Shown here: positions 1 through 64,000 of the stretch, one piece after another | How the letters are laid out: every line of letters begins with the position of its first letter | Position numbering within the stretch: the stretch's first letter is position 1 | Assembly: GCF_000003815.2 (NCBI RefSeq) | Contig: NC_049994.1 | Location: 531,910-595,909, forward strand | DNA length: 64,000 nt | Direction: 5' to 3' | Source: Branchiostoma floridae | Taxonomy: Eukaryota > Chordata > Leptocardii > Amphioxiformes > Branchiostomatidae | The notes under the pieces: generated by a model | What the model was told of the DNA's origin: nothing | The model's database searches: none | The model's input: the letters and a program-made list of their open reading frames with translations, nothing else | Position numbers and translations under genes: made by a program

Positions 1-424
1 TTCTGAAGCTCAATCAGTCAGGTAAGGACCTGGTCACAATCTTCGTGTGGTCGTCATACTGTAAGATGTTAAGACGCCATACTATCAGACGTTTTAAACT
101 GCATGCATTTAGATTTTGTCAATGGCAGTCACTGTCGAAAGATAACGGGCATATACTGTCTAAAACTTACCTTTTAGAAAACCCTTAATTCCTTGAGTAA
201 CTGTTAAATTTTTGTGTGTATATAACGTTAATGTTGAAACGATTATTAATTCATCCTCCTCGATTAAAAAAAAATCAAAATAGCATATCAAAAAGCATAT
301 CAAAATAGAGGAAGGTGATAGTGAGGAAGCTTGTAGAAAATTTCGAGATATTCATGGCGGAATCCATGCTGAAGAAACTGATTCCTTATTGATTCACTTC
401 TATCAATCAAATAAGGCCTCCAAT

Positions 425-612
425 TAGTGGTGCGTACCTTAACTCATATTCAAGTTCAGGTCCGGATTAAGGTCCAGCAGTTCAGGTCTAGGTCCGGACT
501 TTAAGTCAAAGTGACAGATTATTTTTTGCAAGTCCGGACTTGGCTCCGGACATTTAGTTTTTTTTTGGACTTGGACCTAAACATTTTTATGTCCAATTCC
601 ACGTCCGGGCTT
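425..612. repeat. Degenerate AGGTCCGGA-rich low-complexity repeat
   Basis: The words GGTCCGGA, AGTCCGGACTT and GGTCCAG recur irregularly with TTCAAG and TTTAAG linkers over about 190 bases. It lies in the intron just before the last exon of the sugar transporter. No open frame is seen. It looks like a short decayed tandem repeat. Confidence 0.6.
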
Positions 613-690
613 TAGGTACTCACAATTACCTCCAATAAATGCAGACAATGTATAGACTCCTTTTTAATCACGGCCATTTTCAATTCCCAG

Positions 691-891
691 GCGAGGATTG
701 GTGCCTTGACATTTCTTATCTTCATGGCGGTTTGCGTTCTGCTGGGCATCTTCATCGCAGTCAAGGTGCCTGAGACCAAGAACAAGACATTCGAAGACAT
801 CCAAAAGCTATTTGGTGTTCAGGACAACCAGAGTGGAGAAGCACCCAATGGCATACCGAACGATGCTTACGAGGGCACAACGTACTTGTAA
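691..891 (+). CDS. Facilitated sugar transporter (SLC2/GLUT family), last exon only
   Basis: This exon encodes the C-terminus of a 12-helix facilitative hexose transporter of the plasma membrane. The acceptor is ...CAATTCCCAG at 681-690, followed by the frame ARIGALTFLIFMAVCVLLG, a hydrophobic final transmembrane helix. Then comes VKVPETKNKTFEDIQ, which carries the PETK-x-x-TFE-I signature that closes the last helix in GLUT proteins, and a short hydrophilic tail to the TAA stop at 889-891. About 66 codons are visible; the rest of the roughly 500-residue protein must lie before position 1. The TFEDI form resembles class I/II GLUTs more than the class III members, but I cannot assign a paralogue. 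Seen: the signature and splice site. Inferred: substrate. Confidence 0.85.
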   Translation, partial: ARIGALTFLIFMAVCVLLGIFIAVKVPETKNKTFEDIQKLFGVQDNQSGEAPNGIPNDAYEGTTYL

Positions 892-2218
892 AGTCAGGGC
901 AATGACCCTAATTAACGCAGGTGTAGAAGGCCTAAAACGAGTCCATATTTTAGCCTATTTTCTACTTGTAGCAGGAAAATGTATTAAAGAAACATTTCAT
1001 ATTGGTGAGACAGTGTAGGTTGCAGATGATCAGATTCGGCAAAAAAACTAGGTTTTGGTCGATCTTTTCGGCCTGTGCTGATCCCTAATTTGAAGTGGTC
1101 AGTCCCTAAAATGACGTCATGACAAAGTAAGATGGCGGCAGTTTTGACCGCTGGGATATGTTAAGCTGATCAGAAAGTTTTAAAATTGGACACTTGAGGT
1201 AGCGGGCTGCTGTGTGGAGTGAGTTCTTATGACCTGGAATGTTCATGGATGAAATTATGACACCCTGAACTTGCTAATTTTACATTATCGCCAATGAAGA
1301 TTTCTATAAGTGTTCACTGCCCTTCAAAGAGTGCCGTACTCATTTTCTATGGAAAAGGGAAAATGACCTTTCTTATTTGTGAAAATCATTGCCATCTGCA
1401 TATATTGCAACAAAGGGTCGTATTAAATCATGCATGCAGAAAACTTAATAAAGGATATTATAGCTTATCGTAAACCAAGCAAAAAATGTTGAAAATCATG
1501 ACTTCGTATATGATTAATGTGAGACCATTTCCAAGTCAAGGCATTGTCTGAGATATGAGCCAAGATGGTCATTCTTACCGATTTTCTGTTAGCTAGTGAC
1601 TATGAGTATGTTAATACCCTATTGTCACTTACTGTAAATCATTATCTGTAGAGGCATTTCGTATGTAATTCTCTTTGAAGATGAAAGAAAAAATCTTGAA
1701 AATCATGCACGGTGATTTCGCATTCCATATTATATGTAGCAAAGTAATGCGGTATTACATTACTAGTAGTAGTACCAGTGTTTTATGGATATTTGCTCAA
1801 GAAGAACTTGCGATACCACAAAAGCTAATAATGACTATAGACAAGATATCAATATAGACAGGATATCTAGCTTTTGACTCTTCGTTATAAACCCGTTTTG
1901 CTTAGCTTGGGATAGGTCTGCTTTATCCATGCTAATTCATGGTGTATAAATTTGAACTTCTTCTTATTATTCGTGCATAATCATCATATAATGAAAAGGT
2001 ATACTTATGTAGTTCGCACATTGAACATTGAACATGCTTGCATTATATATTATACTGCGTCATCCATATGGTATTGCAGCACTATTGCTCAAAGTCTGAC
2101 AAGTTTTTTTATCGTATTTATGTTTGTCAGAGTAAACAAACCTGTGTAGTATATTATTGTTGAATTTAAGTCACAACCACAAAAAAATTAACATGCTTAC
2201 ACCAATCGCTTATTCACT
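892..2218. other. Intergenic and 3' flank of the sugar transporter
   Basis: AT-rich DNA with short ORFs that show no recognisable domain, splice pattern or codon bias. It presumably contains the 3' UTR of the transporter in its first few hundred bases. I see no RNA gene or repeat here. Confidence 0.5.
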
Positions 2219-2290
2219 AGTGTACTGTAAATGCAGAAATGTTCGCGGAGGATTAATGTTCGTGGTTTTCGCGTTGTAGCTCTTTGCTAT
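2219..2290 (+). mobile_element. MITE end fragment (ACTGTAAATGCAGAAATG family)
   Basis: The sequence GTACTGTAAATGCAGAAATG followed by TTCGCGG-AGGATTAATGTTCG and TTTTCGCG is the left end of a palindromic family seen in fuller form at 56669-56878 and 57720-57920. Only the left arm is present here. No coding capacity; a non-autonomous DNA transposon remnant is the likely origin. Confidence 0.6.
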
Positions 2291-2423
2291 ACGTAGGCTG
2301 AGTGTTACCTGTATGGCCAAACCGGACCCACCTTCTATTTGCATGCAGCCACTTTTATGTCACTGTATTGGAAGTACCCCGGGACTTCACGCAACTGGGA
2401 ATCAATTCAAATTCATACACAAC

Positions 2424-2960
2424 TAGAGTTCGGCGACCTCATACCTCCATCAAATATCTAGAGCTTTTGTAAATTTTATGCAAATAACTTATACATTTAC
2501 ATTATTTATGCATGGTGATGTTCATCATTGACTAACGTACGCATGTCGCAAGTATAAAATTCTCATCATTAGTCATTAAGCGGATTTGCTATTTTTGTAT
2601 ATATATTATGCAAATCAGTTCGCCATTTGCATATTTGGTATCTGCTTATGTTTCACCTATCATAACTTACATGTGTAACATTTACTGAACTTCACTTATT
2701 GTAAACAATGGAATTATACAATTTCATCATTAATTATGCAAATTAAGTCTTCATTTGCATAAAATGTATATCATTTTGAACATATTTACCTAAGCTACCA
2801 ACATGCCTAAAATGATGGCAATCCCTAGGCCCTCATTCCTTTCTGCTGTTATCCTCTTTGGAATGTCTTGAAAAAAATGCCCCTGCAGTTCCAAACTTAG
2901 ATGTTAGGGGGTTGAAACTTGCCCCACTTTGTCATGACGCTGATCGCTACTTACCACCCA
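2424..2960 (+). repeat. Dispersed repeat (ACTAGAGTT / ATACCTCCAT family), diverged copy
   Basis: It opens with ACTAGAGTTCGGCGACCTC and ATACCTCCATCAAA, continues with AT-rich DNA carrying many TGCAAAT/ATTTGCAT words, and ends in a segment (from about 2815) that reappears on the minus strand near 49260-49350. Related copies lie at 56948-57668 and 63588-63953. No conserved ORF is visible, so this looks like a non-autonomous interspersed element. Confidence 0.55.
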
Positions 2961-3795
2961 AATGTCAAGACCATACCTTGTCCTGTCATACATAACCAAT
3001 TGGTAGAGCAAACAAAAAGTTGTCATTTTTTGGCTACCGTTGATAGAGGAATCACACAGATTTATGTGACTGGTAAGTGTCATATACTGAACGAATTGAT
3101 TTTTTGCTAAAAGACTGGACCTAGAATGTAAGACACTCACAATGAGCCGCTCACAGCGTGTATCATTTTATCGATGGTGAAAGATTTTGTGATTATATGT
3201 TTATGATTTAATAGCCTAAAGGCAGTGCACCGGGTATGCTAATACAACAGTATCTATTACCGAAAGAGACGCTTCCGTCTCACGGACCAAAAGTGATCTT
3301 AAAACAACTGTTGGCTGGAATATAAGGTGATAAGTGATTCATGTCGTAGTTTTTTCTATGTACGTCGCATGGGTGTTACGACATGAGTCGGTCTGTCGGC
3401 AGTATGGTATACGTGTTAATATTCATAAAACGCTGATTGTGCAAAGCAGAACCTCGTTACCTTACCGCGAACTGTTGCAGTTCTAGCTGACATTGCTAAG
3501 TGTCGCTCTTGACCCACGAGAAGAAAGCATCTTTACACTCAGTAGTAGACCGTTGCAGCTATAGAAAGGACTCCTTGGTAGCATTTTGACTCATGAAAAT
3601 TAAGGTTTAATGAAAGAAGACATGCATTTTACCTAATTTTCAAAAAGCGTTCAGGATCTAAAGGGCATTGGAGTACGTGAGATGGGCCAAGTTGAAGTTG
3701 ATCAATGTTTGGAGGGATGAACTTTTGATGTGGAACTATGTTGGCTTCCTTCTATTGACGAGGGGAAGAGCCTTTTTCCAGTGACGTGCTATTGA
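2961..3795. other. Intergenic, nothing recognised
   Basis: About 835 bases between two interspersed repeats. Only short ORFs in several frames, no domain, no RNA gene and no clear tandem structure. Confidence 0.4.
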
Positions 3796-4284
3796 TGGGA
3801 GATCGCGTGGTGCAGAGGCAGCGTGTTTGCCTTGGGACCGAGAGGTCTCGAGTTCGAATCCGGCTGCGTGTCACCGATCTTGTGCCCTTGGGAAAGGCAC
3901 TTTACACGGCGTTCTTCACTTTACACTCAGGTAAAAATGAGTATTTAGCTTCGGCTAGGGCCGTCCCTCGGATTGGATGTCCCGTGTCTGGGGAGAGCCA
4001 TACCCCAGGCACGTTAAAGGACCCACCACACGTGCGATTGTACGGTGTGAGTGGTTCAAAACCTACAGTCCCTGGCCGCACCTGGGGCAGTTACTGTCGT
4101 ATTGAGGTCATTAGGCGCTGTATACAGGCTGTCATTTCAGACCCTTGCGACTTACTCCTGCCTATTGTAAGCTTCTCGAAATTCAGCCACTGGCTACGAA
4201 GAGAGAGTAGTTGGCCCATACAATACAATACAATACAATACAATACAATACAATACAATACAATACAATACAATACAATACAAT
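3796..4284 (+). mobile_element. tRNA-derived SINE with (CAATA)n tail
   Basis: A tRNA-like head carries an A box (TGGTGCAGAGG, 3808-3818) and a B box (GAGTTCGAATCC, 3850-3861), the RNA polymerase III internal promoter. It is followed by a roughly 330-base body with GGCACTTTACACGGCGTTC and GGCACGTTAAAGGACC, then a tail of about 13 CAATA units (4219-4284). This head-body-tail layout is diagnostic of a SINE. The body may match one of the conserved SINE core domains known from deuterostomes and other animals, which I cannot decide from memory. An ORF runs through it, but this is incidental. Confidence 0.85.
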
Positions 4285-4285
4285 T

Positions 4286-4381
4286 ATGTCACAAAGGGGA
4301 GTGCTCAGATCACACAGGGACCTCTTGTCTGCCATGAGCGACAGGGATATCTGGAGGGACCAGATGGATGAACTAAACTGA
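4286..4381 (+). pseudogene. C-terminal remnant of a LINE ORF2-like protein
   Basis: Directly after the SINE tail, one frame reads SHRDLLSAMSDRDIWRDQM then DELN and a TGA at 4379-4381. The pattern of Arg-Asp, M-x-D-R-x-x-W-R near the end resembles the extreme C-termini of non-LTR retrotransposon ORF2 proteins. Only about 31 codons are present. It could be the 3' part of a partner LINE or the site into which the SINE inserted. Confidence 0.35.
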
Positions 4382-5227
4382 CTAGATCACACGCGAAATC
4401 CCTGAATATACAGGCAGGGATGCTATCAGGACAGGGGCTCTTGTAGGGGTTAGTGGCTCGTAGGTTTGTGTAAACACCCCAGAGGGCCGGTGTGACCCTC
4501 TGTGTCAAGGCCGGTGTGACCCTCTTTGGTAGGAATGATGGGACAGATGACAGCCCAAGCGGAGGCAGGGACTGGGACACATTCACGAATCCCGCAACAT
4601 TTGACGAAGATTAAGTAGGTAACAAGAAATGCTTTTAAAAAAAGCTGGCAAGGCAGCCTCAAATGTTGAGAATACAACGGTGGGAGAGGGTAGTTTATGA
4701 ACGACTGGAAATGCAGACTGTTATAGGTAGCCACACTGGTAGAGTATGGTTAATCGTGTGGAAGTGAAGACTTTGGCACAGTGCACTAGTGGTAATCAAT
4801 CGATAATTTGGCACAGTGAAAATCAATTGAGTTGAAGTGCAGAGTTGAAAGGAATCTGTTTTATGCTCGGATTGAGTGTTGACTTGAGTTTAATTTATGA
4901 TAGAAAGCTGCAATGCTTCGAAAAATTCCATTTGTGTTATTGTAACTTCTTTTAATGTAAAAGTAGAGAAAAACACACTAAGGATACTGCATTAATTTGA
5001 TTAAAGAATGAAATGAGATCAACAAGGACTTGTATAGTGGAATCATTTTCTTTCCTTTTCTTTTCATCTTTAATGATAAGTCTATAGGAACAAAAGCGTG
5101 CAAGATGTGTGAAAGTTAGTTGTGATTAGAATTGTCTAGTAGCCATTTTGTGAAAAGCGACAGCACAAATTTTCCTTAATTTCATGCGATATACTGGTAC
5201 TAAATAAGCTGCATATACACAGTGAGA
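4382..5227. other. Intergenic with a short direct duplication
   Basis: Contains two adjacent copies of GGCCGGTGTGACCCTCT (about 4485-4525). The remainder is AT-rich with no recognisable gene. Confidence 0.45.
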
Positions 5228-5290
5228 TGCATATGTTGGTAATAATTCAAAGGTGAAGCCCTCACCTTTGCATTATTACCAACATATGCA
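5228..5290. repeat. 29-bp inverted repeat with 5-nt loop (hairpin)
   Basis: Left arm 5228-5256 starts TGCATATGTTGGTAATAATT; right arm 5262-5290 is its reverse complement with one mismatch; the loop is AGCCC (5257-5261). The stem is far longer than expected by chance. GC-rich shorter palindromic words (TTCACCGTGAA) follow within 40 bases. It may be a MITE remnant, a folded RNA or a cruciform-forming site. Confidence 0.85.
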
Positions 5291-5841
5291 TGAAGGGACC
5301 TTCACCGCCACCTTCACCGTGAAGGGCCCCTTCGTTCAGTCGAGGACATCATCATCTCAGATGTCAACACGGGAAGGCCCCTACTATAAACAATTCGCTT
5401 TCATGTTCCAGACAACAGTTGTCCTGGTTTTTTTTTTGTTTCGTCCTTGCTATCAACTTCCAAATAATACCCATAATGAATATTGCTGTGCATGCACAAT
5501 ATCAACCGTACACTGGCTTAAGATTTTGTGAACTACAGGCCGCCATATGCAAAATGTCATGCCATGCGAGTACTCCGTCCCCCGCTAAGTATTTCTTAAA
5601 GTAAGATTTATAACTTGCCAAGGATCATCTTCTAAGCAATAATATGAACCTTTGCTGTACAATAAAATAAAAAGCTTTAACTTCATAAACTCAGGTGTGA
5701 GGCCTACATTTTCGTCAAGTGCTATATATCATTTATTCTCTTGGATGATGGTTATATCTCCAAAACGAGACTATACAGAACTGAAACCGAGCTACAAGTA
5801 ACACGTAAAAAAGGACAATGGAACAGAAGAAAGCACATTTA

Positions 5842-6045
5842 AGTACTCTCCAAGCAGAGGTTAGGCTCCAGCTGTTTTTTTAACGTTTTTTTTAGTCGTT
5901 TTTATCGGGCTTTCTATTTTGTTATTTTTTTCTGTCCGGCTCCAAGCAGAGGTTAGGCTCCGGCTGTTTTTTTAACGTTTTTTAGTCGTTTTTATCGGGC
6001 TTTCTATTTTGTCATTTTTTTTGTTGTGTCCGGCCTAACACAAGG
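5842..6045 (+). repeat. Two-copy tandem duplication of about 97 bp
   Basis: Both copies carry AGCAGAGGTTAGGCTCC, then TTTAACGTTTTT, AGTCGTTTTTATCGGGC and TTTCTATTTTGT. They differ by a few substitutions and T-run lengths. No coding potential. Confidence 0.8.
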
Positions 6046-6094
6046 CTGTTTTTGGACGCGCCTCCAGGGCGGAACCAATAGCTTAGTGTAGGAT

Positions 6095-6140
6095 CAAGGA
6101 GGTTGAAAATACAGGTATAGATGTAGTTTTAACCTCCTTG
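6095..6140. repeat. Short palindrome (CAAGGAGGTT / AACCTCCTTG)
   Basis: CAAGGAGGTTGAAAA (6095-6109) and TTTTAACCTCCTTG (6127-6140) are inverted copies separated by 17 bases. The same word recurs near 14700, which suggests a small dispersed MITE. Confidence 0.5.
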
Positions 6141-6794
6141 GTAGGATTCACATTGAAAAAAATCCCATCTTTGAATTTCTCAGACAATTCTTCTTTGGCA
6201 ATACTTCGTGATCGTGGTGTTTGCACAAAATGGATTTCTGTATTGAAAATGTTCAATGAATTCCTTCTATGTCTTCCCAAGGGAAGGGATTGGTGTATCT
6301 ATTTTTCGGCGGCCTCCCGAATTCGTCCGGAAACGTACGTGAACTAGATATCCAGCATTCGTACTTCCGGGGCAGTCAATTATGGTGATTGACAGGACAG
6401 AAAACAGTAATTATGCACGCCCGTGTTTCCATATTTGGTTCGACCTCGAAAGACTTCGCGAGACTCTAGATACCAAGACGCCACGGGACTTGTTTGTGAT
6501 CCCAGATTGGACTCTGTCTCAGGGATAAAAACAACATCTTAGATAGAGCAAACAGTGAAACACGTAGCCAGAATTTGTCCATAAAGCCGGCGACCTATCT
6601 ATATATGTTTATACGATCACAAATATTTAACCCGGAAGTGACCGCTGCTCTCCCCATAAATTAGGAGACATCGCCCCGGGCTAAGAAAATTGTCATTCCG
6701 TTCATATCACGTGTGAACTAAAGTAGCATTATTTTCTTACATCAAATTTATTAATTAAACCCACGCGTTCTATCCAAATAACGCAGTTTCAGAG

Positions 6795-6905
6795 GCCGGG
6801 TCCACATCCTGGATATCCAGGATGCGGCCACGTTCCTGCTTGTGCCGTGTTCTGGATATCCATGACGCGACCAAGTCTGCTTGGTGTTCTGGATATCCAA
6901 GACTG
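6795..6905 (+). repeat. Short repeats around GGATATCCA
   Basis: GGATATCCA occurs four times in about 100 bases, each next to related GTTCTGGATATCCA or GATGCGG/GACGCGACC words. It is an imperfect tandem triplication with no coding potential. Confidence 0.55.
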
Positions 6906-7024
6906 AAAGCTCAACCCTTGATTTGAAAACTTTGTCTGATCCAGCCCTAACTCAACTTTTACTTTTAGTCAGGTTTTCAGCCTCTTTATCAAAGGAAACA
7001 AATTGCAATATATTGCGTTTGGCT

Positions 7025-7690
7025 CTAACGCAGAATGCCAGTTTCCCTTTCGTAGCGCTCTCGCTCATTTTCCTGCAAAGTCCGAGAGCCATAAAATTGG
7101 ATTGACGTGGCCTACTTGTTCTTATTTGGAAGGTTCAAAAGGCGTCATGAAAATGTCAGTGAAAACAAATTGTAGTAAACAACCGCCATGCTGATATGCA
7201 AATAGTTCCAGACAATCAACACAATCAGATCAGTAAGACTAATTTCATACCATTTGTCACACTCCATAACCGAACAGCTGCGGTAACGGTTATCCCAGGA
7301 GCATAACAGAAACCTCCATCTTGTTTGGTACGATTTTTGTCTAGTTTTTCTGTTTATGTATAGTTTATAGAAATCATATAACCAATTTCTGTTACCTAAT
7401 AACAATAATACCATATGATAATAGGTTGTCCACATCAGTTTTCAATTTTAGTTAAATGATATTGATTCTATAATTTCTATTTAGTTTAACTCTAGATACC
7501 TTTTGTTGTTTTTATTAGTATGATAATGATTATGTATGACTTATATTGTCTGTATGGGTTCGTTCTTGTTCTTTTCGTTGACAGTCTATGACTGCTTAGA
7601 ATATCTAAATCAACAATTTAGATTTATACTGAAATACATTCTTGTGAATCGGCGATAAAGAAGTCATATTAGGGTGTAAGAAGGTAGTCC
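7025..7690 (+). repeat. Diverged segmental repeat, copy A
   Basis: Shared landmarks with copy B (8765-9690) are CGCAGAATGCC, TTTTCCTGCAAA, GGCGTCATGAAAATGT, AGACAATCAACACAA, ATCAGTAAGACT and TAGAATATCTAA, in the same order and orientation. A third partial copy is at 7855-7960. The copies are too diverged to be an assembly artefact. No ORF is conserved between them. Confidence 0.65.
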
Positions 7691-7854
7691 CCTTTGCATA
7701 CTTCGAGCGGGGCTGGGTTTCAATTTCGTTTCACGTTTCAAAGTTGTCATAGGTTCTCTTATGCCGCGAAAGGGAGTTTTGCCGAGGAAGGGAGTTTAAT
7801 GTATTGCAGTTGGTCGATGTCTCGACAGATGGCGCATTTTGAATATTCATTGCA

Positions 7855-7960
7855 GCAACCTCGTGACACTCCTGACGTCATCGTCAGACAATCAACACGC
7901 CCATATGAGTAAGACTAATCAAACCTTGTTTGTCACCATACGCTGCTTAACGGCCACACA
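7855..7960 (+). repeat. Third partial copy of the segmental repeat
   Basis: CGTCAGACAATCAACACGCC, GAGTAAGACTAATC and TTTGTCACCATACGCTGC match the 7215-7290 part of copy A. It is short and flanked by unrelated sequence. Confidence 0.5.
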
Positions 7961-8764
7961 GAGCTCGCATCTGGGAGGCACAACTGCAACAAGAAACACG
8001 ACTGTTCTTCGTGACTTACTCGTCCAGTTAAAGAAAGGGCCAACTTAACGTGTAGTGACCACCTTGAAAGGTAGGTTTGGACAGACCTTAAGTTAAGTAA
8101 TTTCAGAAACCATATCACTCTGCGAATCACTGATGAAGGCTGATAAAAAAGTTGGTGAGAAAAGATTATGCTTCCATGACATTGTGTCAAAAAAGAGCTA
8201 TACTTTCAAGTGACTGACCTACCCGATGAAACCATTGTGACGCTTTGATCATGTGACCATGGCACTTAACACGAATGTTCCGCTTCAAATAAATTTGGGT
8301 AATGGCTCTTTCCCAACGACCAAAGGGCTCTATTTATTGTTATATGTTAGTCGTAGTGAAAACAATCATTTTCTGTTCTTTGAACACAAAGCAAAAACTT
8401 CTGCGCATGAAACAAAACTAAAGATAAATGTGATCAAAGTCAGAATATATGTGTCCACACGAACTACATGCTCGATAATAATTGAGAACAAATGCATCTC
8501 TTTCTATTGTCATGCATACTAAGCCTACAACTATTAGTTCTCTTGTTTTTTTTCTTAATTTGCTGCTTCATTTTTTCTGATTAGAAAAGTGAAGACATTA
8601 TCACACATTTAGCATTTAGTATATGAAAAGCTCCAAATGCTGTTATTTGGACACCTAGAGTTGAAGGGAGTCATTGTCTTCCTAATGAACTAGTTGCTTT
8701 ATTATATCAATGCACATTGCGTTTGAAATTCATTGTTTGAAATGCGTTGTCGGTGGAATTCGGG

Positions 8765-9690
8765 TCTATCACAGAATGCCGTTCTCCCATTATCTCGGAA
8801 GATCGCTTCATGATTTTCCTGCAAAATCTGAGAGCCAAGAAATTGGGATGATGTGGAAAGTACAAAATGGCGTCATGAAAATGTAAGTGAAAACAAAATG
8901 GAGTAAACAACCTCCATATTCAAATGAAAACAGCTAGCTTCAGACAATCAACACAACCTGATCAGTAAGACTGATTGAAGTCGCCTACAGGCACAACAGA
9001 AATCACATCTCATTCTCAGAGGCCCCACGTTGTTACCCTCTGTGTACAACTTCAAAACGATGCATCTCACTCAAACTTACATTGAAGGCACCAAGCGCGT
9101 CTAGCTCTGCATGACTGTGTCAGTCAAGTAGATAATTATACAACACTACGTATTGTTGAAAGGCCTCACTTGTTCTTTTTGTTCTTCCAACTCTGATTGA
9201 CGACCAATCAGATATAGAAAGAAAATATGCTGTTCATGTGTTTGTTGTTCTGATTGACGGGGACATTTCTCTCGTCAATCAAATATAGAAGTCGTTATTA
9301 CTTTTCTTACAATCAGTTTAGCATTTGTATGATTTCATGTCTTGGAGTGGCAGGACTTTGATTTACTGTTAATTGACAATTCCGGAGTGGAATTCCCTGC
9401 CTGGTACGGTAGTAAGTGCTCCCACCGTTGAGTGCTTCCGTGCCAGGCAGGAGGGCTGCCCGCCCTAACCCGGGACCTCACCCCCCCCCCTACTTTGCCC
9501 CTCGCGGGGTCATCTGGGAGTAGCTATGATGATGATGATGATGACTTAAATTCTTTATATTGGCAAGTTTTTTCGTTCTCTCATATGACTATGTCTGCCT
9601 AGAATATCTAATCAGCAATTTGGATCCATACTACAATGCATTCTAGTGAATGCTCAACAGAATCACCCATAGAACAGTCATATAAGAGGA
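8765..9690 (+). repeat. Diverged segmental repeat, copy B, with an insertion
   Basis: Same order of landmarks as copy A (7025-7690), but longer because of extra DNA that includes the unit at 9355-9545. Both copies end in a TAGAATATCTAA...CATTCT-GTGAAT segment. Confidence 0.6.
9355..9545 (+). mobile_element. Candidate small retro-insertion with inverted repeat and (GAT)n tail
   Basis: CTGCCTGGTACGG (9397-9409) pairs with CCGTGCCAGGCAG (9438-9450) with one mismatch. GC-rich DNA with a C run follows, and the unit ends in about five GAT repeats (9523-9543). It is absent from the homologous position of copy A of the surrounding repeat, so it looks like a later insertion. The class is undetermined. 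Confidence 0.45.
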
Positions 9691-9753
9691 TAAAAAGTTC
9701 CGCTCAGCATGAAAAGTAAACGTGTCATTTAGACCCAATAAAACATCTTACAT

Positions 9754-9969
9754 GTAACGCTAGTCAACCTTTATCCACGGGGTTACCTATATCCGTTGTT
9801 TTAAAAGATAGGTACATACAAATGTAGGGGAATCAAGTCGAAGGACGGTGGTTTCAAACTGCAATATTTTGAAATAATTCCGTTTGAAACCACTGTACGA
9901 CAGTATTCCTTAATACCCTTTTTTTGAAGCAACGGAAATAGGTTACCCGCGGATAAAGGTTAGCGTTAC
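9754..9969. mobile_element. 216-bp MITE with long terminal inverted repeats
   Basis: The left end GTAACGCTAGTCAACCTTTA, with GGTTACCTATATCCGTTG further in, mirrors the right end ending AGGTTAGCGTTAC. An inner inverted pair (GGTGGTTTCAAAC / GTTTGAAACCAC) lies between. No coding capacity: a non-autonomous DNA transposon. Confidence 0.8.
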
Positions 9970-10089
9970 AACGTCACCAGGGAGGCGAAAAAATCATTGT
10001 TCAATACCATAGCAACCACACAGTCCGTTTGAAACTGTTCCTAATGTCTACAAATGGACTTCTTGCTTAGCTTAGGTTGTCGGGACACC

Positions 10090-10392
10090 ATGTGGAGACA
10101 GCTGCAGCAACTGCTGATTTTCCTTCTCATCATCCTGAAGGAGCCCAACCTGCAAGTAGATGGCTGTTGGGGGTCAACTCCTAAAGCCGACTGCAGCTAC
10201 GCACCACGCTGCTATTTCCGCGGTCGTGACCTCACCAGCATCCCTCAAAAGCTCCCCCAATCCATCTGCAGCTTAGATTTGTCAGTTAACAAGATAAAAG
10301 AGATTCCGCCTGGTGCATTTCCAAATCTACCCCGGCTGCAAGAGTTGTACCTGTCAAAAAATCAGATAACGATAATCCGGCCTGGTCTTTAA
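10090..10392 (+). pseudogene. Leucine-rich-repeat protein, N-terminal fragment, frameshifted at a gap edge
   Basis: The start of a secreted or membrane LRR protein. I prefer the ATG at 10090 over 10054 because it opens directly into a signal peptide (MWRQLQQLLIFLLIILK). A cysteine-rich LRR N-cap follows (C at WG, DCSYAPRC, RDLTSIP), then LRR 1 (SLDLSVNKIKEIPPGAF) and LRR 2 (RLQELYLSKNQITIIRPGL). The frame then meets TAA at 10390-10392, yet in the shifted frame the next codons read FKSLI, the expected continuation of an LRR. So one base is missing or the gene is broken, 12 bases before a 100-N gap. Amphioxus genomes carry large LRR expansions (family knowledge). Either a pseudogene or a contig-end sequencing error. 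Confidence 0.7.
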
Positions 10393-10403
10393 AAGTCTAA
10401 TCA

Positions 10404-10503
10404 NNNNNNNNNNNNNNNNNNNNNNNNNNNNNNNNNNNNNNNNNNNNNNNNNNNNNNNNNNNNNNNNNNNNNNNNNNNNNNNNNNNNNNNNNNNNNNNNN
10501 NNN
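10404..10503. other. Assembly gap (100 N)
   Basis: A round 100-N run, probably of unknown true size. It follows directly on the broken LRR gene. Confidence 0.95.
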
Positions 10504-10954
10504 GTGGAGTTAGACAAAGATGCTCCCTCAGTCCCTACCTAGTTATAATAGAAGTGTTAGTAGAAGTGTTAGCTATAAAGGTTCGTGGTAATAGAAATTT
10601 GATTGGCCTGTCCATTCTTGGAAAGAGTACTAGTTTCTCAGTAAGCAAATGAATTACAGATGTATGTCACTGAAATGTATCTAGTACGTGTATAATGCAT
10701 TTCTACCAAGCAGCTTCCTTTGGAACTTCAAATAAGTAGCGTAATTGGAAATGATGAAACCTAACAGCCTGGTCCCATGCAGCATGTACATCTACCTATT
10801 GTGCAAAGCTGGTGTGTTACTCCTAATTAAAAGTAACTCCTGGTTTAATGGTTGTGCAGAATGAACATAAAGAAACAGCAGCAGAGATTCTTTTGTACCA
10901 CAGTTGCAAATCACTTTTCTTGACTGAAACCTGCCTGTGTCTGCCTTCTTTTAT
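10504..10954. other. Noncoding, probably intron of the following gene
   Basis: AT-rich sequence with no recognised exon. It leads into the minisatellite at 10955. Confidence 0.4.
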
Positions 10955-11446
10955 TGTCAGGTTGTCCATGACTATGTGGAACGACCTTGTTTTATTGTCA
11001 GGTTGTCCATTCATGACTATGTGGAACAACCTTGTTTTATTGTCAGGTTGTCCATGACTATGTGGAACGACCTTGTTTTATTGTCAGGTTGTCATGACTA
11101 TGTGGAACAACCTTGTTTTATTGTCAGGTTGTCCATGACTATGTTTTATTGCCAGGTTGTCCATGACTATGTTTTATTGTCAGGTTGTCCATGACTATGT
11201 GGAACGACCTTGTTTTATTGTCAGGTTGTCCATGACTATGTTTTATTGTCAGGTTGTCCATGACTATGTGGAACGACCTTGTTTTATTGTCAGGTTGTCC
11301 ATGACTATGTTTTATTGTCAGGTTGTCCATGACTATGTTTTATTGTCAGGTTGTCCATGACTATGTGGAACGACCTTGTTTTATTGTCAGGTTGTCCATG
11401 ACTATGTTTTATTGTCAGGTTGTCCATGACTATGTTTTATTACCAG
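10955..11446 (+). repeat. Minisatellite built from a splice acceptor and exon start
   Basis: About 14 tandem units of two kinds: a 28-base unit (TTTTATTGTCAG + GTTGTCCATGACTATG) and a 41-base unit that adds TGGAACGACCTTG. Apart from single substitutions, the unit is the same as the real intron end and exon start at 11435-11470 (TTTTATTACCAG then GTTGTGCATGACTATGTGGA). The array therefore amplifies the acceptor site of the gene it precedes. Frames through it give repetitive peptides that are not genes. Confidence 0.9.
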
Positions 11447-12747
11447 GTTGTGCATGACTATGTGGAACGAGAAGAGGAGAAGAAAAAGTGGGAGGAGGAG
11501 CGACGGAGGGCAGAAGAGCTTATCAAGACACGCCCTGAGCCACTGCCAATCAAGATGGAACCATCCCGTTCAACCAAACAGGACTCCCCCCACGCTAAAC
11601 CCTTCAGAAGTCTACCAATAGACTTACCCATACCTATGACTTCTCATAAGACTGAATTCCCCACCTCTACAAAAACCAGAGACATGGGGAGTGGGGAAAA
11701 GTCCGGGAAGAGGGCCATGGATTCATCACGACAAGGAAAAGGTGAACTGTCAAAGAAGCGGTCCACATATGAGATGAGCTGCCAAGGCGATAGCAAAAAT
11801 AGAGAGGGAAAGAGTTTACCTGAGGGGAAAATACATAGCCCGGAAAGAAAGAAAGTTGCCGTAGAACAAAAGGGTTCCTCTGTTGGTGAAGTCAAGAAGA
11901 TAGATCCAAGACTAGAGTCCACTAAGACTGTCCAAGAATCGAAGTCTCCAGTGAGCTCTGGTCAGAGTATAGAAACAGATTTGAAGGATCCTAAATCTTC
12001 AGCACCAAGCCAAACAGTGCAGGGAGAAGTAGGTGATATGAAGAAGGCAGTCTTGTCATTTGACCACAAAGCAAGCGACAAAGCAACAAAGATTAAACAG
12101 GAACCTTCGAGAGTTTGGGAAAGTGGGGAGAAGTTGCAAACGAAGGAAAAGTCGGAGTCATCATCAAAAACGTCTGATCGTTCGGAGAAATACAACAAGC
12201 CAACTAAGCCCCTCAAGCTTTCAACAAAATCTGAAGACTTACCTAAACCAGCCAAGGTTCTACGAAAAGACGACTCTCCTAAGCAAGACAAGAAGAAAGA
12301 AGACTCACAGAGGCCTCCTAAGACCTCCAAGTGTGAAGATTCCGCAAAGCCTTACAAGATTCCAAGGAAGGAAGAAAGTTCTAAGGCCTACAAGGTTCCC
12401 AAGACTGAAGATTCCTCCAAGACGCGTAGACGGGACGACTCTCCTAAACATGTAAAAATGGTAAAAACTGAAGACCCTTTCAAAGTATCTAAGCTGACCA
12501 AATCTGAAGACTCCAGCAGATCACCAAAAGTTTACAAGAGTGATGATTCAAGCCGACCAAGCAAAGTGCCAAGAAAAGAGGATGTTTCCAAAAGTAGCAA
12601 AAGTGACCCCACAAAATCCTCAAAAGTCTTCAAGACTGATATGTGTAAATCTGATTCAAAAGTAAAATCTGCCAAAGCTACAGATGGTAAAGTTCAGGGA
12701 GATGTGAGGTATAAGTCATCATCAACAGACACTTACACAGAAGAGAG
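11447..12747 (+). CDS. Lys/Ser/Glu-rich, probably nuclear, protein; large internal exon
   Basis: An open exon of 433 codons from the acceptor TTACCAG at 11440-11446 to a consensus donor GTAAGT at 12748. It begins VVHDYVEREEEKKKWEEERR, a short charged helix or coiled coil, then PIKMEPS and low-complexity K/S/E/D sequence with basic patches. From about residue 265 a degenerate 11-14-residue unit repeats about ten times around (K)(T/S)EDSSK-x-x-K-V (for example KTEDSSK, KSEDSSR, RKEESSKAYK, RKDDSPK). Such composition is typical of disordered chromatin or transcription/RNA-processing factors, but no domain allows a name. After the donor a second frame stays open (AKSQEEKRQKRMNRG), so a frameshift in the assembly is an alternative to an intron. 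Confidence 0.75.
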
Positions 12748-12860
12748 GTAAGTAAGAAAGACCTGATGTCAGCACCAGCAAAGAGTCAGGAAGAAAAAAG
12801 GCAAAAGAGAATGAACAGAGGACACATCAAAGTGAGAGATGACAAAAGAGTAAAGAAAGG

Positions 12861-12960
12861 NNNNNNNNNNNNNNNNNNNNNNNNNNNNNNNNNNNNNNNN
12901 NNNNNNNNNNNNNNNNNNNNNNNNNNNNNNNNNNNNNNNNNNNNNNNNNNNNNNNNNNNN
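12861..12960. other. Assembly gap (100 N) inside the K-rich gene
   Basis: A 100-N run between two K-rich open segments. Confidence 0.95.
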
Positions 12961-13078
12961 AGAAAAGAAGGGAGATGACAAGGAAGCTACAACAAAGTTG
13001 ATCACTGAGAAAATGATGAAAGGTTGTGAAGCAGAGTCCTATAGCAGCAAGGAAAAGAGATGCAGAGCTGATGAAAAG
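12961..13078 (+). CDS. Continuation of the Lys-rich protein, exon 3' end
   Basis: Open in one frame (EKKGDDKEATTKLITEKMM, then KGCEAESYSSKEKRCRADEK), ending at a donor AAG|GTAAAAG (GT at 13079-13080). Composition matches the exon at 11447-12747. The acceptor is hidden in the gap. The next exon is not seen: the following DNA is a 6.2-kb mobile-element candidate that starts 15 bases into the intron. Confidence 0.6.
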
Positions 13079-14915
13079 GTAAAAGTACTAGACTACAGCG
13101 GCGATCGCGTTATAGTTAACACCCGTCAGCGTCAGTGACGCGTCAGAAATCGTCAGTGACGCGTCAGAAATCGTCAGTGACTGGTCAGAAACCGTCAGAC
13201 ATCGTCAGACGCCCGTCAGAATTCGTCAGAGTCAAACGCTGACCAGTCAGCGTCAGCGTTAATGATATGTATGAGATGGGGTCAGGTTTCATGTTTATTT
13301 TGTACCCCGACAAGACAATAGCAATTTTGTCACCTCCTAGTGTGCGAGTTTTCGTTGCGATGTTGCGGCAGGTCGTTGACCCCCGAAATACGCAGCTTAC
13401 GTGGATATGCCACCCTTCTGGGAGGGGAAAGTTGTTAACTTAATAATTGCTCTTCTGAACAGCTTAAATACACACACAAACCTAAAAGGGGTTGGCAATG
13501 ATTAGAGTATGAGTCATTCTTGTTGAAGATTAATTGCTAAAAAAAAATTCAGTGTTGTCTTCTCGAGCCGACTGTGGCCATATTGTTTAAATTTATCACG
13601 TTGTTATTTGGGCTCTAACCGCTCGACCGATCTGAGACTGGGAGGGACTTATATACGGACTTTCAGTGCTTTAGCGACTCATTTCTTAGATCGTTATTTT
13701 CTACGGGTTTCATTTGATAAATGTAAGAAAATGGCATCGTGGTCAATAATGACACCGGGGAAATCGTCTGACACGGCCGGGTACAATCGACATTTTTGAT
13801 CATGCGAAATTTCCAGGTACGGGTGAAGAAAAGCCGGCCTGAGAAACCAATTGTTATATTCTTTAGCAGATAAATGACAGATTTTATCGAGATCGATTCT
13901 TGTCTTGCACTTGTCGGCAAATACCGATATTTTTTGTATTGCTTCAAAAACTCACACATCGACGGGAAACACGTGTAGTTTCCAATTTCCCGAGCCGAAA
14001 CAGTCCGTGCGATTAGAAAAACAGCTCACAAAACTGCGATCTACGTAGTAGCTAAGTGAATACTCGTATATGATTGTAACGCAGTTTGAAAAGCTAGCAA
14101 TGATATCCGATGTTACAAAACTGTGTCAGCGTTTTTATGTATCCACGGAACAAAGAAAAATACGGCAAAATGTAAAGCACAGCGCATGCTAAAAAAGATG
14201 TTGGACCCGAACGTACCTTACGTGTAAACAAACATGAATGCTAGCGGTACAACTTCTCTGCGGGTTCAAACTGCGATTGATTAAGCCGAAGATTTAACTA
14301 AAATTTGTGCACTGTAACAAAAATAGCGAGAACAGTTTGGGATCTGAATGAAACTGAACTATAGATTATACGATTTGATACATCGGCTTCTGATCGCGCG
14401 CGAAACAGCAGCTCCGAGGACGGCCACTACAAATGTACACTCTCCCACGATGCGCGATCTTGATTGACAGATCGCGGTTGTTTGAAGATCGTGCCGCCCG
14501 CGCCGGACTGTCTGAAACTTTGCAGGACGCAAATTCAATCATTTTTGACAGCCAACCAGCAAAGAGGAAAACTGACAGCAAAAATAACTTGATACTTGTC
14601 TATAAATGAGGTTCTGTCGCCGGCGTTCGAAGAACCCCGAAACATGGCTCGCAAAAAATAAACGAAAGACTTGCAGTTCGAAATCTAATACCGGTAAGAC
14701 CAAGGAGGTTACTTGGTAAGACGGAAAATTTGTGGCAACCAGGAACCGGGATAAATCTAAAAGAGGGAAGGGCCCATGCAGAAATAAATGTTTTGTCCAT
14801 CAGACGTGCCCGTCGAAACATTGAATGAGCCAACTGTCTCTTTCTGTCAAATTTATGCATGGTCAACATATCCGATGCTTTATTTAGTACATTACTTGTG
14901 CTCGCAATTATGAGG

Positions 14916-15078
14916 NNNNNNNNNNNNNNNNNNNNNNNNNNNNNNNNNNNNNNNNNNNNNNNNNNNNNNNNNNNNNNNNNNNNNNNNNNNNNNNNNNNNN
15001 NNNNNNNNNNNNNNNNNNNNNNNNNNNNNNNNNNNNNNNNNNNNNNNNNNNNNNNNNNNNNNNNNNNNNNNNNNNNNN
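14916..15078. other. Assembly gap (163 N)
   Basis: A gap inside the candidate 6.2-kb element; ORFs across it are meaningless. Confidence 0.95.
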
Positions 15079-15289
15079 TTAATTAATTAATGTTTTGAGT
15101 AGAGTTACTACTATATGGTTCCTCAAGGCGGTTTTATTAAATCCTTAGAATTTTTGAGTCCATGGCAAACGTGTACAATCATCATCATCTGTGTACAATA
15201 CATTTTACCGCCATGGTAAAGATCACCGTAATTACGATAAGTTGATTATTAATTAGACATCATTAGCTACTATTGTAGGCTAGGAATTT

Positions 15290-15840
15290 AGGTTTTCGTC
15301 CGCCGGCTTTTTCCTGGAAACACTGCTGCTCGTACCGTCAAGGGCGCAACTCAGCATGAAGACCTACCTGTTCCTGAGGGAGCTCTTGGGTCGGAACATC
15401 GCCATCGGACGTTCCTGCTCATCGGACAGTCGACCAGGGCATATTCCAACCATACGCCATGGCATATAATCAACCTTATGTGTTTTTGAATCTATTTATT
15501 AAGTGTGTTTTGTCTGATATCAGTTCAAAAGTTCTGTTGAATTCACTAACACTAGTTCTAGTTCTACTTTGTTTAACGGTAGCTAGGCTAGAAAAGTAGG
15601 ATTCAGGTCACCATCCGCCGGCTTCCTTGGCACTTGTCGAGGTTGCAACTCAGCCAAGACCTACCTGTTCCTGGCGGAGCTCTCGGGACAGAACATCGCT
15701 GACGGGCAGTCGACCGACGAAACCATACTCCAGGGCATATATTCAACCTTATGTGTTTTTTAATCTATTTGTTGTGTTTTGTCTGCTATTAGTTCAAAAG
15801 TTCTGTTGGATTAACTAACATTGGTTCTATTTCTAATATG
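15290..15840 (+). repeat. Two direct copies of a ~270-bp unit
   Basis: Both copies contain CCGCCGGCTT, GACCTACCTGTTCCTG, GGAGCTCT, CAACCTTATGTGTTTTT, AATCTATTT and AGTTCAAAAGTTCTGTTG in the same order. The start of a third copy is seen near 15850-15890. Inside the candidate large element. Confidence 0.7.
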
Positions 15841-17026
15841 GATAAAGGGATTCGGGTTTCCATCCGTTTAATAGCTTCCTTGGCACAATGATGATCGTTG
15901 AGAAATCTTACGTGTGTGCAACTTATGTACGCTTCATCATAACATATAACGTTTAAAACCTGGAAGGTAAGTTTATACCAGGTTTTCCATCATCATTCTG
16001 CTGCTATCCGATCGAAAATCATCTATTCCGAGTGTTGGAAATACGGTAAGTACATTGCTAAATGCGCTAGAGTATGAAGAAACCCAATGCCTTAAGTCAT
16101 CTCGAGTCGCTGTACGTGTGTGGTACCACATACAAAATGTTTCAGTATAAACCACAACTGAATCTGTCTAACAAAGAGAGAGACGCTTTGTGTGGAACAT
16201 AACGATGTGGGTTTACGATACATGTCGTTCAAAAATATTCAAAATATATTCATCGACACTAAATATCGCTATCAAGTAGAATAAACCAAGAAAAAAAAAT
16301 CAAACACGGCGGAAAAACATGCACCGTGCTGATTGTTCTTACAATAAATGAATGAAGACCTTTATTGCACATTTTTGCCACACCGGGCCGGCGGGCCCGG
16401 GCGGTACAGTACCGGCGGGCCCGTTCTTTGAGAATGCCGCCAAACCAAGGTCCTTGGTGAAACTCAAAGAAGCCGCGCCCCGGCCGCATGTGTCAATCAA
16501 TTGAGCGGCGCGGTGGGAGGGTCCGGGTCAGACCCATTTTTGCTACAATTCTACCGGTATCTGAACATCTAATAAACATATTCACATGCACAAAACATCT
16601 ATTGATTTTGATTACAACAATGCAGGCCTCATATTTTCACCCCAAACCCCAAAGATTGACAACATTTCCCACTTTCTAAACGCCACACAAAACTCTATCC
16701 TAAGCCGTGACGTCGTGATTACGACGTGTACACGCCGCCTGCGTGTGTCATACCAAGGACGTTACATCGTTACATCGTTGATCACTATAGAATCTTTGGT
16801 TATAATTAATAGGAAGCGAGGACGAAGTAGCTCTAAAATAGCCCCACCATTCCAGGTGTGTATTTGTCGAACGTTAATGGTGCAAAGATATTCCCATCAA
16901 AATGCGTAGGTTTTCCGCGTGCGTGCGAGCGGATGTTCCCGATCGCTGATCACAAATTCGGCGGCAAAATCTTCGATAAAAAACACACCAAAACCTCTTC
17001 AAAGCGGATTATTTGACAGAGAACTC

Positions 17027-17321
17027 CTTTTTTTCAGTGCTGTGCCGTTAAATTCTTTATATACACTGATATAAACATAGCCAAACACGTAGTTCCTGCA
17101 AGCTCGGCCTCGCGAGGAGCCGCCAATACCTTCGTTTCCCGCCAACAGTTGTGCAAATCTTGCCTACAGTAGCCAATCAGAGACACGTATGTGCTACGTC
17201 ACGTGATATTTACATACTGTTACGCAATGCTGGGTCCGTCGTCCGTAATGTAGCAGCTAAACATGGCAAAGTTTTCAGTTGAAGTTTACGCCGTATTAAC
17301 TTAAAAATACCGGACTCGACT
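17027..17321 (+). repeat. Direct repeat, left copy, ending at a 935-N gap
   Basis: GTGCTGTGCCGTTAAATTC, ATATAAACATAGCC, ACATACTGTTACGCAATG and GTTTTCAGTTGAAGTTTACG recur with the same order at 18327-18512. The left copy has an extra GC-rich stretch (17100-17200) absent from the right copy, so they are not identical assembly duplicates. Confidence 0.75.
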
Positions 17322-18256
17322 NNNNNNNNNNNNNNNNNNNNNNNNNNNNNNNNNNNNNNNNNNNNNNNNNNNNNNNNNNNNNNNNNNNNNNNNNNNNNNN
17401 NNNNNNNNNNNNNNNNNNNNNNNNNNNNNNNNNNNNNNNNNNNNNNNNNNNNNNNNNNNNNNNNNNNNNNNNNNNNNNNNNNNNNNNNNNNNNNNNNNNN
17501 NNNNNNNNNNNNNNNNNNNNNNNNNNNNNNNNNNNNNNNNNNNNNNNNNNNNNNNNNNNNNNNNNNNNNNNNNNNNNNNNNNNNNNNNNNNNNNNNNNNN
17601 NNNNNNNNNNNNNNNNNNNNNNNNNNNNNNNNNNNNNNNNNNNNNNNNNNNNNNNNNNNNNNNNNNNNNNNNNNNNNNNNNNNNNNNNNNNNNNNNNNNN
17701 NNNNNNNNNNNNNNNNNNNNNNNNNNNNNNNNNNNNNNNNNNNNNNNNNNNNNNNNNNNNNNNNNNNNNNNNNNNNNNNNNNNNNNNNNNNNNNNNNNNN
17801 NNNNNNNNNNNNNNNNNNNNNNNNNNNNNNNNNNNNNNNNNNNNNNNNNNNNNNNNNNNNNNNNNNNNNNNNNNNNNNNNNNNNNNNNNNNNNNNNNNNN
17901 NNNNNNNNNNNNNNNNNNNNNNNNNNNNNNNNNNNNNNNNNNNNNNNNNNNNNNNNNNNNNNNNNNNNNNNNNNNNNNNNNNNNNNNNNNNNNNNNNNNN
18001 NNNNNNNNNNNNNNNNNNNNNNNNNNNNNNNNNNNNNNNNNNNNNNNNNNNNNNNNNNNNNNNNNNNNNNNNNNNNNNNNNNNNNNNNNNNNNNNNNNNN
18101 NNNNNNNNNNNNNNNNNNNNNNNNNNNNNNNNNNNNNNNNNNNNNNNNNNNNNNNNNNNNNNNNNNNNNNNNNNNNNNNNNNNNNNNNNNNNNNNNNNNN
18201 NNNNNNNNNNNNNNNNNNNNNNNNNNNNNNNNNNNNNNNNNNNNNNNNNNNNNNNN
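17322..18256. other. Assembly gap (935 N)
   Basis: The largest gap, flanked by two direct repeat copies, a common cause of assembly failure. Confidence 0.95.
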
Positions 18257-18326
18257 AGGAGGGATGGTAGAGTCGGACAAGAGGCAGTGCAGCTGTCATA
18301 TCAAACGGAGCAAAAGATCGTATTTT

Positions 18327-18512
18327 TTGTGCTGTGCCGTTAAATTCAATGATATAAACATAGCCATAGACGTAATTCCTGCAAGCGTCATGTAATATTT
18401 ACATACTGTTACGCAATGGTGGGCCCGTCGTCCGTAATGGAGCAGCTAAACATGGCAAAGTTTTCAGTTGAAGTTTACGCCGTATTTAACTTAAAAATAT
18501 CGGGACTCGACT
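18327..18512 (+). repeat. Direct repeat, right copy
   Basis: Second copy of the 17027-17321 unit, shorter and diverged by several substitutions and an internal deletion. Confidence 0.75.
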
Positions 18513-19607
18513 TAATATGATATTTTTACTTCTTGCACAATAATTATATGAAGGTAGCCCAGCCAAAAATGTATTGTTGTAGTCGATTATGGCCTGCAGC
18601 TCGCTTGTTTTGTCTGCCGCCAGTGTTTGACCGATGGGCGTGCTTAGCGCTTTGCGTTGCAAAAAAAAATATATATATATATTTCCGCGTTCTTCGGGTT
18701 GACTTTTTGGATTCACCTTTATTCTATTCAAAGAAATAGGTATCCGGAGAATGTTTCCCGACCACAGAACTCTTTTACTACGAGAGCTTTTGGACGTGAT
18801 TGCTGTTGACAATTTTGCTCCGATTTTTTTGCAAATGTTACGTTACACTACCTCCCGGCCGGGAGTTTTATCGAGGAATGATACTTTCGTGATAAAATCA
18901 ACAACAATAATTAACAGGCAAATAAAGAGATAATGAGCAAAATAAGTAATTGATAAAGTAAGATAAAACAGCTCCACTCTTAGCAAGCAGTAACAGAAGA
19001 AAATGTCTGTATAATTCGATCTACTGAAATGCAGGCAAGATCGCCGTCTCTTTCCGCTGTTCAGTTTTGGTATCGGCAAGTTTCTGCGCAGCATGACGCA
19101 AATTAGTTCTCCTCCCACTAATCTGTGATGTTACCGCGGCCTGCATATGAATGGTTCGTCATTTGATAACGCTGACCAGTCAGAAAAGCGACAGTCTCCG
19201 TCAGTGACGCGTCAGAAAATTGCTGTGACGGAATAATGTCCGTCAGAAATCGTCAGTGACGCGTCAGAAATCGTCAGCGTCAGTGACGGGTGTTAACTAT
19301 GGCGCGAACGCCGCTGTACCAGTTGAGCCATAGGCACCTCCCATGTCAAAAAAATGTAAAATGCAGGACTGTGGAAAACGAAGGTTGAGTTTACAGTTCA
19401 AGTCTCATAATTCCTTTTTGGGAATACATGTAGGTGCACGTGTGCAGATCATTGATTGATATACTTTAAAGCCATAATGAATGTCAGCTAAATTTGCATA
19501 ATTGATACATGCTTTATTTACTACAAAGCTAGTGTGAAAGCAGTGTACAGTATACAGATAACAGGTGGTAGGTTGGATTATAATTCCTTTTCTTTGCTTT
19601 TTTCCAG

Positions 19608-22600
19608 ACTATGTCCTTACCAATAGTGGTGATTGTACATGGGAACCAGGACTCTAATGCCTGGGCCACCATCCTGTGGGATAATGCCTTTGCAGAGCCT
19701 GTAAGTGTATGGCAATAATTGCATTTTCAACTCTGAGTGTACATAAGTTGTTAGTGAGTGAGCAAGAAGGTGAGTTAGCAGAAGGCTGAGTGTGTGAGTG
19801 AGAGAGTAGGAGGTTGAGTGGGTTGTTTGAGTGAGTAGGAATGTTGGTGAGTGTGTGAGCAGGAATGTGGATGAGTGAGTGAGTGAGCAGGAATGTGGTT
19901 GAGAGATGAGTGAGTGAGCAGGAAGGTGGGTGAGAGATGAGAGTGAGTGAGCAGGAATGTGGGTGAGAGATGAGTGAGTGAGTGAGCAGAAATGTGAGTG
20001 AGAGATGAGTGAGTGAGTGAGCAGGAATGTGGGTGAGAGATGAGTGAGTGAGTGAGTGAGTAATCAGAAGGGTTGGTGATTAAGTGAAGGAGTGAGCAGG
20101 ATGGTGAGTAAGTGAGGGAGTGAGCAACAGGAAGGTTGGTGAGTGAGTGAGTGAGTGAGTGAGTGAGTGAGTGAGTTAGTAGGAAGATGAGTGAGAGAGA
20201 TCAGTAAGTGAGAGAGTGAGCAACAGGAAGGTTGGTGAGTGAGTGAGCGAGTGAGTGAGTGAGCGAGTGAGTGAGTAAGCGAGCAGGAAGATGAGTGAGT
20301 GAGAGATCAGTAAGTGAGGGAGTGAGAGTGAAGGAGAATGGGTGAGGAAGGCTTCACTACATTTACATTCCTGTTAACTATAATGTGTAAATTGTTGCGT
20401 ACAGAACCGTAACCCGTTCTGCGTGCCAGCTGAAGTGACGTGGTCCCAGCTAGCGAGCGCCCTGAACTGTAAATGGACGTATGTCAACGGGAGACCACTG
20501 TCTGACAGCAACATGAAATACCTGGCAGCCAAAGCCTTCAACATCAACAGTGAGTTTTTGTTTCATTGGCAAGAAAAAGACATTTTTTGTAAGAAAGTTC
20601 CAGTAATGGAAACACAGATGCCTTTAAGAACAGCCAGTCAGAAAACACCTAAATCTACTAGCAACACTAGTCACCTCCAACACATACATGTAATACCATA
20701 GAATGTACAATACGTAGTACATGTAGCACTTAGACAAGGGGATAAAGACACCTTGAAAACCGCAAACATTCATGTGTGAACCACCACAAATTTAAGATAC
20801 ATTTGCTATACAGTCTTACACGATAATGCCTAGACACAAGCATACAATCATGTAAATACACAAACTGAAGGCTATGTCTAGAGAAGTTAATTCATTTTCT
20901 GAAATGTTGAGAGCATGGGAATATTTGTTGCTAATAAAACTCTGTCTGGTTTCCTTCTCTTAGACCCTCCTGAGTCGGAAGATTTTGGACAGTCAAAGAT
21001 CTCCTGGTCACAGTTCAACAAGGTCAGTTTGCCATAGAGCACAGAATTTAGGCTATGATAAGCAAATATTGTGGATGAATTCCTCTCCAATGTAAGAGTA
21101 GAAGAAAAATAGCCAGTGAGTAACATCCTCCATGATAGTAACCAGTAACCCTTGATTCAATCTTGATTCAATTTTGTTTGCTAACCACGGTTAAGAACTT
21201 CAAGATATTTGTTACATTGCAATCTTGATAATATCTGTTCTATTCATGATGATTCCTCTGTGTGTTCAACATCATCTTTATTTCTCACAAGAAAACACTT
21301 TTAAAAGGACACGTCTAAAATCACGAGTACAAGATGAAGGTTTAAAAATACACCTCGGACGACCCCTTATTCAGATACACAATGATCTGCAGGGCGCAAG
21401 GTTACAAAAAAAAGTGGTGCTATACATCAGCCTTTCAATATTTCAATTCTATACGTCGCTTCTTAACTATTGCACAGATGTGACATTGTCATTATGAACT
21501 ACACATACATTGCACAAGTGATCGGGTGTTTACAGTAAGATATCATCGGCTGGAAAACAGCCCGGACGGCGACTCCCATACAGGGTTGTTCCTTGCACAG
21601 TATATTGCGTACGATGTGCAGAGGGCACAGTGACCCAACCTGCGCTTCAACTCTCTCACCTCACTGTCCTTCTTACGTACAGGGCATAAGGATTTCAGCT
21701 TTTTGACATTGTCACTGTTCACCCATCCCCTGCTACCGACCTCTATTGTAACTACAGTAGCACTATAGTCGCTATGCGAGTTTAACTCTTCCTTAAGGTG
21801 TTCATATTTGGCAAGTTTTCTATCTTCAGCAGCATGGGCATTTTGCTTGTTTATGTGATCATTTCTCCTTGCTAGGTGTTATTCTGATTGGTCAATGACC
21901 TGTGTGATTCTGATTGGTCGATAACCAGTGTAACTCTCCTTATGATTGGAAATTTCTTTCAGAAACCTGGAGATTCATTATAAACAGTGGCACTTCTATT
22001 ATATAAAATGAGGACTTCAGATTGCTCAACATCATCTGGCTATATGATGATAAAAGATATCCATTTTTCCTCCATAGGAGCCTCTGCAGCCCAACAGGAG
22101 CTTCACCTTCTGGCAGTGGTTTGATGGTGTGATGGAGCTGACCAAGAAGAACCTGAAGGGACCATGGGAGGATGGGTACTGTACAGTCATGACAGTTAGA
22201 ACTACATGTTATGTTATGAAAATACATGTACATGCACTGCCAGTTACTTTTTTCTTGTAAATTCTATGTGCATTATTGCTTGTCAACATACTTTGTCTTT
22301 CTGTCATTGCTATATTTGAACTTAGTCTAGTATTTTTAAGCTTTCAAACAAAATGTGATTATGCATGTTTGTAATAACTTTTACTGAGGATTTTATGGAA
22401 TGTAATCCGTTGGCACATACTTTGCTGGACTTTGGAAAAAGTCAGATGTTTCAGACAACAGTCCTTTGAGTTAACTGTTACATGTATCTTGTAAGAATTG
22501 GTCATCTTTTGATTCAAAACTAATAGTTGGTGTCATTTTGTTGTAACAGGACAATCTTGGGTTTTGTCAACAAAGACAGAGCCAGGGACACCATGCTGAT

Positions 22601-25600
22601 GTCCAAACAGAATGGCACCTTTCTGCTGCGCTTCAGTGATTCAGAGATAGGGGGCATCACTATCGCATGGGTAGCCCAGGACCCAAATAACCCAAGTGAG
22701 TTAATGCATTATGATCTAATCCAAAATTTGCATGTGTTCCATTAACTTAGGAAATGATGTTAGTGTATAAGTGACAAAACTCAGGAGAAACCATATGATT
22801 ATTGACTTACATATTTTTTATCTTTGAAAGTGCAATAACTTACATTGTGGAAAATAGGACATTGGCTTGTCCCAAGTTCCCCTAAAAAATTTATTACCTC
22901 AGTCTGTGAATTGAAGGTTTTGTAGTACCCAGTATTGTCTGCCCTCACTTTCGGTATAGCCATTTAAGTGCTAGGCACATTGGAGGCTAGCATGAAGTTT
23001 TGGGTTAAAGATGGAAGAATGGTCACAGAAATATGTCCAGCATTTCCCATGCATCTATCTTAACACATGCAGGAAGGAAGTTATAATAGCCCAGAGATTA
23101 TTAATAAGATGAACCACTTAAAGCAAGAGAAATTTAAACAAGAAATTTACAAAACTCCTAAATATTTCACAGACTGGGTACATCTGTGTAGATATTTTTC
23201 AGTAGTTAAGGTAAGTTGCAGCTGTTGACTTGTGTATGACACAATCCAGGTGAAAGACAAGTGTGGAACCTGCAGCCGTTCACTACGCGGGACTTCGGGA
23301 TTCGTTCCCTGGCTGACCGTATCCACGATCTGCCTCATCTGGTCAACCTGTACCCCGACATTCCTAAAGACGAGGCCTTCTCCAAGTACTACACACCTAT
23401 CCGAGGTGGGACATATGCACATGTAGTGATTTGTTTGATTTGTTTCTTTGTGTGGCATACATGTACCTAGTATAATGCCTATAATGGTATAACACACCTG
23501 AAGAGTACAAGCATATCTGGATAGATTTATTTGGTCCCCTCACACCAAGAAGGAACCCTACTCTTTTTTTTATACCAATACAGTATTGATTCACAGCATT
23601 GATTCATTGATACACCACAGATTCACAGTGTTAGTGTACATGTACAACATGTGTGTAGTGCATAATGCCTTAAAGATACAATGTCAGTGCATGGCAAGTA
23701 TCGAACCAGGATCTATTGGTTCTGAGTCCCACGCTCTAACCATTACGCCAGACCGACACCACAATTTAGGAAACATGATTATATAACTGATAATTATTGA
23801 TATCATATTTCTCTGTGTAACTGATAATAATTGAAATGTAATCATATTTTTCTGTGTATTTTACAGAGAAGAACCCCCAGAATGATGGCTACGTTCCCGC
23901 GGCCCTGAAGGCAACAGTAGAAACCTTACCCCCTCCCATCGCCTCCCCGATGACCTATGACAACCCCAACACCCCCCTCCCCATGGAGGGGCCCACCTCC
24001 CCCACAGAGAAACCCACCATCATGAGTCCGGACTCGGAGATGCTCGGCGCCTGCGGACCAGCTGACTTTGACGGGTGAATACACTCCTTTACATTTCCGG
24101 TACTTACTTTACCCATTCTGTTCCACGTGACATGATGCTTACGCTGGTGCTGGTCTTTTTCTTTTTTTTCTTTAACTATTTCTGACTAAAAACATCATTA
24201 GCTTTCGGCAGACATGATCATCTGGAATATCACTAATTTACACTGTAGAGAAACTTGCCTAAAGGAGTTACAGAGTTTAAAATAGCAATTCAAGATACAG
24301 GAAATCAGATTTTTTTTTTTACATTTTACAACTTGGATTAAACTATAGATCAGCATTTCAGGTTGCACAGTTCAAATGACCAAAAAATTTCTGTATGTTA
24401 CAGTATATTCTAACAAGTCAGTAAGAAAGTTAACTACATTTGTATACACAAAACTATCTATCTATTGCAAATCTCCGGAGGAAAATTTCTGAATCATACT
24501 ATAACAAGTCAGTAGGAAAAGTTAACAAGTAAATACACAAAACTATCATTCTATTGCAAACCACCAGAGGAAAATAACAGCTGCCTAGCTAGTCCATGTT
24601 TGCATGTGGTATGTTGTTTACAGTGCAGTAATTATCAAAAGAAATATACACATAAATTAGATACACCACATGGCTGGAATTTTTTAAAAGAATTTAGCCT
24701 AATCATGAAGGAAAATCAGAAAAAACAAGCCTCAGTTTTAGAAGTCTTATGGTCCGTTATTCCGCTCTGACTGGTGATTTTGACTCCATGCTGCACACTG
24801 CGGTACACCACTAAGTCTTGCACAATGCTTGCCGGCTTCACCCCAAAATTAGACAGCACCCGCACTTCTTGAGTTTAGAAAAGAGTACACCAAAGAAAGT
24901 ATCAACCCAACTGATTCTCCAGGCATTTCATGCCTTTTATGTCCTGTACAAATTTTGTAGATGTTATTTCATAAAGCACGTTTTGGCAATAATGTCCAAG
25001 CAAATTGTTTTGCATTTCTATGTATAGGCAATATAGGAATATGGCAGGAAATAATGTTTTTCTCTGAAAGTGCCCAACATTTTCTGCTTGGTTGATGGAC
25101 AGGCACTCCACTGCAGGAGCATGGCAAGTCTACTGGTTTGGAGCTGATGGGCCTTTCTTGCCTTTACTTTGACGGCAGCTACCCTCTCTGTTTTGAAAGT
25201 GGAAACAGTGTTGTCTGTTGGTCAGCTGTCACTATCGTGTTGCTTTAGATGTGGACCTGAATGTTATGTGGAGAAATTCTTCCATACCCGGCTATCAATA
25301 TTTAGTGCACTTCCAGTACTGTCTTCATATATTTGTGAGAAACAATGACAAGTGAGTAATGTGCCAATTTATAATTAGCCAGGGAGGAAACCTTAATTTG
25401 ATGCAGGGCTAACTCCACCCAAACTGATATAATTTTTTTTTTGCTCCACTGCTTCACTATTTTCATGCAAACATATGAGAACTAAGTCATTGTGGTGTAA
25501 CTGGCCATGTTGATTCAAATATATGGATGACATCCTCTGGGAACCTCAAAACTGATGTGAGTGTGCGTAAAAAAAAAGTTTGGCAAGTAAAAAAGTTACC

Positions 25601-26077
25601 CTCAATTCTACAGAATGAAGTCTAAGTGGTCAGGAAGGTTGCACAAATGACAGAGTATGGAACATACAGTGATGTACACAATGTCATGTATTTGCTCATT
25701 TCACAGCTGCTTTGTACAGTTTACAAGATGGTATAAATTGCACAAGCAAAAATTGATGCATGCATGGATGTTATCCATTTTGTTGAATTAACATTGCCTT
25801 ACACTGTTAAGTTAATAGACTATCATTACATAATTATCATTGATACATAATATAACTATAGCCATGTCCATGTATTACATATATGACACATCCATACATG
25901 TAGGAAACGTGTATAATTTGTCTGTTTGTATTTCCCAGCAATGGTGGCGAGGCAGACATGTCTGACGACTTCTTGAGTGAGTTATCAAATCTCTCCTCGG
26001 AAAACCTGACGGACAACATAGATGTCAACAAGCTTCTCAACCTGGAGTTTGTGGACAAGGACGCCAAACCCTTCTGA
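19608..26077 (+). CDS. STAT5/6: STAT5/6-type transcription factor, 3' half in eight exons
   Basis: A cytokine-signalling transcription factor, activated by JAK phosphorylation and acting as a nuclear dimer. Exons: 19608-19700, 20405-20549, 20964-21022, 22078-22175, 22550-22695, 23250-23405, 23867-24074, 25939-26077 (TGA 26075-26077). All have GT-AG borders and phases join into 347 codons. They cover the end of the DNA-binding domain ([28 protein letters not shown]), the linker ([22 protein letters not shown]), the SH2 domain and the C-terminal tail. The N-domain, the coiled coil and the start of the DNA-binding domain, about half of a STAT, are not visible upstream. The tail around [12 protein letters not shown] is STAT6-like while other parts equally match STAT5, as expected of a pre-duplication chordate gene. 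Confidence 0.95.
19740..20345 (+). repeat. GTGA/GAGT-rich minisatellite in STAT intron
   Basis: About 600 bases of GTGAGTGAGTGAGCAGGAA-like units with GATGAGTGAG interruptions. It lies wholly in the intron between the first two visible STAT exons. The strand is strongly G-rich and C-poor. Confidence 0.9.
21543..21878 (-). pseudogene. C-terminal fragment of a retroelement reverse-transcriptase protein
   Basis: On the minus strand about 110 codons are open, ending at TGA 21543-21545. They include [34 protein letters not shown] and a Cys/His-containing end ([18 protein letters not shown]). The EVG-RGWV motif after an alternating charged helix resembles the C-terminal part found after the RT domain in some animal non-LTR elements. 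No start codon, so it is a 5'-truncated insertion in STAT intron 3. Confidence 0.55.
22550..23405 (+). CDS. STAT5/6: STAT SH2-domain exons (5 and 6)
   Basis: Exon 5 reads [15 protein letters not shown] and [19 protein letters not shown]; the Arg of FLLRFSDS (codon 22629-22631) is the invariant phosphotyrosine-binding residue and is intact. Exon 6 (from 23250) reads [20 protein letters not shown] and ends [13 protein letters not shown]. These exons form the dimerisation and receptor-docking module. Nothing suggests loss of function. Confidence 0.95.
23660..23765 (-). mobile_element. tRNA-like SINE head
   Basis: On the minus strand TGGCGTAATGGTTAGAGCG resembles a tRNA D arm/A box and CCTGGTTCGATACTTGCC a B box, with a loop-like GGGACTCAGAACC between. 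The acceptor and T stems do not pair well, so this is not a functional tRNA gene but a tRNA-derived SINE or a tRNA pseudogene, within the STAT intron before exon 7. Confidence 0.55.
23867..26077 (+). CDS. STAT5/6: STAT C-terminal tail exons (7 and 8)
   Basis: Exon 7 carries [14 protein letters not shown]; the Tyr codon 23890-23892 is in the position of the JAK-phosphorylated tyrosine (STAT6 GYVPA context). A Pro-rich stretch follows ([16 protein letters not shown]). Exon 8 encodes an acidic, leucine-rich end ([24 protein letters not shown]) suited to transactivation, with Asp/Glu next to bulky hydrophobics. The tail is shorter than that of human STAT6. Confidence 0.9.
24413..24575 (+). repeat. 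Two-copy direct duplication of about 85 bp
   Basis: Both copies hold ACAAGTCAGTA-G-AAA, GTTAAC, ACACAAAACTATC, TTCTATTGCAAA/TCTATTGCAAA and GGAGGAAAAT/AGAGGAAAAT. Intronic in STAT. Confidence 0.7.
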
Positions 26078-26213
26078 GTCATTGTCTTTCTCCTTAACAT
26101 ATCATTATCAAAACAGCTAATCATTTGAAATTCTATACCAATGAGACATATTATACAAGAAAAAGCACTAATCTTCTTACTCAGTAGAGATTGTTAGGCT
26201 AAATGAATGTATA

Positions 26214-26313
26214 NNNNNNNNNNNNNNNNNNNNNNNNNNNNNNNNNNNNNNNNNNNNNNNNNNNNNNNNNNNNNNNNNNNNNNNNNNNNNNNNNNNNNNN
26301 NNNNNNNNNNNNN
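26214..26313. other. Assembly gap (100 N) between STAT 3' UTR and satellite block
   Basis: The satellite block starts directly at the right edge of this gap, 136 bases after the STAT stop codon plus the gap. Confidence 0.95.
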
Positions 26314-27222
26314 CGTAGTAAGCGCAGAACGGCTGAAAAGGGCCTAAATCTTATGTTTTGAGCGAAATTATCGTGACTAATGCATTACCAATGGCATTTT
26401 TTCAAAACTTTTTTTTCACGTTCTGACACTTTTATAAGGTGAAATACACTTAGTAGACATGTTTAGAATCAAAAAGAAAAATCTTTGATCAAAACTCGAT
26501 TTTTAATGGCAAAGTTCGTAGTAAGCGCAGAACGGCTGAAAAGGGCCTAAATCTTATGTTTTGAGCGAAATTATCGTGTCTAATGCATTACCAATGGCAT
26601 TTTTTCAAACCTTTTTTTTTCACGTTCTGACACTTTTATAAGGTGAACTACACTCAGTAGACATGTTTACAATCAAAAAGAAAAAATCTTTGATCAATGT
26701 CCGATTTGTAATGGCAAAGTACGTAGTAAGCGCAGAACGGCTGAAAAGGGCCTATATCTTATGTTTTGAGCAAAGTTCTCGTGTCCCATGCATTACATAT
26801 GGCATTTTTTCAAGACTTTTTTCCCACGTTCTGACACTTTCCTAAGGTGAACTACACTCAGTAGACATGTTTACAATCAAAAAGAAAAATCTTTGATCAA
26901 TGTCCGATTTGTAATGGCAAAGTACGTAGTAAGCGCAGAACGGCTGAAAAGGGCCTATATCTTATGTTTTGAGCAAAGTTCTCGTGTCCCATGCATTACA
27001 TATGGCATTTTTTCAAGACTTTTTTTTCCACGTTCTGACACTTTCCTAAGGTGAACTACACTCAGTAGACATGTTTACAATCAAAAAGAAAAATCTTTGA
27101 TCAATGTCCGATTTGTAATGGCAAAGTACGTAGTAAGCGCAGAACGGCAGAAAAGGGCCTATATCTTATGTTTTGAGCAAAGTTCTCGTGTCCCATGCAT
27201 TACATATGGCATTTTTTCAAGA
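26314..27222 (+). repeat. Satellite A array (~204-bp unit)
   Basis: About 4.4 units, each starting CGTAGTAAGCGCAGAACGG, with ATCTTATGTTTTGAGC, GCATTAC, CACGTTCTGACACTTT and AATCAAAAAGAAAAATCTTT. It switches abruptly to satellite B inside a unit at about 27223. Confidence 0.92.
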
Positions 27223-28823
27223 CTTAGCCGTAAGTCAGGGGTAGGGTGATGCCTTAAATACACGATTACGAGTGAGGGTTGAAGTTGCGGCTCGGTAGGT
27301 TTTAACTCATTGGAAAGGTCTCTTTGCGCGCTATTGGAAGATGAAAACTGCTTGCCAATCGAATGCTTTCTTGAGGAGATAATCTCGATCGTATGGACTC
27401 TAGTCGTGGCATAACGACTAGTCTTATCCATAAGTCAGGGGTAGGGTGATGACTTAATAACGCGATTCCAAGTTTACGGTTCAAGTTGCGGCCGGGCAAG
27501 TTTAATATTATTCAAGAGGTCACTTTGCGCGCTATTGGAAGATGATAACCGCTTCCCAATCGCATACATCCTTGCCGAGATAATCTCGATCTTATGGACT
27601 CTAGTCATGGCATAACGGCTAGTCTTAGCCGTAAGTCTGGGGTAGGGTGATGCCTTAATAACGCGATTTCAAGTGAGGGTTCAAGTTACGGCCGGGCAAA
27701 CTAGATATCATTCAAATGGTGTCTTTGCGCGCTATTGGAAGATGAAAACCGCTTGCTAATCGCATACATCCTTGGCGAGATAATCTCGATCGTATGGACT
27801 CTTGTCATGGCATAACGGCTAGTCTTAGCCGAAAGTCAGGGGTAGGGTAATGCCTTAATAACGCGATTCCAAGTTAGGGTTCAAGTTGCGGCCGGGCAAA
27901 CTTTATATCATTCAAAGGGTGTCTTTGCGAGCTATTGAAAGATGAAACCCGCTCGCCAATTGGATGCTAACTTTCCGAGATAACCTCGATCGTATGGACT
28001 CTAGTCGTGGCATAACCGCTAGTCTTATCCATAAGTCAGGGGTAGGGTGATGACTTAAAAATGCGATTCCAAGTTACGGTTCATGTTGCGGCCGGGCAAA
28101 TTTTATATCATTCAAGAGGTCACTTTGTGCACTGTTGGAAGATGAAAACCGCTTGCCAATCGCATACATCCTTGCCGAGATAATCTCGATCGTATGGACT
28201 CTAGTCGTGGCAAAATGGCTAGTCTTAGCCGAAAGTCAGGGGTAGGGTTATGTCTTAATAACGCGATTCCAAGTGAGGGTTCAAGTTGCAGCCGGGCAAA
28301 CTTTATATCATTCAAAGGGTCTCTTTGCGCGGTATTTTAAGATGAAAACCGTTTGCCAATCGGATACGCCGAGATAATCTCGATCGAATGAACTCTAGTC
28401 GTGGCAAAGCCGTGCCTGCCTTGGCCGGAAGTCAGGGGTAGGGTGATACCTTAATAAGGTGATTCCAAGTGAGGGTTCAAGTTGCGGCCGGGCAAAGTTT
28501 ATATCATTCGATAGGTCTCTTTGCGAGCTATGGAAAGATGAAAACCGCTTGCCAATCGGATGCTTCCTTGCCTAGATAATCTCGATCGTATGGACTCTAG
28601 TCGTGGCATAACGGCTAGTCTTAGCTGTACGTTAGGGGTAGGGTGATACCTTAATAACGCGATTCCAAGTTAGGGTTCAAGTTGCGACCGAACAAACTTT
28701 ACATCATTCGAAAGGTCTCTTTGTGCGCTATTGGAAGATGAAAACCGCTTGCCAATCGGATGCTTCCTTGCCGAGATAATCTCGATCGTATAGACTCTAG
28801 TCGTGGCATAACGGCTAGTTTTA
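27223..28823 (+). repeat. Satellite B array (~200-bp unit)
   Basis: Eight units marked by AGTCAGGGGTAGGGTGATG, CTTAATAACGCGATTCCAAG, GGAAGATGAAAACCGCTTG and the 13-bp palindrome CGAGATAATCTCG. Frames through the array are not genes. Related in reverse orientation to satellite D. Confidence 0.92.
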
Positions 28824-29705
28824 TGGAGCCAGTTTTACAAGGGTGGCCCTATAGCGGACTAAGATTTTTCCTTCGGTGACGTGAACCAATTGTATACGTT
28901 CAAAAGTGCATATATCATAGAGCTGGCTCCTTGAAACGTGTTTTTCGTTTACAAGGGGCGGACCCATAGCGGACTAAGATTTTTCCTGTGGTGACGAGAA
29001 CCAATTTTATACATTCAAATGTGCATAGTGCTGGCTCCATGAAACTTGTTTTTCGTTTACAAGGGCAGCCCCAAAGCGAACTAAGATTTTTTCTGTGGTG
29101 ACGTGAACCAATTGTATACATTTAAAAGTGCATATAGCATAGAGCTAGCTCCATGAAACGTGTTTTTCGTTTACAAGGGTGGCCCTATAACAGGCTAAGA
29201 TTTTTCCTGTGGTGACGTGAACAAATTGTATACATTCAAAGTGCAAAGAGCTGGCTCCATGAAACTTGTTTTTCGTTTACAAGGGCGGCCCCATAGCGGA
29301 CTAAGATTTTTCCTGTGGTGACGTGAACCAATTGTATACATTCAAAGTGCATATAGCATAGAGCTGGCTCCATGAAACTTGTTTTTCGTTTACAAGGGCC
29401 GCCCCATAGCGGACTAAGATTTTTCCTGTGGTGACGAGAACCAATTCGTAAGTATTCAAAGTGCATAGAGCTGGCTCCATGAAACTTTTTTTCGTTTACA
29501 ATGGCGGCCCCATAGCGGACTAAGATTTTCCTGTGGTGACGTGAACCAATTGTATACATTCAAAAGTGCATATAGCATAAAGCTGGCTCCATGAAACTTG
29601 TTTTTCGTTTACAAGGGCGGCCCTATAGCGAACTAAGATTTTTCCTGTGGTGACAAGAACCAATCGTATGTATTCAAAGTGCATAGAGCTGGCTCCATTA
29701 AACTT
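28824..29705 (+). repeat. Satellite C array (~105-117-bp unit)
   Basis: Eight units with TTTTTCGTTTACAAGGG, AGCGGACTAAGATTTTTCC, TGTGGTGACGTGAACCAATT and GAGCTGGCTCCATGAAACTT. Longer and shorter units tend to alternate according to the presence of ATATAGCATA. Confidence 0.9.
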
Positions 29706-32664
29706 GCTCCTTGAGCTTGCTTGGCGGAACTTAAAGCCTAAGCTACAATTGCGCTATTAACTGCCTACCCGGTACTGTGACAGGTGGTGTTTCCAAAAGG
29801 TAGCTAGAGGTTGCGCCCAAATAGAGTCCGTATACTCAAGAATATCTCAACAAGGAAGTATCGGATTGGACTGCAGTTTTCATCATTCAATTCCTTACTA
29901 GGAGACCTTTCCAAGCATACCAAGCTTGCTAGGCCGGAACTTAAAGCCTAAACTACAATTGCGTGATAAAGTCCCTACCCGGTACCGTGACAGGTGGTGT
30001 TTCCAAAAGGTAGCTAGAGGTTGCGCCCAAATAGAATCCGTATACTCAAGAATATCTTTCATGAATAAATAAAGGTTCAAACAAACAAATAAATCTCCAC
30101 GAGGAAGTATCGGATTGGAATGCGGTTTTCATCTTTCGATTCCTTATTAAGAGACCTTTCCAACCATACCAAGCTTGCTAGGCGGAACTTAAAGCCTAAG
30201 CTACAATTGCGTTATTAAGTCCCTACCCGGTACCGGCGCTAGGTGGTGTGTCCAAGAGGTAGCTAGCAGTTGCGCCCAAATAGAGTCCGTATACTCAAGA
30301 ATATCTCGACAAGGAAGTATCAAATTAGACTGCGGTTTTCATCTTTCGATTTCTTACTAAGTGACCTTTCCAACCATACCAAGCTGGCTAGGCCGGAACT
30401 TAAAGCCTAAGCTACAATTGCGTTATTAATTGCCTACCCGCGCTAGGTGGTGTGTCCAAGAGGTAGCTAGCAGTTGCGCCAAAATAGAGTCCGTATACTC
30501 AAGAGTATCTCGACAAAGAAGTATCAAATTGGACTGCAGTTTTCATCTTTCGATTCCTTACTAAGAGACCTTTCCTACCATACCAAGCTTGCTAGGCCGG
30601 AACTTCAAGCCTAAGCTACAATTGCGTTATAATTGCCTACCCGTGCCGGTGACCAGGTGGTGTGTCCAAAAGGTAGATAGAGGTTGCGCCAAATAGAGTC
30701 CGTATACTCAAGAATATCTCGACAAGGAAGTATCGGATTGGACTGCGGTTTTCATCTTTCGATTCCTTACTAACGGACCTTTCCAACCATACCAAGCTTG
30801 CTAGGCCGGAACTTAAAGCCTAAGCTACAATTGCGTTATTAACTGCCTACTCGGTACCGTGACAGGCGCTAGGTGGTGTGTCCAAGAGGTAGCTAGCAGT
30901 TGCGCCCAAATAGAGTCAGTATACTCAAGAATATCTCGATAAGGAAGTATCGGATTGGACTGCGATTTTAATCTTTCGATTCCTTACTAAGGGACCTTTC
31001 CAACCATACCAAGCTTGCTAGGCCGGAACTTAAAGCCTTAACTACAATTGCGTTATAAAGTCCCTACCCGGTACCGTGGCAGGTGGTGTTTCCAAAAGGT
31101 AGCTAGCGGTTGCGCCCAAATAGAGTCTGTATACTCAAGANNNNNNNNNNNNNNNNNNNNNNNNNNNNNNNNNNNNNNNNNNNNNNNNNNNNNNNNNNNN
31201 NNNNNNNNNNNNNNNNNNNNNNNNNNNNNNNNNNNNNNNNNNNNNNNNNNNNNNNNNNNNNNNNNNNNNNNNNNNNNNNNNNNNNNNNNNNNNNNNNNNN
31301 NNNNNNNNNNNNNNNNNNNNNNNNNNNNNNNNNNNNNNNNNNNNNNNNNNNNNNNNNNNNNNNNNNNNNNNNNNNNNNNNNNNNNNNNNNNNNNNNNNNN
31401 NNNNNNNNNNNNNNNNNNNNNNNNNNNNNNNNNNNNNNNNNNNNNNNNNTAAAGCCTAAGCTATAATTGCGTTATTAATTCCATACCCGGTACCGGGACA
31501 TGTGGTGTTTCCAAAAGGTAGCTAGGGGATGCGCTGAAATACAATCTGTATACTCAAGAATATCTCGACAAGGAAGTATCGAATTGGACTGCGGTTTTCA
31601 TCTTTCGATTTTTTACTAAGGTACCTTTCCAACCATACCAAGCTTGCTAGGCCGGAACTTAAAGCCTAAGCTACAATTGCGTTATTAATTCCCTACCCGG
31701 TACCGTGACAGGTGGTGTGTCCAAAAGGTAGCTAGAGGTTGCGCCCAAATAGAATCCGTATACTCAAGAATATCTCAACAAGGATGTATCAGATTGGACT
31801 GCCATTTTCATCAATAGATTTCTTACTAAAGTACCTTTCCAACCATACCAAGCTTGCTAGGCCGGAACTTAAAGCCTAAGCTACAATTGCGTTATTAAGA
31901 CCCTACCCGGTACCGTGACAGGTGGTGTTTCCAAAAGGTAGCTAGAGGTTGCGCCCAAATAGAATCCGTATACTCAAGAATATCTCGACAAGGAAGTATC
32001 GGATTGGACTGCGGTTTTCATCATTCGATTTTTTACTAAGGGACCTTTCCAACCATACCAAGCTTGCTAGGCCAGAACTTAGGGCCTAAGCTACAATTGC
32101 GTTATTAATTCCCTACCCGGTACCGTGACAGGTAGTGTGTCCTAAAGGTAGCTCGCTGTTGCGCCCAATAGAGTCCGTATACTAAAGAATATCTCGACAA
32201 GGAAGTATCAGATTGGACTGCGGTTTTCATCATTCGATTTCTTACTAAAGTACCTTTCCAACCATACCAAGCTGGCTAGGAAGGAAATTAAAGCCTAAGC
32301 TATAATTGCGTTATTAAGTCCCTACCCGGTACCGTGACATGTGGTGTTTCCAAAAGGTAGCTAGGGGATGCGCTGAAATACAATCTGTATACTCAAGAAT
32401 ATCTCGACAAGGAAGTATCGGATTGGACTGCGGTTTTCATCTTTCGATTTTTTACTAAGGTACCTTTCCAACCATACCAAGCTTGCTAGGCCGGAACTTA
32501 AAGCCTAAGCTACAATTGCGTTATTAATTCCCTACCCGGTACCGTGACAGGTGGTGTGTCCAAAAGGTAGCTAGCAGTTGCACCCAAATAGAGTCCGTAT
32601 ACTAAAAAATTATATCTCGACAAGGGAGTATCGGATTGGACTGCGCTTTCATCTTTCGATTCCT
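29706..32664 (+). repeat. Satellite D array (~208-bp unit), interrupted by a gap
   Basis: About thirteen visible units with GCCGGAACTTAAAGCCTAAG, CTACAATTGCGTTATTAA, CCCTACCCGGTACCGTGACA and GCGGTTTTCATCTTTCGATT. Unit 2 (about 30058-30097) carries an inserted A-rich tail-like segment. Interrupted by 309 N. Confidence 0.92.
31141..31449. other. Assembly gap (309 N) inside satellite D
   Basis: The flanking sequence is in the same repeat; the gap is likely 1-2 units. Confidence 0.95.
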
Positions 32665-32665
32665 N

Positions 32666-33003
32666 GAAATACACTTAGTAGACATGTTTAGAATCAAAAA
32701 GAAAAATCTTTGATCAAAACTCGATTTTTAATGGCAAAGTTCGTAGTAAGCGCAGAACGGCTGAAAAGGGCCTAAATCTTATGTTTTGAGCGAAATTATC
32801 GTGTCTAATGCATTACCAATGGCATTTTTTCAAAACTTTTTTTTTCACGTTCTGACACTTTTATAAGGTGAAATACACTTAGAAGACATGTTTAGAATCA
32901 AAAAGAAAAATCTTTGATCAAAACTCGATTTTTAATGGCAAAGTTCGTAGTAAGCGCAGAACGGCTGAAAAGGGCCTAAATCTTATGTTTTGAGCGAAAT
33001 TAT
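32666..33003 (+). repeat. Satellite A array, second block
   Basis: About 1.6 units of satellite A begin in mid-unit directly after a single N at 32665, next to satellite D. It ends abruptly at GCGAAATTATC before unique DNA. The single N marks an artificial join. Confidence 0.9.
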
Positions 33004-33069
33004 CGACGCGCCGCCATTTTGTGGGATTGAAACCTTCCCGTCAGTCTGTTCGTGAATCCCGTAAGATTC

Positions 33070-33148
33070 GGATTCATGCTAGGAACATGTCAAAGGAATC
33101 CTTTGAAGGACTAAAGGATTCCTTTACACTGCTACCTAGCATGAATCC
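33070..33148. mobile_element. Small palindromic element
   Basis: GGATTCATGCTAGG (33070-33083) and CCTAGCATGAATCC (33135-33148) are perfect inverted repeats, with a nested pair AAAGGAATCCTTT/AAAGGATTCCTTT. It is in the short unique stretch between satellite A and satellite B. Confidence 0.75.
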
Positions 33149-33189
33149 TATACCAGGATTCCTGGCTTAGTAGAATGAATACTGTATGT

Positions 33190-35040
33190 ATCGGGTGGGG
33201 TTAGGGTGATCCCTTAATAACGCGATTCCAAGTTAGGGTTCAAGTTGCGGCCGGGCAAACTTTATATCATTCGAAAGGTCCCTTTGTGCAATGTTGGAAG
33301 ATGAAAACCGCTTGCCAATCGCATACATCCTTGCCGAGATAATCTCGATCGTATGGACTCTTGTCGTGCCAAAGCCGCTAGTCTTCGCCGTGTCTTAGCC
33401 GTAAGTCAGGGGTAGGGTGATGCCTTAATTACGCGATTCCGAGTGAGGGTTCAAGTTGCGGCCGGCCAAGTTTTATATCATTAGAAAGGTCTCTTTGCGC
33501 GCTATCGGAAGATGAAAACCACTTGCCAATCGGATGCTTCCTTGATGAGATAATCTTGATCAAATGAACTCTAGTCGTGGCAAAGCCGCTCGTCTTCGCC
33601 GTGTCTTAGCCGTAAGTCAAGGTAGGGTGATGCCTTAATAACGCGATTCCGAGTGAGGGTTCAAGTTGCGTCCGGTCAAGTTTAATATCATTCAAGAGGT
33701 CACTTTGCGCCCTATTGGAAGATGAAAACCGCTTGCCAATCGCATACGTCCTTCACGAGATAATCTCGATCGTATGGACTCTTGTCGTGACAAAGCTGCT
33801 AGTATTCGCCGTGTCTTAGCCGTAAGTCGGGGGTAGGGTGATGCCTTAAAAACACGATTACGAGTGAGGGTTGAAGTTGCTGCCGGGTAGGTTTTAACTC
33901 ATTGGAAAAGTCTCTTTGCGCGCTATTGGAAGATGAAAACTGCTTGCCAATCGGATGCTTTCTTGCCGAGATAATCTCGATCGTATGGACTCTAGTCGTG
34001 GCATAACGGCTAGTCTTAGCCGAACGTCAGGGGTAGGGTGATGCCTTAATAACGCGATTCCAAGTGAGGGTTCAAGTTGGGGCCGGGCAAGTTTAATATC
34101 ATTCAAGAGGTGACTTTGCGCGCTGTTGGAAGATGAAAACCGCTTGCCAATCACATACATCCTTGCCGAGATAATCTCGATCGTATGGACTCTAGTCATG
34201 GCATAACGGCTAGTCTTAGCCGAAAGTCAGGGATAGGGTGATGCCTTAATAACGCGATTCCAAGTGATGGTTCAAGTTGCAGCCGGGCGAATTTTATATC
34301 ATTCAAAGGGTCTCTTTGCGAGCTATTGAAAGATGAAAACCACTTGCCAATATGATGCTAACTTGCCGAGATAATCTCGATCGTATGGACTCTAGTCGTG
34401 GCATAACGGCTAGTCTTGGCCGAAAGTCAGGGGTAGGGTGATGCCTTAATAACGCGATTCCAAGTTTACGGTTCAAGTTGCGGCCGGGCAAGTTTAATAT
34501 TATTCAAGAAGTCACTTTGCGCGCTATTGGAAGATGAAAACCGCTTGCCAATCGCATACATCCTTGCCTAGATAATCTCGATCGTATGGACTCAAGTCAT
34601 GGCATAACGGCTAGTCTTAGCCGAAAGTCAGGGATAGGGTGATGCCTTAATAACGCGATTCCAAGTGAGGGTTCAAGGTGCGGTCGGGCAAACTTGATAT
34701 CATTCAAAGGGTCTCTTTGCGAGCTATTGGAAGATGAAAACCACTTGCCAATCGGGTGCTTTTTTGCCGAGATAACCTCGATCGTATGGACTCTAGTCGT
34801 CGCATAACGGCTAGTCTTAACCGTAAGTCAGGGGTAGGGTGATGCCTTAATAACGCGATTCCAAGTTAGGGTTCAAATTGCGGCCGGGCAAACTTTATAT
34901 AATTCAAGAGGTCACTTTGCGCGCTATTGGAAGATGAAAACCACTTGCCAATCGGATGATTTTTTGCCGAGATAACCTCGATCGTATGGACGCTAGTCGT
35001 GGCATAACCGCTAGTCTTATCCATAAGTCAAGGGTAGGGT
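33190..35040 (+). repeat. Satellite B array, second block
   Basis: Nine to ten units of satellite B in the same orientation as 27223-28823. Several units here carry an extra GCTAGTCTTCGCCGTGTC segment before CTTAGCCGTAAG, giving a longer variant of about 210 bp. Confidence 0.92.
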
Positions 35041-35225
35041 TTGTATCTACGTTTCATACATCTATACTTCATACCACAAAGGCATTTACGACATACTAGT
35101 ACGTAGATAAAAACAGGGAGTGGGAGGAGCTAAACGTATGGTCCCTAAAAACTTAAATGCGCGACAAATATATGTGTGCACATCAATATCTTATCACTTT
35201 CCTTCTGTCCATCGGACAAAAAAGC

Positions 35226-35780
35226 ATGCCTCACGTCTGCGACATTTGTGATCGGGAATTTGATCGTGCGTTCAACCTCGAGCGTCATCTGGAAAGAAAA
35301 CACCGAGACAAGTCAGGTGTTGCCTCGGGAGAAGTCGTCGTTGATGCCGAGACCGGGTCTTACCGGGAACGCGATGTTTTTGACGACTCTGACGTGTCAT
35401 CTGAACACGACACGGACACGGTTGGTTCCGAAGATTCGATGGCGTCACAAGATGAAGAAAGCGTCTCAGACGCCAAATCTGTGATGGACTCCGAGCAGGG
35501 AGACTCCACAGAAGAAACCGACAGCGACCAAAGTGGTTCCGAGAGTGATACAGGGACAGATGTGTCCTCCGGGACGGTTTCATCTGATGACAGTGGACGC
35601 ACTGGCTACGACAGCGGCTACCACAACGGTGACGAGGAGGAGTGGACACTCTATCGAGACTGGTCCATCGGACTACCTCACCAGCCAGGCGATGTTCCTC
35701 AAAGTGTCATCAAGCAGACGAAGCGCGCTGGCAAAAAGTTTTATCTAATAGAGTTCGCTGCTTCACCCTACACGCCATAA
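35226..35780 (+). CDS. Single C2H2 zinc-finger protein with long acidic region
   Basis: I prefer the ATG at 35226 to 35157 because the finger begins at once: MPHVCDICDREFDRAFNLER then HLERKH, a complete C2H2 finger (C-x2-C-x12-H-x4-H). About 85 acidic and Ser-rich residues follow (for example DVSSEHDTDTVGSEDSMASQ), then WTLYRDWSIGLPHQPGDVPQ and a basic KQTKRAGKKFYLIEF end with stop TAA 35778-35780. It is a 184-residue, apparently single-exon frame with GC-richer codons than its surroundings, between satellite B and a 653-N gap. One finger plus a long acidic tract is unusual for a host transcription factor. It could be encoded by a mobile element or be the 5' part of a larger gene. Function unknown. 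Confidence 0.65.
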   Translation: MPHVCDICDREFDRAFNLERHLERKHRDKSGVASGEVVVDAETGSYRERDVFDDSDVSSEHDTDTVGSEDSMASQDEESVSDAKSVMDSEQGDSTEETDSDQSGSESDTGTDVSSGTVSSDDSGRTGYDSGYHNGDEEEWTLYRDWSIGLPHQPGDVPQSVIKQTKRAGKKFYLIEFAASPYTP

Positions 35781-35783
35781 TGA

Positions 35784-36436
35784 NNNNNNNNNNNNNNNNN
35801 NNNNNNNNNNNNNNNNNNNNNNNNNNNNNNNNNNNNNNNNNNNNNNNNNNNNNNNNNNNNNNNNNNNNNNNNNNNNNNNNNNNNNNNNNNNNNNNNNNNN
35901 NNNNNNNNNNNNNNNNNNNNNNNNNNNNNNNNNNNNNNNNNNNNNNNNNNNNNNNNNNNNNNNNNNNNNNNNNNNNNNNNNNNNNNNNNNNNNNNNNNNN
36001 NNNNNNNNNNNNNNNNNNNNNNNNNNNNNNNNNNNNNNNNNNNNNNNNNNNNNNNNNNNNNNNNNNNNNNNNNNNNNNNNNNNNNNNNNNNNNNNNNNNN
36101 NNNNNNNNNNNNNNNNNNNNNNNNNNNNNNNNNNNNNNNNNNNNNNNNNNNNNNNNNNNNNNNNNNNNNNNNNNNNNNNNNNNNNNNNNNNNNNNNNNNN
36201 NNNNNNNNNNNNNNNNNNNNNNNNNNNNNNNNNNNNNNNNNNNNNNNNNNNNNNNNNNNNNNNNNNNNNNNNNNNNNNNNNNNNNNNNNNNNNNNNNNNN
36301 NNNNNNNNNNNNNNNNNNNNNNNNNNNNNNNNNNNNNNNNNNNNNNNNNNNNNNNNNNNNNNNNNNNNNNNNNNNNNNNNNNNNNNNNNNNNNNNNNNNN
36401 NNNNNNNNNNNNNNNNNNNNNNNNNNNNNNNNNNNN
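35784..36436. other. Assembly gap (653 N)
   Basis: Begins three bases after the stop of the zinc-finger ORF; any downstream coding part would be hidden. Confidence 0.95.
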
Positions 36437-36740
36437 GCAGTTTTTGTTTACTCCGGAGCAGTGTTTTACTCCGGAGCACCACGTATAGTTACTCCAAAGC
36501 AATGTTTCACTGCATGTACATATAAATGGTATATGTTTGTACGTACATGACAAATATACATACTTACAGCAAATATACTTACTTACAACAAATATACTTA
36601 CTCACTTACTCCGGAGCATACTCCGGAGCAGTATTTTTACTCCGGAGCATTGTTTCTACTCCGGAGCAACACGTATAGTTACTCCGAAGCATTGATTCAC
36701 TGCAAGTACATATAGATGGTATATATTCGTACGTAAAACT
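36437..36740 (+). repeat. ACTCCGGAGCA repeat, two copies of a ~130-bp block
   Basis: The palindromic word ACTCCGGAGCA occurs about seven times. A larger block (CACGTATAGTTACTCC, TTTCACTGCA/ATTCACTGCA, GTACATATA-ATGGTATAT) is repeated at 36447-36545 and 36610-36735. Confidence 0.8.
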
Positions 36741-36749
36741 AACCTATAC

Positions 36750-37975
36750 GGGGCCCCCAAAGCCCTTTTCCGTAGAGCGTAATCGGTGGTTTTAATTCTA
36801 CGTACTACGTAGCGGGACCGCTCGAATTCAACGTAGAGCGTAATCGGTGCATTTTGCGTCGAGCGATATTGGCTCCTTTAATTTAACGTATTACGTAGAA
36901 GCTAACCGGATTTTACCGTAAAACGTAATTCATATTAATTTTTCGAAAAGCGTAATCAAAGTTTCATTAAACTTATCTTGTCTACCGGCAAATTTTACTC
37001 GCGAAAATACAGGAAATTGCGTTTCAAAGGGTCTAGATTTCAAAATTTCGCCGGACCTTCCTTGCGATGGCTTACCCATTCGGCATTGGACATGGTGAAA
37101 ATATGTTGCAGGAGCGTCGCCCCCCAACTAGTAGAAATTTCTTTACCGAACTTAGTTAACATGCAAAATGTGCCCCTTAATAAATGGAGGGAATGGCATT
37201 TCAGAGGGTACGGGTCAAGATTTCAATTTTTCTCCGGGCGCCGGGCGGCCCTTGGGCTTGCGACGGCTTGGGCCTCTGGTGCTCAAGACTATCCGGCGCT
37301 CGTCGCCCTCAAAAACGTTTCTCTGACAGAAATGTCATTACATTGAGCATATGGTCTGCCAGCAAAATTTATTCCTCAAAANNNNNNNNNNNNNNNNNNN
37401 NNNNNNNNNNNNNNNNNNNNNNNNNNNNNNNNNNNNNNNNNNNNNNNNNNNNNNNNNNNNNNNNNNNNNNNNNNNNNNNNNNNNNNNNNNNNNNNNNNNN
37501 NNNNNNNNNNNNNNNNNNNNNNNNNNNNNNNNNNNNNNNNNNNNNNNNNNNNNNNNNNNNNNNNNNNNNNNNNNNNNNNNNNNNNNNNNNNNNNNNNNNN
37601 NNNNNNNATTTCACAATATTCCCGGGGGAGCATGCCCCCGGACGCCCTAGGATTGTCGCGCCTCCACTTTCGGTGCTACAAGTGCTGAAAATTACGTCAC
37701 ATAAGAAATTTGCTGTCGCCGCCTCTGGCCAGCAAGGCGTCTACTAGTAAGTTAAGTTTGAATCTTGTTGATGGAATTATCAGTTTTGTTTACGTGTGCA
37801 CGTGTTCTGCCGTCGGCGGATTTCAGCCAAAAGACGACAAAGATTTGCATAATGCATTATGAAATTTCTTAATTTAGCGTAGAGCGTAATAAAGTGTCCA
37901 TAATTTAGCGTATTACGTAGCCGACCCTTCCGAATTTAGCGTACAGCGTTGTCGGTACCCCCCCTTGGGGGCCCT
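36750..37975. mobile_element. Candidate DNA transposon with 7-bp target duplication
   Basis: Left end GGGGCCCCCAA, right end TTGGGGGCCCT, inverted with one mismatch. CCTATAC lies directly on both outer sides (36743-36749; 37976-37982) and reads as a target-site duplication. Subterminal arrays of CGTAGAGCGTAAT, ACGTATTACGTAG and AGCGTATTACGTAGC occur at both ends. The middle is interrupted by a 226-N gap and shows GC-rich words but no transposase frame, so it is probably non-autonomous. Confidence 0.7.
37382..37607. other. Assembly gap (226 N)
   Basis: A gap within the candidate transposon; ORFs across it are meaningless. Confidence 0.95.
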
Positions 37976-38004
37976 CCTATACGATAAAACTAGATAAATA
38001 AAGA

Positions 38005-38300
38005 AAAAAGGAAGGCCTCCCGGCGTTTAGCCTTACGACCAGGGCAAGTAAGGGCATGTCTCGCGAGAGGGGGGTGGGGGTGTAAGAATTTCCTCGGTAG
38101 GTAAGAAGGTCGACCTGAGCCTTGGTTCAACAAAAAAATAGATAAAATAAAGATAAAGGTAAGGTATACCGTCGTAGAGCCTTACAACAAGGCCAAATAT
38201 GGGCATGTCTCTCACGATTGGAGGGGGGTCATTAGAGGGGGGGTCATGGGGGGTGTCATAGTTACCTTGGTGGGTCAAAAGGTCGACTTGACCCTGTTTC
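38005..38300 (+). repeat. Two-copy tandem repeat of about 155 bp
   Basis: Both copies contain AGCCTTAC-AC-AGG-CAA, GGGCATGTCTC, a G-run with GGGGGTGT, TTACCTTGGTGGGT or TTCCTCGGTAGGT, and AAGGTCGACCTGA/AAGGTCGACTTGA. Confidence 0.7.
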
Positions 38301-38680
38301 ACCCCTACCCAGAGCTCAGCAAATACCCCTAGACTAGACCGGCAGACGATGACCTCTGACCTGCACCAACTTGCACCGCCAGAATAATCATCGCAGCGTG
38401 TCGCTACTATACTACTGGCGTGAAATGAAGTATTTACTCTCATTCGGAAGTACGAAGCAACAGATCGTGAACGTTGACATTGCTTCACCTTGGAATGCAA
38501 CAAGCGGCGTAAACAGTCCCATGCTGTGCTGTGCTAAACTTGTGCTGTGAAAGGCCACGAACTTGTAATCTCTCCCAACGCGTATAAAGCTGTATGTAGG
38601 TTAAATGTACTTTACCGTGACTCCGTTTCGTGCTTCACTTGTGAATCGGGACCAACCCAGCGCTGTGGTAACGTTACTGC
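38301..38680. other. Upstream region of the two-exon candidate
   Basis: Unique-looking DNA with no recognised promoter motif. If 38681 is a true start codon the promoter and 5' UTR should lie here. Confidence 0.3.
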
Positions 38681-39609
38681 ATGATGAACATGATGAACGG
38701 AAATTATGACGACGTACGATGGGGATGGAGGGCGTTCCACGTTGCGGTTTATCTTGCTTGTTCAGGTCAGTTTAATTGCGAAATAAAATCCTAAAGTCCC
38801 TCGTTTGTGTTTTGTATACCTAATATGTCTCAGATGTAAATCTTTCAGTTTAGATGACGATCTTTGTGCATAAAAGCCGCCAATACACAGTGACCTTGCG
38901 TGTAACGTAGAGCATTTTTTTGTGCTCAATTTTTCTTGTTTACTCAAAATTTGGTTAACTATAACGTTACACCAATCCGTATTCTCTCTGTCGATGGTAT
39001 GCGTTTGTTCACAAATCAGTGCATGAGCATGCAACCTTGTAAAAACAGTTGAATCAAAAGACTAGCGCTGGCATACAACAACACACCGTGTGTGTTCTCG
39101 ATTTGACGTAACTCGAACACAACATAGAATCATATCAATGTTTGGATCGCTTAGAGATAAGGTACAATTGGCTTGTTCAGGTTACTAAACTTAAACAAAA
39201 TCAAAAATAGTATGCCCAACAGACACTTAATCTTGACTTGATATATATTCATACAATTAGCGACCTATCTCTGCACACATTTCGATACTTTTGGGGTATT
39301 ATATTTCCTTCTGCCGGTGCGGCGGCTTGTTCGATAGCTGCGGCGGTCGTTGACCTCGTTTCGAACAGCGTTCCAAAGTTCCAGAGGTGTTCTAAAGTTC
39401 GATTTTGTGCTTAATTTGATAGTTTTTTCATCCATTTTTGCCCCATAAAATCAATATTTTAAGTCTATATGGGTCCGAATTACCAAAGTGCAGTGCCTTA
39501 TTTACAGGCCTACCAGATGACTGTAGCTTTCAAGTTAATCCAAGCTCTACTTTCGGAGATATTCATGTTTTTGAGGTGCGCGGAGAAAAAGAACGTCAGA
39601 GCAAAAAAG
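38681..39609 (+). CDS. Possible first two exons of a secreted or membrane protein
   Basis: Exon 1 (38681-38765) reads MMNMMNGNYDDVRWGWRAFH then VAVYLACS, a hydrophobic stretch compatible with a signal peptide, and ends at a good donor CAG|GTCAGT. Exon 2 (39508-39609) has a good acceptor (CCTTATTTACAG) and donor (AAAAAG|GTAAAC). Joined in phase it reads GLPDDCSFQVNPSSTFGDIH then VFEVRGEKERQSKK. Phase fits (85 = 28 codons + 1), and exon 2 codes a plausible beta-strand-rich extracellular segment. I cannot name it, and no third exon was found with confidence. Upstream ATGs overlap, so the exact start is uncertain. Confidence 0.4.
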
Positions 39610-42455
39610 GTAAACATAAATAGTGATGTGTTCGAATCGGATGCTAGCTTTACTATAGCCCGAATCGGATGCTGGAATCGGCTGCCGAAACGGCTGCTAA
39701 CTTCAAGCTGGTCCCGCTGGATGGATGTAGTGACTCGAGATCTGAGTAGTATCAACATCACACGCAAGCAGCATCGAGGGCGGTTGAGAACCCTGGTACA
39801 TTCTACGCACCACGTGCAGGAGGATGAAGATATGAGGAGGCGGAGGGGCGGGGTGCTATGGTGCTGGGTGCATCGGCAATCCGAAACATTTGGCATAGAT
39901 GACAGCTGTAATATACAATACCACACTTCACACTGGCTGTCCCTATCTAGAAGTAATGCCGAGCCAACATGCCATCTGTAAGTACACATAGGCTATCACT
40001 CACGCGTACGGCCCTGGCTGAAAACAGAACCTCGCCTAACTCCTGTCTGATCGGAAGGGTATCTTAGCATGGCTTGAATGATATTTGGGTGTTTATGAAC
40101 TTCTGTTCACCCAGAATTGGAGCCGTTCATGCTTCAAAACATATTCATTATGGGTACTCGTGTGTACCAAGGTATCTTATAGGCTAGGTCTATTAATGTA
40201 CAGAAGGTTCCGAAATATTCGTAAATGTTTGGTACTTTGACGTACTGTCTACATGTTTTGTAGTTAGATATAGAATTACAATTTCATGTTCTTAAAGGAG
40301 ACTGTAAGGTTTATAATGGCATTTTACCTATATTCTAATTTATGTCATTTGTGTATCCAATGTATATTTCTCGGGGGCTGCTCACCAAACCTTGGATTCG
40401 GTGTAGAGGTGTACTTGTTTCAAAAACGAATCACGGGCGCTTATTGTATAGCGATGGTTAACGACAGGAAATACTTGAATTCCTTTATGTGTATATAGTT
40501 ACATGTGTCGACAAGCATGTGTTTGTATGCCTATATGTCTAGACTCTAGGTGATCAGAAATGATTTAATGCCAAGAAGTAATGCCAAGAATTGGGATTGC
40601 CATACTTGCGTATGCTTAATTTGTTCATCTCTTCCGAGCTCTGGTTGTGCTGTCATGGTGTTGTGGTACGGAGACCATAAGCCGGTTGGTTTGACGTGGA
40701 GCTCCTCGTTGGACTTCTGGCCACAAGACGTCGACGGCCTTTTGTTCTCCAGCGATGAGGGCAACCTATCCCTGCGGCTGCTATGGGTTCGCTATTTGAA
40801 ATCTTGATGAGGACAGGTTTTCAAAAAACTTCCAGATTGAACTGTATGAACTTTAGAGCACTCGCATCTGGAGGATAGTGACGACTCGAGGGAAGGGAAT
40901 CGAACATCTGAAACTTTCTTGACGAAATGATGACGATCGGTCGATCCGTCCTATTTCCATGCTGTTTACTGGATCCACATTCATCAGTTTCGTGATGTTG
41001 AAAACCACTTCGGACACATTCCATTTGAATTCCTTATAGCTTACTAGGATTAGCTTTAACCTCAATATTATCTAGAAGTTTGTCTTGACATTCTAGCTCA
41101 CATCCATGTTAGGCAGCAGTCACATTAGCACGTTGTTGGTCGTCTCAGACTGCTCAGGCGGCATTATCTCATTTGTTCTCAACGCTACGATAGTCTAGGA
41201 TGTACCCATATTCACGTAGTAAAACATTGACTTAGGAAGCCACTATTGATGATTGGAATGAGGTATCTTATCCTATATAGGTCCACGTTTTTTAAGAACT
41301 TAAGTGCCAGTAATAGTGTATAAGCAGAAGCAATACTAGATACGCCTGCATTTATTACTACTTACAAATAGACCAACTTATTCAAATATACTGATTCAAT
41401 TTGTGATCTTATAGCGAATGCAGCTGGCATTACATCATTCTACATGTTAGTGACTACATAGGGACCCATTATTTACCACACGTGGACTTATTGTCCATAA
41501 TGTGGCAGCTTATGTAGGACTACGCGAATCTTAGTTTAGGTGAGTAAACACCATTTTGCTGGTCAGAGCATGGGTAAATCCTACCTCCCCCTTCCTGCAA
41601 GGTCATGGAGTTAGGGTCCTTATTAGTCCCAATGGCCCTAGCTTCAGTCACTTCCCTTTACTGGTTGTTGGATTGATTGTCGACACTAAGCACTGGTCGT
41701 CGAAGCAGAATTTGCATTCTGATTCTGTACGTTTAATGTATGGAAAATGTCCGAAAATGTCTAGAATAAGTTCCTCATTATGTTTTTGATAGAATATTCG
41801 CGCTTATTGTCACTTCTATTACGAAGCGTGTTATTGAGCATGTTCAACGATTCTGATTTACTGTATCATGAAAACTATGATATTCCCACCAAATCATATT
41901 TGTCTGTTGATACTGTGTGAGGCTACGCTAGACACATAGTGTCCTTCAGAGGGAAACATAAAATAGCGAAAAAGCTTTCTGCCACAAAATAAGTGCTTTT
42001 TCTAATTCTAAAAAAAAGCTACATGGGTCACGGGTCTGTACCATTCTACCCAAAGGGGTTTCCATTATGTTTTAGAGCCATGTATTTTTGTACACTAACA
42101 AATGATTAGATTTCTCAAATTTTATTTATTACAGTGTACCTCCATTTTTCATTTATCATTGCCAATTCATGCGCCACCTTAAGGGACTACCGGTCTGAGG
42201 GTCAAAAAACTTCTGACTACCCACCATCAAATAAGGAGAAAGTCACGACTACAAAAAGCACACGGATTCATGTTATAATCAGTCGAACATACACATAAAT
42301 ATTCTAAATCAGCTTGATTTCCTCTGTGCTTTTGCACCTACCGTTACTCTTCCTGTATTAAATAAAACATTTTCCATGGTGCCAGTGATACATTGAAACA
42401 ACCAATTTGCAGACTTTGCTTGTTTTCGGGGATATATGCAGCATACACACACAAT
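39610..42455. other. Intergenic or intronic, no gene recognised
   Basis: AT-rich with short ORFs. The only stretch with some protein character is about 40600-40806 (frame with VMVLWYGDHKPVGLTW), discussed under findings. No clear repeat family. Confidence 0.4.
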
Positions 42456-42459
42456 ATAT

Positions 42460-42463
42460 GTTC

Positions 42464-42511
<48 letters not shown>
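42460..42511. repeat. (TA)n microsatellite
   Basis: Nearly pure AT dinucleotide repeat of about 50 bases, directly before the LINE remnant. Confidence 0.9.
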
Positions 42512-42515
<4 letters not shown>

Positions 42516-42639
42516 ACCTACCCTTCTTAGAAATGCAGAACTTGACTGTGGAATAAACAGTTTGTATTGTATATTTCTACCGTATCTTCAGTTGATGCAT
42601 CAACAAACATTTGTTTTACATTTTTCGTTTTGACAAGAC

Positions 42640-44157
42640 TATGACGATATTCCATGTACAAAAATCCCTTGTACTGATAATGTTAAGTATCTGGTATAAG
42701 TTAAGTATTTTAATACTTAAAAGGTTATTTCTAGGACGTTTATCATATTCTTTTATATTAGATTTAATCCACCAACACCGAAAGCATTCAACACCGCTAA
42801 CCATACAATTCTGTTGGAAAAAACTTAACTGCTATTGCTTTCAAGGATATGTTTTCACCTGGTTAAAAGACAATTTATCAAATAGAAAGCAGTATGTTTC
42901 CAATAATACCTACTCCTCAAATACAAGAACAATTTCCTGTGGCGTCCCTCAAGGTTCTATTCTGGGTCCTCTACTATTTCTCATATATATCAACGATCTG
43001 GCTTATGTATCTAATGAACTATATGCACTGTTTTCAGATGACACTAACTTGTTTTCATCACATTCCGATCTTGATAAATTAGTCAGAAAAATGAATAGAG
43101 GATTAGACAAAGTAAACAAATGGTTCCAAGTAAACAAATTATCCTTGTTAAGAAAACAAATTTCATTATTTTTGCAGGGAAGAAAAAAAATACAACAAAG
43201 AAAAGTCTAAAGTAGCTATTAATAACACACCCTTTAATCAAGTAACGCACACGTTTCTTAGGTGTCACAATTGATGACAAACTTACCTGGAAAAAACATA
43301 GACCTTATTTGCCAAAAAATCTATCAAAACATAATAAGTATATAGTTTGCTATATCTTATATCTTGCATATTGTAACGTCGTATGGGCTAGCATATACTC
43401 CACATCACTAAAAGCACTACTTCTTCTGCAGAAACGCCTCGTCTGAATAGTTTCAAATGTGTCGTATGCATTTCCTTCTGCATCTTTGTTTCGTAATCTA
43501 AAAGTAATGACTGTATATGATATAAACAAACTACAAAGCTGTCTTTTCATTCACAAAATAATTCACAATAATCCTTGTGTCCCAAAACAATTTCAGGCTA
43601 TTTTTCATTACAATTCAGACTACCATCAACTTAAAACAGATCCAAGTAAAAACGCAACAACGTTCTCCATGATATTCAAATGCCCGCAAATTTGGAATAA
43701 TTTAAGTCGGGCCTTACAACTTTGCCAATCTTTCCCCAAATTTAAGAACCTGCTAAAAAGTCAATATTAGACAAACAATCATTTAATTAATCTCCTATTG
43801 ATTGTTTTCTATTTCTACATCTTGCTTGCTTTTTTAGTTGTTACATTTCTTCTCTTCTTATGATGAAACGTTCCTTTTCTCAACCGAGTCAGTTATTGAA
43901 CTATTATTATTTCGTTCCTTATTTATCATTTTGTTAATCGGTACCTTGCACTGTGTTATTATCATTGTTTAATGTATGATTTTCATATTCATTCAACCCT
44001 TATTACTCTATGATTTGTTAATTGTATTATGATTTTGTAAATTTTGACGAGGAAGAGCATGTACAAGCCACATGACTTTTTCTCCCCACACCTGCACGTT
44101 TTCTTGCTTCCTTTCATTTGCTTTATGTTTTTGCAAAATCAGTCAATCAATCAATCC
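42640..44157 (+). mobile_element. Decayed non-LTR retrotransposon (LINE), RT and 3' end
   Basis: The frame at 42611-43210 carries reverse-transcriptase blocks in order: FTWLKDNLSNRKQYV, SCGVPQGSILGPLLFLIYIN, a catalytic-site block ALFSDDTNLF (normally F/YADD; here FSDD, altered) and VNKWFQVNKLSL. After frameshifts the C-terminal part is at 43459-43770 (VYDINKLQSCLFIHKIIHNN ... CPQIWNNLSRAL), with stop TAG at 43768-43770. A roughly 380-base AT-rich 3' UTR ends in a (TCAA)n tail near 44140-44157. The 5' end, including the endonuclease, is missing. Clade: Jockey/CR1-like, inferred from the block spacing. Not functional. Confidence 0.8.
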
Positions 44158-45909
44158 TCTTATCCAATTGTTATTGCACTTGAATAGCTAAAGTCTTTGT
44201 ACATCGATGTTAGAATTACCATCCAGTGTAAACAACATAAAGTTTGAGGCTTCACACAACTACCAACCCTTATCTGGGTGAACATTGTAGCAAAATGATA
44301 CATTCAAGTGCCTAGCAACGTCAAAAATAAGCATTGTACTCCTATGTAGTACACATATAGAGGTGCCACATGCTGCATTGCAAGCTGGAAAAATCTACAA
44401 TTTTTATTCTTTCTCATGTTGTCATGCTTTAGTGCTTGTACAACAGTACAAATTTGGGCCATGGAAAACGAAGTGTTTAAAGTTAAGATTAAGAAAAACA
44501 ACGAAATGAAATCACCCTCATGTACACCTTAAGTACCCATACTAACACATGCCATTATACATATACAAAGTGTATACAGAAATATCTTACACACGCACAC
44601 GCACACACACACACAAATGCTATTACGTATCCCACACACCACAAACACAAAGCACACCAAACACATTAAACATATGACTATTTATACAATTTACAGTTAC
44701 ACCCTCCTGACCCCTTCCCAAGATGTACCCTTCAAGTTGATCTATACATCCAACAACCCCACATACCCACACATGAGCACTTACAGACACATTGTATATA
44801 TACTTAGACACACCCCCATGCTTAACATTACATGTACCTCATATGAAGAGGGAAAGAACAAGTACCAAAGGGCAAGTCCAACATGCCATACCAGGACACT
44901 AGCTACAAATATACAATCCTGCATCTCCCGCCATTGTTTACTAAATTATGAATGCAAAGCTAGGAAAACATTGACTGGACCTAAGCAGTAGTAATTCTGG
45001 AATACAGTTTTGCATTTCATACAAGGGGATCCGCAGGTCAATCCGCCAGAATATAGTTCAGGGCCTAAAACTTCAATATTTTTTTCCTGGTCAAATGGGT
45101 AGAAATCCTGGCAGTTTTGAGGTGGGTGTGACAGGGGAGGGTTTCTACTTTCTGATTAGGGCCAAAAAGCTGAGTTTTTGTGGTTGCTGGGGGGTATAAA
45201 GTTGGGACTTTTTTGTCCTAGCACATGGCCTTCTCACTGGGTTGTGGTGCGGTTTTGAGGTCAGGGGTCAATTGTTTCAATTTCCCGGAAGTTTCACCGT
45301 TAGATACTTGGCGAAATGTGTTTTTTCGGATGGCTGAGATGTCGGGCTTTCATATGAGGGTATGTTTGTGTGCCAGTAACGTCAGAAAGTTGAGTTATTA
45401 ACAGTTTCTTTCTCCTCTTTTTTTATAGGGAACCATTGTTTAGAGGCTGAATATTGAATGACCTGCGGATGCCCACAACTTTTAAAATGTTAAAATTAAA
45501 ATGTTTGGTACTTACAGCATAGTTACTTGGACAGAAAAGGTAGTTAAATCATTAAAATCAACATTATTCCTCACAATATAATACAAAGAACAGTTTCATC
45601 TACTTCATCAATTTGTTCAAGCACAAACACCTCACATGTGAAAAAATTACAAATGTAATTCTGAATGTATCATTGTGCATTGCTGTAAATGCCATTACAC
45701 ACAAGATACAACAAATGCTTGCTGTGTTTCATTATCGACAATGTAGCTTCCATTATCCAGTATATCTAATTGATGTCCTCTGCCTGACTAGGCTTACCAA
45801 ACATTCTGTCACTTTCTGCAGGTGAACTGTAGATCTCTCCATTTTTTGTATAAAGCTCATGTTTTGCAGGTAAAATCGCACCATTAGAAAGTCTCTGCTC
45901 ATCAATACC
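44158..45909. other. 3' flank of the BMP receptor gene
   Basis: Holds a CA microsatellite near 44585-44616 and otherwise AT-rich noncoding DNA. The 3' UTR of the minus-strand BMPR2 gene should occupy its right part. No poly(A) signal is assigned. Confidence 0.45.
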
Positions 45910-48900
45910 TCAACCAATCCTAGTTTTCTTACTTTCATTTAAAACACTTACAATGGTTTTTCCACTCACATAGTTGACCTTGCAGGCAGATTTGCTTGCC
46001 CTCTTATCCTTTGGAGGATTAAAAACTGAAAAACTCATCAGACCTCTTTTAGGAAGGGAGTATGGTGTTTTGGGTCGTTTCTTGATCTTTGAACTTGGAT
46101 CTTTTCCTCCTCTTTCTCCTCCTTCCGACACCACCTGGTCAATCCCCGACATCTCGCTGACTGCTCGAGGTGGAGGTTGTTCTTTCTGACCTTGAAAACA
46201 GCTCAGGTCTAGGGAAGTAGGTCTCTGGGGCCGGTGTGTTGGGCATGTGGCAGTGCTGGTTTTACAGTGCCATATCAAACTGTTAGCCCGCTGCATTGCA
46301 CCCTGAGAAGACTCGGATCTTGCAATTGTCTCTGCTGGATGGGTTGGTGCTATGCTTTTGTCAAGTATGTTATTACAGTCTGTGGGATCAGTTTGGTTTT
46401 GAACTTCACTGCAGCTCTCTTGGTCACTTTCTGCATCAACTCTGTGGCAATCTCTGCCACTCTCTGCATCAACCCTGTGAGACTGCTTTGGCTTGTCTTG
46501 AACATGAGGGCGAGGTGGACTCATCTTGATCTTTGATGGCTGGTGACCATTGGACTCTAGTTTTGCAATTCCCATTTCAATTTGTTCAGCCTGTGCTTTT
46601 TTGCGCCAACTTCTACATGGTTCATTATGAGATGAATGGCTACCCAGACCGCCCTGAACAAGTGCAGAAGCACCTCTTCCTCTCACATGGTTGCTTTCTA
46701 TGGGAACTTTGACCAGTGTTTCTGGTCTAGCTGTTATACTGTCAATTGATAACGTTGTTGGACGCTGTGGCAAATTATCATGTTTCGGAAGTGTCCCTTG
46801 TTTGGGATGTAGAGTATTGATCTCTGCTTCAGCTAGCATATGCTTCATCAGTAAATCTTCTTCATGTGTCAATCTGTCCACACTCATATTTGGGGGTGCC
46901 TTACATGTCATCTGGTCCAGGGACCCAGACAGGCTTTCATCGCTGGTGTGGATGTTCACATTGTAGTTTCTGCTGTGCCTGGCACGCTCATTCCTTTCAT
47001 ACTTATCCATTGAGCGCTTCTTAGGTAGTTCATTTAGATTCTTACGGCAGGATTGAGTGTTTGGTCCTTTGGGGTCAGTAGTATGCTTCTCCAGCGTCTC
47101 AGACATTTCGATCAGAGTTGTTGTGTTTGCAGCAGTAGTGGAGATCAGGTCTGGGTAGTTTCCTTAAACAAGAGAGTACATGTATAAATGTGTTAGTATA
47201 AGTGTAGCACTACCAGTGCACATTTAAACAGTCTGAGCCCCAAAAATTAGAACTCTGTTGCATCTCTGAAGATAGCAATTGTTACACAAATTGATAGCCT
47301 ATACAGACGAGGACTGATAGCAGCAACTTGTTTCAGTTGCTCTTTTATTTTTAGAGGCAAATTAAGAAATTTTGATGTTGTTGCTGCTAAATCTACTATT
47401 ATAAAGCAAACTTTTAGTTTTTTTAGTTAAACTTCCTGCTTTCTTGAATCAATGAATCAATGTTAATGAATGAATGAGTTTTATTGACAATCATAAGTAG
47501 TACATGTACAATGTTTCGCCACAGATATATTTATTATTAAACAACAATACTACAATGCTAATCTAGCCTACAATTGCACTGAAAGATATTAATTGTGCAT
47601 TTAACAAAAAGAGGAAGTATTAGAAATAAATATGATAAGAGTTCACACTACCTTTGGTTGAGAACAATAATAATTTTGTTATTGGTGCTAGTAATTTTTC
47701 ATCAGATTCTGTACCAGTGCAAATAGTTGACAAAAAGTATTTTGAGCCCAGTGGCAAACTTTAAGTTTGGTTTTGCAGTGTTGGGACATATGAGACTTTA
47801 TCCTTTCTTGGTAGACTTTTTCTGAATAGGCTTGCCCCTCTGTGCTGCATGTTTTAGATGTTGGGACAGAGTAACATGCATTGGCATAATACCGGTCATA
47901 AGCCTTATACCGGTCGATTAAAAATAGTGGAACTTAAAGAGATCTACACATGCAACAATAGTTATTTCTGAGGTATGCACACTTCAGACATCTAGGTGTC
48001 CAATACATAATTTACAAAGCATCGATAACAATGCATTCGAAGACAACAAGGCCAAAAGTCTTCAGGTCATTTTCGGGGCAGGCGAGCTCGTCGTGGGACA
48101 AACACACTGTCACGTTCATCGCCAGATTTGTAGATAATAATCACATGTGCTCACGGCACAAGACGAGCATGATTCAACAGCAATCTTGAATTTCTTTTGG
48201 TGACCTACAACTCGTGTAAAAGTGTGAGGAACCGTTGCATTATCGCCCGGATCTACGGCTGAATGGGTCAAATTGAACGTACGCCGCCATTTTCCCGCCA
48301 TTTTTAATGCTACGGCCAGCAGTAAAGTTTTACGTCATAGCGGTTGTGACGGATCAAAATTAAATGAAAATTCTTGTCAGTATACGCCCATTTTCTCATG
48401 ACTTTTTGTATGCTCATGCAGATTTTTGTTTTGTGCAACTACTAACAGGAAAGAAAGGAACAACAGAGGATGTATAAAGGTACATAGCGGCAGTTAATTG
48501 TGCCGTGTTTCGTTCGACCGGTATAGTGCACACCCTTCCAACCACGCGCCCGTTCTCCGTGCAATTCCGCGGTGTGTTCCAATTACGATATTATGTTTTT
48601 AGCAGGACCAGAGAGACAAAATAATTTACACAGAAGAAGTGGCAAAGGTAAGCTGTAACAGCAACATGTAACTGGAGAAAATGATGCGTTGATCATTTGC
48701 CAAATTAGCATTGCTTGAGAAATTGCAGTAAACCGACCGGTATTATGCCAATGGATGTTAGTCATCTACAGTAGAGGTCAGCTAATTGCACATCAGATAA
48801 CTGCACGCTTTGGTCAATTGCACGGAATCCCAAACCAGCCCCCATTTACTCCATTACTAGTGGCTTTGCTTATCAGCACAACGAAAAGTCACCAATGCCG

Positions 48901-51900
48901 GATAACTCAATTTGTCAAATGTTGTTGACAAATTGAGACAAGTTAAGACAAATTAAGACAAGTTGAGATTAATGGCTGAATGGCTGGATGGGTTGGTTTT
49001 ATACTTGGTGTGTTGTTGGGGTGTGGCAAACACTGGAAATGACTTTTGGGTCACCTAGTGGCTTTTCTTGGTACTGCAACAGAACTTCAAGATTTTCATA
49101 ACTTTGGCATGTTGTAGCTCCAACAAAGATTTACAGAATAATATAGAAAGTAGGCAAAATAGGAGGTCATTTGCATAATCAATGGGATTCTATCATAGCA
49201 GTTTTTTCAATGTATCTTTTGTTCCAGACATGACACGGTCTTGACATCTGGTGGCAGATAGACAAGGTAAAGCAGGTTTGAGCCCCTAACATCTAATTTT
49301 GGAACTGCAAGGGCACTTTTTTCAAATCATTCCAAAGAGGATAACTGAAGAAAGGAACAACGAATTTCCATCATTGTAAGCAAGCAGGTAGCTCAGGCTA
49401 AGACATACAAGTTATATACATGTTATGCAATTGGAGACTTAATTTGCATAAATAATGAGGAACTTGATAATCGAGTTAATAATTGATTATATAATTCCAC
49501 AACTACGCCTCAATAAAAATTTAATGTTGTAACATAAACAGGTGCCAAACATGCAAATGAGGAAACGATTTGCATAATTATGCTAAAATTGGAACAATGC
49601 TTGATGATAAATGTCAATTCAATACAATTGAATGCCATGTGTAAGCTTAAATAAATGATGCACATCATCATGCCACTGCACGAAAAGCTGAATTTGTGGG
49701 GTGGAAATCGTGTTTCACGCGCCTGCAGATTCGAGTTTTCCAAGACTTTGCAGGACGTGTCGACCTGCTCACTTCTTCTGTCCGATGCGATGTACCAAGC
49801 ATGAACAAGCTCATATTGTATTCCGTGCCATCAGATTCCCCGTCTCCTAAATTTGACGTTGGAGCTGCAGGAAGAGCATACGGCTGTCCACTAACAACAA
49901 AAAATACCGAATGGTCGGCTAGATTTGAATTCCGAACTGAATATATTTGAAACAGAAACGGCGTTGTGTGTAGGGAAACAATGATTTGCATAGCAAGCAG
50001 ACACAGTGACCTGTTTAATGAGTACATGTATTATTAGATTGTTATTGGGCATAATTTGGAGAGAACCTTGCTGGTCAATTCGCAATTGGACAGTAGAGTC
50101 TAAGTCCAATAAGAGTGTGCCAGTAATTGTTTAAATACATACAAACAAGCTTGTCAATGCAAAAATTACGGCTAGATTGTGCATTTACCACCTTCAAAGA
50201 AACATCAAATATGTTGAGTCAAATACAAAATTTAAAGGTAATTTCATACGATCAGCTGGATGCCGTCAAAGGGCTGAGTTATAGGTAGAATATCGTCAGA
50301 GCCTGCTGACGGTGTCTAATTTCCCCGGTAAAAAACAACAACTATTTACAAAATGCATATGCAAGGAGGTTTATCTTCTTTGGTGTATGTTTACTAAGCA
50401 AAGTCTACACTGACACGACAAGACGACTTCATGACACGAAGGTTAACATGTGCTCCGAAGAAATTTTCACATTTGCAGAATCACACAGAAACACTCAATG
50501 CCAGAAAACCTTCTTGCAATCGAACTTAATGGCTCCAAACCTAACTGGCTGTATTCCAAACTTTCACTGGGTGGGCTTGGACCACAATGAAATGATAATA
50601 TGAGTCGGGATGCTATGGAAACTCGGGCATCTAGGTTCAGGCTCACCGAAGCCCGGTAAGTTCTTTTTACATGACTGTACATGATCAGAGCTACATGTAG
50701 TGCCCCTATATTAAAACATGACTTTCTCTGACAGGCTCTCCGAGTTTGAAATAATCCGTTCTCGTAGCAGTAAGAGAAAGTTATCCTCCTTCCAAGAATT
50801 CCTTGTTTAAAATTCCCGGACCGGAGCATGTTTTTTTTACACTAGAGGGCGGACAATGCCCTGCCCAGCAACGTGGAGATTTCTTATTCTATTTGTGATT
50901 AAGTGTATGGCTAGCATCCACTAAATACTCTTTTATATTTCAATTTCAGTTACATTCCTTATTCATTATTAAGTGGTTTCTTGTTAAACAGTCAAACAGT
51001 TCTAGAATTCTATACTATAATTTCCGTACGTATATTTCACACAGTGGAGATTAATGCGTGAACTTAAGTTTATTGTTATCTACCCGGCGTAGTAACAAGT
51101 GGGCTGTGTGAGGCCTGGGAATCACCACACAGGCGACCGTGCAGGAAAACGCAGGGTTTTAACGGTATGCACAAGCTGGACCCGGAAAACCCTTCACAGC
51201 TGCCCGCGCCAGGTTTAATGGACATGTACCTGCCTGGGAAGTACCGGAAATCTGGCTTTTCGTGCAGTGTGCATAGATTATGCAAATGTGCAAGTCATTT
51301 GCATAACATCTACAAAAACTTTATGAGGTCGCCAAGCTCTAGTGTCACCACCTCCGATATCATCTACAAAATTATACATGTAGGTTGCACATGGTGTTAC
51401 AGACGTGTTAAAGGACGTTACAGATAATCTGTATTTATTATTTCAAACGGAGTAGTAGGTAGAGTTCACACTTACCTAACAGATCTTCTGGGTTTGTGTT
51501 GGTGTGTTCAGAAAGTGTTGTAGTTGTGGTAGAAGGGGTGAGAGAATTGGTGGATTCCATCTCCAGCAGTAGACTGGCATTAGTGGACAAGCTCGTGCTC
51601 ACAGTGCTTGGTGAAGCTATCCTTTGATAACGGCTGCAAAACATCATGAAACTCAACATGAATTGATCAGTCAGCACTAAGTCTGGTAGTCTGTAGGTGT
51701 TCTGTCAAAGATCCTTGTTCATAAATGTCAGACAACACGAAACCCGTTACAAACATTTCGTATTTGTATCTATACCTGAAGAATGTGCAGATACTTAATG
51801 TAGAAGACTTAGTCTTATTTATCAGTAGCCACACAATGCATTACGTACTATTATCTTCAATCTTGAATCTAAAAGATTCAAGAGAACGCCTGTTAAGCTG

Positions 51901-52894
51901 TCTGCTGAAAAAAAGGGAGAAACATCCCCTTATTTGGAGGAATGTGGCTTGTTAAGGTCAAAGTTCAGGGTTTTTTTTAACGATTTGGAGATGATTTGAC
52001 TGTCTCTCACAAAAGCACTAGCACGTCTCAAAACATCATTTTTCGGACAATTCAATGTTTTCGAAGGAAAAGGGTGCCTTGTCGCTGAGACACCAACAGA
52101 GTCAGTTGACATTTTCTGTTGAAATAATATTTTTGGTGAAAACCATCAACAAAATAAAATTTCCACCCAAAATTGCTAATGACTAATATGGCAAAGAAGG
52201 TCAAGATTTCTTCTGACTATACTGAGTACAAAGAAAGAAAATTGTGAGAATACGAAATACTTTTTCCACAAGCTCTGGTGGTGCTAAAATGCTCACAATG
52301 CACATAGAAGTACTACAATCAGGGTAATCAGCCAACAAAACCGTGTTACCGCTATCGTGCACTAATAGTGCATTAATATCAGGATGTATTTGCTGCACCG
52401 AAAACCACTACGTAGAACAGACTTTTTGGGAAATACAAAAGATTATACACTGCTACTGTGGTAGCCGAAACATAGGTAGCCAAAAGAATGGGGAAACCTA
52501 TGATTTGCATTGCCTTTTCATGGATTACTTCAGGTCATAACGAATGCCGAACCGGAACCTTAAGAAGAATTACCCGATTTTATTTGATTGCTTCACTCTG
52601 TTGAACATACCTGCTGCTCATGAATGGGGGATCACTACATGAGCTCACTGAAGTTTCCTGGCGTGCACGGTAAGCATTGACATGAACATTTGTGTCTTTA
52701 ACGTCCATCATCTCAGTACGGGATGTGCTACCATCAGACACATCCAGTAGGTAGCCCATCCTGTGTAAGGGCTCTGTAGAAGAGTTCTCATACAGACCGC
52801 TCCAACGGAACTGCTGAGTGTTTGTATTGCGATCACTTAAAGTCAAAACACTTGATGACCCTGCAGTTGATGTGGGATTCAACGTTGGGCTGAC
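45910..52894 (-). CDS. BMPR2: BMPR2 cytoplasmic tail exons
   Basis: Exon 52894-52611 starts [12 protein letters not shown], matching the vertebrate SVSPTVNPMST block after the kinase. Exon 51633-51476 reads [16 protein letters not shown] and [14 protein letters not shown]. The large last exon 47162-45910 (417 codons) carries [40 protein letters not shown] and [16 protein letters not shown], and ends [13 protein letters not shown] short internal duplication HRVDAES occurs twice. The tail is otherwise low-complexity, polar and presumably disordered, a platform for cytoskeletal and kinase partners in vertebrates. Confidence 0.9.
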
Positions 52895-55800
52895 CTGTAC
52901 AAGCAAGAAGGTTGATATTATACATGTAGATAGACGGAAATGCATGTCAGATGAAACAGCAAGTAGGGGAAAACTGTTTGAGCCATCAGAACTGTACAAA
53001 AATCAGCCAATACATCTATTTTTTCATGGATGTTGCAGTTGTACTGCTTTTAAAAACACCTGATGATTGCATTCCTGTATGTTTTTCTATCCTTAACTAT
53101 GAATTAATATGCAACAGAGAGGCAGGCAATTTTTAGTTGTCGAAAGGAAACAAGGGTAAGAGAAGTTAAGGCAATGTTCATACAATTGAGTTAAGTAGCT
53201 CCTTTTGTTTGGGGAGGAACGCCAAGTCCCTAATGCCAGAAAGTTCCATACGTATGCATGTAGGTCTCCTTTCCTGCATGGTGCATGGGACTGTATATTC
53301 TCTTGGATAAATATCCTAAGTCTGAGTTCAAACCAGAGGGGTTCACGGTCTAGGATATCTGTGGATTGGAGATTGAAAGAGTGTCCCTGCTTGTCTTGTA
53401 GGTCTGATGGAAAATGGGGAGAAGTACTAGCCATTAGCGCTAGGTTTGCAATGCTCTATTTACCTTTCTTTCAGTGGCCAGCTGGTTTCGCCAATGTACA
53501 GTCAACCCTCTATTAGCGGCCACCTTTGCATAGCGACCACCTGGCCAATTTTTGTCGGCCCCTTGGATTTTTCCCATTAACCTAAGCATTAAAAAATAGT
53601 CCATAGCGGCCACTTGTCCAATGGGGCCATGGCCACAGCCCACATGATTTCCGGTCCCGTAGATTCAAAAATGCTCATTTTGTCGGTAGTGGAAGGTACA
53701 CGTGCCTTGAATGTTAGAGCGCAAGTTTTTTTTGCTGAATTTACCAACATTGTGCTTGGCAATATCAATCATTTTCGGTAGATTTGACTTTGGCAGGGTC
53801 AGTTGAATTTTGAGACGATCAAGACGCTTTTACAAGATGAGAGAGATCAGTGGGTACTGAAATCATGTAAGTTATTGCTCGCAACACCCCCCTGGCCTGA
53901 CAATCCAGCTGACCTCAATGTGCAGTGTACGGTCATAACCTTTGTGGTTGGCAAATCCAGCATGTGCTCATTTGCATATTTGTGACCAGACAAATGCGAC
54001 CCGGGCAGCCGGATCACAAGTTTGAGGACAACACCATGGAAAATTTGAAGAAAACATCAATGACATAAATTTGACTTTATCCAGTCCAAGATGTGTTCAA
54101 GAATAGAGGAGACCTCTAGAAGGGGTGCATTACATTTTTCATTTCAATCCAACAGATTTGTCTGAGACTTGCAAAATCTGGTGTATGAATTTAAGAAAAT
54201 CGGGTAAACTTGTCTAAGAAAAAAATGATGACAAAGCAATCGATAAGTGTCATGCCACATGCAGTAGCATTCTTGTAACAAAACTAACCGTTGAATTTCG
54301 GGACCACATGGACATCAGCTCTGCCATACGCTCCTCCACACACAAAGCTGTGAGCCGAGCCTCAGCATCCTGGTCCCAACAATCTTCAATGGTTTCTTTT
54401 AAGGACTTAACAGCCTGCAAACAATAAACTTAATATGTCAAAATCATGTATGACCTTGCTGGATGCCATCTACAGAAAAACACAGACAGACACACACACA
54501 CACACACAAACAGTCATATAGCATCCATGGATGCAAACAATAGTATTACAATTTGTTTTTGTACTAAGAATTCACAAGGTACAATTGTGCATTAATCTGT
54601 ATGTATATGTCATATACTATATACAAACTGTAGTTGCACTGTATACATCTAGGGCCGCTTTAGACCTATGACCGTAACATAGTTGTGCAACTGTCTATAA
54701 TCTTATTGTTGTGGGATAAAAATGATATTGTAGCCATTGTTATAGTGAGTGAGGAGATGAAGAAAATGGCAGAATGTTTGCACTAAGACGTATTGTAAAT
54801 ATTTTTCTATGAGATTTTGGTGTTGGTTTATTTAAGGTTAGTGCTTTTGGTAAAATGGGCCGTATATTCAAAATGGTATATTCTTGTGTTCTTCCCCCCC
54901 CCCCCCCAATTTTTCTGAGCACTGAGCAACCTGCCTTGCCAAACCATTTTACTCACAGAAAAAATTACTGTCAGTGAGACTGAAACCAGTTAATTTTAAT
55001 TTTTCACCTGGCCCCGTTCATGATGCAAAAAAATGAAATCATCAAGGTTCTATTCATTTGGCAAGCTGAAACGGATTTGTCATCTTGAACGCTCCGAAAC
55101 AGAGCTGAATTTTTTTTTGGAACTTCCTCGCAAGATGGTACTAAAACGGTTTCTGGTCATTAGGAATTGCAAATTTTCTTCTTGAACGCAAAAGCAGCGT
55201 GATCCGTTTTACATCCGGGCACTTGTCGGATTTTTAGGCCAAACTGATAGAACCGTTTCAATTTTTGCATCATGATCGGGGCTTTAGCAAAATTACTAAG
55301 TTTTCTTCAAAAGAACTCATTGTTACAACAGTAATACAAAAACGTATAGTCATACACTTCAACTTATTAATGCCTCACAGATCCAGACTGAATTGCTTGC
55401 TGGACTTGAAATGAACTGACCTGGCTATTCTCTCTCCATGCATCTGAGAGCTGTGGACGTCGTTTCTCTCGAGATACTATAACCTGCAACTCTTCAAAGG
55501 TAGGGTGTTGTCCCAGTTCAGCCTGGAAGGGTTGCATGTATTCTGGTACTGGCTGGCCTGTGAAGAAAAAATGATGATATGGGTACCATGATTATAGAGA
55601 TATCAAACCATAATGTAACATCTGAATTAATTACCACAACTGTTTTCTTGGTGAGGGATACCCTAATTATGTTTCCGTTTATATTCTGTTCTTGCTGGCC
55701 TACTGGCTGCATTCTTTTTCTTTCTTCTGTCATCGGCCAAACAAAACTCAGAAAACAAACATCAGAAAGCTTAAGTGCAATCGTCTATGACGCCAAAGGA

Positions 55801-56151
55801 CGAAGGTTAATGTCCCACCTTCGTAGTTTTTTAAAAATCTACACACTGTATTCTAATCTCTATGAATGAATGAATGAATAAATAAAATGAATGAAATTCT
55901 ATCTAAGCGTCATACTTTTGACTAATGCCCAGCCTGTGTGGGCTTATAAGACATGTACCAACATACAGCTTAAATCAACAGAGGATAAAACATAAGTGAA
56001 CAAACTCTAAGGAGTCGGACATGGTTACAAAATCAATAAAAACTGAACAAATTTGGTAACAGAACAGAGATAACATAATCACAAATAAACATGAATCAAA
56101 ATTATACAACCAAGACTTACCAAGACTTTGCACAACTGAATAGAGAAAAAA

Positions 56152-56208
<57 letters not shown>

Positions 56209-59200
56209 CAGAACATAACAGAAACAAAAGCAATTGTATATGTGGAGACACGTATAATCGTCTACAATTGCCTTGAAGTTCTTTTTTTTGTTCCGGGCTT
56301 ATCCCCAACTAAAATGAGAAAATATCTGCAGACTGCTCTGCAGTCACCTATCTGCAGACTGCAGTCACCTATCTGCATACTGCAGTCACCTATCTGCAGA
56401 CTGCAGTCACCTATCTGCAGACTGCAGTCACCTATCTGCAGACTGGAGTCACCTATCTGCAGACTGCAGTCACCTATCTGCAGACTGGAGTCACATATCA
56501 GCACACTGCAGTCACATATCTTCACACTGCAGTCACCTATCTGCACACTGCAGTCCCCTATCTGCACACTATAGTCAATGTGTTAGACTGCATACAACTA
56601 TCTGTAGACTGAAGTTACCTATCTGCAATATCCATACAGGTGAATGCAATCAGAGTGCAGTCTATATGGATACTGTAAATGCAGAAATGTTCGCGGTGGA
56701 TTAATGTTCTCGGTTTTCGCGGCGACCACTTCACCACGAACTTAAATCCACCGCGAACATTTTTCTATTAAGGTATTAGACTGCAGTCGTTACCGTGAAC
56801 TTAAATCCACCGCGAAAAGTCATTTTGCTCGCTACCGCGAAATTAAATCCCCGCGAACTTAAATGCATTTACAGTATACAAAATTAATGTAGTCTGTATA
56901 CTACATTAAAATGTACCTTAAATCATCAGCTTAATGTTTTCTATGAAAACTAGAGTTTGGGGACCTCATACCTCCATGAAATATTCTGATTATGCAAATG
57001 AGCTTCAGATTTGCATAATTTATGCTTGTTTGCGTACACCTTTAACTAACTTACATAGGTCACGATGTTGACAATCCAATCATTAACTACATGCATTTAG
57101 ATGAATTAGGTCACTTTCATTTCAATCATGCAAATTGGGGACTTATTTGCATAATTGGTATCAGGTAATCTTCCGCCTGCCACAAATTACATATTTTACA
57201 TGTATTTGAGTCCTACAATGGAAAACACTGTAAATATACTTTAGATTTTCCTCATTAAGTATGCAAATCAAGTCAAAATTTGCATAATTTACACTTCATT
57301 ATGTACATCTATGCCAAAGATGCCTGCATGCTAAATATTATGGAAATCCATTGTTCCTATGATCCGTTATGCTTCTTTGAAGTTTTTGACAAAATTGCCC
57401 CTACAATTCAAGAACAAGCTACCATAGCATTTCCAGGTCAAAAGATACAAAAAATTAAAGTTCTGCCGCAGTACTAAGGTCACATACCAGGGGCATAAAA
57501 TCAACCCTGATCTTCATCTTCCCAACCCCTACATTTAAATCAATCGATCGAGAGGTTATTGAGTTATGCTGACCACAAGTATCCGGACACACAAACAGAC
57601 AGACACACATAGACACACACACAGAAAGACACACCAAAAACTATACCTCCATTTTTCATGGAGGAAATAATAGAACATAGAGCCCTGTTAACCTGAAACA
57701 GGTCTGTCATACCTGACATCTAATTACAGTGCAATATTTAAGTTCGTGGGGATTTAATTCCCGGGAGCGGGAAAAATGACTGTTTGCGGGGGTTTTAAGA
57801 TCACAGTAGCACAATGCACTGTAGTCTTTTACTGCCAAGGATATATGTTCACAGTGGTTTTAAGTTCACGGTGAAACTGCAAACATAAAACCACCGCAAA
57901 CATTTCTGCATTTACAGTAGTAAAGTTACTCAGCAGCTCAGTTGCTGTGAGGCTCAAACCTTAAGGGGAAATTTCTCCATTATGCTATTTTCTATATTTT
58001 GCCAGGATCATTTCAAAGGGGTTATAATTGTTATTTGGACGCCCTATGCACAGCAGTGTGTCCACGGCAAAAAAAATGCAAAAAGTCCCTTCTGTCATGA
58101 ATGATGAATGTTTGCTATTTGGGTGCAGGAATGAAACAGGCATGAAAGTTTAGTTATTACATCCATAACAATTACAGCATTGTGAAATGAATGTGGAATA
58201 CTTCATTGTTGCTTTCTTTTCAGAGAATTTAGTGCTCTAGAAGTAAAGATTTTGTTTCTTCCAACTTGAAGCTCCAAGCTGGTCTGGACTGTGGAAAAAT
58301 AATCCTCAGGCCCCTGTTAGGACTGTAACGTCACATTTCCGACTCGGGGCCGGCCGGGCTATCTATTGAAGACAAAAATAGCAATGTATATATATGCGTA
58401 AATACATACAAAAAAATGACTAAGTCTTGTGTAGTTTGGGTATCTTTTATACCATACTTTTCGTTCCCGAAAGCAGCATGACCAGCCCCGGTTTAGAAAT
58501 GTGACGTAGGCCTTAGTCCTGTCATCATTGATTATTATCCTGTCATCAATAATGTTGAAGATTTCCCTTTCTTTCGATTGAGAAATATCAACTTTGATTA
58601 CTTGTGTGATAAGTTGCATCCCATCCACTTAAGGTGAATCCTATCCACTTGCCCGTTCACACTGCCCTAATCAGACGAATTGGACTGCTGCAATACAGAT
58701 AATTATTTTCGACTTGTTGCTTGCAACAATGATCATGTAACATTCTTTGTTTCACCATGCAGTCCACTACATTGTGTATCCCATATGTCTAATGTACAAT
58801 CCCAATAAACAATCTCATCAATGACTACAAGTTACTGTGAAAACAAACCCTGCTTTTTTCAACAATGTATTGTACCGGTAGTAACTGTTACATGTACAAC
58901 CCTTTTAAAATGTATAATATATGCCCCTGTATACAATATCATCATTGCTCTTATTCTTGGTGTACAGATTATCAAATCTTATGGGAAACACGTACACCCC
59001 ACCATGTATAATGTACTGTCCCTATAGTACCATTTTTTGTTGACTTTTGGGGTCACTTCCTGTGGAGACGGGGTAAGTGCAGCGTGGTAGCAGCATGACG
59101 TAATACCACCTAAATATAGCACGATTGCGTAATACCCACTCAGGGCCACTGTAAAACCCATTTTCCACGTACAAACATCCCCTGCAAAACCGTCAGAAGC

Positions 59201-61239
59201 CACTAGACAAAAAAACACCTCGTACGTTTCTTCTCCTTCTCAAGAACTACCCACATACGAAATATCAGATCAATCTGTCATGGTCTTACGATGCTGGACT
59301 GTTCACAGACATGCCCTATATGAGGTTTCTACACATACCTATTGTATCATGCAAATTACCACTTGATTTGCATAACAAGTATACAATTATGTACATTATT
59401 ACGTAAGCTATCTGCATACTTACAGTCATTAAGATCCATCAACCCCTGCTTTCATTATTCCTTCTCAAAACCTAAAACAAGAATTAATTTCACCGCCCCT
59501 GCGAAACCCCTAGGTGGCCAAAACTTACACACCTTACTATGCTTTTACACAGCTACCTACCACTTAAATATCATCACCCAAACAAGTCCCAAACAAAAAA
59601 TAGCAAAACCGGAAGTTCCGCTGCAGTACCATAACACGCCGCCAGAGCGCCCTGCCGTAAAGCAATTCCTACCATTTCTTTGTCATGTCTAATCCTACCC
59701 ACATACCAAATATCAAAACAATCCATCCACGCGTTCCCCAGTTATCAGGCTGACAAACGACCCCCTGACATAAAAACAGCACTGACTACAAACCTTCGTT
59801 TCACGAAGGAACAACTAAGACCATAATTTGGGTACCTAATGGCTGCATTAGTACTTCACCAGAAGAATCAAGTATTAGAAACTCCCCTACATGGAAGCGT
59901 AATAGTCCAGGGGAGAAAATGGCACATTGGCATTTCATGTGTAGGAGTCCTGAGAGGAAGAATAGACCCATGTAAGCTCTGCAGTCTCTGTCGTCTGTCA
60001 TCTTATCTGCATTAATGACCTTAACATCGGGCCATAACAGTCATTCTAATCTTATTCATAGACAACCAGGTCATCTGTCATTGAATCAAGGTACATGTAT
60101 TTTCTCAGAAACGGTAAGAACCTGACTATGCAAACCCAAAAAAGTGTTAGAACACAGAAAGCCAGGACTTCGAAGTTCCATACAGCCATGGAAATGTGAA
60201 ACTACCTCCAATCCAACCCAACACACGCACAGCATCTGTCTTTATTCAACACAAAAGCCTGGATCGCGCTTGGGGATCTATTCTCTGTGTAAAAACTAAT
60301 TAGAGGTAACATGACTACTTACAATGCCCCGAAATGTTTAGCTATACGGTCAATAACAGTATGAAATATATCTTGTAATATACTTTGTGTAAATTTTATG
60401 TATCATTTTACTTCATTATAATTGTAATTTATATTTCTCTCCTAAGGCCAGCCCTGTAATAACTGGGTGACCTTGGTTGCCTGTACTGTCAGCCAAACGA
60501 ATACATGAAATGAATAAATCTCAATTTGGAGAGTCATACCTACAAAAAGTTGTGCTGCTGACGTACATGTTTGTTACATTACTTTTTTCAATGTTCTGGA
60601 AGGAAATGAAAAATGCTGACACGGCTTTATAACGTCAGATTATTTCTCATTGTCCCTCCAACTACAGATCGTATTTGTGCGAGCTGATTATTTTGAAATC
60701 AAACGGCTACGGTAGGAAATGCGGAATTAAGTTTCACAGACCTCTGCAGAAGAGTCCTTTTTTGTCCTGCGGAAGATTGCAGGGTATTCTGTGGAAGATT
60801 AGAGCGTGTTTTATTATAGATTATTTTATTTCTGTGCGTGGAAGATGGGGGCATCTTGCGAATTTTGAGATGTATTTCATGGCCTGATGATACTTTTATG
60901 AAATTCTTTATTGAAGTGCTGTAAAAGTGAGTGAAAGTGCTATATCATCTTCTTGCATCATTTGTCTGGACAGTGACCTCGAATTAAGTACACACACTGG
61001 CAAAACCTTATGACCACTTTTGGATTTTGGAAGGTTTAAAAAGTGCATAGTATTAACTACTTTGATTGAGAAATACAGTACATGTACCTACCCATGTAAA
61101 GATCCTGACACCTGGTGGCGATTTCCCATAGAATCAGCCCTACTGCATACATGTCAACTTGCTTCAGGGCAGACTCAAAATCTCTTAGGTTTACGGCTCC
61201 TTCTAGCACTTCTGGTGCCATGTAGCGAACCGTACCAAC
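45910..61239 (-). CDS. BMPR2: BMP type II receptor (BMPR2), 3' half in six exons
   Basis: A plasma-membrane Ser/Thr-kinase receptor that phosphorylates type I BMP receptors. Exons in reading order: 61239-61092, 55557-55421, 54414-54289, 52894-52611, 51633-51476, 47162-45910. All have GT-AG borders and phases join to exactly 702 codons including the stop. The product runs from kinase subdomain VIII ([20 protein letters not shown]) through [11 protein letters not shown] and [20 protein letters not shown] to the end of the long cytoplasmic tail that distinguishes BMPR2 from activin type II receptors. Tail blocks [19 protein letters not shown] and [12 protein letters not shown] match vertebrate BMPR2. 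The extracellular domain, membrane helix and N-lobe must lie beyond 64000. Confidence 0.94.
47879..48753. mobile_element. 875-bp terminal-inverted-repeat element in BMPR2 intron
   Basis: CATTGGCATAATACCGGTC (47879-47897) and GACCGGTATTATGCCAATG (48735-48753) are perfect 19-bp inverted repeats. Further internal ACCGGTAT/ATACCGGT words exist. A minus-strand ORF (48301-48116) starts [13 protein letters not shown] but is only 61 codons. No target duplication is evident. Confidence 0.7.
49100..49650 (-). repeat. Dispersed repeat (ATTTGCAT-rich family), minus-strand copy
   Basis: The reverse complement of 49260-49350 matches 2815-2945 (landmarks TTCCAAACTTAGATGTTAGG-like, CCTCTTTGGAATG). Repeated ATTTGCATAAT words continue to 49580. 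Intronic in BMPR2. Confidence 0.5.
53180..53498 (-). pseudogene. Penelope-like element GIY-YIG endonuclease remnant
   Basis: On the minus strand the frame begins [12 protein letters not shown] then stops. A nearby frame continues with [30 protein letters not shown] and [14 protein letters not shown] followed by ILDRE-x-x-W/R-(x)n-IFI matches the GIY-YIG nuclease with which Penelope-like elements end. It is broken by a stop and a frame change. It lies in the BMPR2 intron between 54289 and 52894. Confidence 0.55.
53497..53660 (+). mobile_element. Possible pogo/Tigger-like terminal fragment
   Basis: After the TA at 53497-53498 comes CAGTCAACCCTCTATTAGCG, with repeated GCGGCCACC/GCGACCACC/GCGGCCACTTG words inside. 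A CAGT start next to TA with 'CCTCTATTA-CGGCCAC' resembles pogo-type ends. The opposite end is not found, so only one terminus is supported. Confidence 0.4.
54289..61239 (-). CDS. BMPR2: BMPR2 kinase C-lobe exons
   Basis: Three exons: 61239-61092 (APE motif, DMYA helix and WEIATRC), 55557-55421 ([40 protein letters not shown]) and 54414-54289 ([33 protein letters not shown]). The conserved Arg of subdomain XI is in DAEAR. The APE Glu and the DMY Asp needed for the C-lobe fold are intact, so the kinase looks functional as far as it is visible. The first intron of this part is 5.5 kb and full of repeats. Confidence 0.94.
54485..54510. repeat. CA microsatellite
   Basis: ACAGACACACACACACACAC-type dinucleotide run within the BMPR2 intron. 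Confidence 0.85.
55011..55282. mobile_element. 272-bp MITE with long imperfect inverted ends
   Basis: The left GCCCCGTTCATGATGCAAAA and right TTTTTGCATCATGATCGGGG arms are inverted copies. The homology extends inward (GGTTCTAT-CATTTGGC / GCCAAACTGATAGAACC). It sits directly before the BMPR2 exon at 55421. Confidence 0.7.
56154..56212. repeat. (TA)n microsatellite
   Basis: A run of alternating TA about 55 bases long with single interruptions; the ORFs of alternating Tyr-Ile are artefacts. Confidence 0.92.
56333..56580. repeat. 21-bp minisatellite with CTGCAG sites
   Basis: About eleven tandem units of CAGTCACCTATCTGCAGACTG with a few variants (CACACTG, GGAGTC). Since 21 is a multiple of three, all frames stay open and give a repeated QSPICRL heptapeptide, which is not a gene. 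Intronic in BMPR2. Confidence 0.92.
56669..56878. mobile_element. Palindromic MITE (ACTGTAAATGCA family), full copy
   Basis: Ends ATACTGTAAATGCAGAAATG and AAATGCATTTACAGTAT are inverted. The interior repeats TTCGCGGTGGATTAA and AACTTAAATCCACCGCGAA words in both orientations. The flanking GATACT/GTATAC leaves the target duplication unclear. Confidence 0.8.
56948..57668 (+). repeat. Dispersed repeat (ACTAGAGTT / ATACCTCCAT family), long copy
   Basis: Starts AACTAGAGTTTGGGGACCTC and ATACCTCCATGAAA, and ends AAAAACTATACCTCCATTTT then TCATGGAGGAAAT, so the ends share an inverted CCTCCATGAAA. A CACAGACAGACACA-type run precedes the right end. Same order as 63588-63953. Confidence 0.7.
57720..57920. 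mobile_element. Diverged palindromic MITE (ACTGTAAATGCA family)
   Basis: Opens TTACAGTGCAATATTTAAG and closes AACATTTCTGCATTTACAGT, with GGTTTTAAGTTCACGGTGAA inside. Second, more decayed copy of the 56669-56878 family. Confidence 0.65.
58312..58530. mobile_element. Palindromic MITE in BMPR2 intron
   Basis: GTCACATTTCCGACTCGGGG (58330-58349) pairs with CCCCGGTTTAGAAATGTGAC (58486-58505). The similarity extends outward through TTAGGACTGTAAC and GTAGGCCTTAGTCC. No coding capacity. Confidence 0.6.
59020..59770 (+). repeat. Two diverged copies of a dispersed-repeat part
   Basis: AACTACCCACATACGAAATA (about 59245) and CCTACCCACATACCAAATAT (about 59693) share a following ATCA-A-CAATC-ATC. The same word occurs at 63830 in the ACTAGAGTT family. 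Likely decayed members of that family. Confidence 0.45.
60430..60515 (+). mobile_element. Possible LINE 3' end
   Basis: CCCTGTAATAACTGGGTGAC, GTACTGTCAGCCAAACGAAT and an AATGAATAAAT end resemble the short 3' UTR and microsatellite tail of CR1-like elements. No coding part is attached. Confidence 0.3.
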
Positions 61240-63587
61240 CTGAACACAGACATAAAGGAAAGCATCAACTCACATACGTTTACGACACACATGTAATTGT
61301 ACATGGCAAGGAGGGAACATCATGTACAGTCAGTGATCTCACCTGCCATATCTACATCCAATGTTACGTTAGGTGGCACACAATTTGGCAGGAAGACTAA
61401 AAACGAGACCACTGCATGGACAGAGAAATACCATCTCAGAACAAAAAACATCTATCATGGGATCAAGGCATCCAGAGACTGAGTGAATATTGTTTTCATC
61501 ATATGCATTTTCAAGTAGCCTGACTATAGCCTATAGTATTGCCGCCGCCCTAGGAGCTTGATGTCAAGCCCGCCTAAAGCTCGCGGATATCTGACGGCAG
61601 TGGGCCTCCATATATGGTGATAATGAGATGCAAACGTCACGTGCGCCCGCCGCCAGCATGGCACCCAGCGGAGCCGGTTGCTATGGGCCTGTCGGTTGCT
61701 ACGCAATGATGGATGTCGACCGGCCTTTCATGTGCCAAAAAGTTTCACGCGGAAGGCTTGGCTACCCGCTCGCGAAGAGGATATCTGGCAGTCATTTTTT
61801 TACAAGTTTCTACATCGTAGCATGAGAAAATGGCGCACATGGCAGGGACCACGCCAAGAAAAGAGTGTGAAGACATCGTTCTCAGCGGCATTCCTGGCCA
61901 TGTATGTATATGTGCAAACTGTGGCATAAATTTCCATGACAACACGGCGTAAGAAGCGTAGTTTTACTGTCACCATGAGCGGCCAAGTTTGGATGGATTT
62001 GGATGAAGTTCTGAACCGTTTTTACCGACCAAGTTTCTTGTCCCCACCTAGTACTCTGCCCGGCTGGCGCCAGCGAGCACGTGATGGCTGGGCGGTTACC
62101 ATGATAGTAATTCCTATCCTGGCTTCCTATTGGTGACTCCAGGAACTGGAATGGTCCGCGCAGCGAGAGCTGTTCTGCCACAAGCTCTCGAGGAGGGGGT
62201 CATTAACCCCAGCCAGCGAGAGATTGTGTAAACACAGGCTACATTTTCAAGCTGCAACTGATTGTCTTTCTGTTCAGATTCTCATAAATAGTACAGTGCC
62301 AGGAAAAGTTTTCTCCAAGGTCCTTTTGATATTGAAAGTGCACTTTATCAGATTCCAATATTGCTCTGGCACTCAGGTAACCATTGTTCACAGGTGTTGC
62401 AGGCCTATTCTCTGTCCCAACCCACTCTTTGGCCACAAGTCCCACATATCAAGGATGAGTGAAGATGGGAGTCCACAGGATCTCCATAATCTTACAGCTT
62501 GCACAAGGTCTGGGTTGCGTTGTAGTCGCTAAGAATACTAGCAACTCAATTCAACACCGCACCTAGTCTCATCCTAGCAGCTACAAAGGTACAAAAGGAT
62601 GAGTCGTCTATAGAAGCTTGGAATGGTGGCTGGCTTCCAAGTCAACGAACGAGCAATCCACCAATACACACTCACTCACTCACTATCCATGGTTAGATTA
62701 TACTGCTGCTGGGGGTATCCAAAGAATGAAGCAAAATTTGGTCAGAAAAGCAAACAGTACTGTTAATCCATTCCATATAGCGTTTGTGAATTATAGCGTT
62801 TGTGAAAATGGAGTACCTCACGGCACTCAGCGGTGAGGGAGGTACTACATGTATAAGTAGTAACCTCAACAGATGTCTATAAAAAAAGATGCATAAATAT
62901 AAAAAAACACCTCACCTTCCTCTGAAAACAAAAAATCTACAGTTATGTATACATGCCAACTTGAAAGCAAACAAAAACACATGGATTAACATGCGCCCAT
63001 GCCAGTGGCATGTGTGGTTCTAAAACAAACGACCATATCGACACGGTGACGTCACTTGATGGCTGCCAACTTTGCCCGGCCTATACTACAAAAATCTAGC
63101 TGATACTGCCAACCCACTTGACACTGAATAAGGATGTCGAGAAAGTCATGTGAGTGGTAAGAGAAAACTAGCGGGAACCACCACAGACTGTAGTCTGGAA
63201 GTCAGGACCAGGTTTGCGAAACTCTATATAGAGGTTCAGTGGCCTGATAAAGCAACAAAGAAGATAATACAAGAACTTGGGTGGCAAGTCAGCGATTTGG
63301 CCATGCATTGGATTAAGAAGGTGGTACAGAGAGAAGTCGTCCGCCAGGAAAAGAACAAAATTGCAACTTTCCCACACAAAAACATCAACAAGTCTGAAGC
63401 TTGGTAACCTTAATGCAGCACTCACTGACCCTTTGTGAAAGCCATGTAACATAAACTGAGAATATATTCATAAGACGGAGGGGGGTGGTCCATGATTGAT
63501 CAAATAGAAATTCAATAAATGAAATTTTAGCACTTGACTAGTGACTAAAAGCACTAAAATTAAGTTAGCCTCAACAAATCAAGAACT
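61240..63587. other. BMPR2 intron DNA, no further exon seen
   Basis: On the minus strand I looked for the upstream kinase blocks (HRDL, DFG) and found none, so the preceding exon is beyond 64000. A plus-strand open frame (63130-63407, VRTRFAKLYIEVQWPDKATK) has an HTH-like character but no start codon. Confidence 0.45.
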
Positions 63588-63953
63588 AGAGCTCACAACC
63601 TTGTACCTCCATGAAATATTTAGAGCCTTTTTAGATTTTATGCAAATGCTGCTAGGGGGCCAAAACATACATCACTCTTTCCTTACATCACAAGCTATTT
63701 GCCACCAAAAAAATCAAGACCATAGCATGTCCAGGTCAAGTTTTGCTGCAGTACCAAGGTCACACACCAGGGGGTGTGATCGACAAAAATCGACCCTGAC
63801 CTTCATCTTTCCAACACCTACATGTACCCACATACCAAATATCATTACAATCCATCCAGAGGTTCTAGAGTTATAGTGACCACAAATATCTGGAATACAA
63901 ACACACAGACAGACACACTAAAAACTATACCTCCATTTTTCATGGAGGTAATG
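63588..63953 (+). repeat. Dispersed repeat (ACTAGAGTT / ATACCTCCAT family), short copy
   Basis: AACTAGAGCTCACAACCTTG and TACCTCCATGAAATATTTAG at the left, AAAACTATACCTCCATTTTT and CATGGAGGTAATGATG at the right. An internal deletion relative to 56948-57668. Confidence 0.7.
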
Positions 63954-64000
63954 ATGGCCTCTAGGAACCTGTTGAGGACCAAGACACTGATTCAAATCCT

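Follow-up and report, generated by a model that had tools for sequence, protein, structure and literature searches.

The window, a stretch of 64,000 nucleotides of Branchiostoma floridae DNA (C16:531910–595909 of a 513-Mb genome, analysed from one gapped assembly), is almost entirely satellite between 26.3 and 35.0 kb, in the order A, B, C, D, a lone N, A again, a transposon end and B again. Directly to the right of a 100-base gap (26214–26313), satellite A with its 204-bp unit occupies 26314–27222 on the plus strand and is followed by the first array of satellite B (27223–28823), eight units of 200 bp with the sense strand of the family on the plus strand. Satellite C, in which units of about 106 and about 114 bp alternate, fills 28824–29706 (plus strand), and satellite D, with a 210-bp unit, extends over 29714–32664 with its family sense strand on the minus strand, and hence inverted relative to B. 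The D units are spaced 204–217 bp apart, with the exception of one interval of 248 bp that holds a short insert and one of 419 bp across a 309-base gap (31141–31449) inside the array. At its right-hand edge a truncated D unit is joined to a truncated A unit by the lone N at position 32665, which is likely an assembly join, and the right-hand neighbour of D, and with it the D/A neighbourhood at this position, is uncertain because the array ends there. A fragment of satellite A (32666–33005, plus strand) then leads to one end of a DNA transposon (33006–33197, plus strand), which forms a strong hairpin, terminates in ...GTATGTATCGGGTG and abuts a second B array of nine units (33198–35040, plus strand), where the first three spacings are 210–211 bp and the rest 200–201 bp.

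The arrays have the properties of satellite DNA, as their units are arranged head to tail with near-constant length and appear neither to code for protein nor to form a structured RNA. An Rfam search of positions 26000–36000 at E 0.1 returned no match to a known structured RNA, and besides gap-filled frames the open reading frames of at least 110 codons include a single frame, open from stop to stop over 110 codons, within the second B array, which we read as chance.

The sequence-only reading had claimed that B and D are one ancestral family in opposite orientations, and the alignment of the B consensus (200 bp, from 16 units) with the reverse-complemented D consensus (210 bp, from 10 units) bears this out over the whole unit, well above shuffled controls. 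At the best rotation the global alignment contains 141 identical columns, 57 mismatched ones and 14 with a gap, corresponding to 71% identity of aligned pairs, and scores 134, while 100 mononucleotide shuffles gave a mean of −19.4 and a maximum of 2. A local comparison of cruder consensuses built from one or two units scored 80, and the highest value among 500 dinucleotide shuffles was 28 (z 25.9). Comparing B and D on the same strand yields background levels in both the global and the local test, and so does every other pairing of the four satellites, in both relative orientations; a kinship of A or C to B/D was therefore rejected. B and D share a common ancestry. The landmark words on which the sequence-only reading had relied do align in register, but the B consensus reads AAATTT and not AAACTT, and they are not special words, since the identical positions shared by B and D cluster no more than chance would produce (P = 0.17 for the longest run and 0.45 for the best window of 20 columns). 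No conserved box stands out beyond chance either, and one 20-column window, which corresponds to the 3' end of the unit in the global alignment, is unusually poor (P = 0.006). Of the proposed periods, that of 200 bp holds for B, while the usual D unit measures 210 bp rather than about 208. Nor do the two arrays lie next to each other as had been thought, since they do not touch and the unrelated array C stands between them.

Within the window, mean pairwise identity amounts to 85% among B units and 90% among D units. In the genome at least 134 matches to B, 262 to D, 179 to C and 206 to A were found, and the B and D matches listed are spread over 13 large contigs (C3, 4, 6–10, 12–14, 16, 18 and 19) as well as C167, C194, C219 and C241. 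The B/D family is present at all 21 places examined, i.e. the window and 20 further loci. The window's B consensus is 97.5% identical to B on C14, 98.0% to B on C4 and 97.0% to B on C10, and its D consensus is 97.9% identical to D on C13 and C10, while the B and D consensuses are 66.8% identical to each other. Since arrays on different chromosomes agree to 97–98% and B and D to 67%, homogenisation acts within each subfamily from chromosome to chromosome and not within the local array, and units are more alike within subfamilies than between them, as expected under concerted evolution. Other contigs carry intermediates, B-like forms with 83–87% identity to B (the B-like consensus from C4 contains some admixed units of the 185-bp subfamily) and D-like forms with 79–82% identity to D. 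A further subfamily with a 183–185-bp unit occurs on C4 and C10, and its consensus is about equidistant from both, with 65% identity to B and 64% to D. The genome thus holds several subfamilies of one ancestry, and B and D are probably anciently diverged subfamilies of one satellite superfamily with units of about 185–215 bp on many chromosomes. Block mosaics that are B-like in one part and D-like elsewhere were sought among 16 consensuses, and the smallest P of 0.04, uncorrected, is unconvincing.

Monomer trees, both midpoint-rooted without an outgroup, separate deep B and D clades with intermediates. The tree of 303 monomers splits 166/137 with support of 0.966/0.962, and the tree of 381 monomers, which includes seven more records at a laxer cut-off (108 of 489 hits were dropped for coverage) and in which the 185-bp subfamily is placed on the B side as well, splits 189/192 with support of 0.971/0.93. 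In the larger tree both clades are present in 7 of 28 records; they are oriented in opposite directions in the window, L009 and L016, and in the same direction in L019, L020, L022 and L024, with L019 and L022 free of gaps across a 9.9-kb stretch. Identity to window B or window D agrees with the assignment by the tree for all 9 B-clade and all 13 D-clade monomers of L019, for 2/2 and 6/6 of L020, for 3/3 and 9/9 of L022, and for 2/3 and 22/22 of L024, where one B-clade monomer disagrees. Because B-like and D-like arrays share an orientation at four loci, the divergence of the clades needed no inversion. These same-orientation mixtures are made up of B-like and D-like relatives.

The sequence-only reading had offered two histories, a local inversion followed by independent concerted evolution, or two founder insertions of one repeat. 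The first, in which part of a single array was inverted in place and the halves were homogenised separately until they differed by about 30%, would account for the opposite orientation together with the relationship over the full unit, and B proper and D proper, where they share a locus (C16, C4 and C10), are indeed opposite in 3/3 cases. We nevertheless consider it unlikely, as window D resembles D on other chromosomes far more closely than the neighbouring B (97.9% versus 66.8%), as both clades lie in the same orientation in four of the seven records that hold both, and as the listed D matches on C10, C12 and C194 run in both directions, with similar identity to window D. The C10 switch itself involves low-scoring B-type and D-type units and not B and D proper. 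Given that B proper and D proper are opposite at all three shared loci, D proper may conceivably have originated in a very old inversion whose product later spread. The second history comes closer, with the amendment that the founders would already have been diverged and that C16 and C4 came to share the joint block through later copying.

This block is seen in L009 on C4, which, when reversed, contains the transposon end, B, C and D in the order and orientation of the window, with B/C and C/D junctions that are near-identical between the two places. In the matches listed, C is found together with both B and D only on C16 and C4, and in L043 C is present without B or D. The recurrence of the near-identical junctions on C4 implies that the B-C-D block formed once and was then copied, the copies being those on C16 and C4. 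The same junctions bear on the possibility that an assembly error created the inverted arrangement, which might be suspected from the gaps at 26214–26313 and 31141–31449 and from the lone N at 32665. This is the least probable of the explanations considered, since positions 27223–31140, comprising B, C, six complete D units and part of a seventh, are free of N and since both junctions are also found on C4 without N (L033, L041).

Foldback-type transposons carry tandem-repeat termini in inverted orientation, and the tandem repeats of the window are likewise inverted. B and D could accordingly be the long inverted ends of one such mobile element with C as its middle, an idea to which the recurring B-C-D order with its near-identical junctions on C4 lends itself, as does the transposon end that abuts B both there and in the window. 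Other pairs of loci also have array-adjoining stretches in common, namely L019/L022 (495 bp, 92%), L011/L020 (335 bp, 89%) and L021/L022, and these may be further copied blocks. Set against this, 18 of the 21 places show a single orientation, both orientations being found in the window, L009 (C4) and L016 (C10), C coincides with B and D only on C16 and C4 among the matches listed and stands alone in L043, and neither the array loci in general nor the flanks of B...D showed a shared outer end, which together make the foldback element very improbable. Unmasked sequence is shared by 29 of 210 record pairs and by our reading is largely unmasked satellite or dispersed repeats; a single carrier element common to the arrays was not found among these pairs, though a few of them share adjoining stretches.

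Positions 33010–33195 of the transposon end have 56 matches in the genome, and relatives occur as inverted pairs about 4–13 kb apart on C1, C2, C3, C7, C8, C10, C11 and C13. Of seven copies viewed, those on C2, C11, C10 and C1 have no B or D match in their short flanks, which also counts against the foldback element, while those on C16, C4 and C3 do, the C3 copy having been chosen for its nearness to L019. On C3 the right end of the transposon runs directly into a D-like array, and to its left lies a gap, beyond which units of the B/D family continue in the same orientation. We therefore regard the transposon end in the window most readily as having inserted beside the satellite, and not as the source of the arrays.

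Two gap-free switch points between opposite orientations are available. At the C10 switch of B-type against D-type units, AACTTG is common to both orientations, and on C4 a D unit beside the 185-bp subfamily breaks at CAAGCTTGG; both switches fall within a short inverted repeat that the unit itself contains (CAAGTT...AACTTG, AAGCTT), a hint of fold-back copying. The palindrome idea rests on these two switches, because the usable array edges reveal no significant hotspot. From 134 edges, 93 were dropped (61 because they coincided with a gap or with the end of a locus, 27 at the ends of the model and 5 for low scores) and three merged, and of the 38 kept, a few of which are of the 185-bp type and one of which touches the lone N, nine lie in phase 43–66 (P = 0.08 for this particular window and 0.89 if any window is allowed).

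Taking the evidence together, our best reading, to which we assign a probability of about 0.8, is that two subfamilies which had already diverged came together within a satellite-rich block and were joined there with opposite orientations. Through unequal or ectopic exchange, which may involve circular DNA, members of the superfamily would be copied and exchanged among regions rich in satellites, and this would keep each subfamily uniform genome-wide, while illegitimate joining at a few matching bases would create new neighbours and orientations. The opposite orientation in the window would then go back to a single such joining, by which time B, C and D had already diverged, and the joined block would subsequently have been copied between chromosomes. 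The arrangement therefore seems to be of an ordinary kind for satellite DNA and not the trace of a local inversion. It illustrates how neighbouring inverted satellites can mislead, as the local comparison suggests an inversion and the whole-genome comparison points to old subfamilies brought together.

In the suprachromosomal families of primate alpha satellite, one ancestral monomer has given rise to diverged subfamilies that are uniform across chromosomes and switch orientation. The lancelet superfamily resembles them in its ancestral monomer, its uniform diverged subfamilies and its orientation switches, but differs in that many of its arrays are short and dispersed and in that a centromeric role is conjectural. 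Coexisting variants of one satellite that evolve in concert are likewise described under the satellite 'library' model, for example in Characidae fish (PMC5557728). The difference from such systems lies in the inverted arrangement of the two subfamilies around an unrelated satellite, and no lancelet member is named in the titles and abstract openings of the papers listed. Among the listed papers on lancelet or amphioxus satellites and centromeres, no title or abstract opening gives a description of the B/D family.

Long arrays of satellite A are located at a few places, among the matches listed for example at 22.720–22.792 Mb on C12, 5.709–5.853 Mb on C10 and 9.046–9.118 Mb on C3, and D is found near A at several places. 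On C12, D flanks A on either side, with the left-hand D on the minus strand and the right-hand D on the plus strand, joining A directly on the right side (L037) and lying about 150 bases away on the left (L046); these unrelated bases dismiss mirror-identical D/A junctions. D is separated from A by a gap on C194 (L034), is at most about 2.4 kb away from it on C10 (L039) and meets it across the lone N in the window. This neighbourhood could be pericentromeric DNA. Going further, A, B, C and D might together constitute a centromere or pericentromere with A as the core and B/D superfamily arrays flanking it in mirrored orientation, as on C12, a conjecture we hold to be doubtful at best and which, if true, would make orientation switching part of centromere architecture. 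Centromere coordinates are attributed in PMC12500494 to Huang et al. (2023). The related satellites of about 185, 200, 210 and 215 bp and the unrelated 204-bp satellite would make good probes for lancelet centromeres. Among merged loci, hand-picked by identity from the matches listed for B and D, 6 of 9 for B (P = 0.0002) and 5 of 8 for D (P = 0.001) lie within 1.5 Mb of contig ends, which may be telomeres or centromeres, a hint of enrichment there.

Relatives of the inverted satellites B (200-bp unit) and D (210 bp) extend beyond the window, and contigs C4 and C10 carry a more distant subfamily of the B/D superfamily with a 183-185-bp unit, seen in the stretches L010:1-4212, L009:3564-4625 and L039:2475-3726. 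D-like arrays adjoin, on both C3 and C6, a shared 495-bp stretch that is 92% alike between the two (L019:2384-2878 on C3 versus L022:7633-8129 on C6). Among the matches listed, D arrays on both strands lie beside or near long arrays of the unrelated 204-bp satellite A at C12:22.716-22.794 Mb and C10:5.67-5.85 Mb, and these two regions are candidate (peri)centromeres. Within the window, one D unit contains about 38 additional bases (30058-30095, ATAAATAAAGG...AAACAAACAAATAAAT), which looks like a small insertion.

Satellite C (28824-29706 in the window) is a dispersed repeat found in short arrays whose units are roughly 106 and 114 bp long, and the matches listed place it on C2, C3, C5, C8, C11, C12, C13, C15, the window's own contig C16 and others. 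At another locus (L043) it adjoins a hairpin made of GGAGCTGGCTCC words. On C226, minus-strand A (2043-3381) is followed after fewer than 100 bases by minus-strand C (3470-6245), and further along plus-strand C (14012-14454) precedes plus-strand A (14751-15151); read from match positions among the matches listed, C226:2043-15151 is a mirror-image A/C arrangement.

The second B array (33198-35040, plus strand) is adjoined by a DNA transposon end (33006-33197) whose terminus reads inward as CACCCGATACATAC... and which contains a hairpin with a much stronger fold than shuffled sequences give (z -6.7). A genome search found copies of this end on C1, C2, C3, C7, C8, C10, C11 and C13, arranged as inverted pairs spaced about 4-13 kb apart. 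In one case, on C2, GACTT occurs at both flanks of the transposon copy, which suggests a 5-bp target duplication.

A short distance past this array lies an open frame (35157-35780) encoding an acidic stretch and one C2H2 zinc finger, the latter matched at E 7e-5 and 23.5 bits, below the Pfam cut-off of 25.2. Elsewhere in the window are a reverse transcriptase fragment (RVT_1, 42596-43210) and a leucine-rich-repeat coding stretch (LRR_8, 10045-10392).
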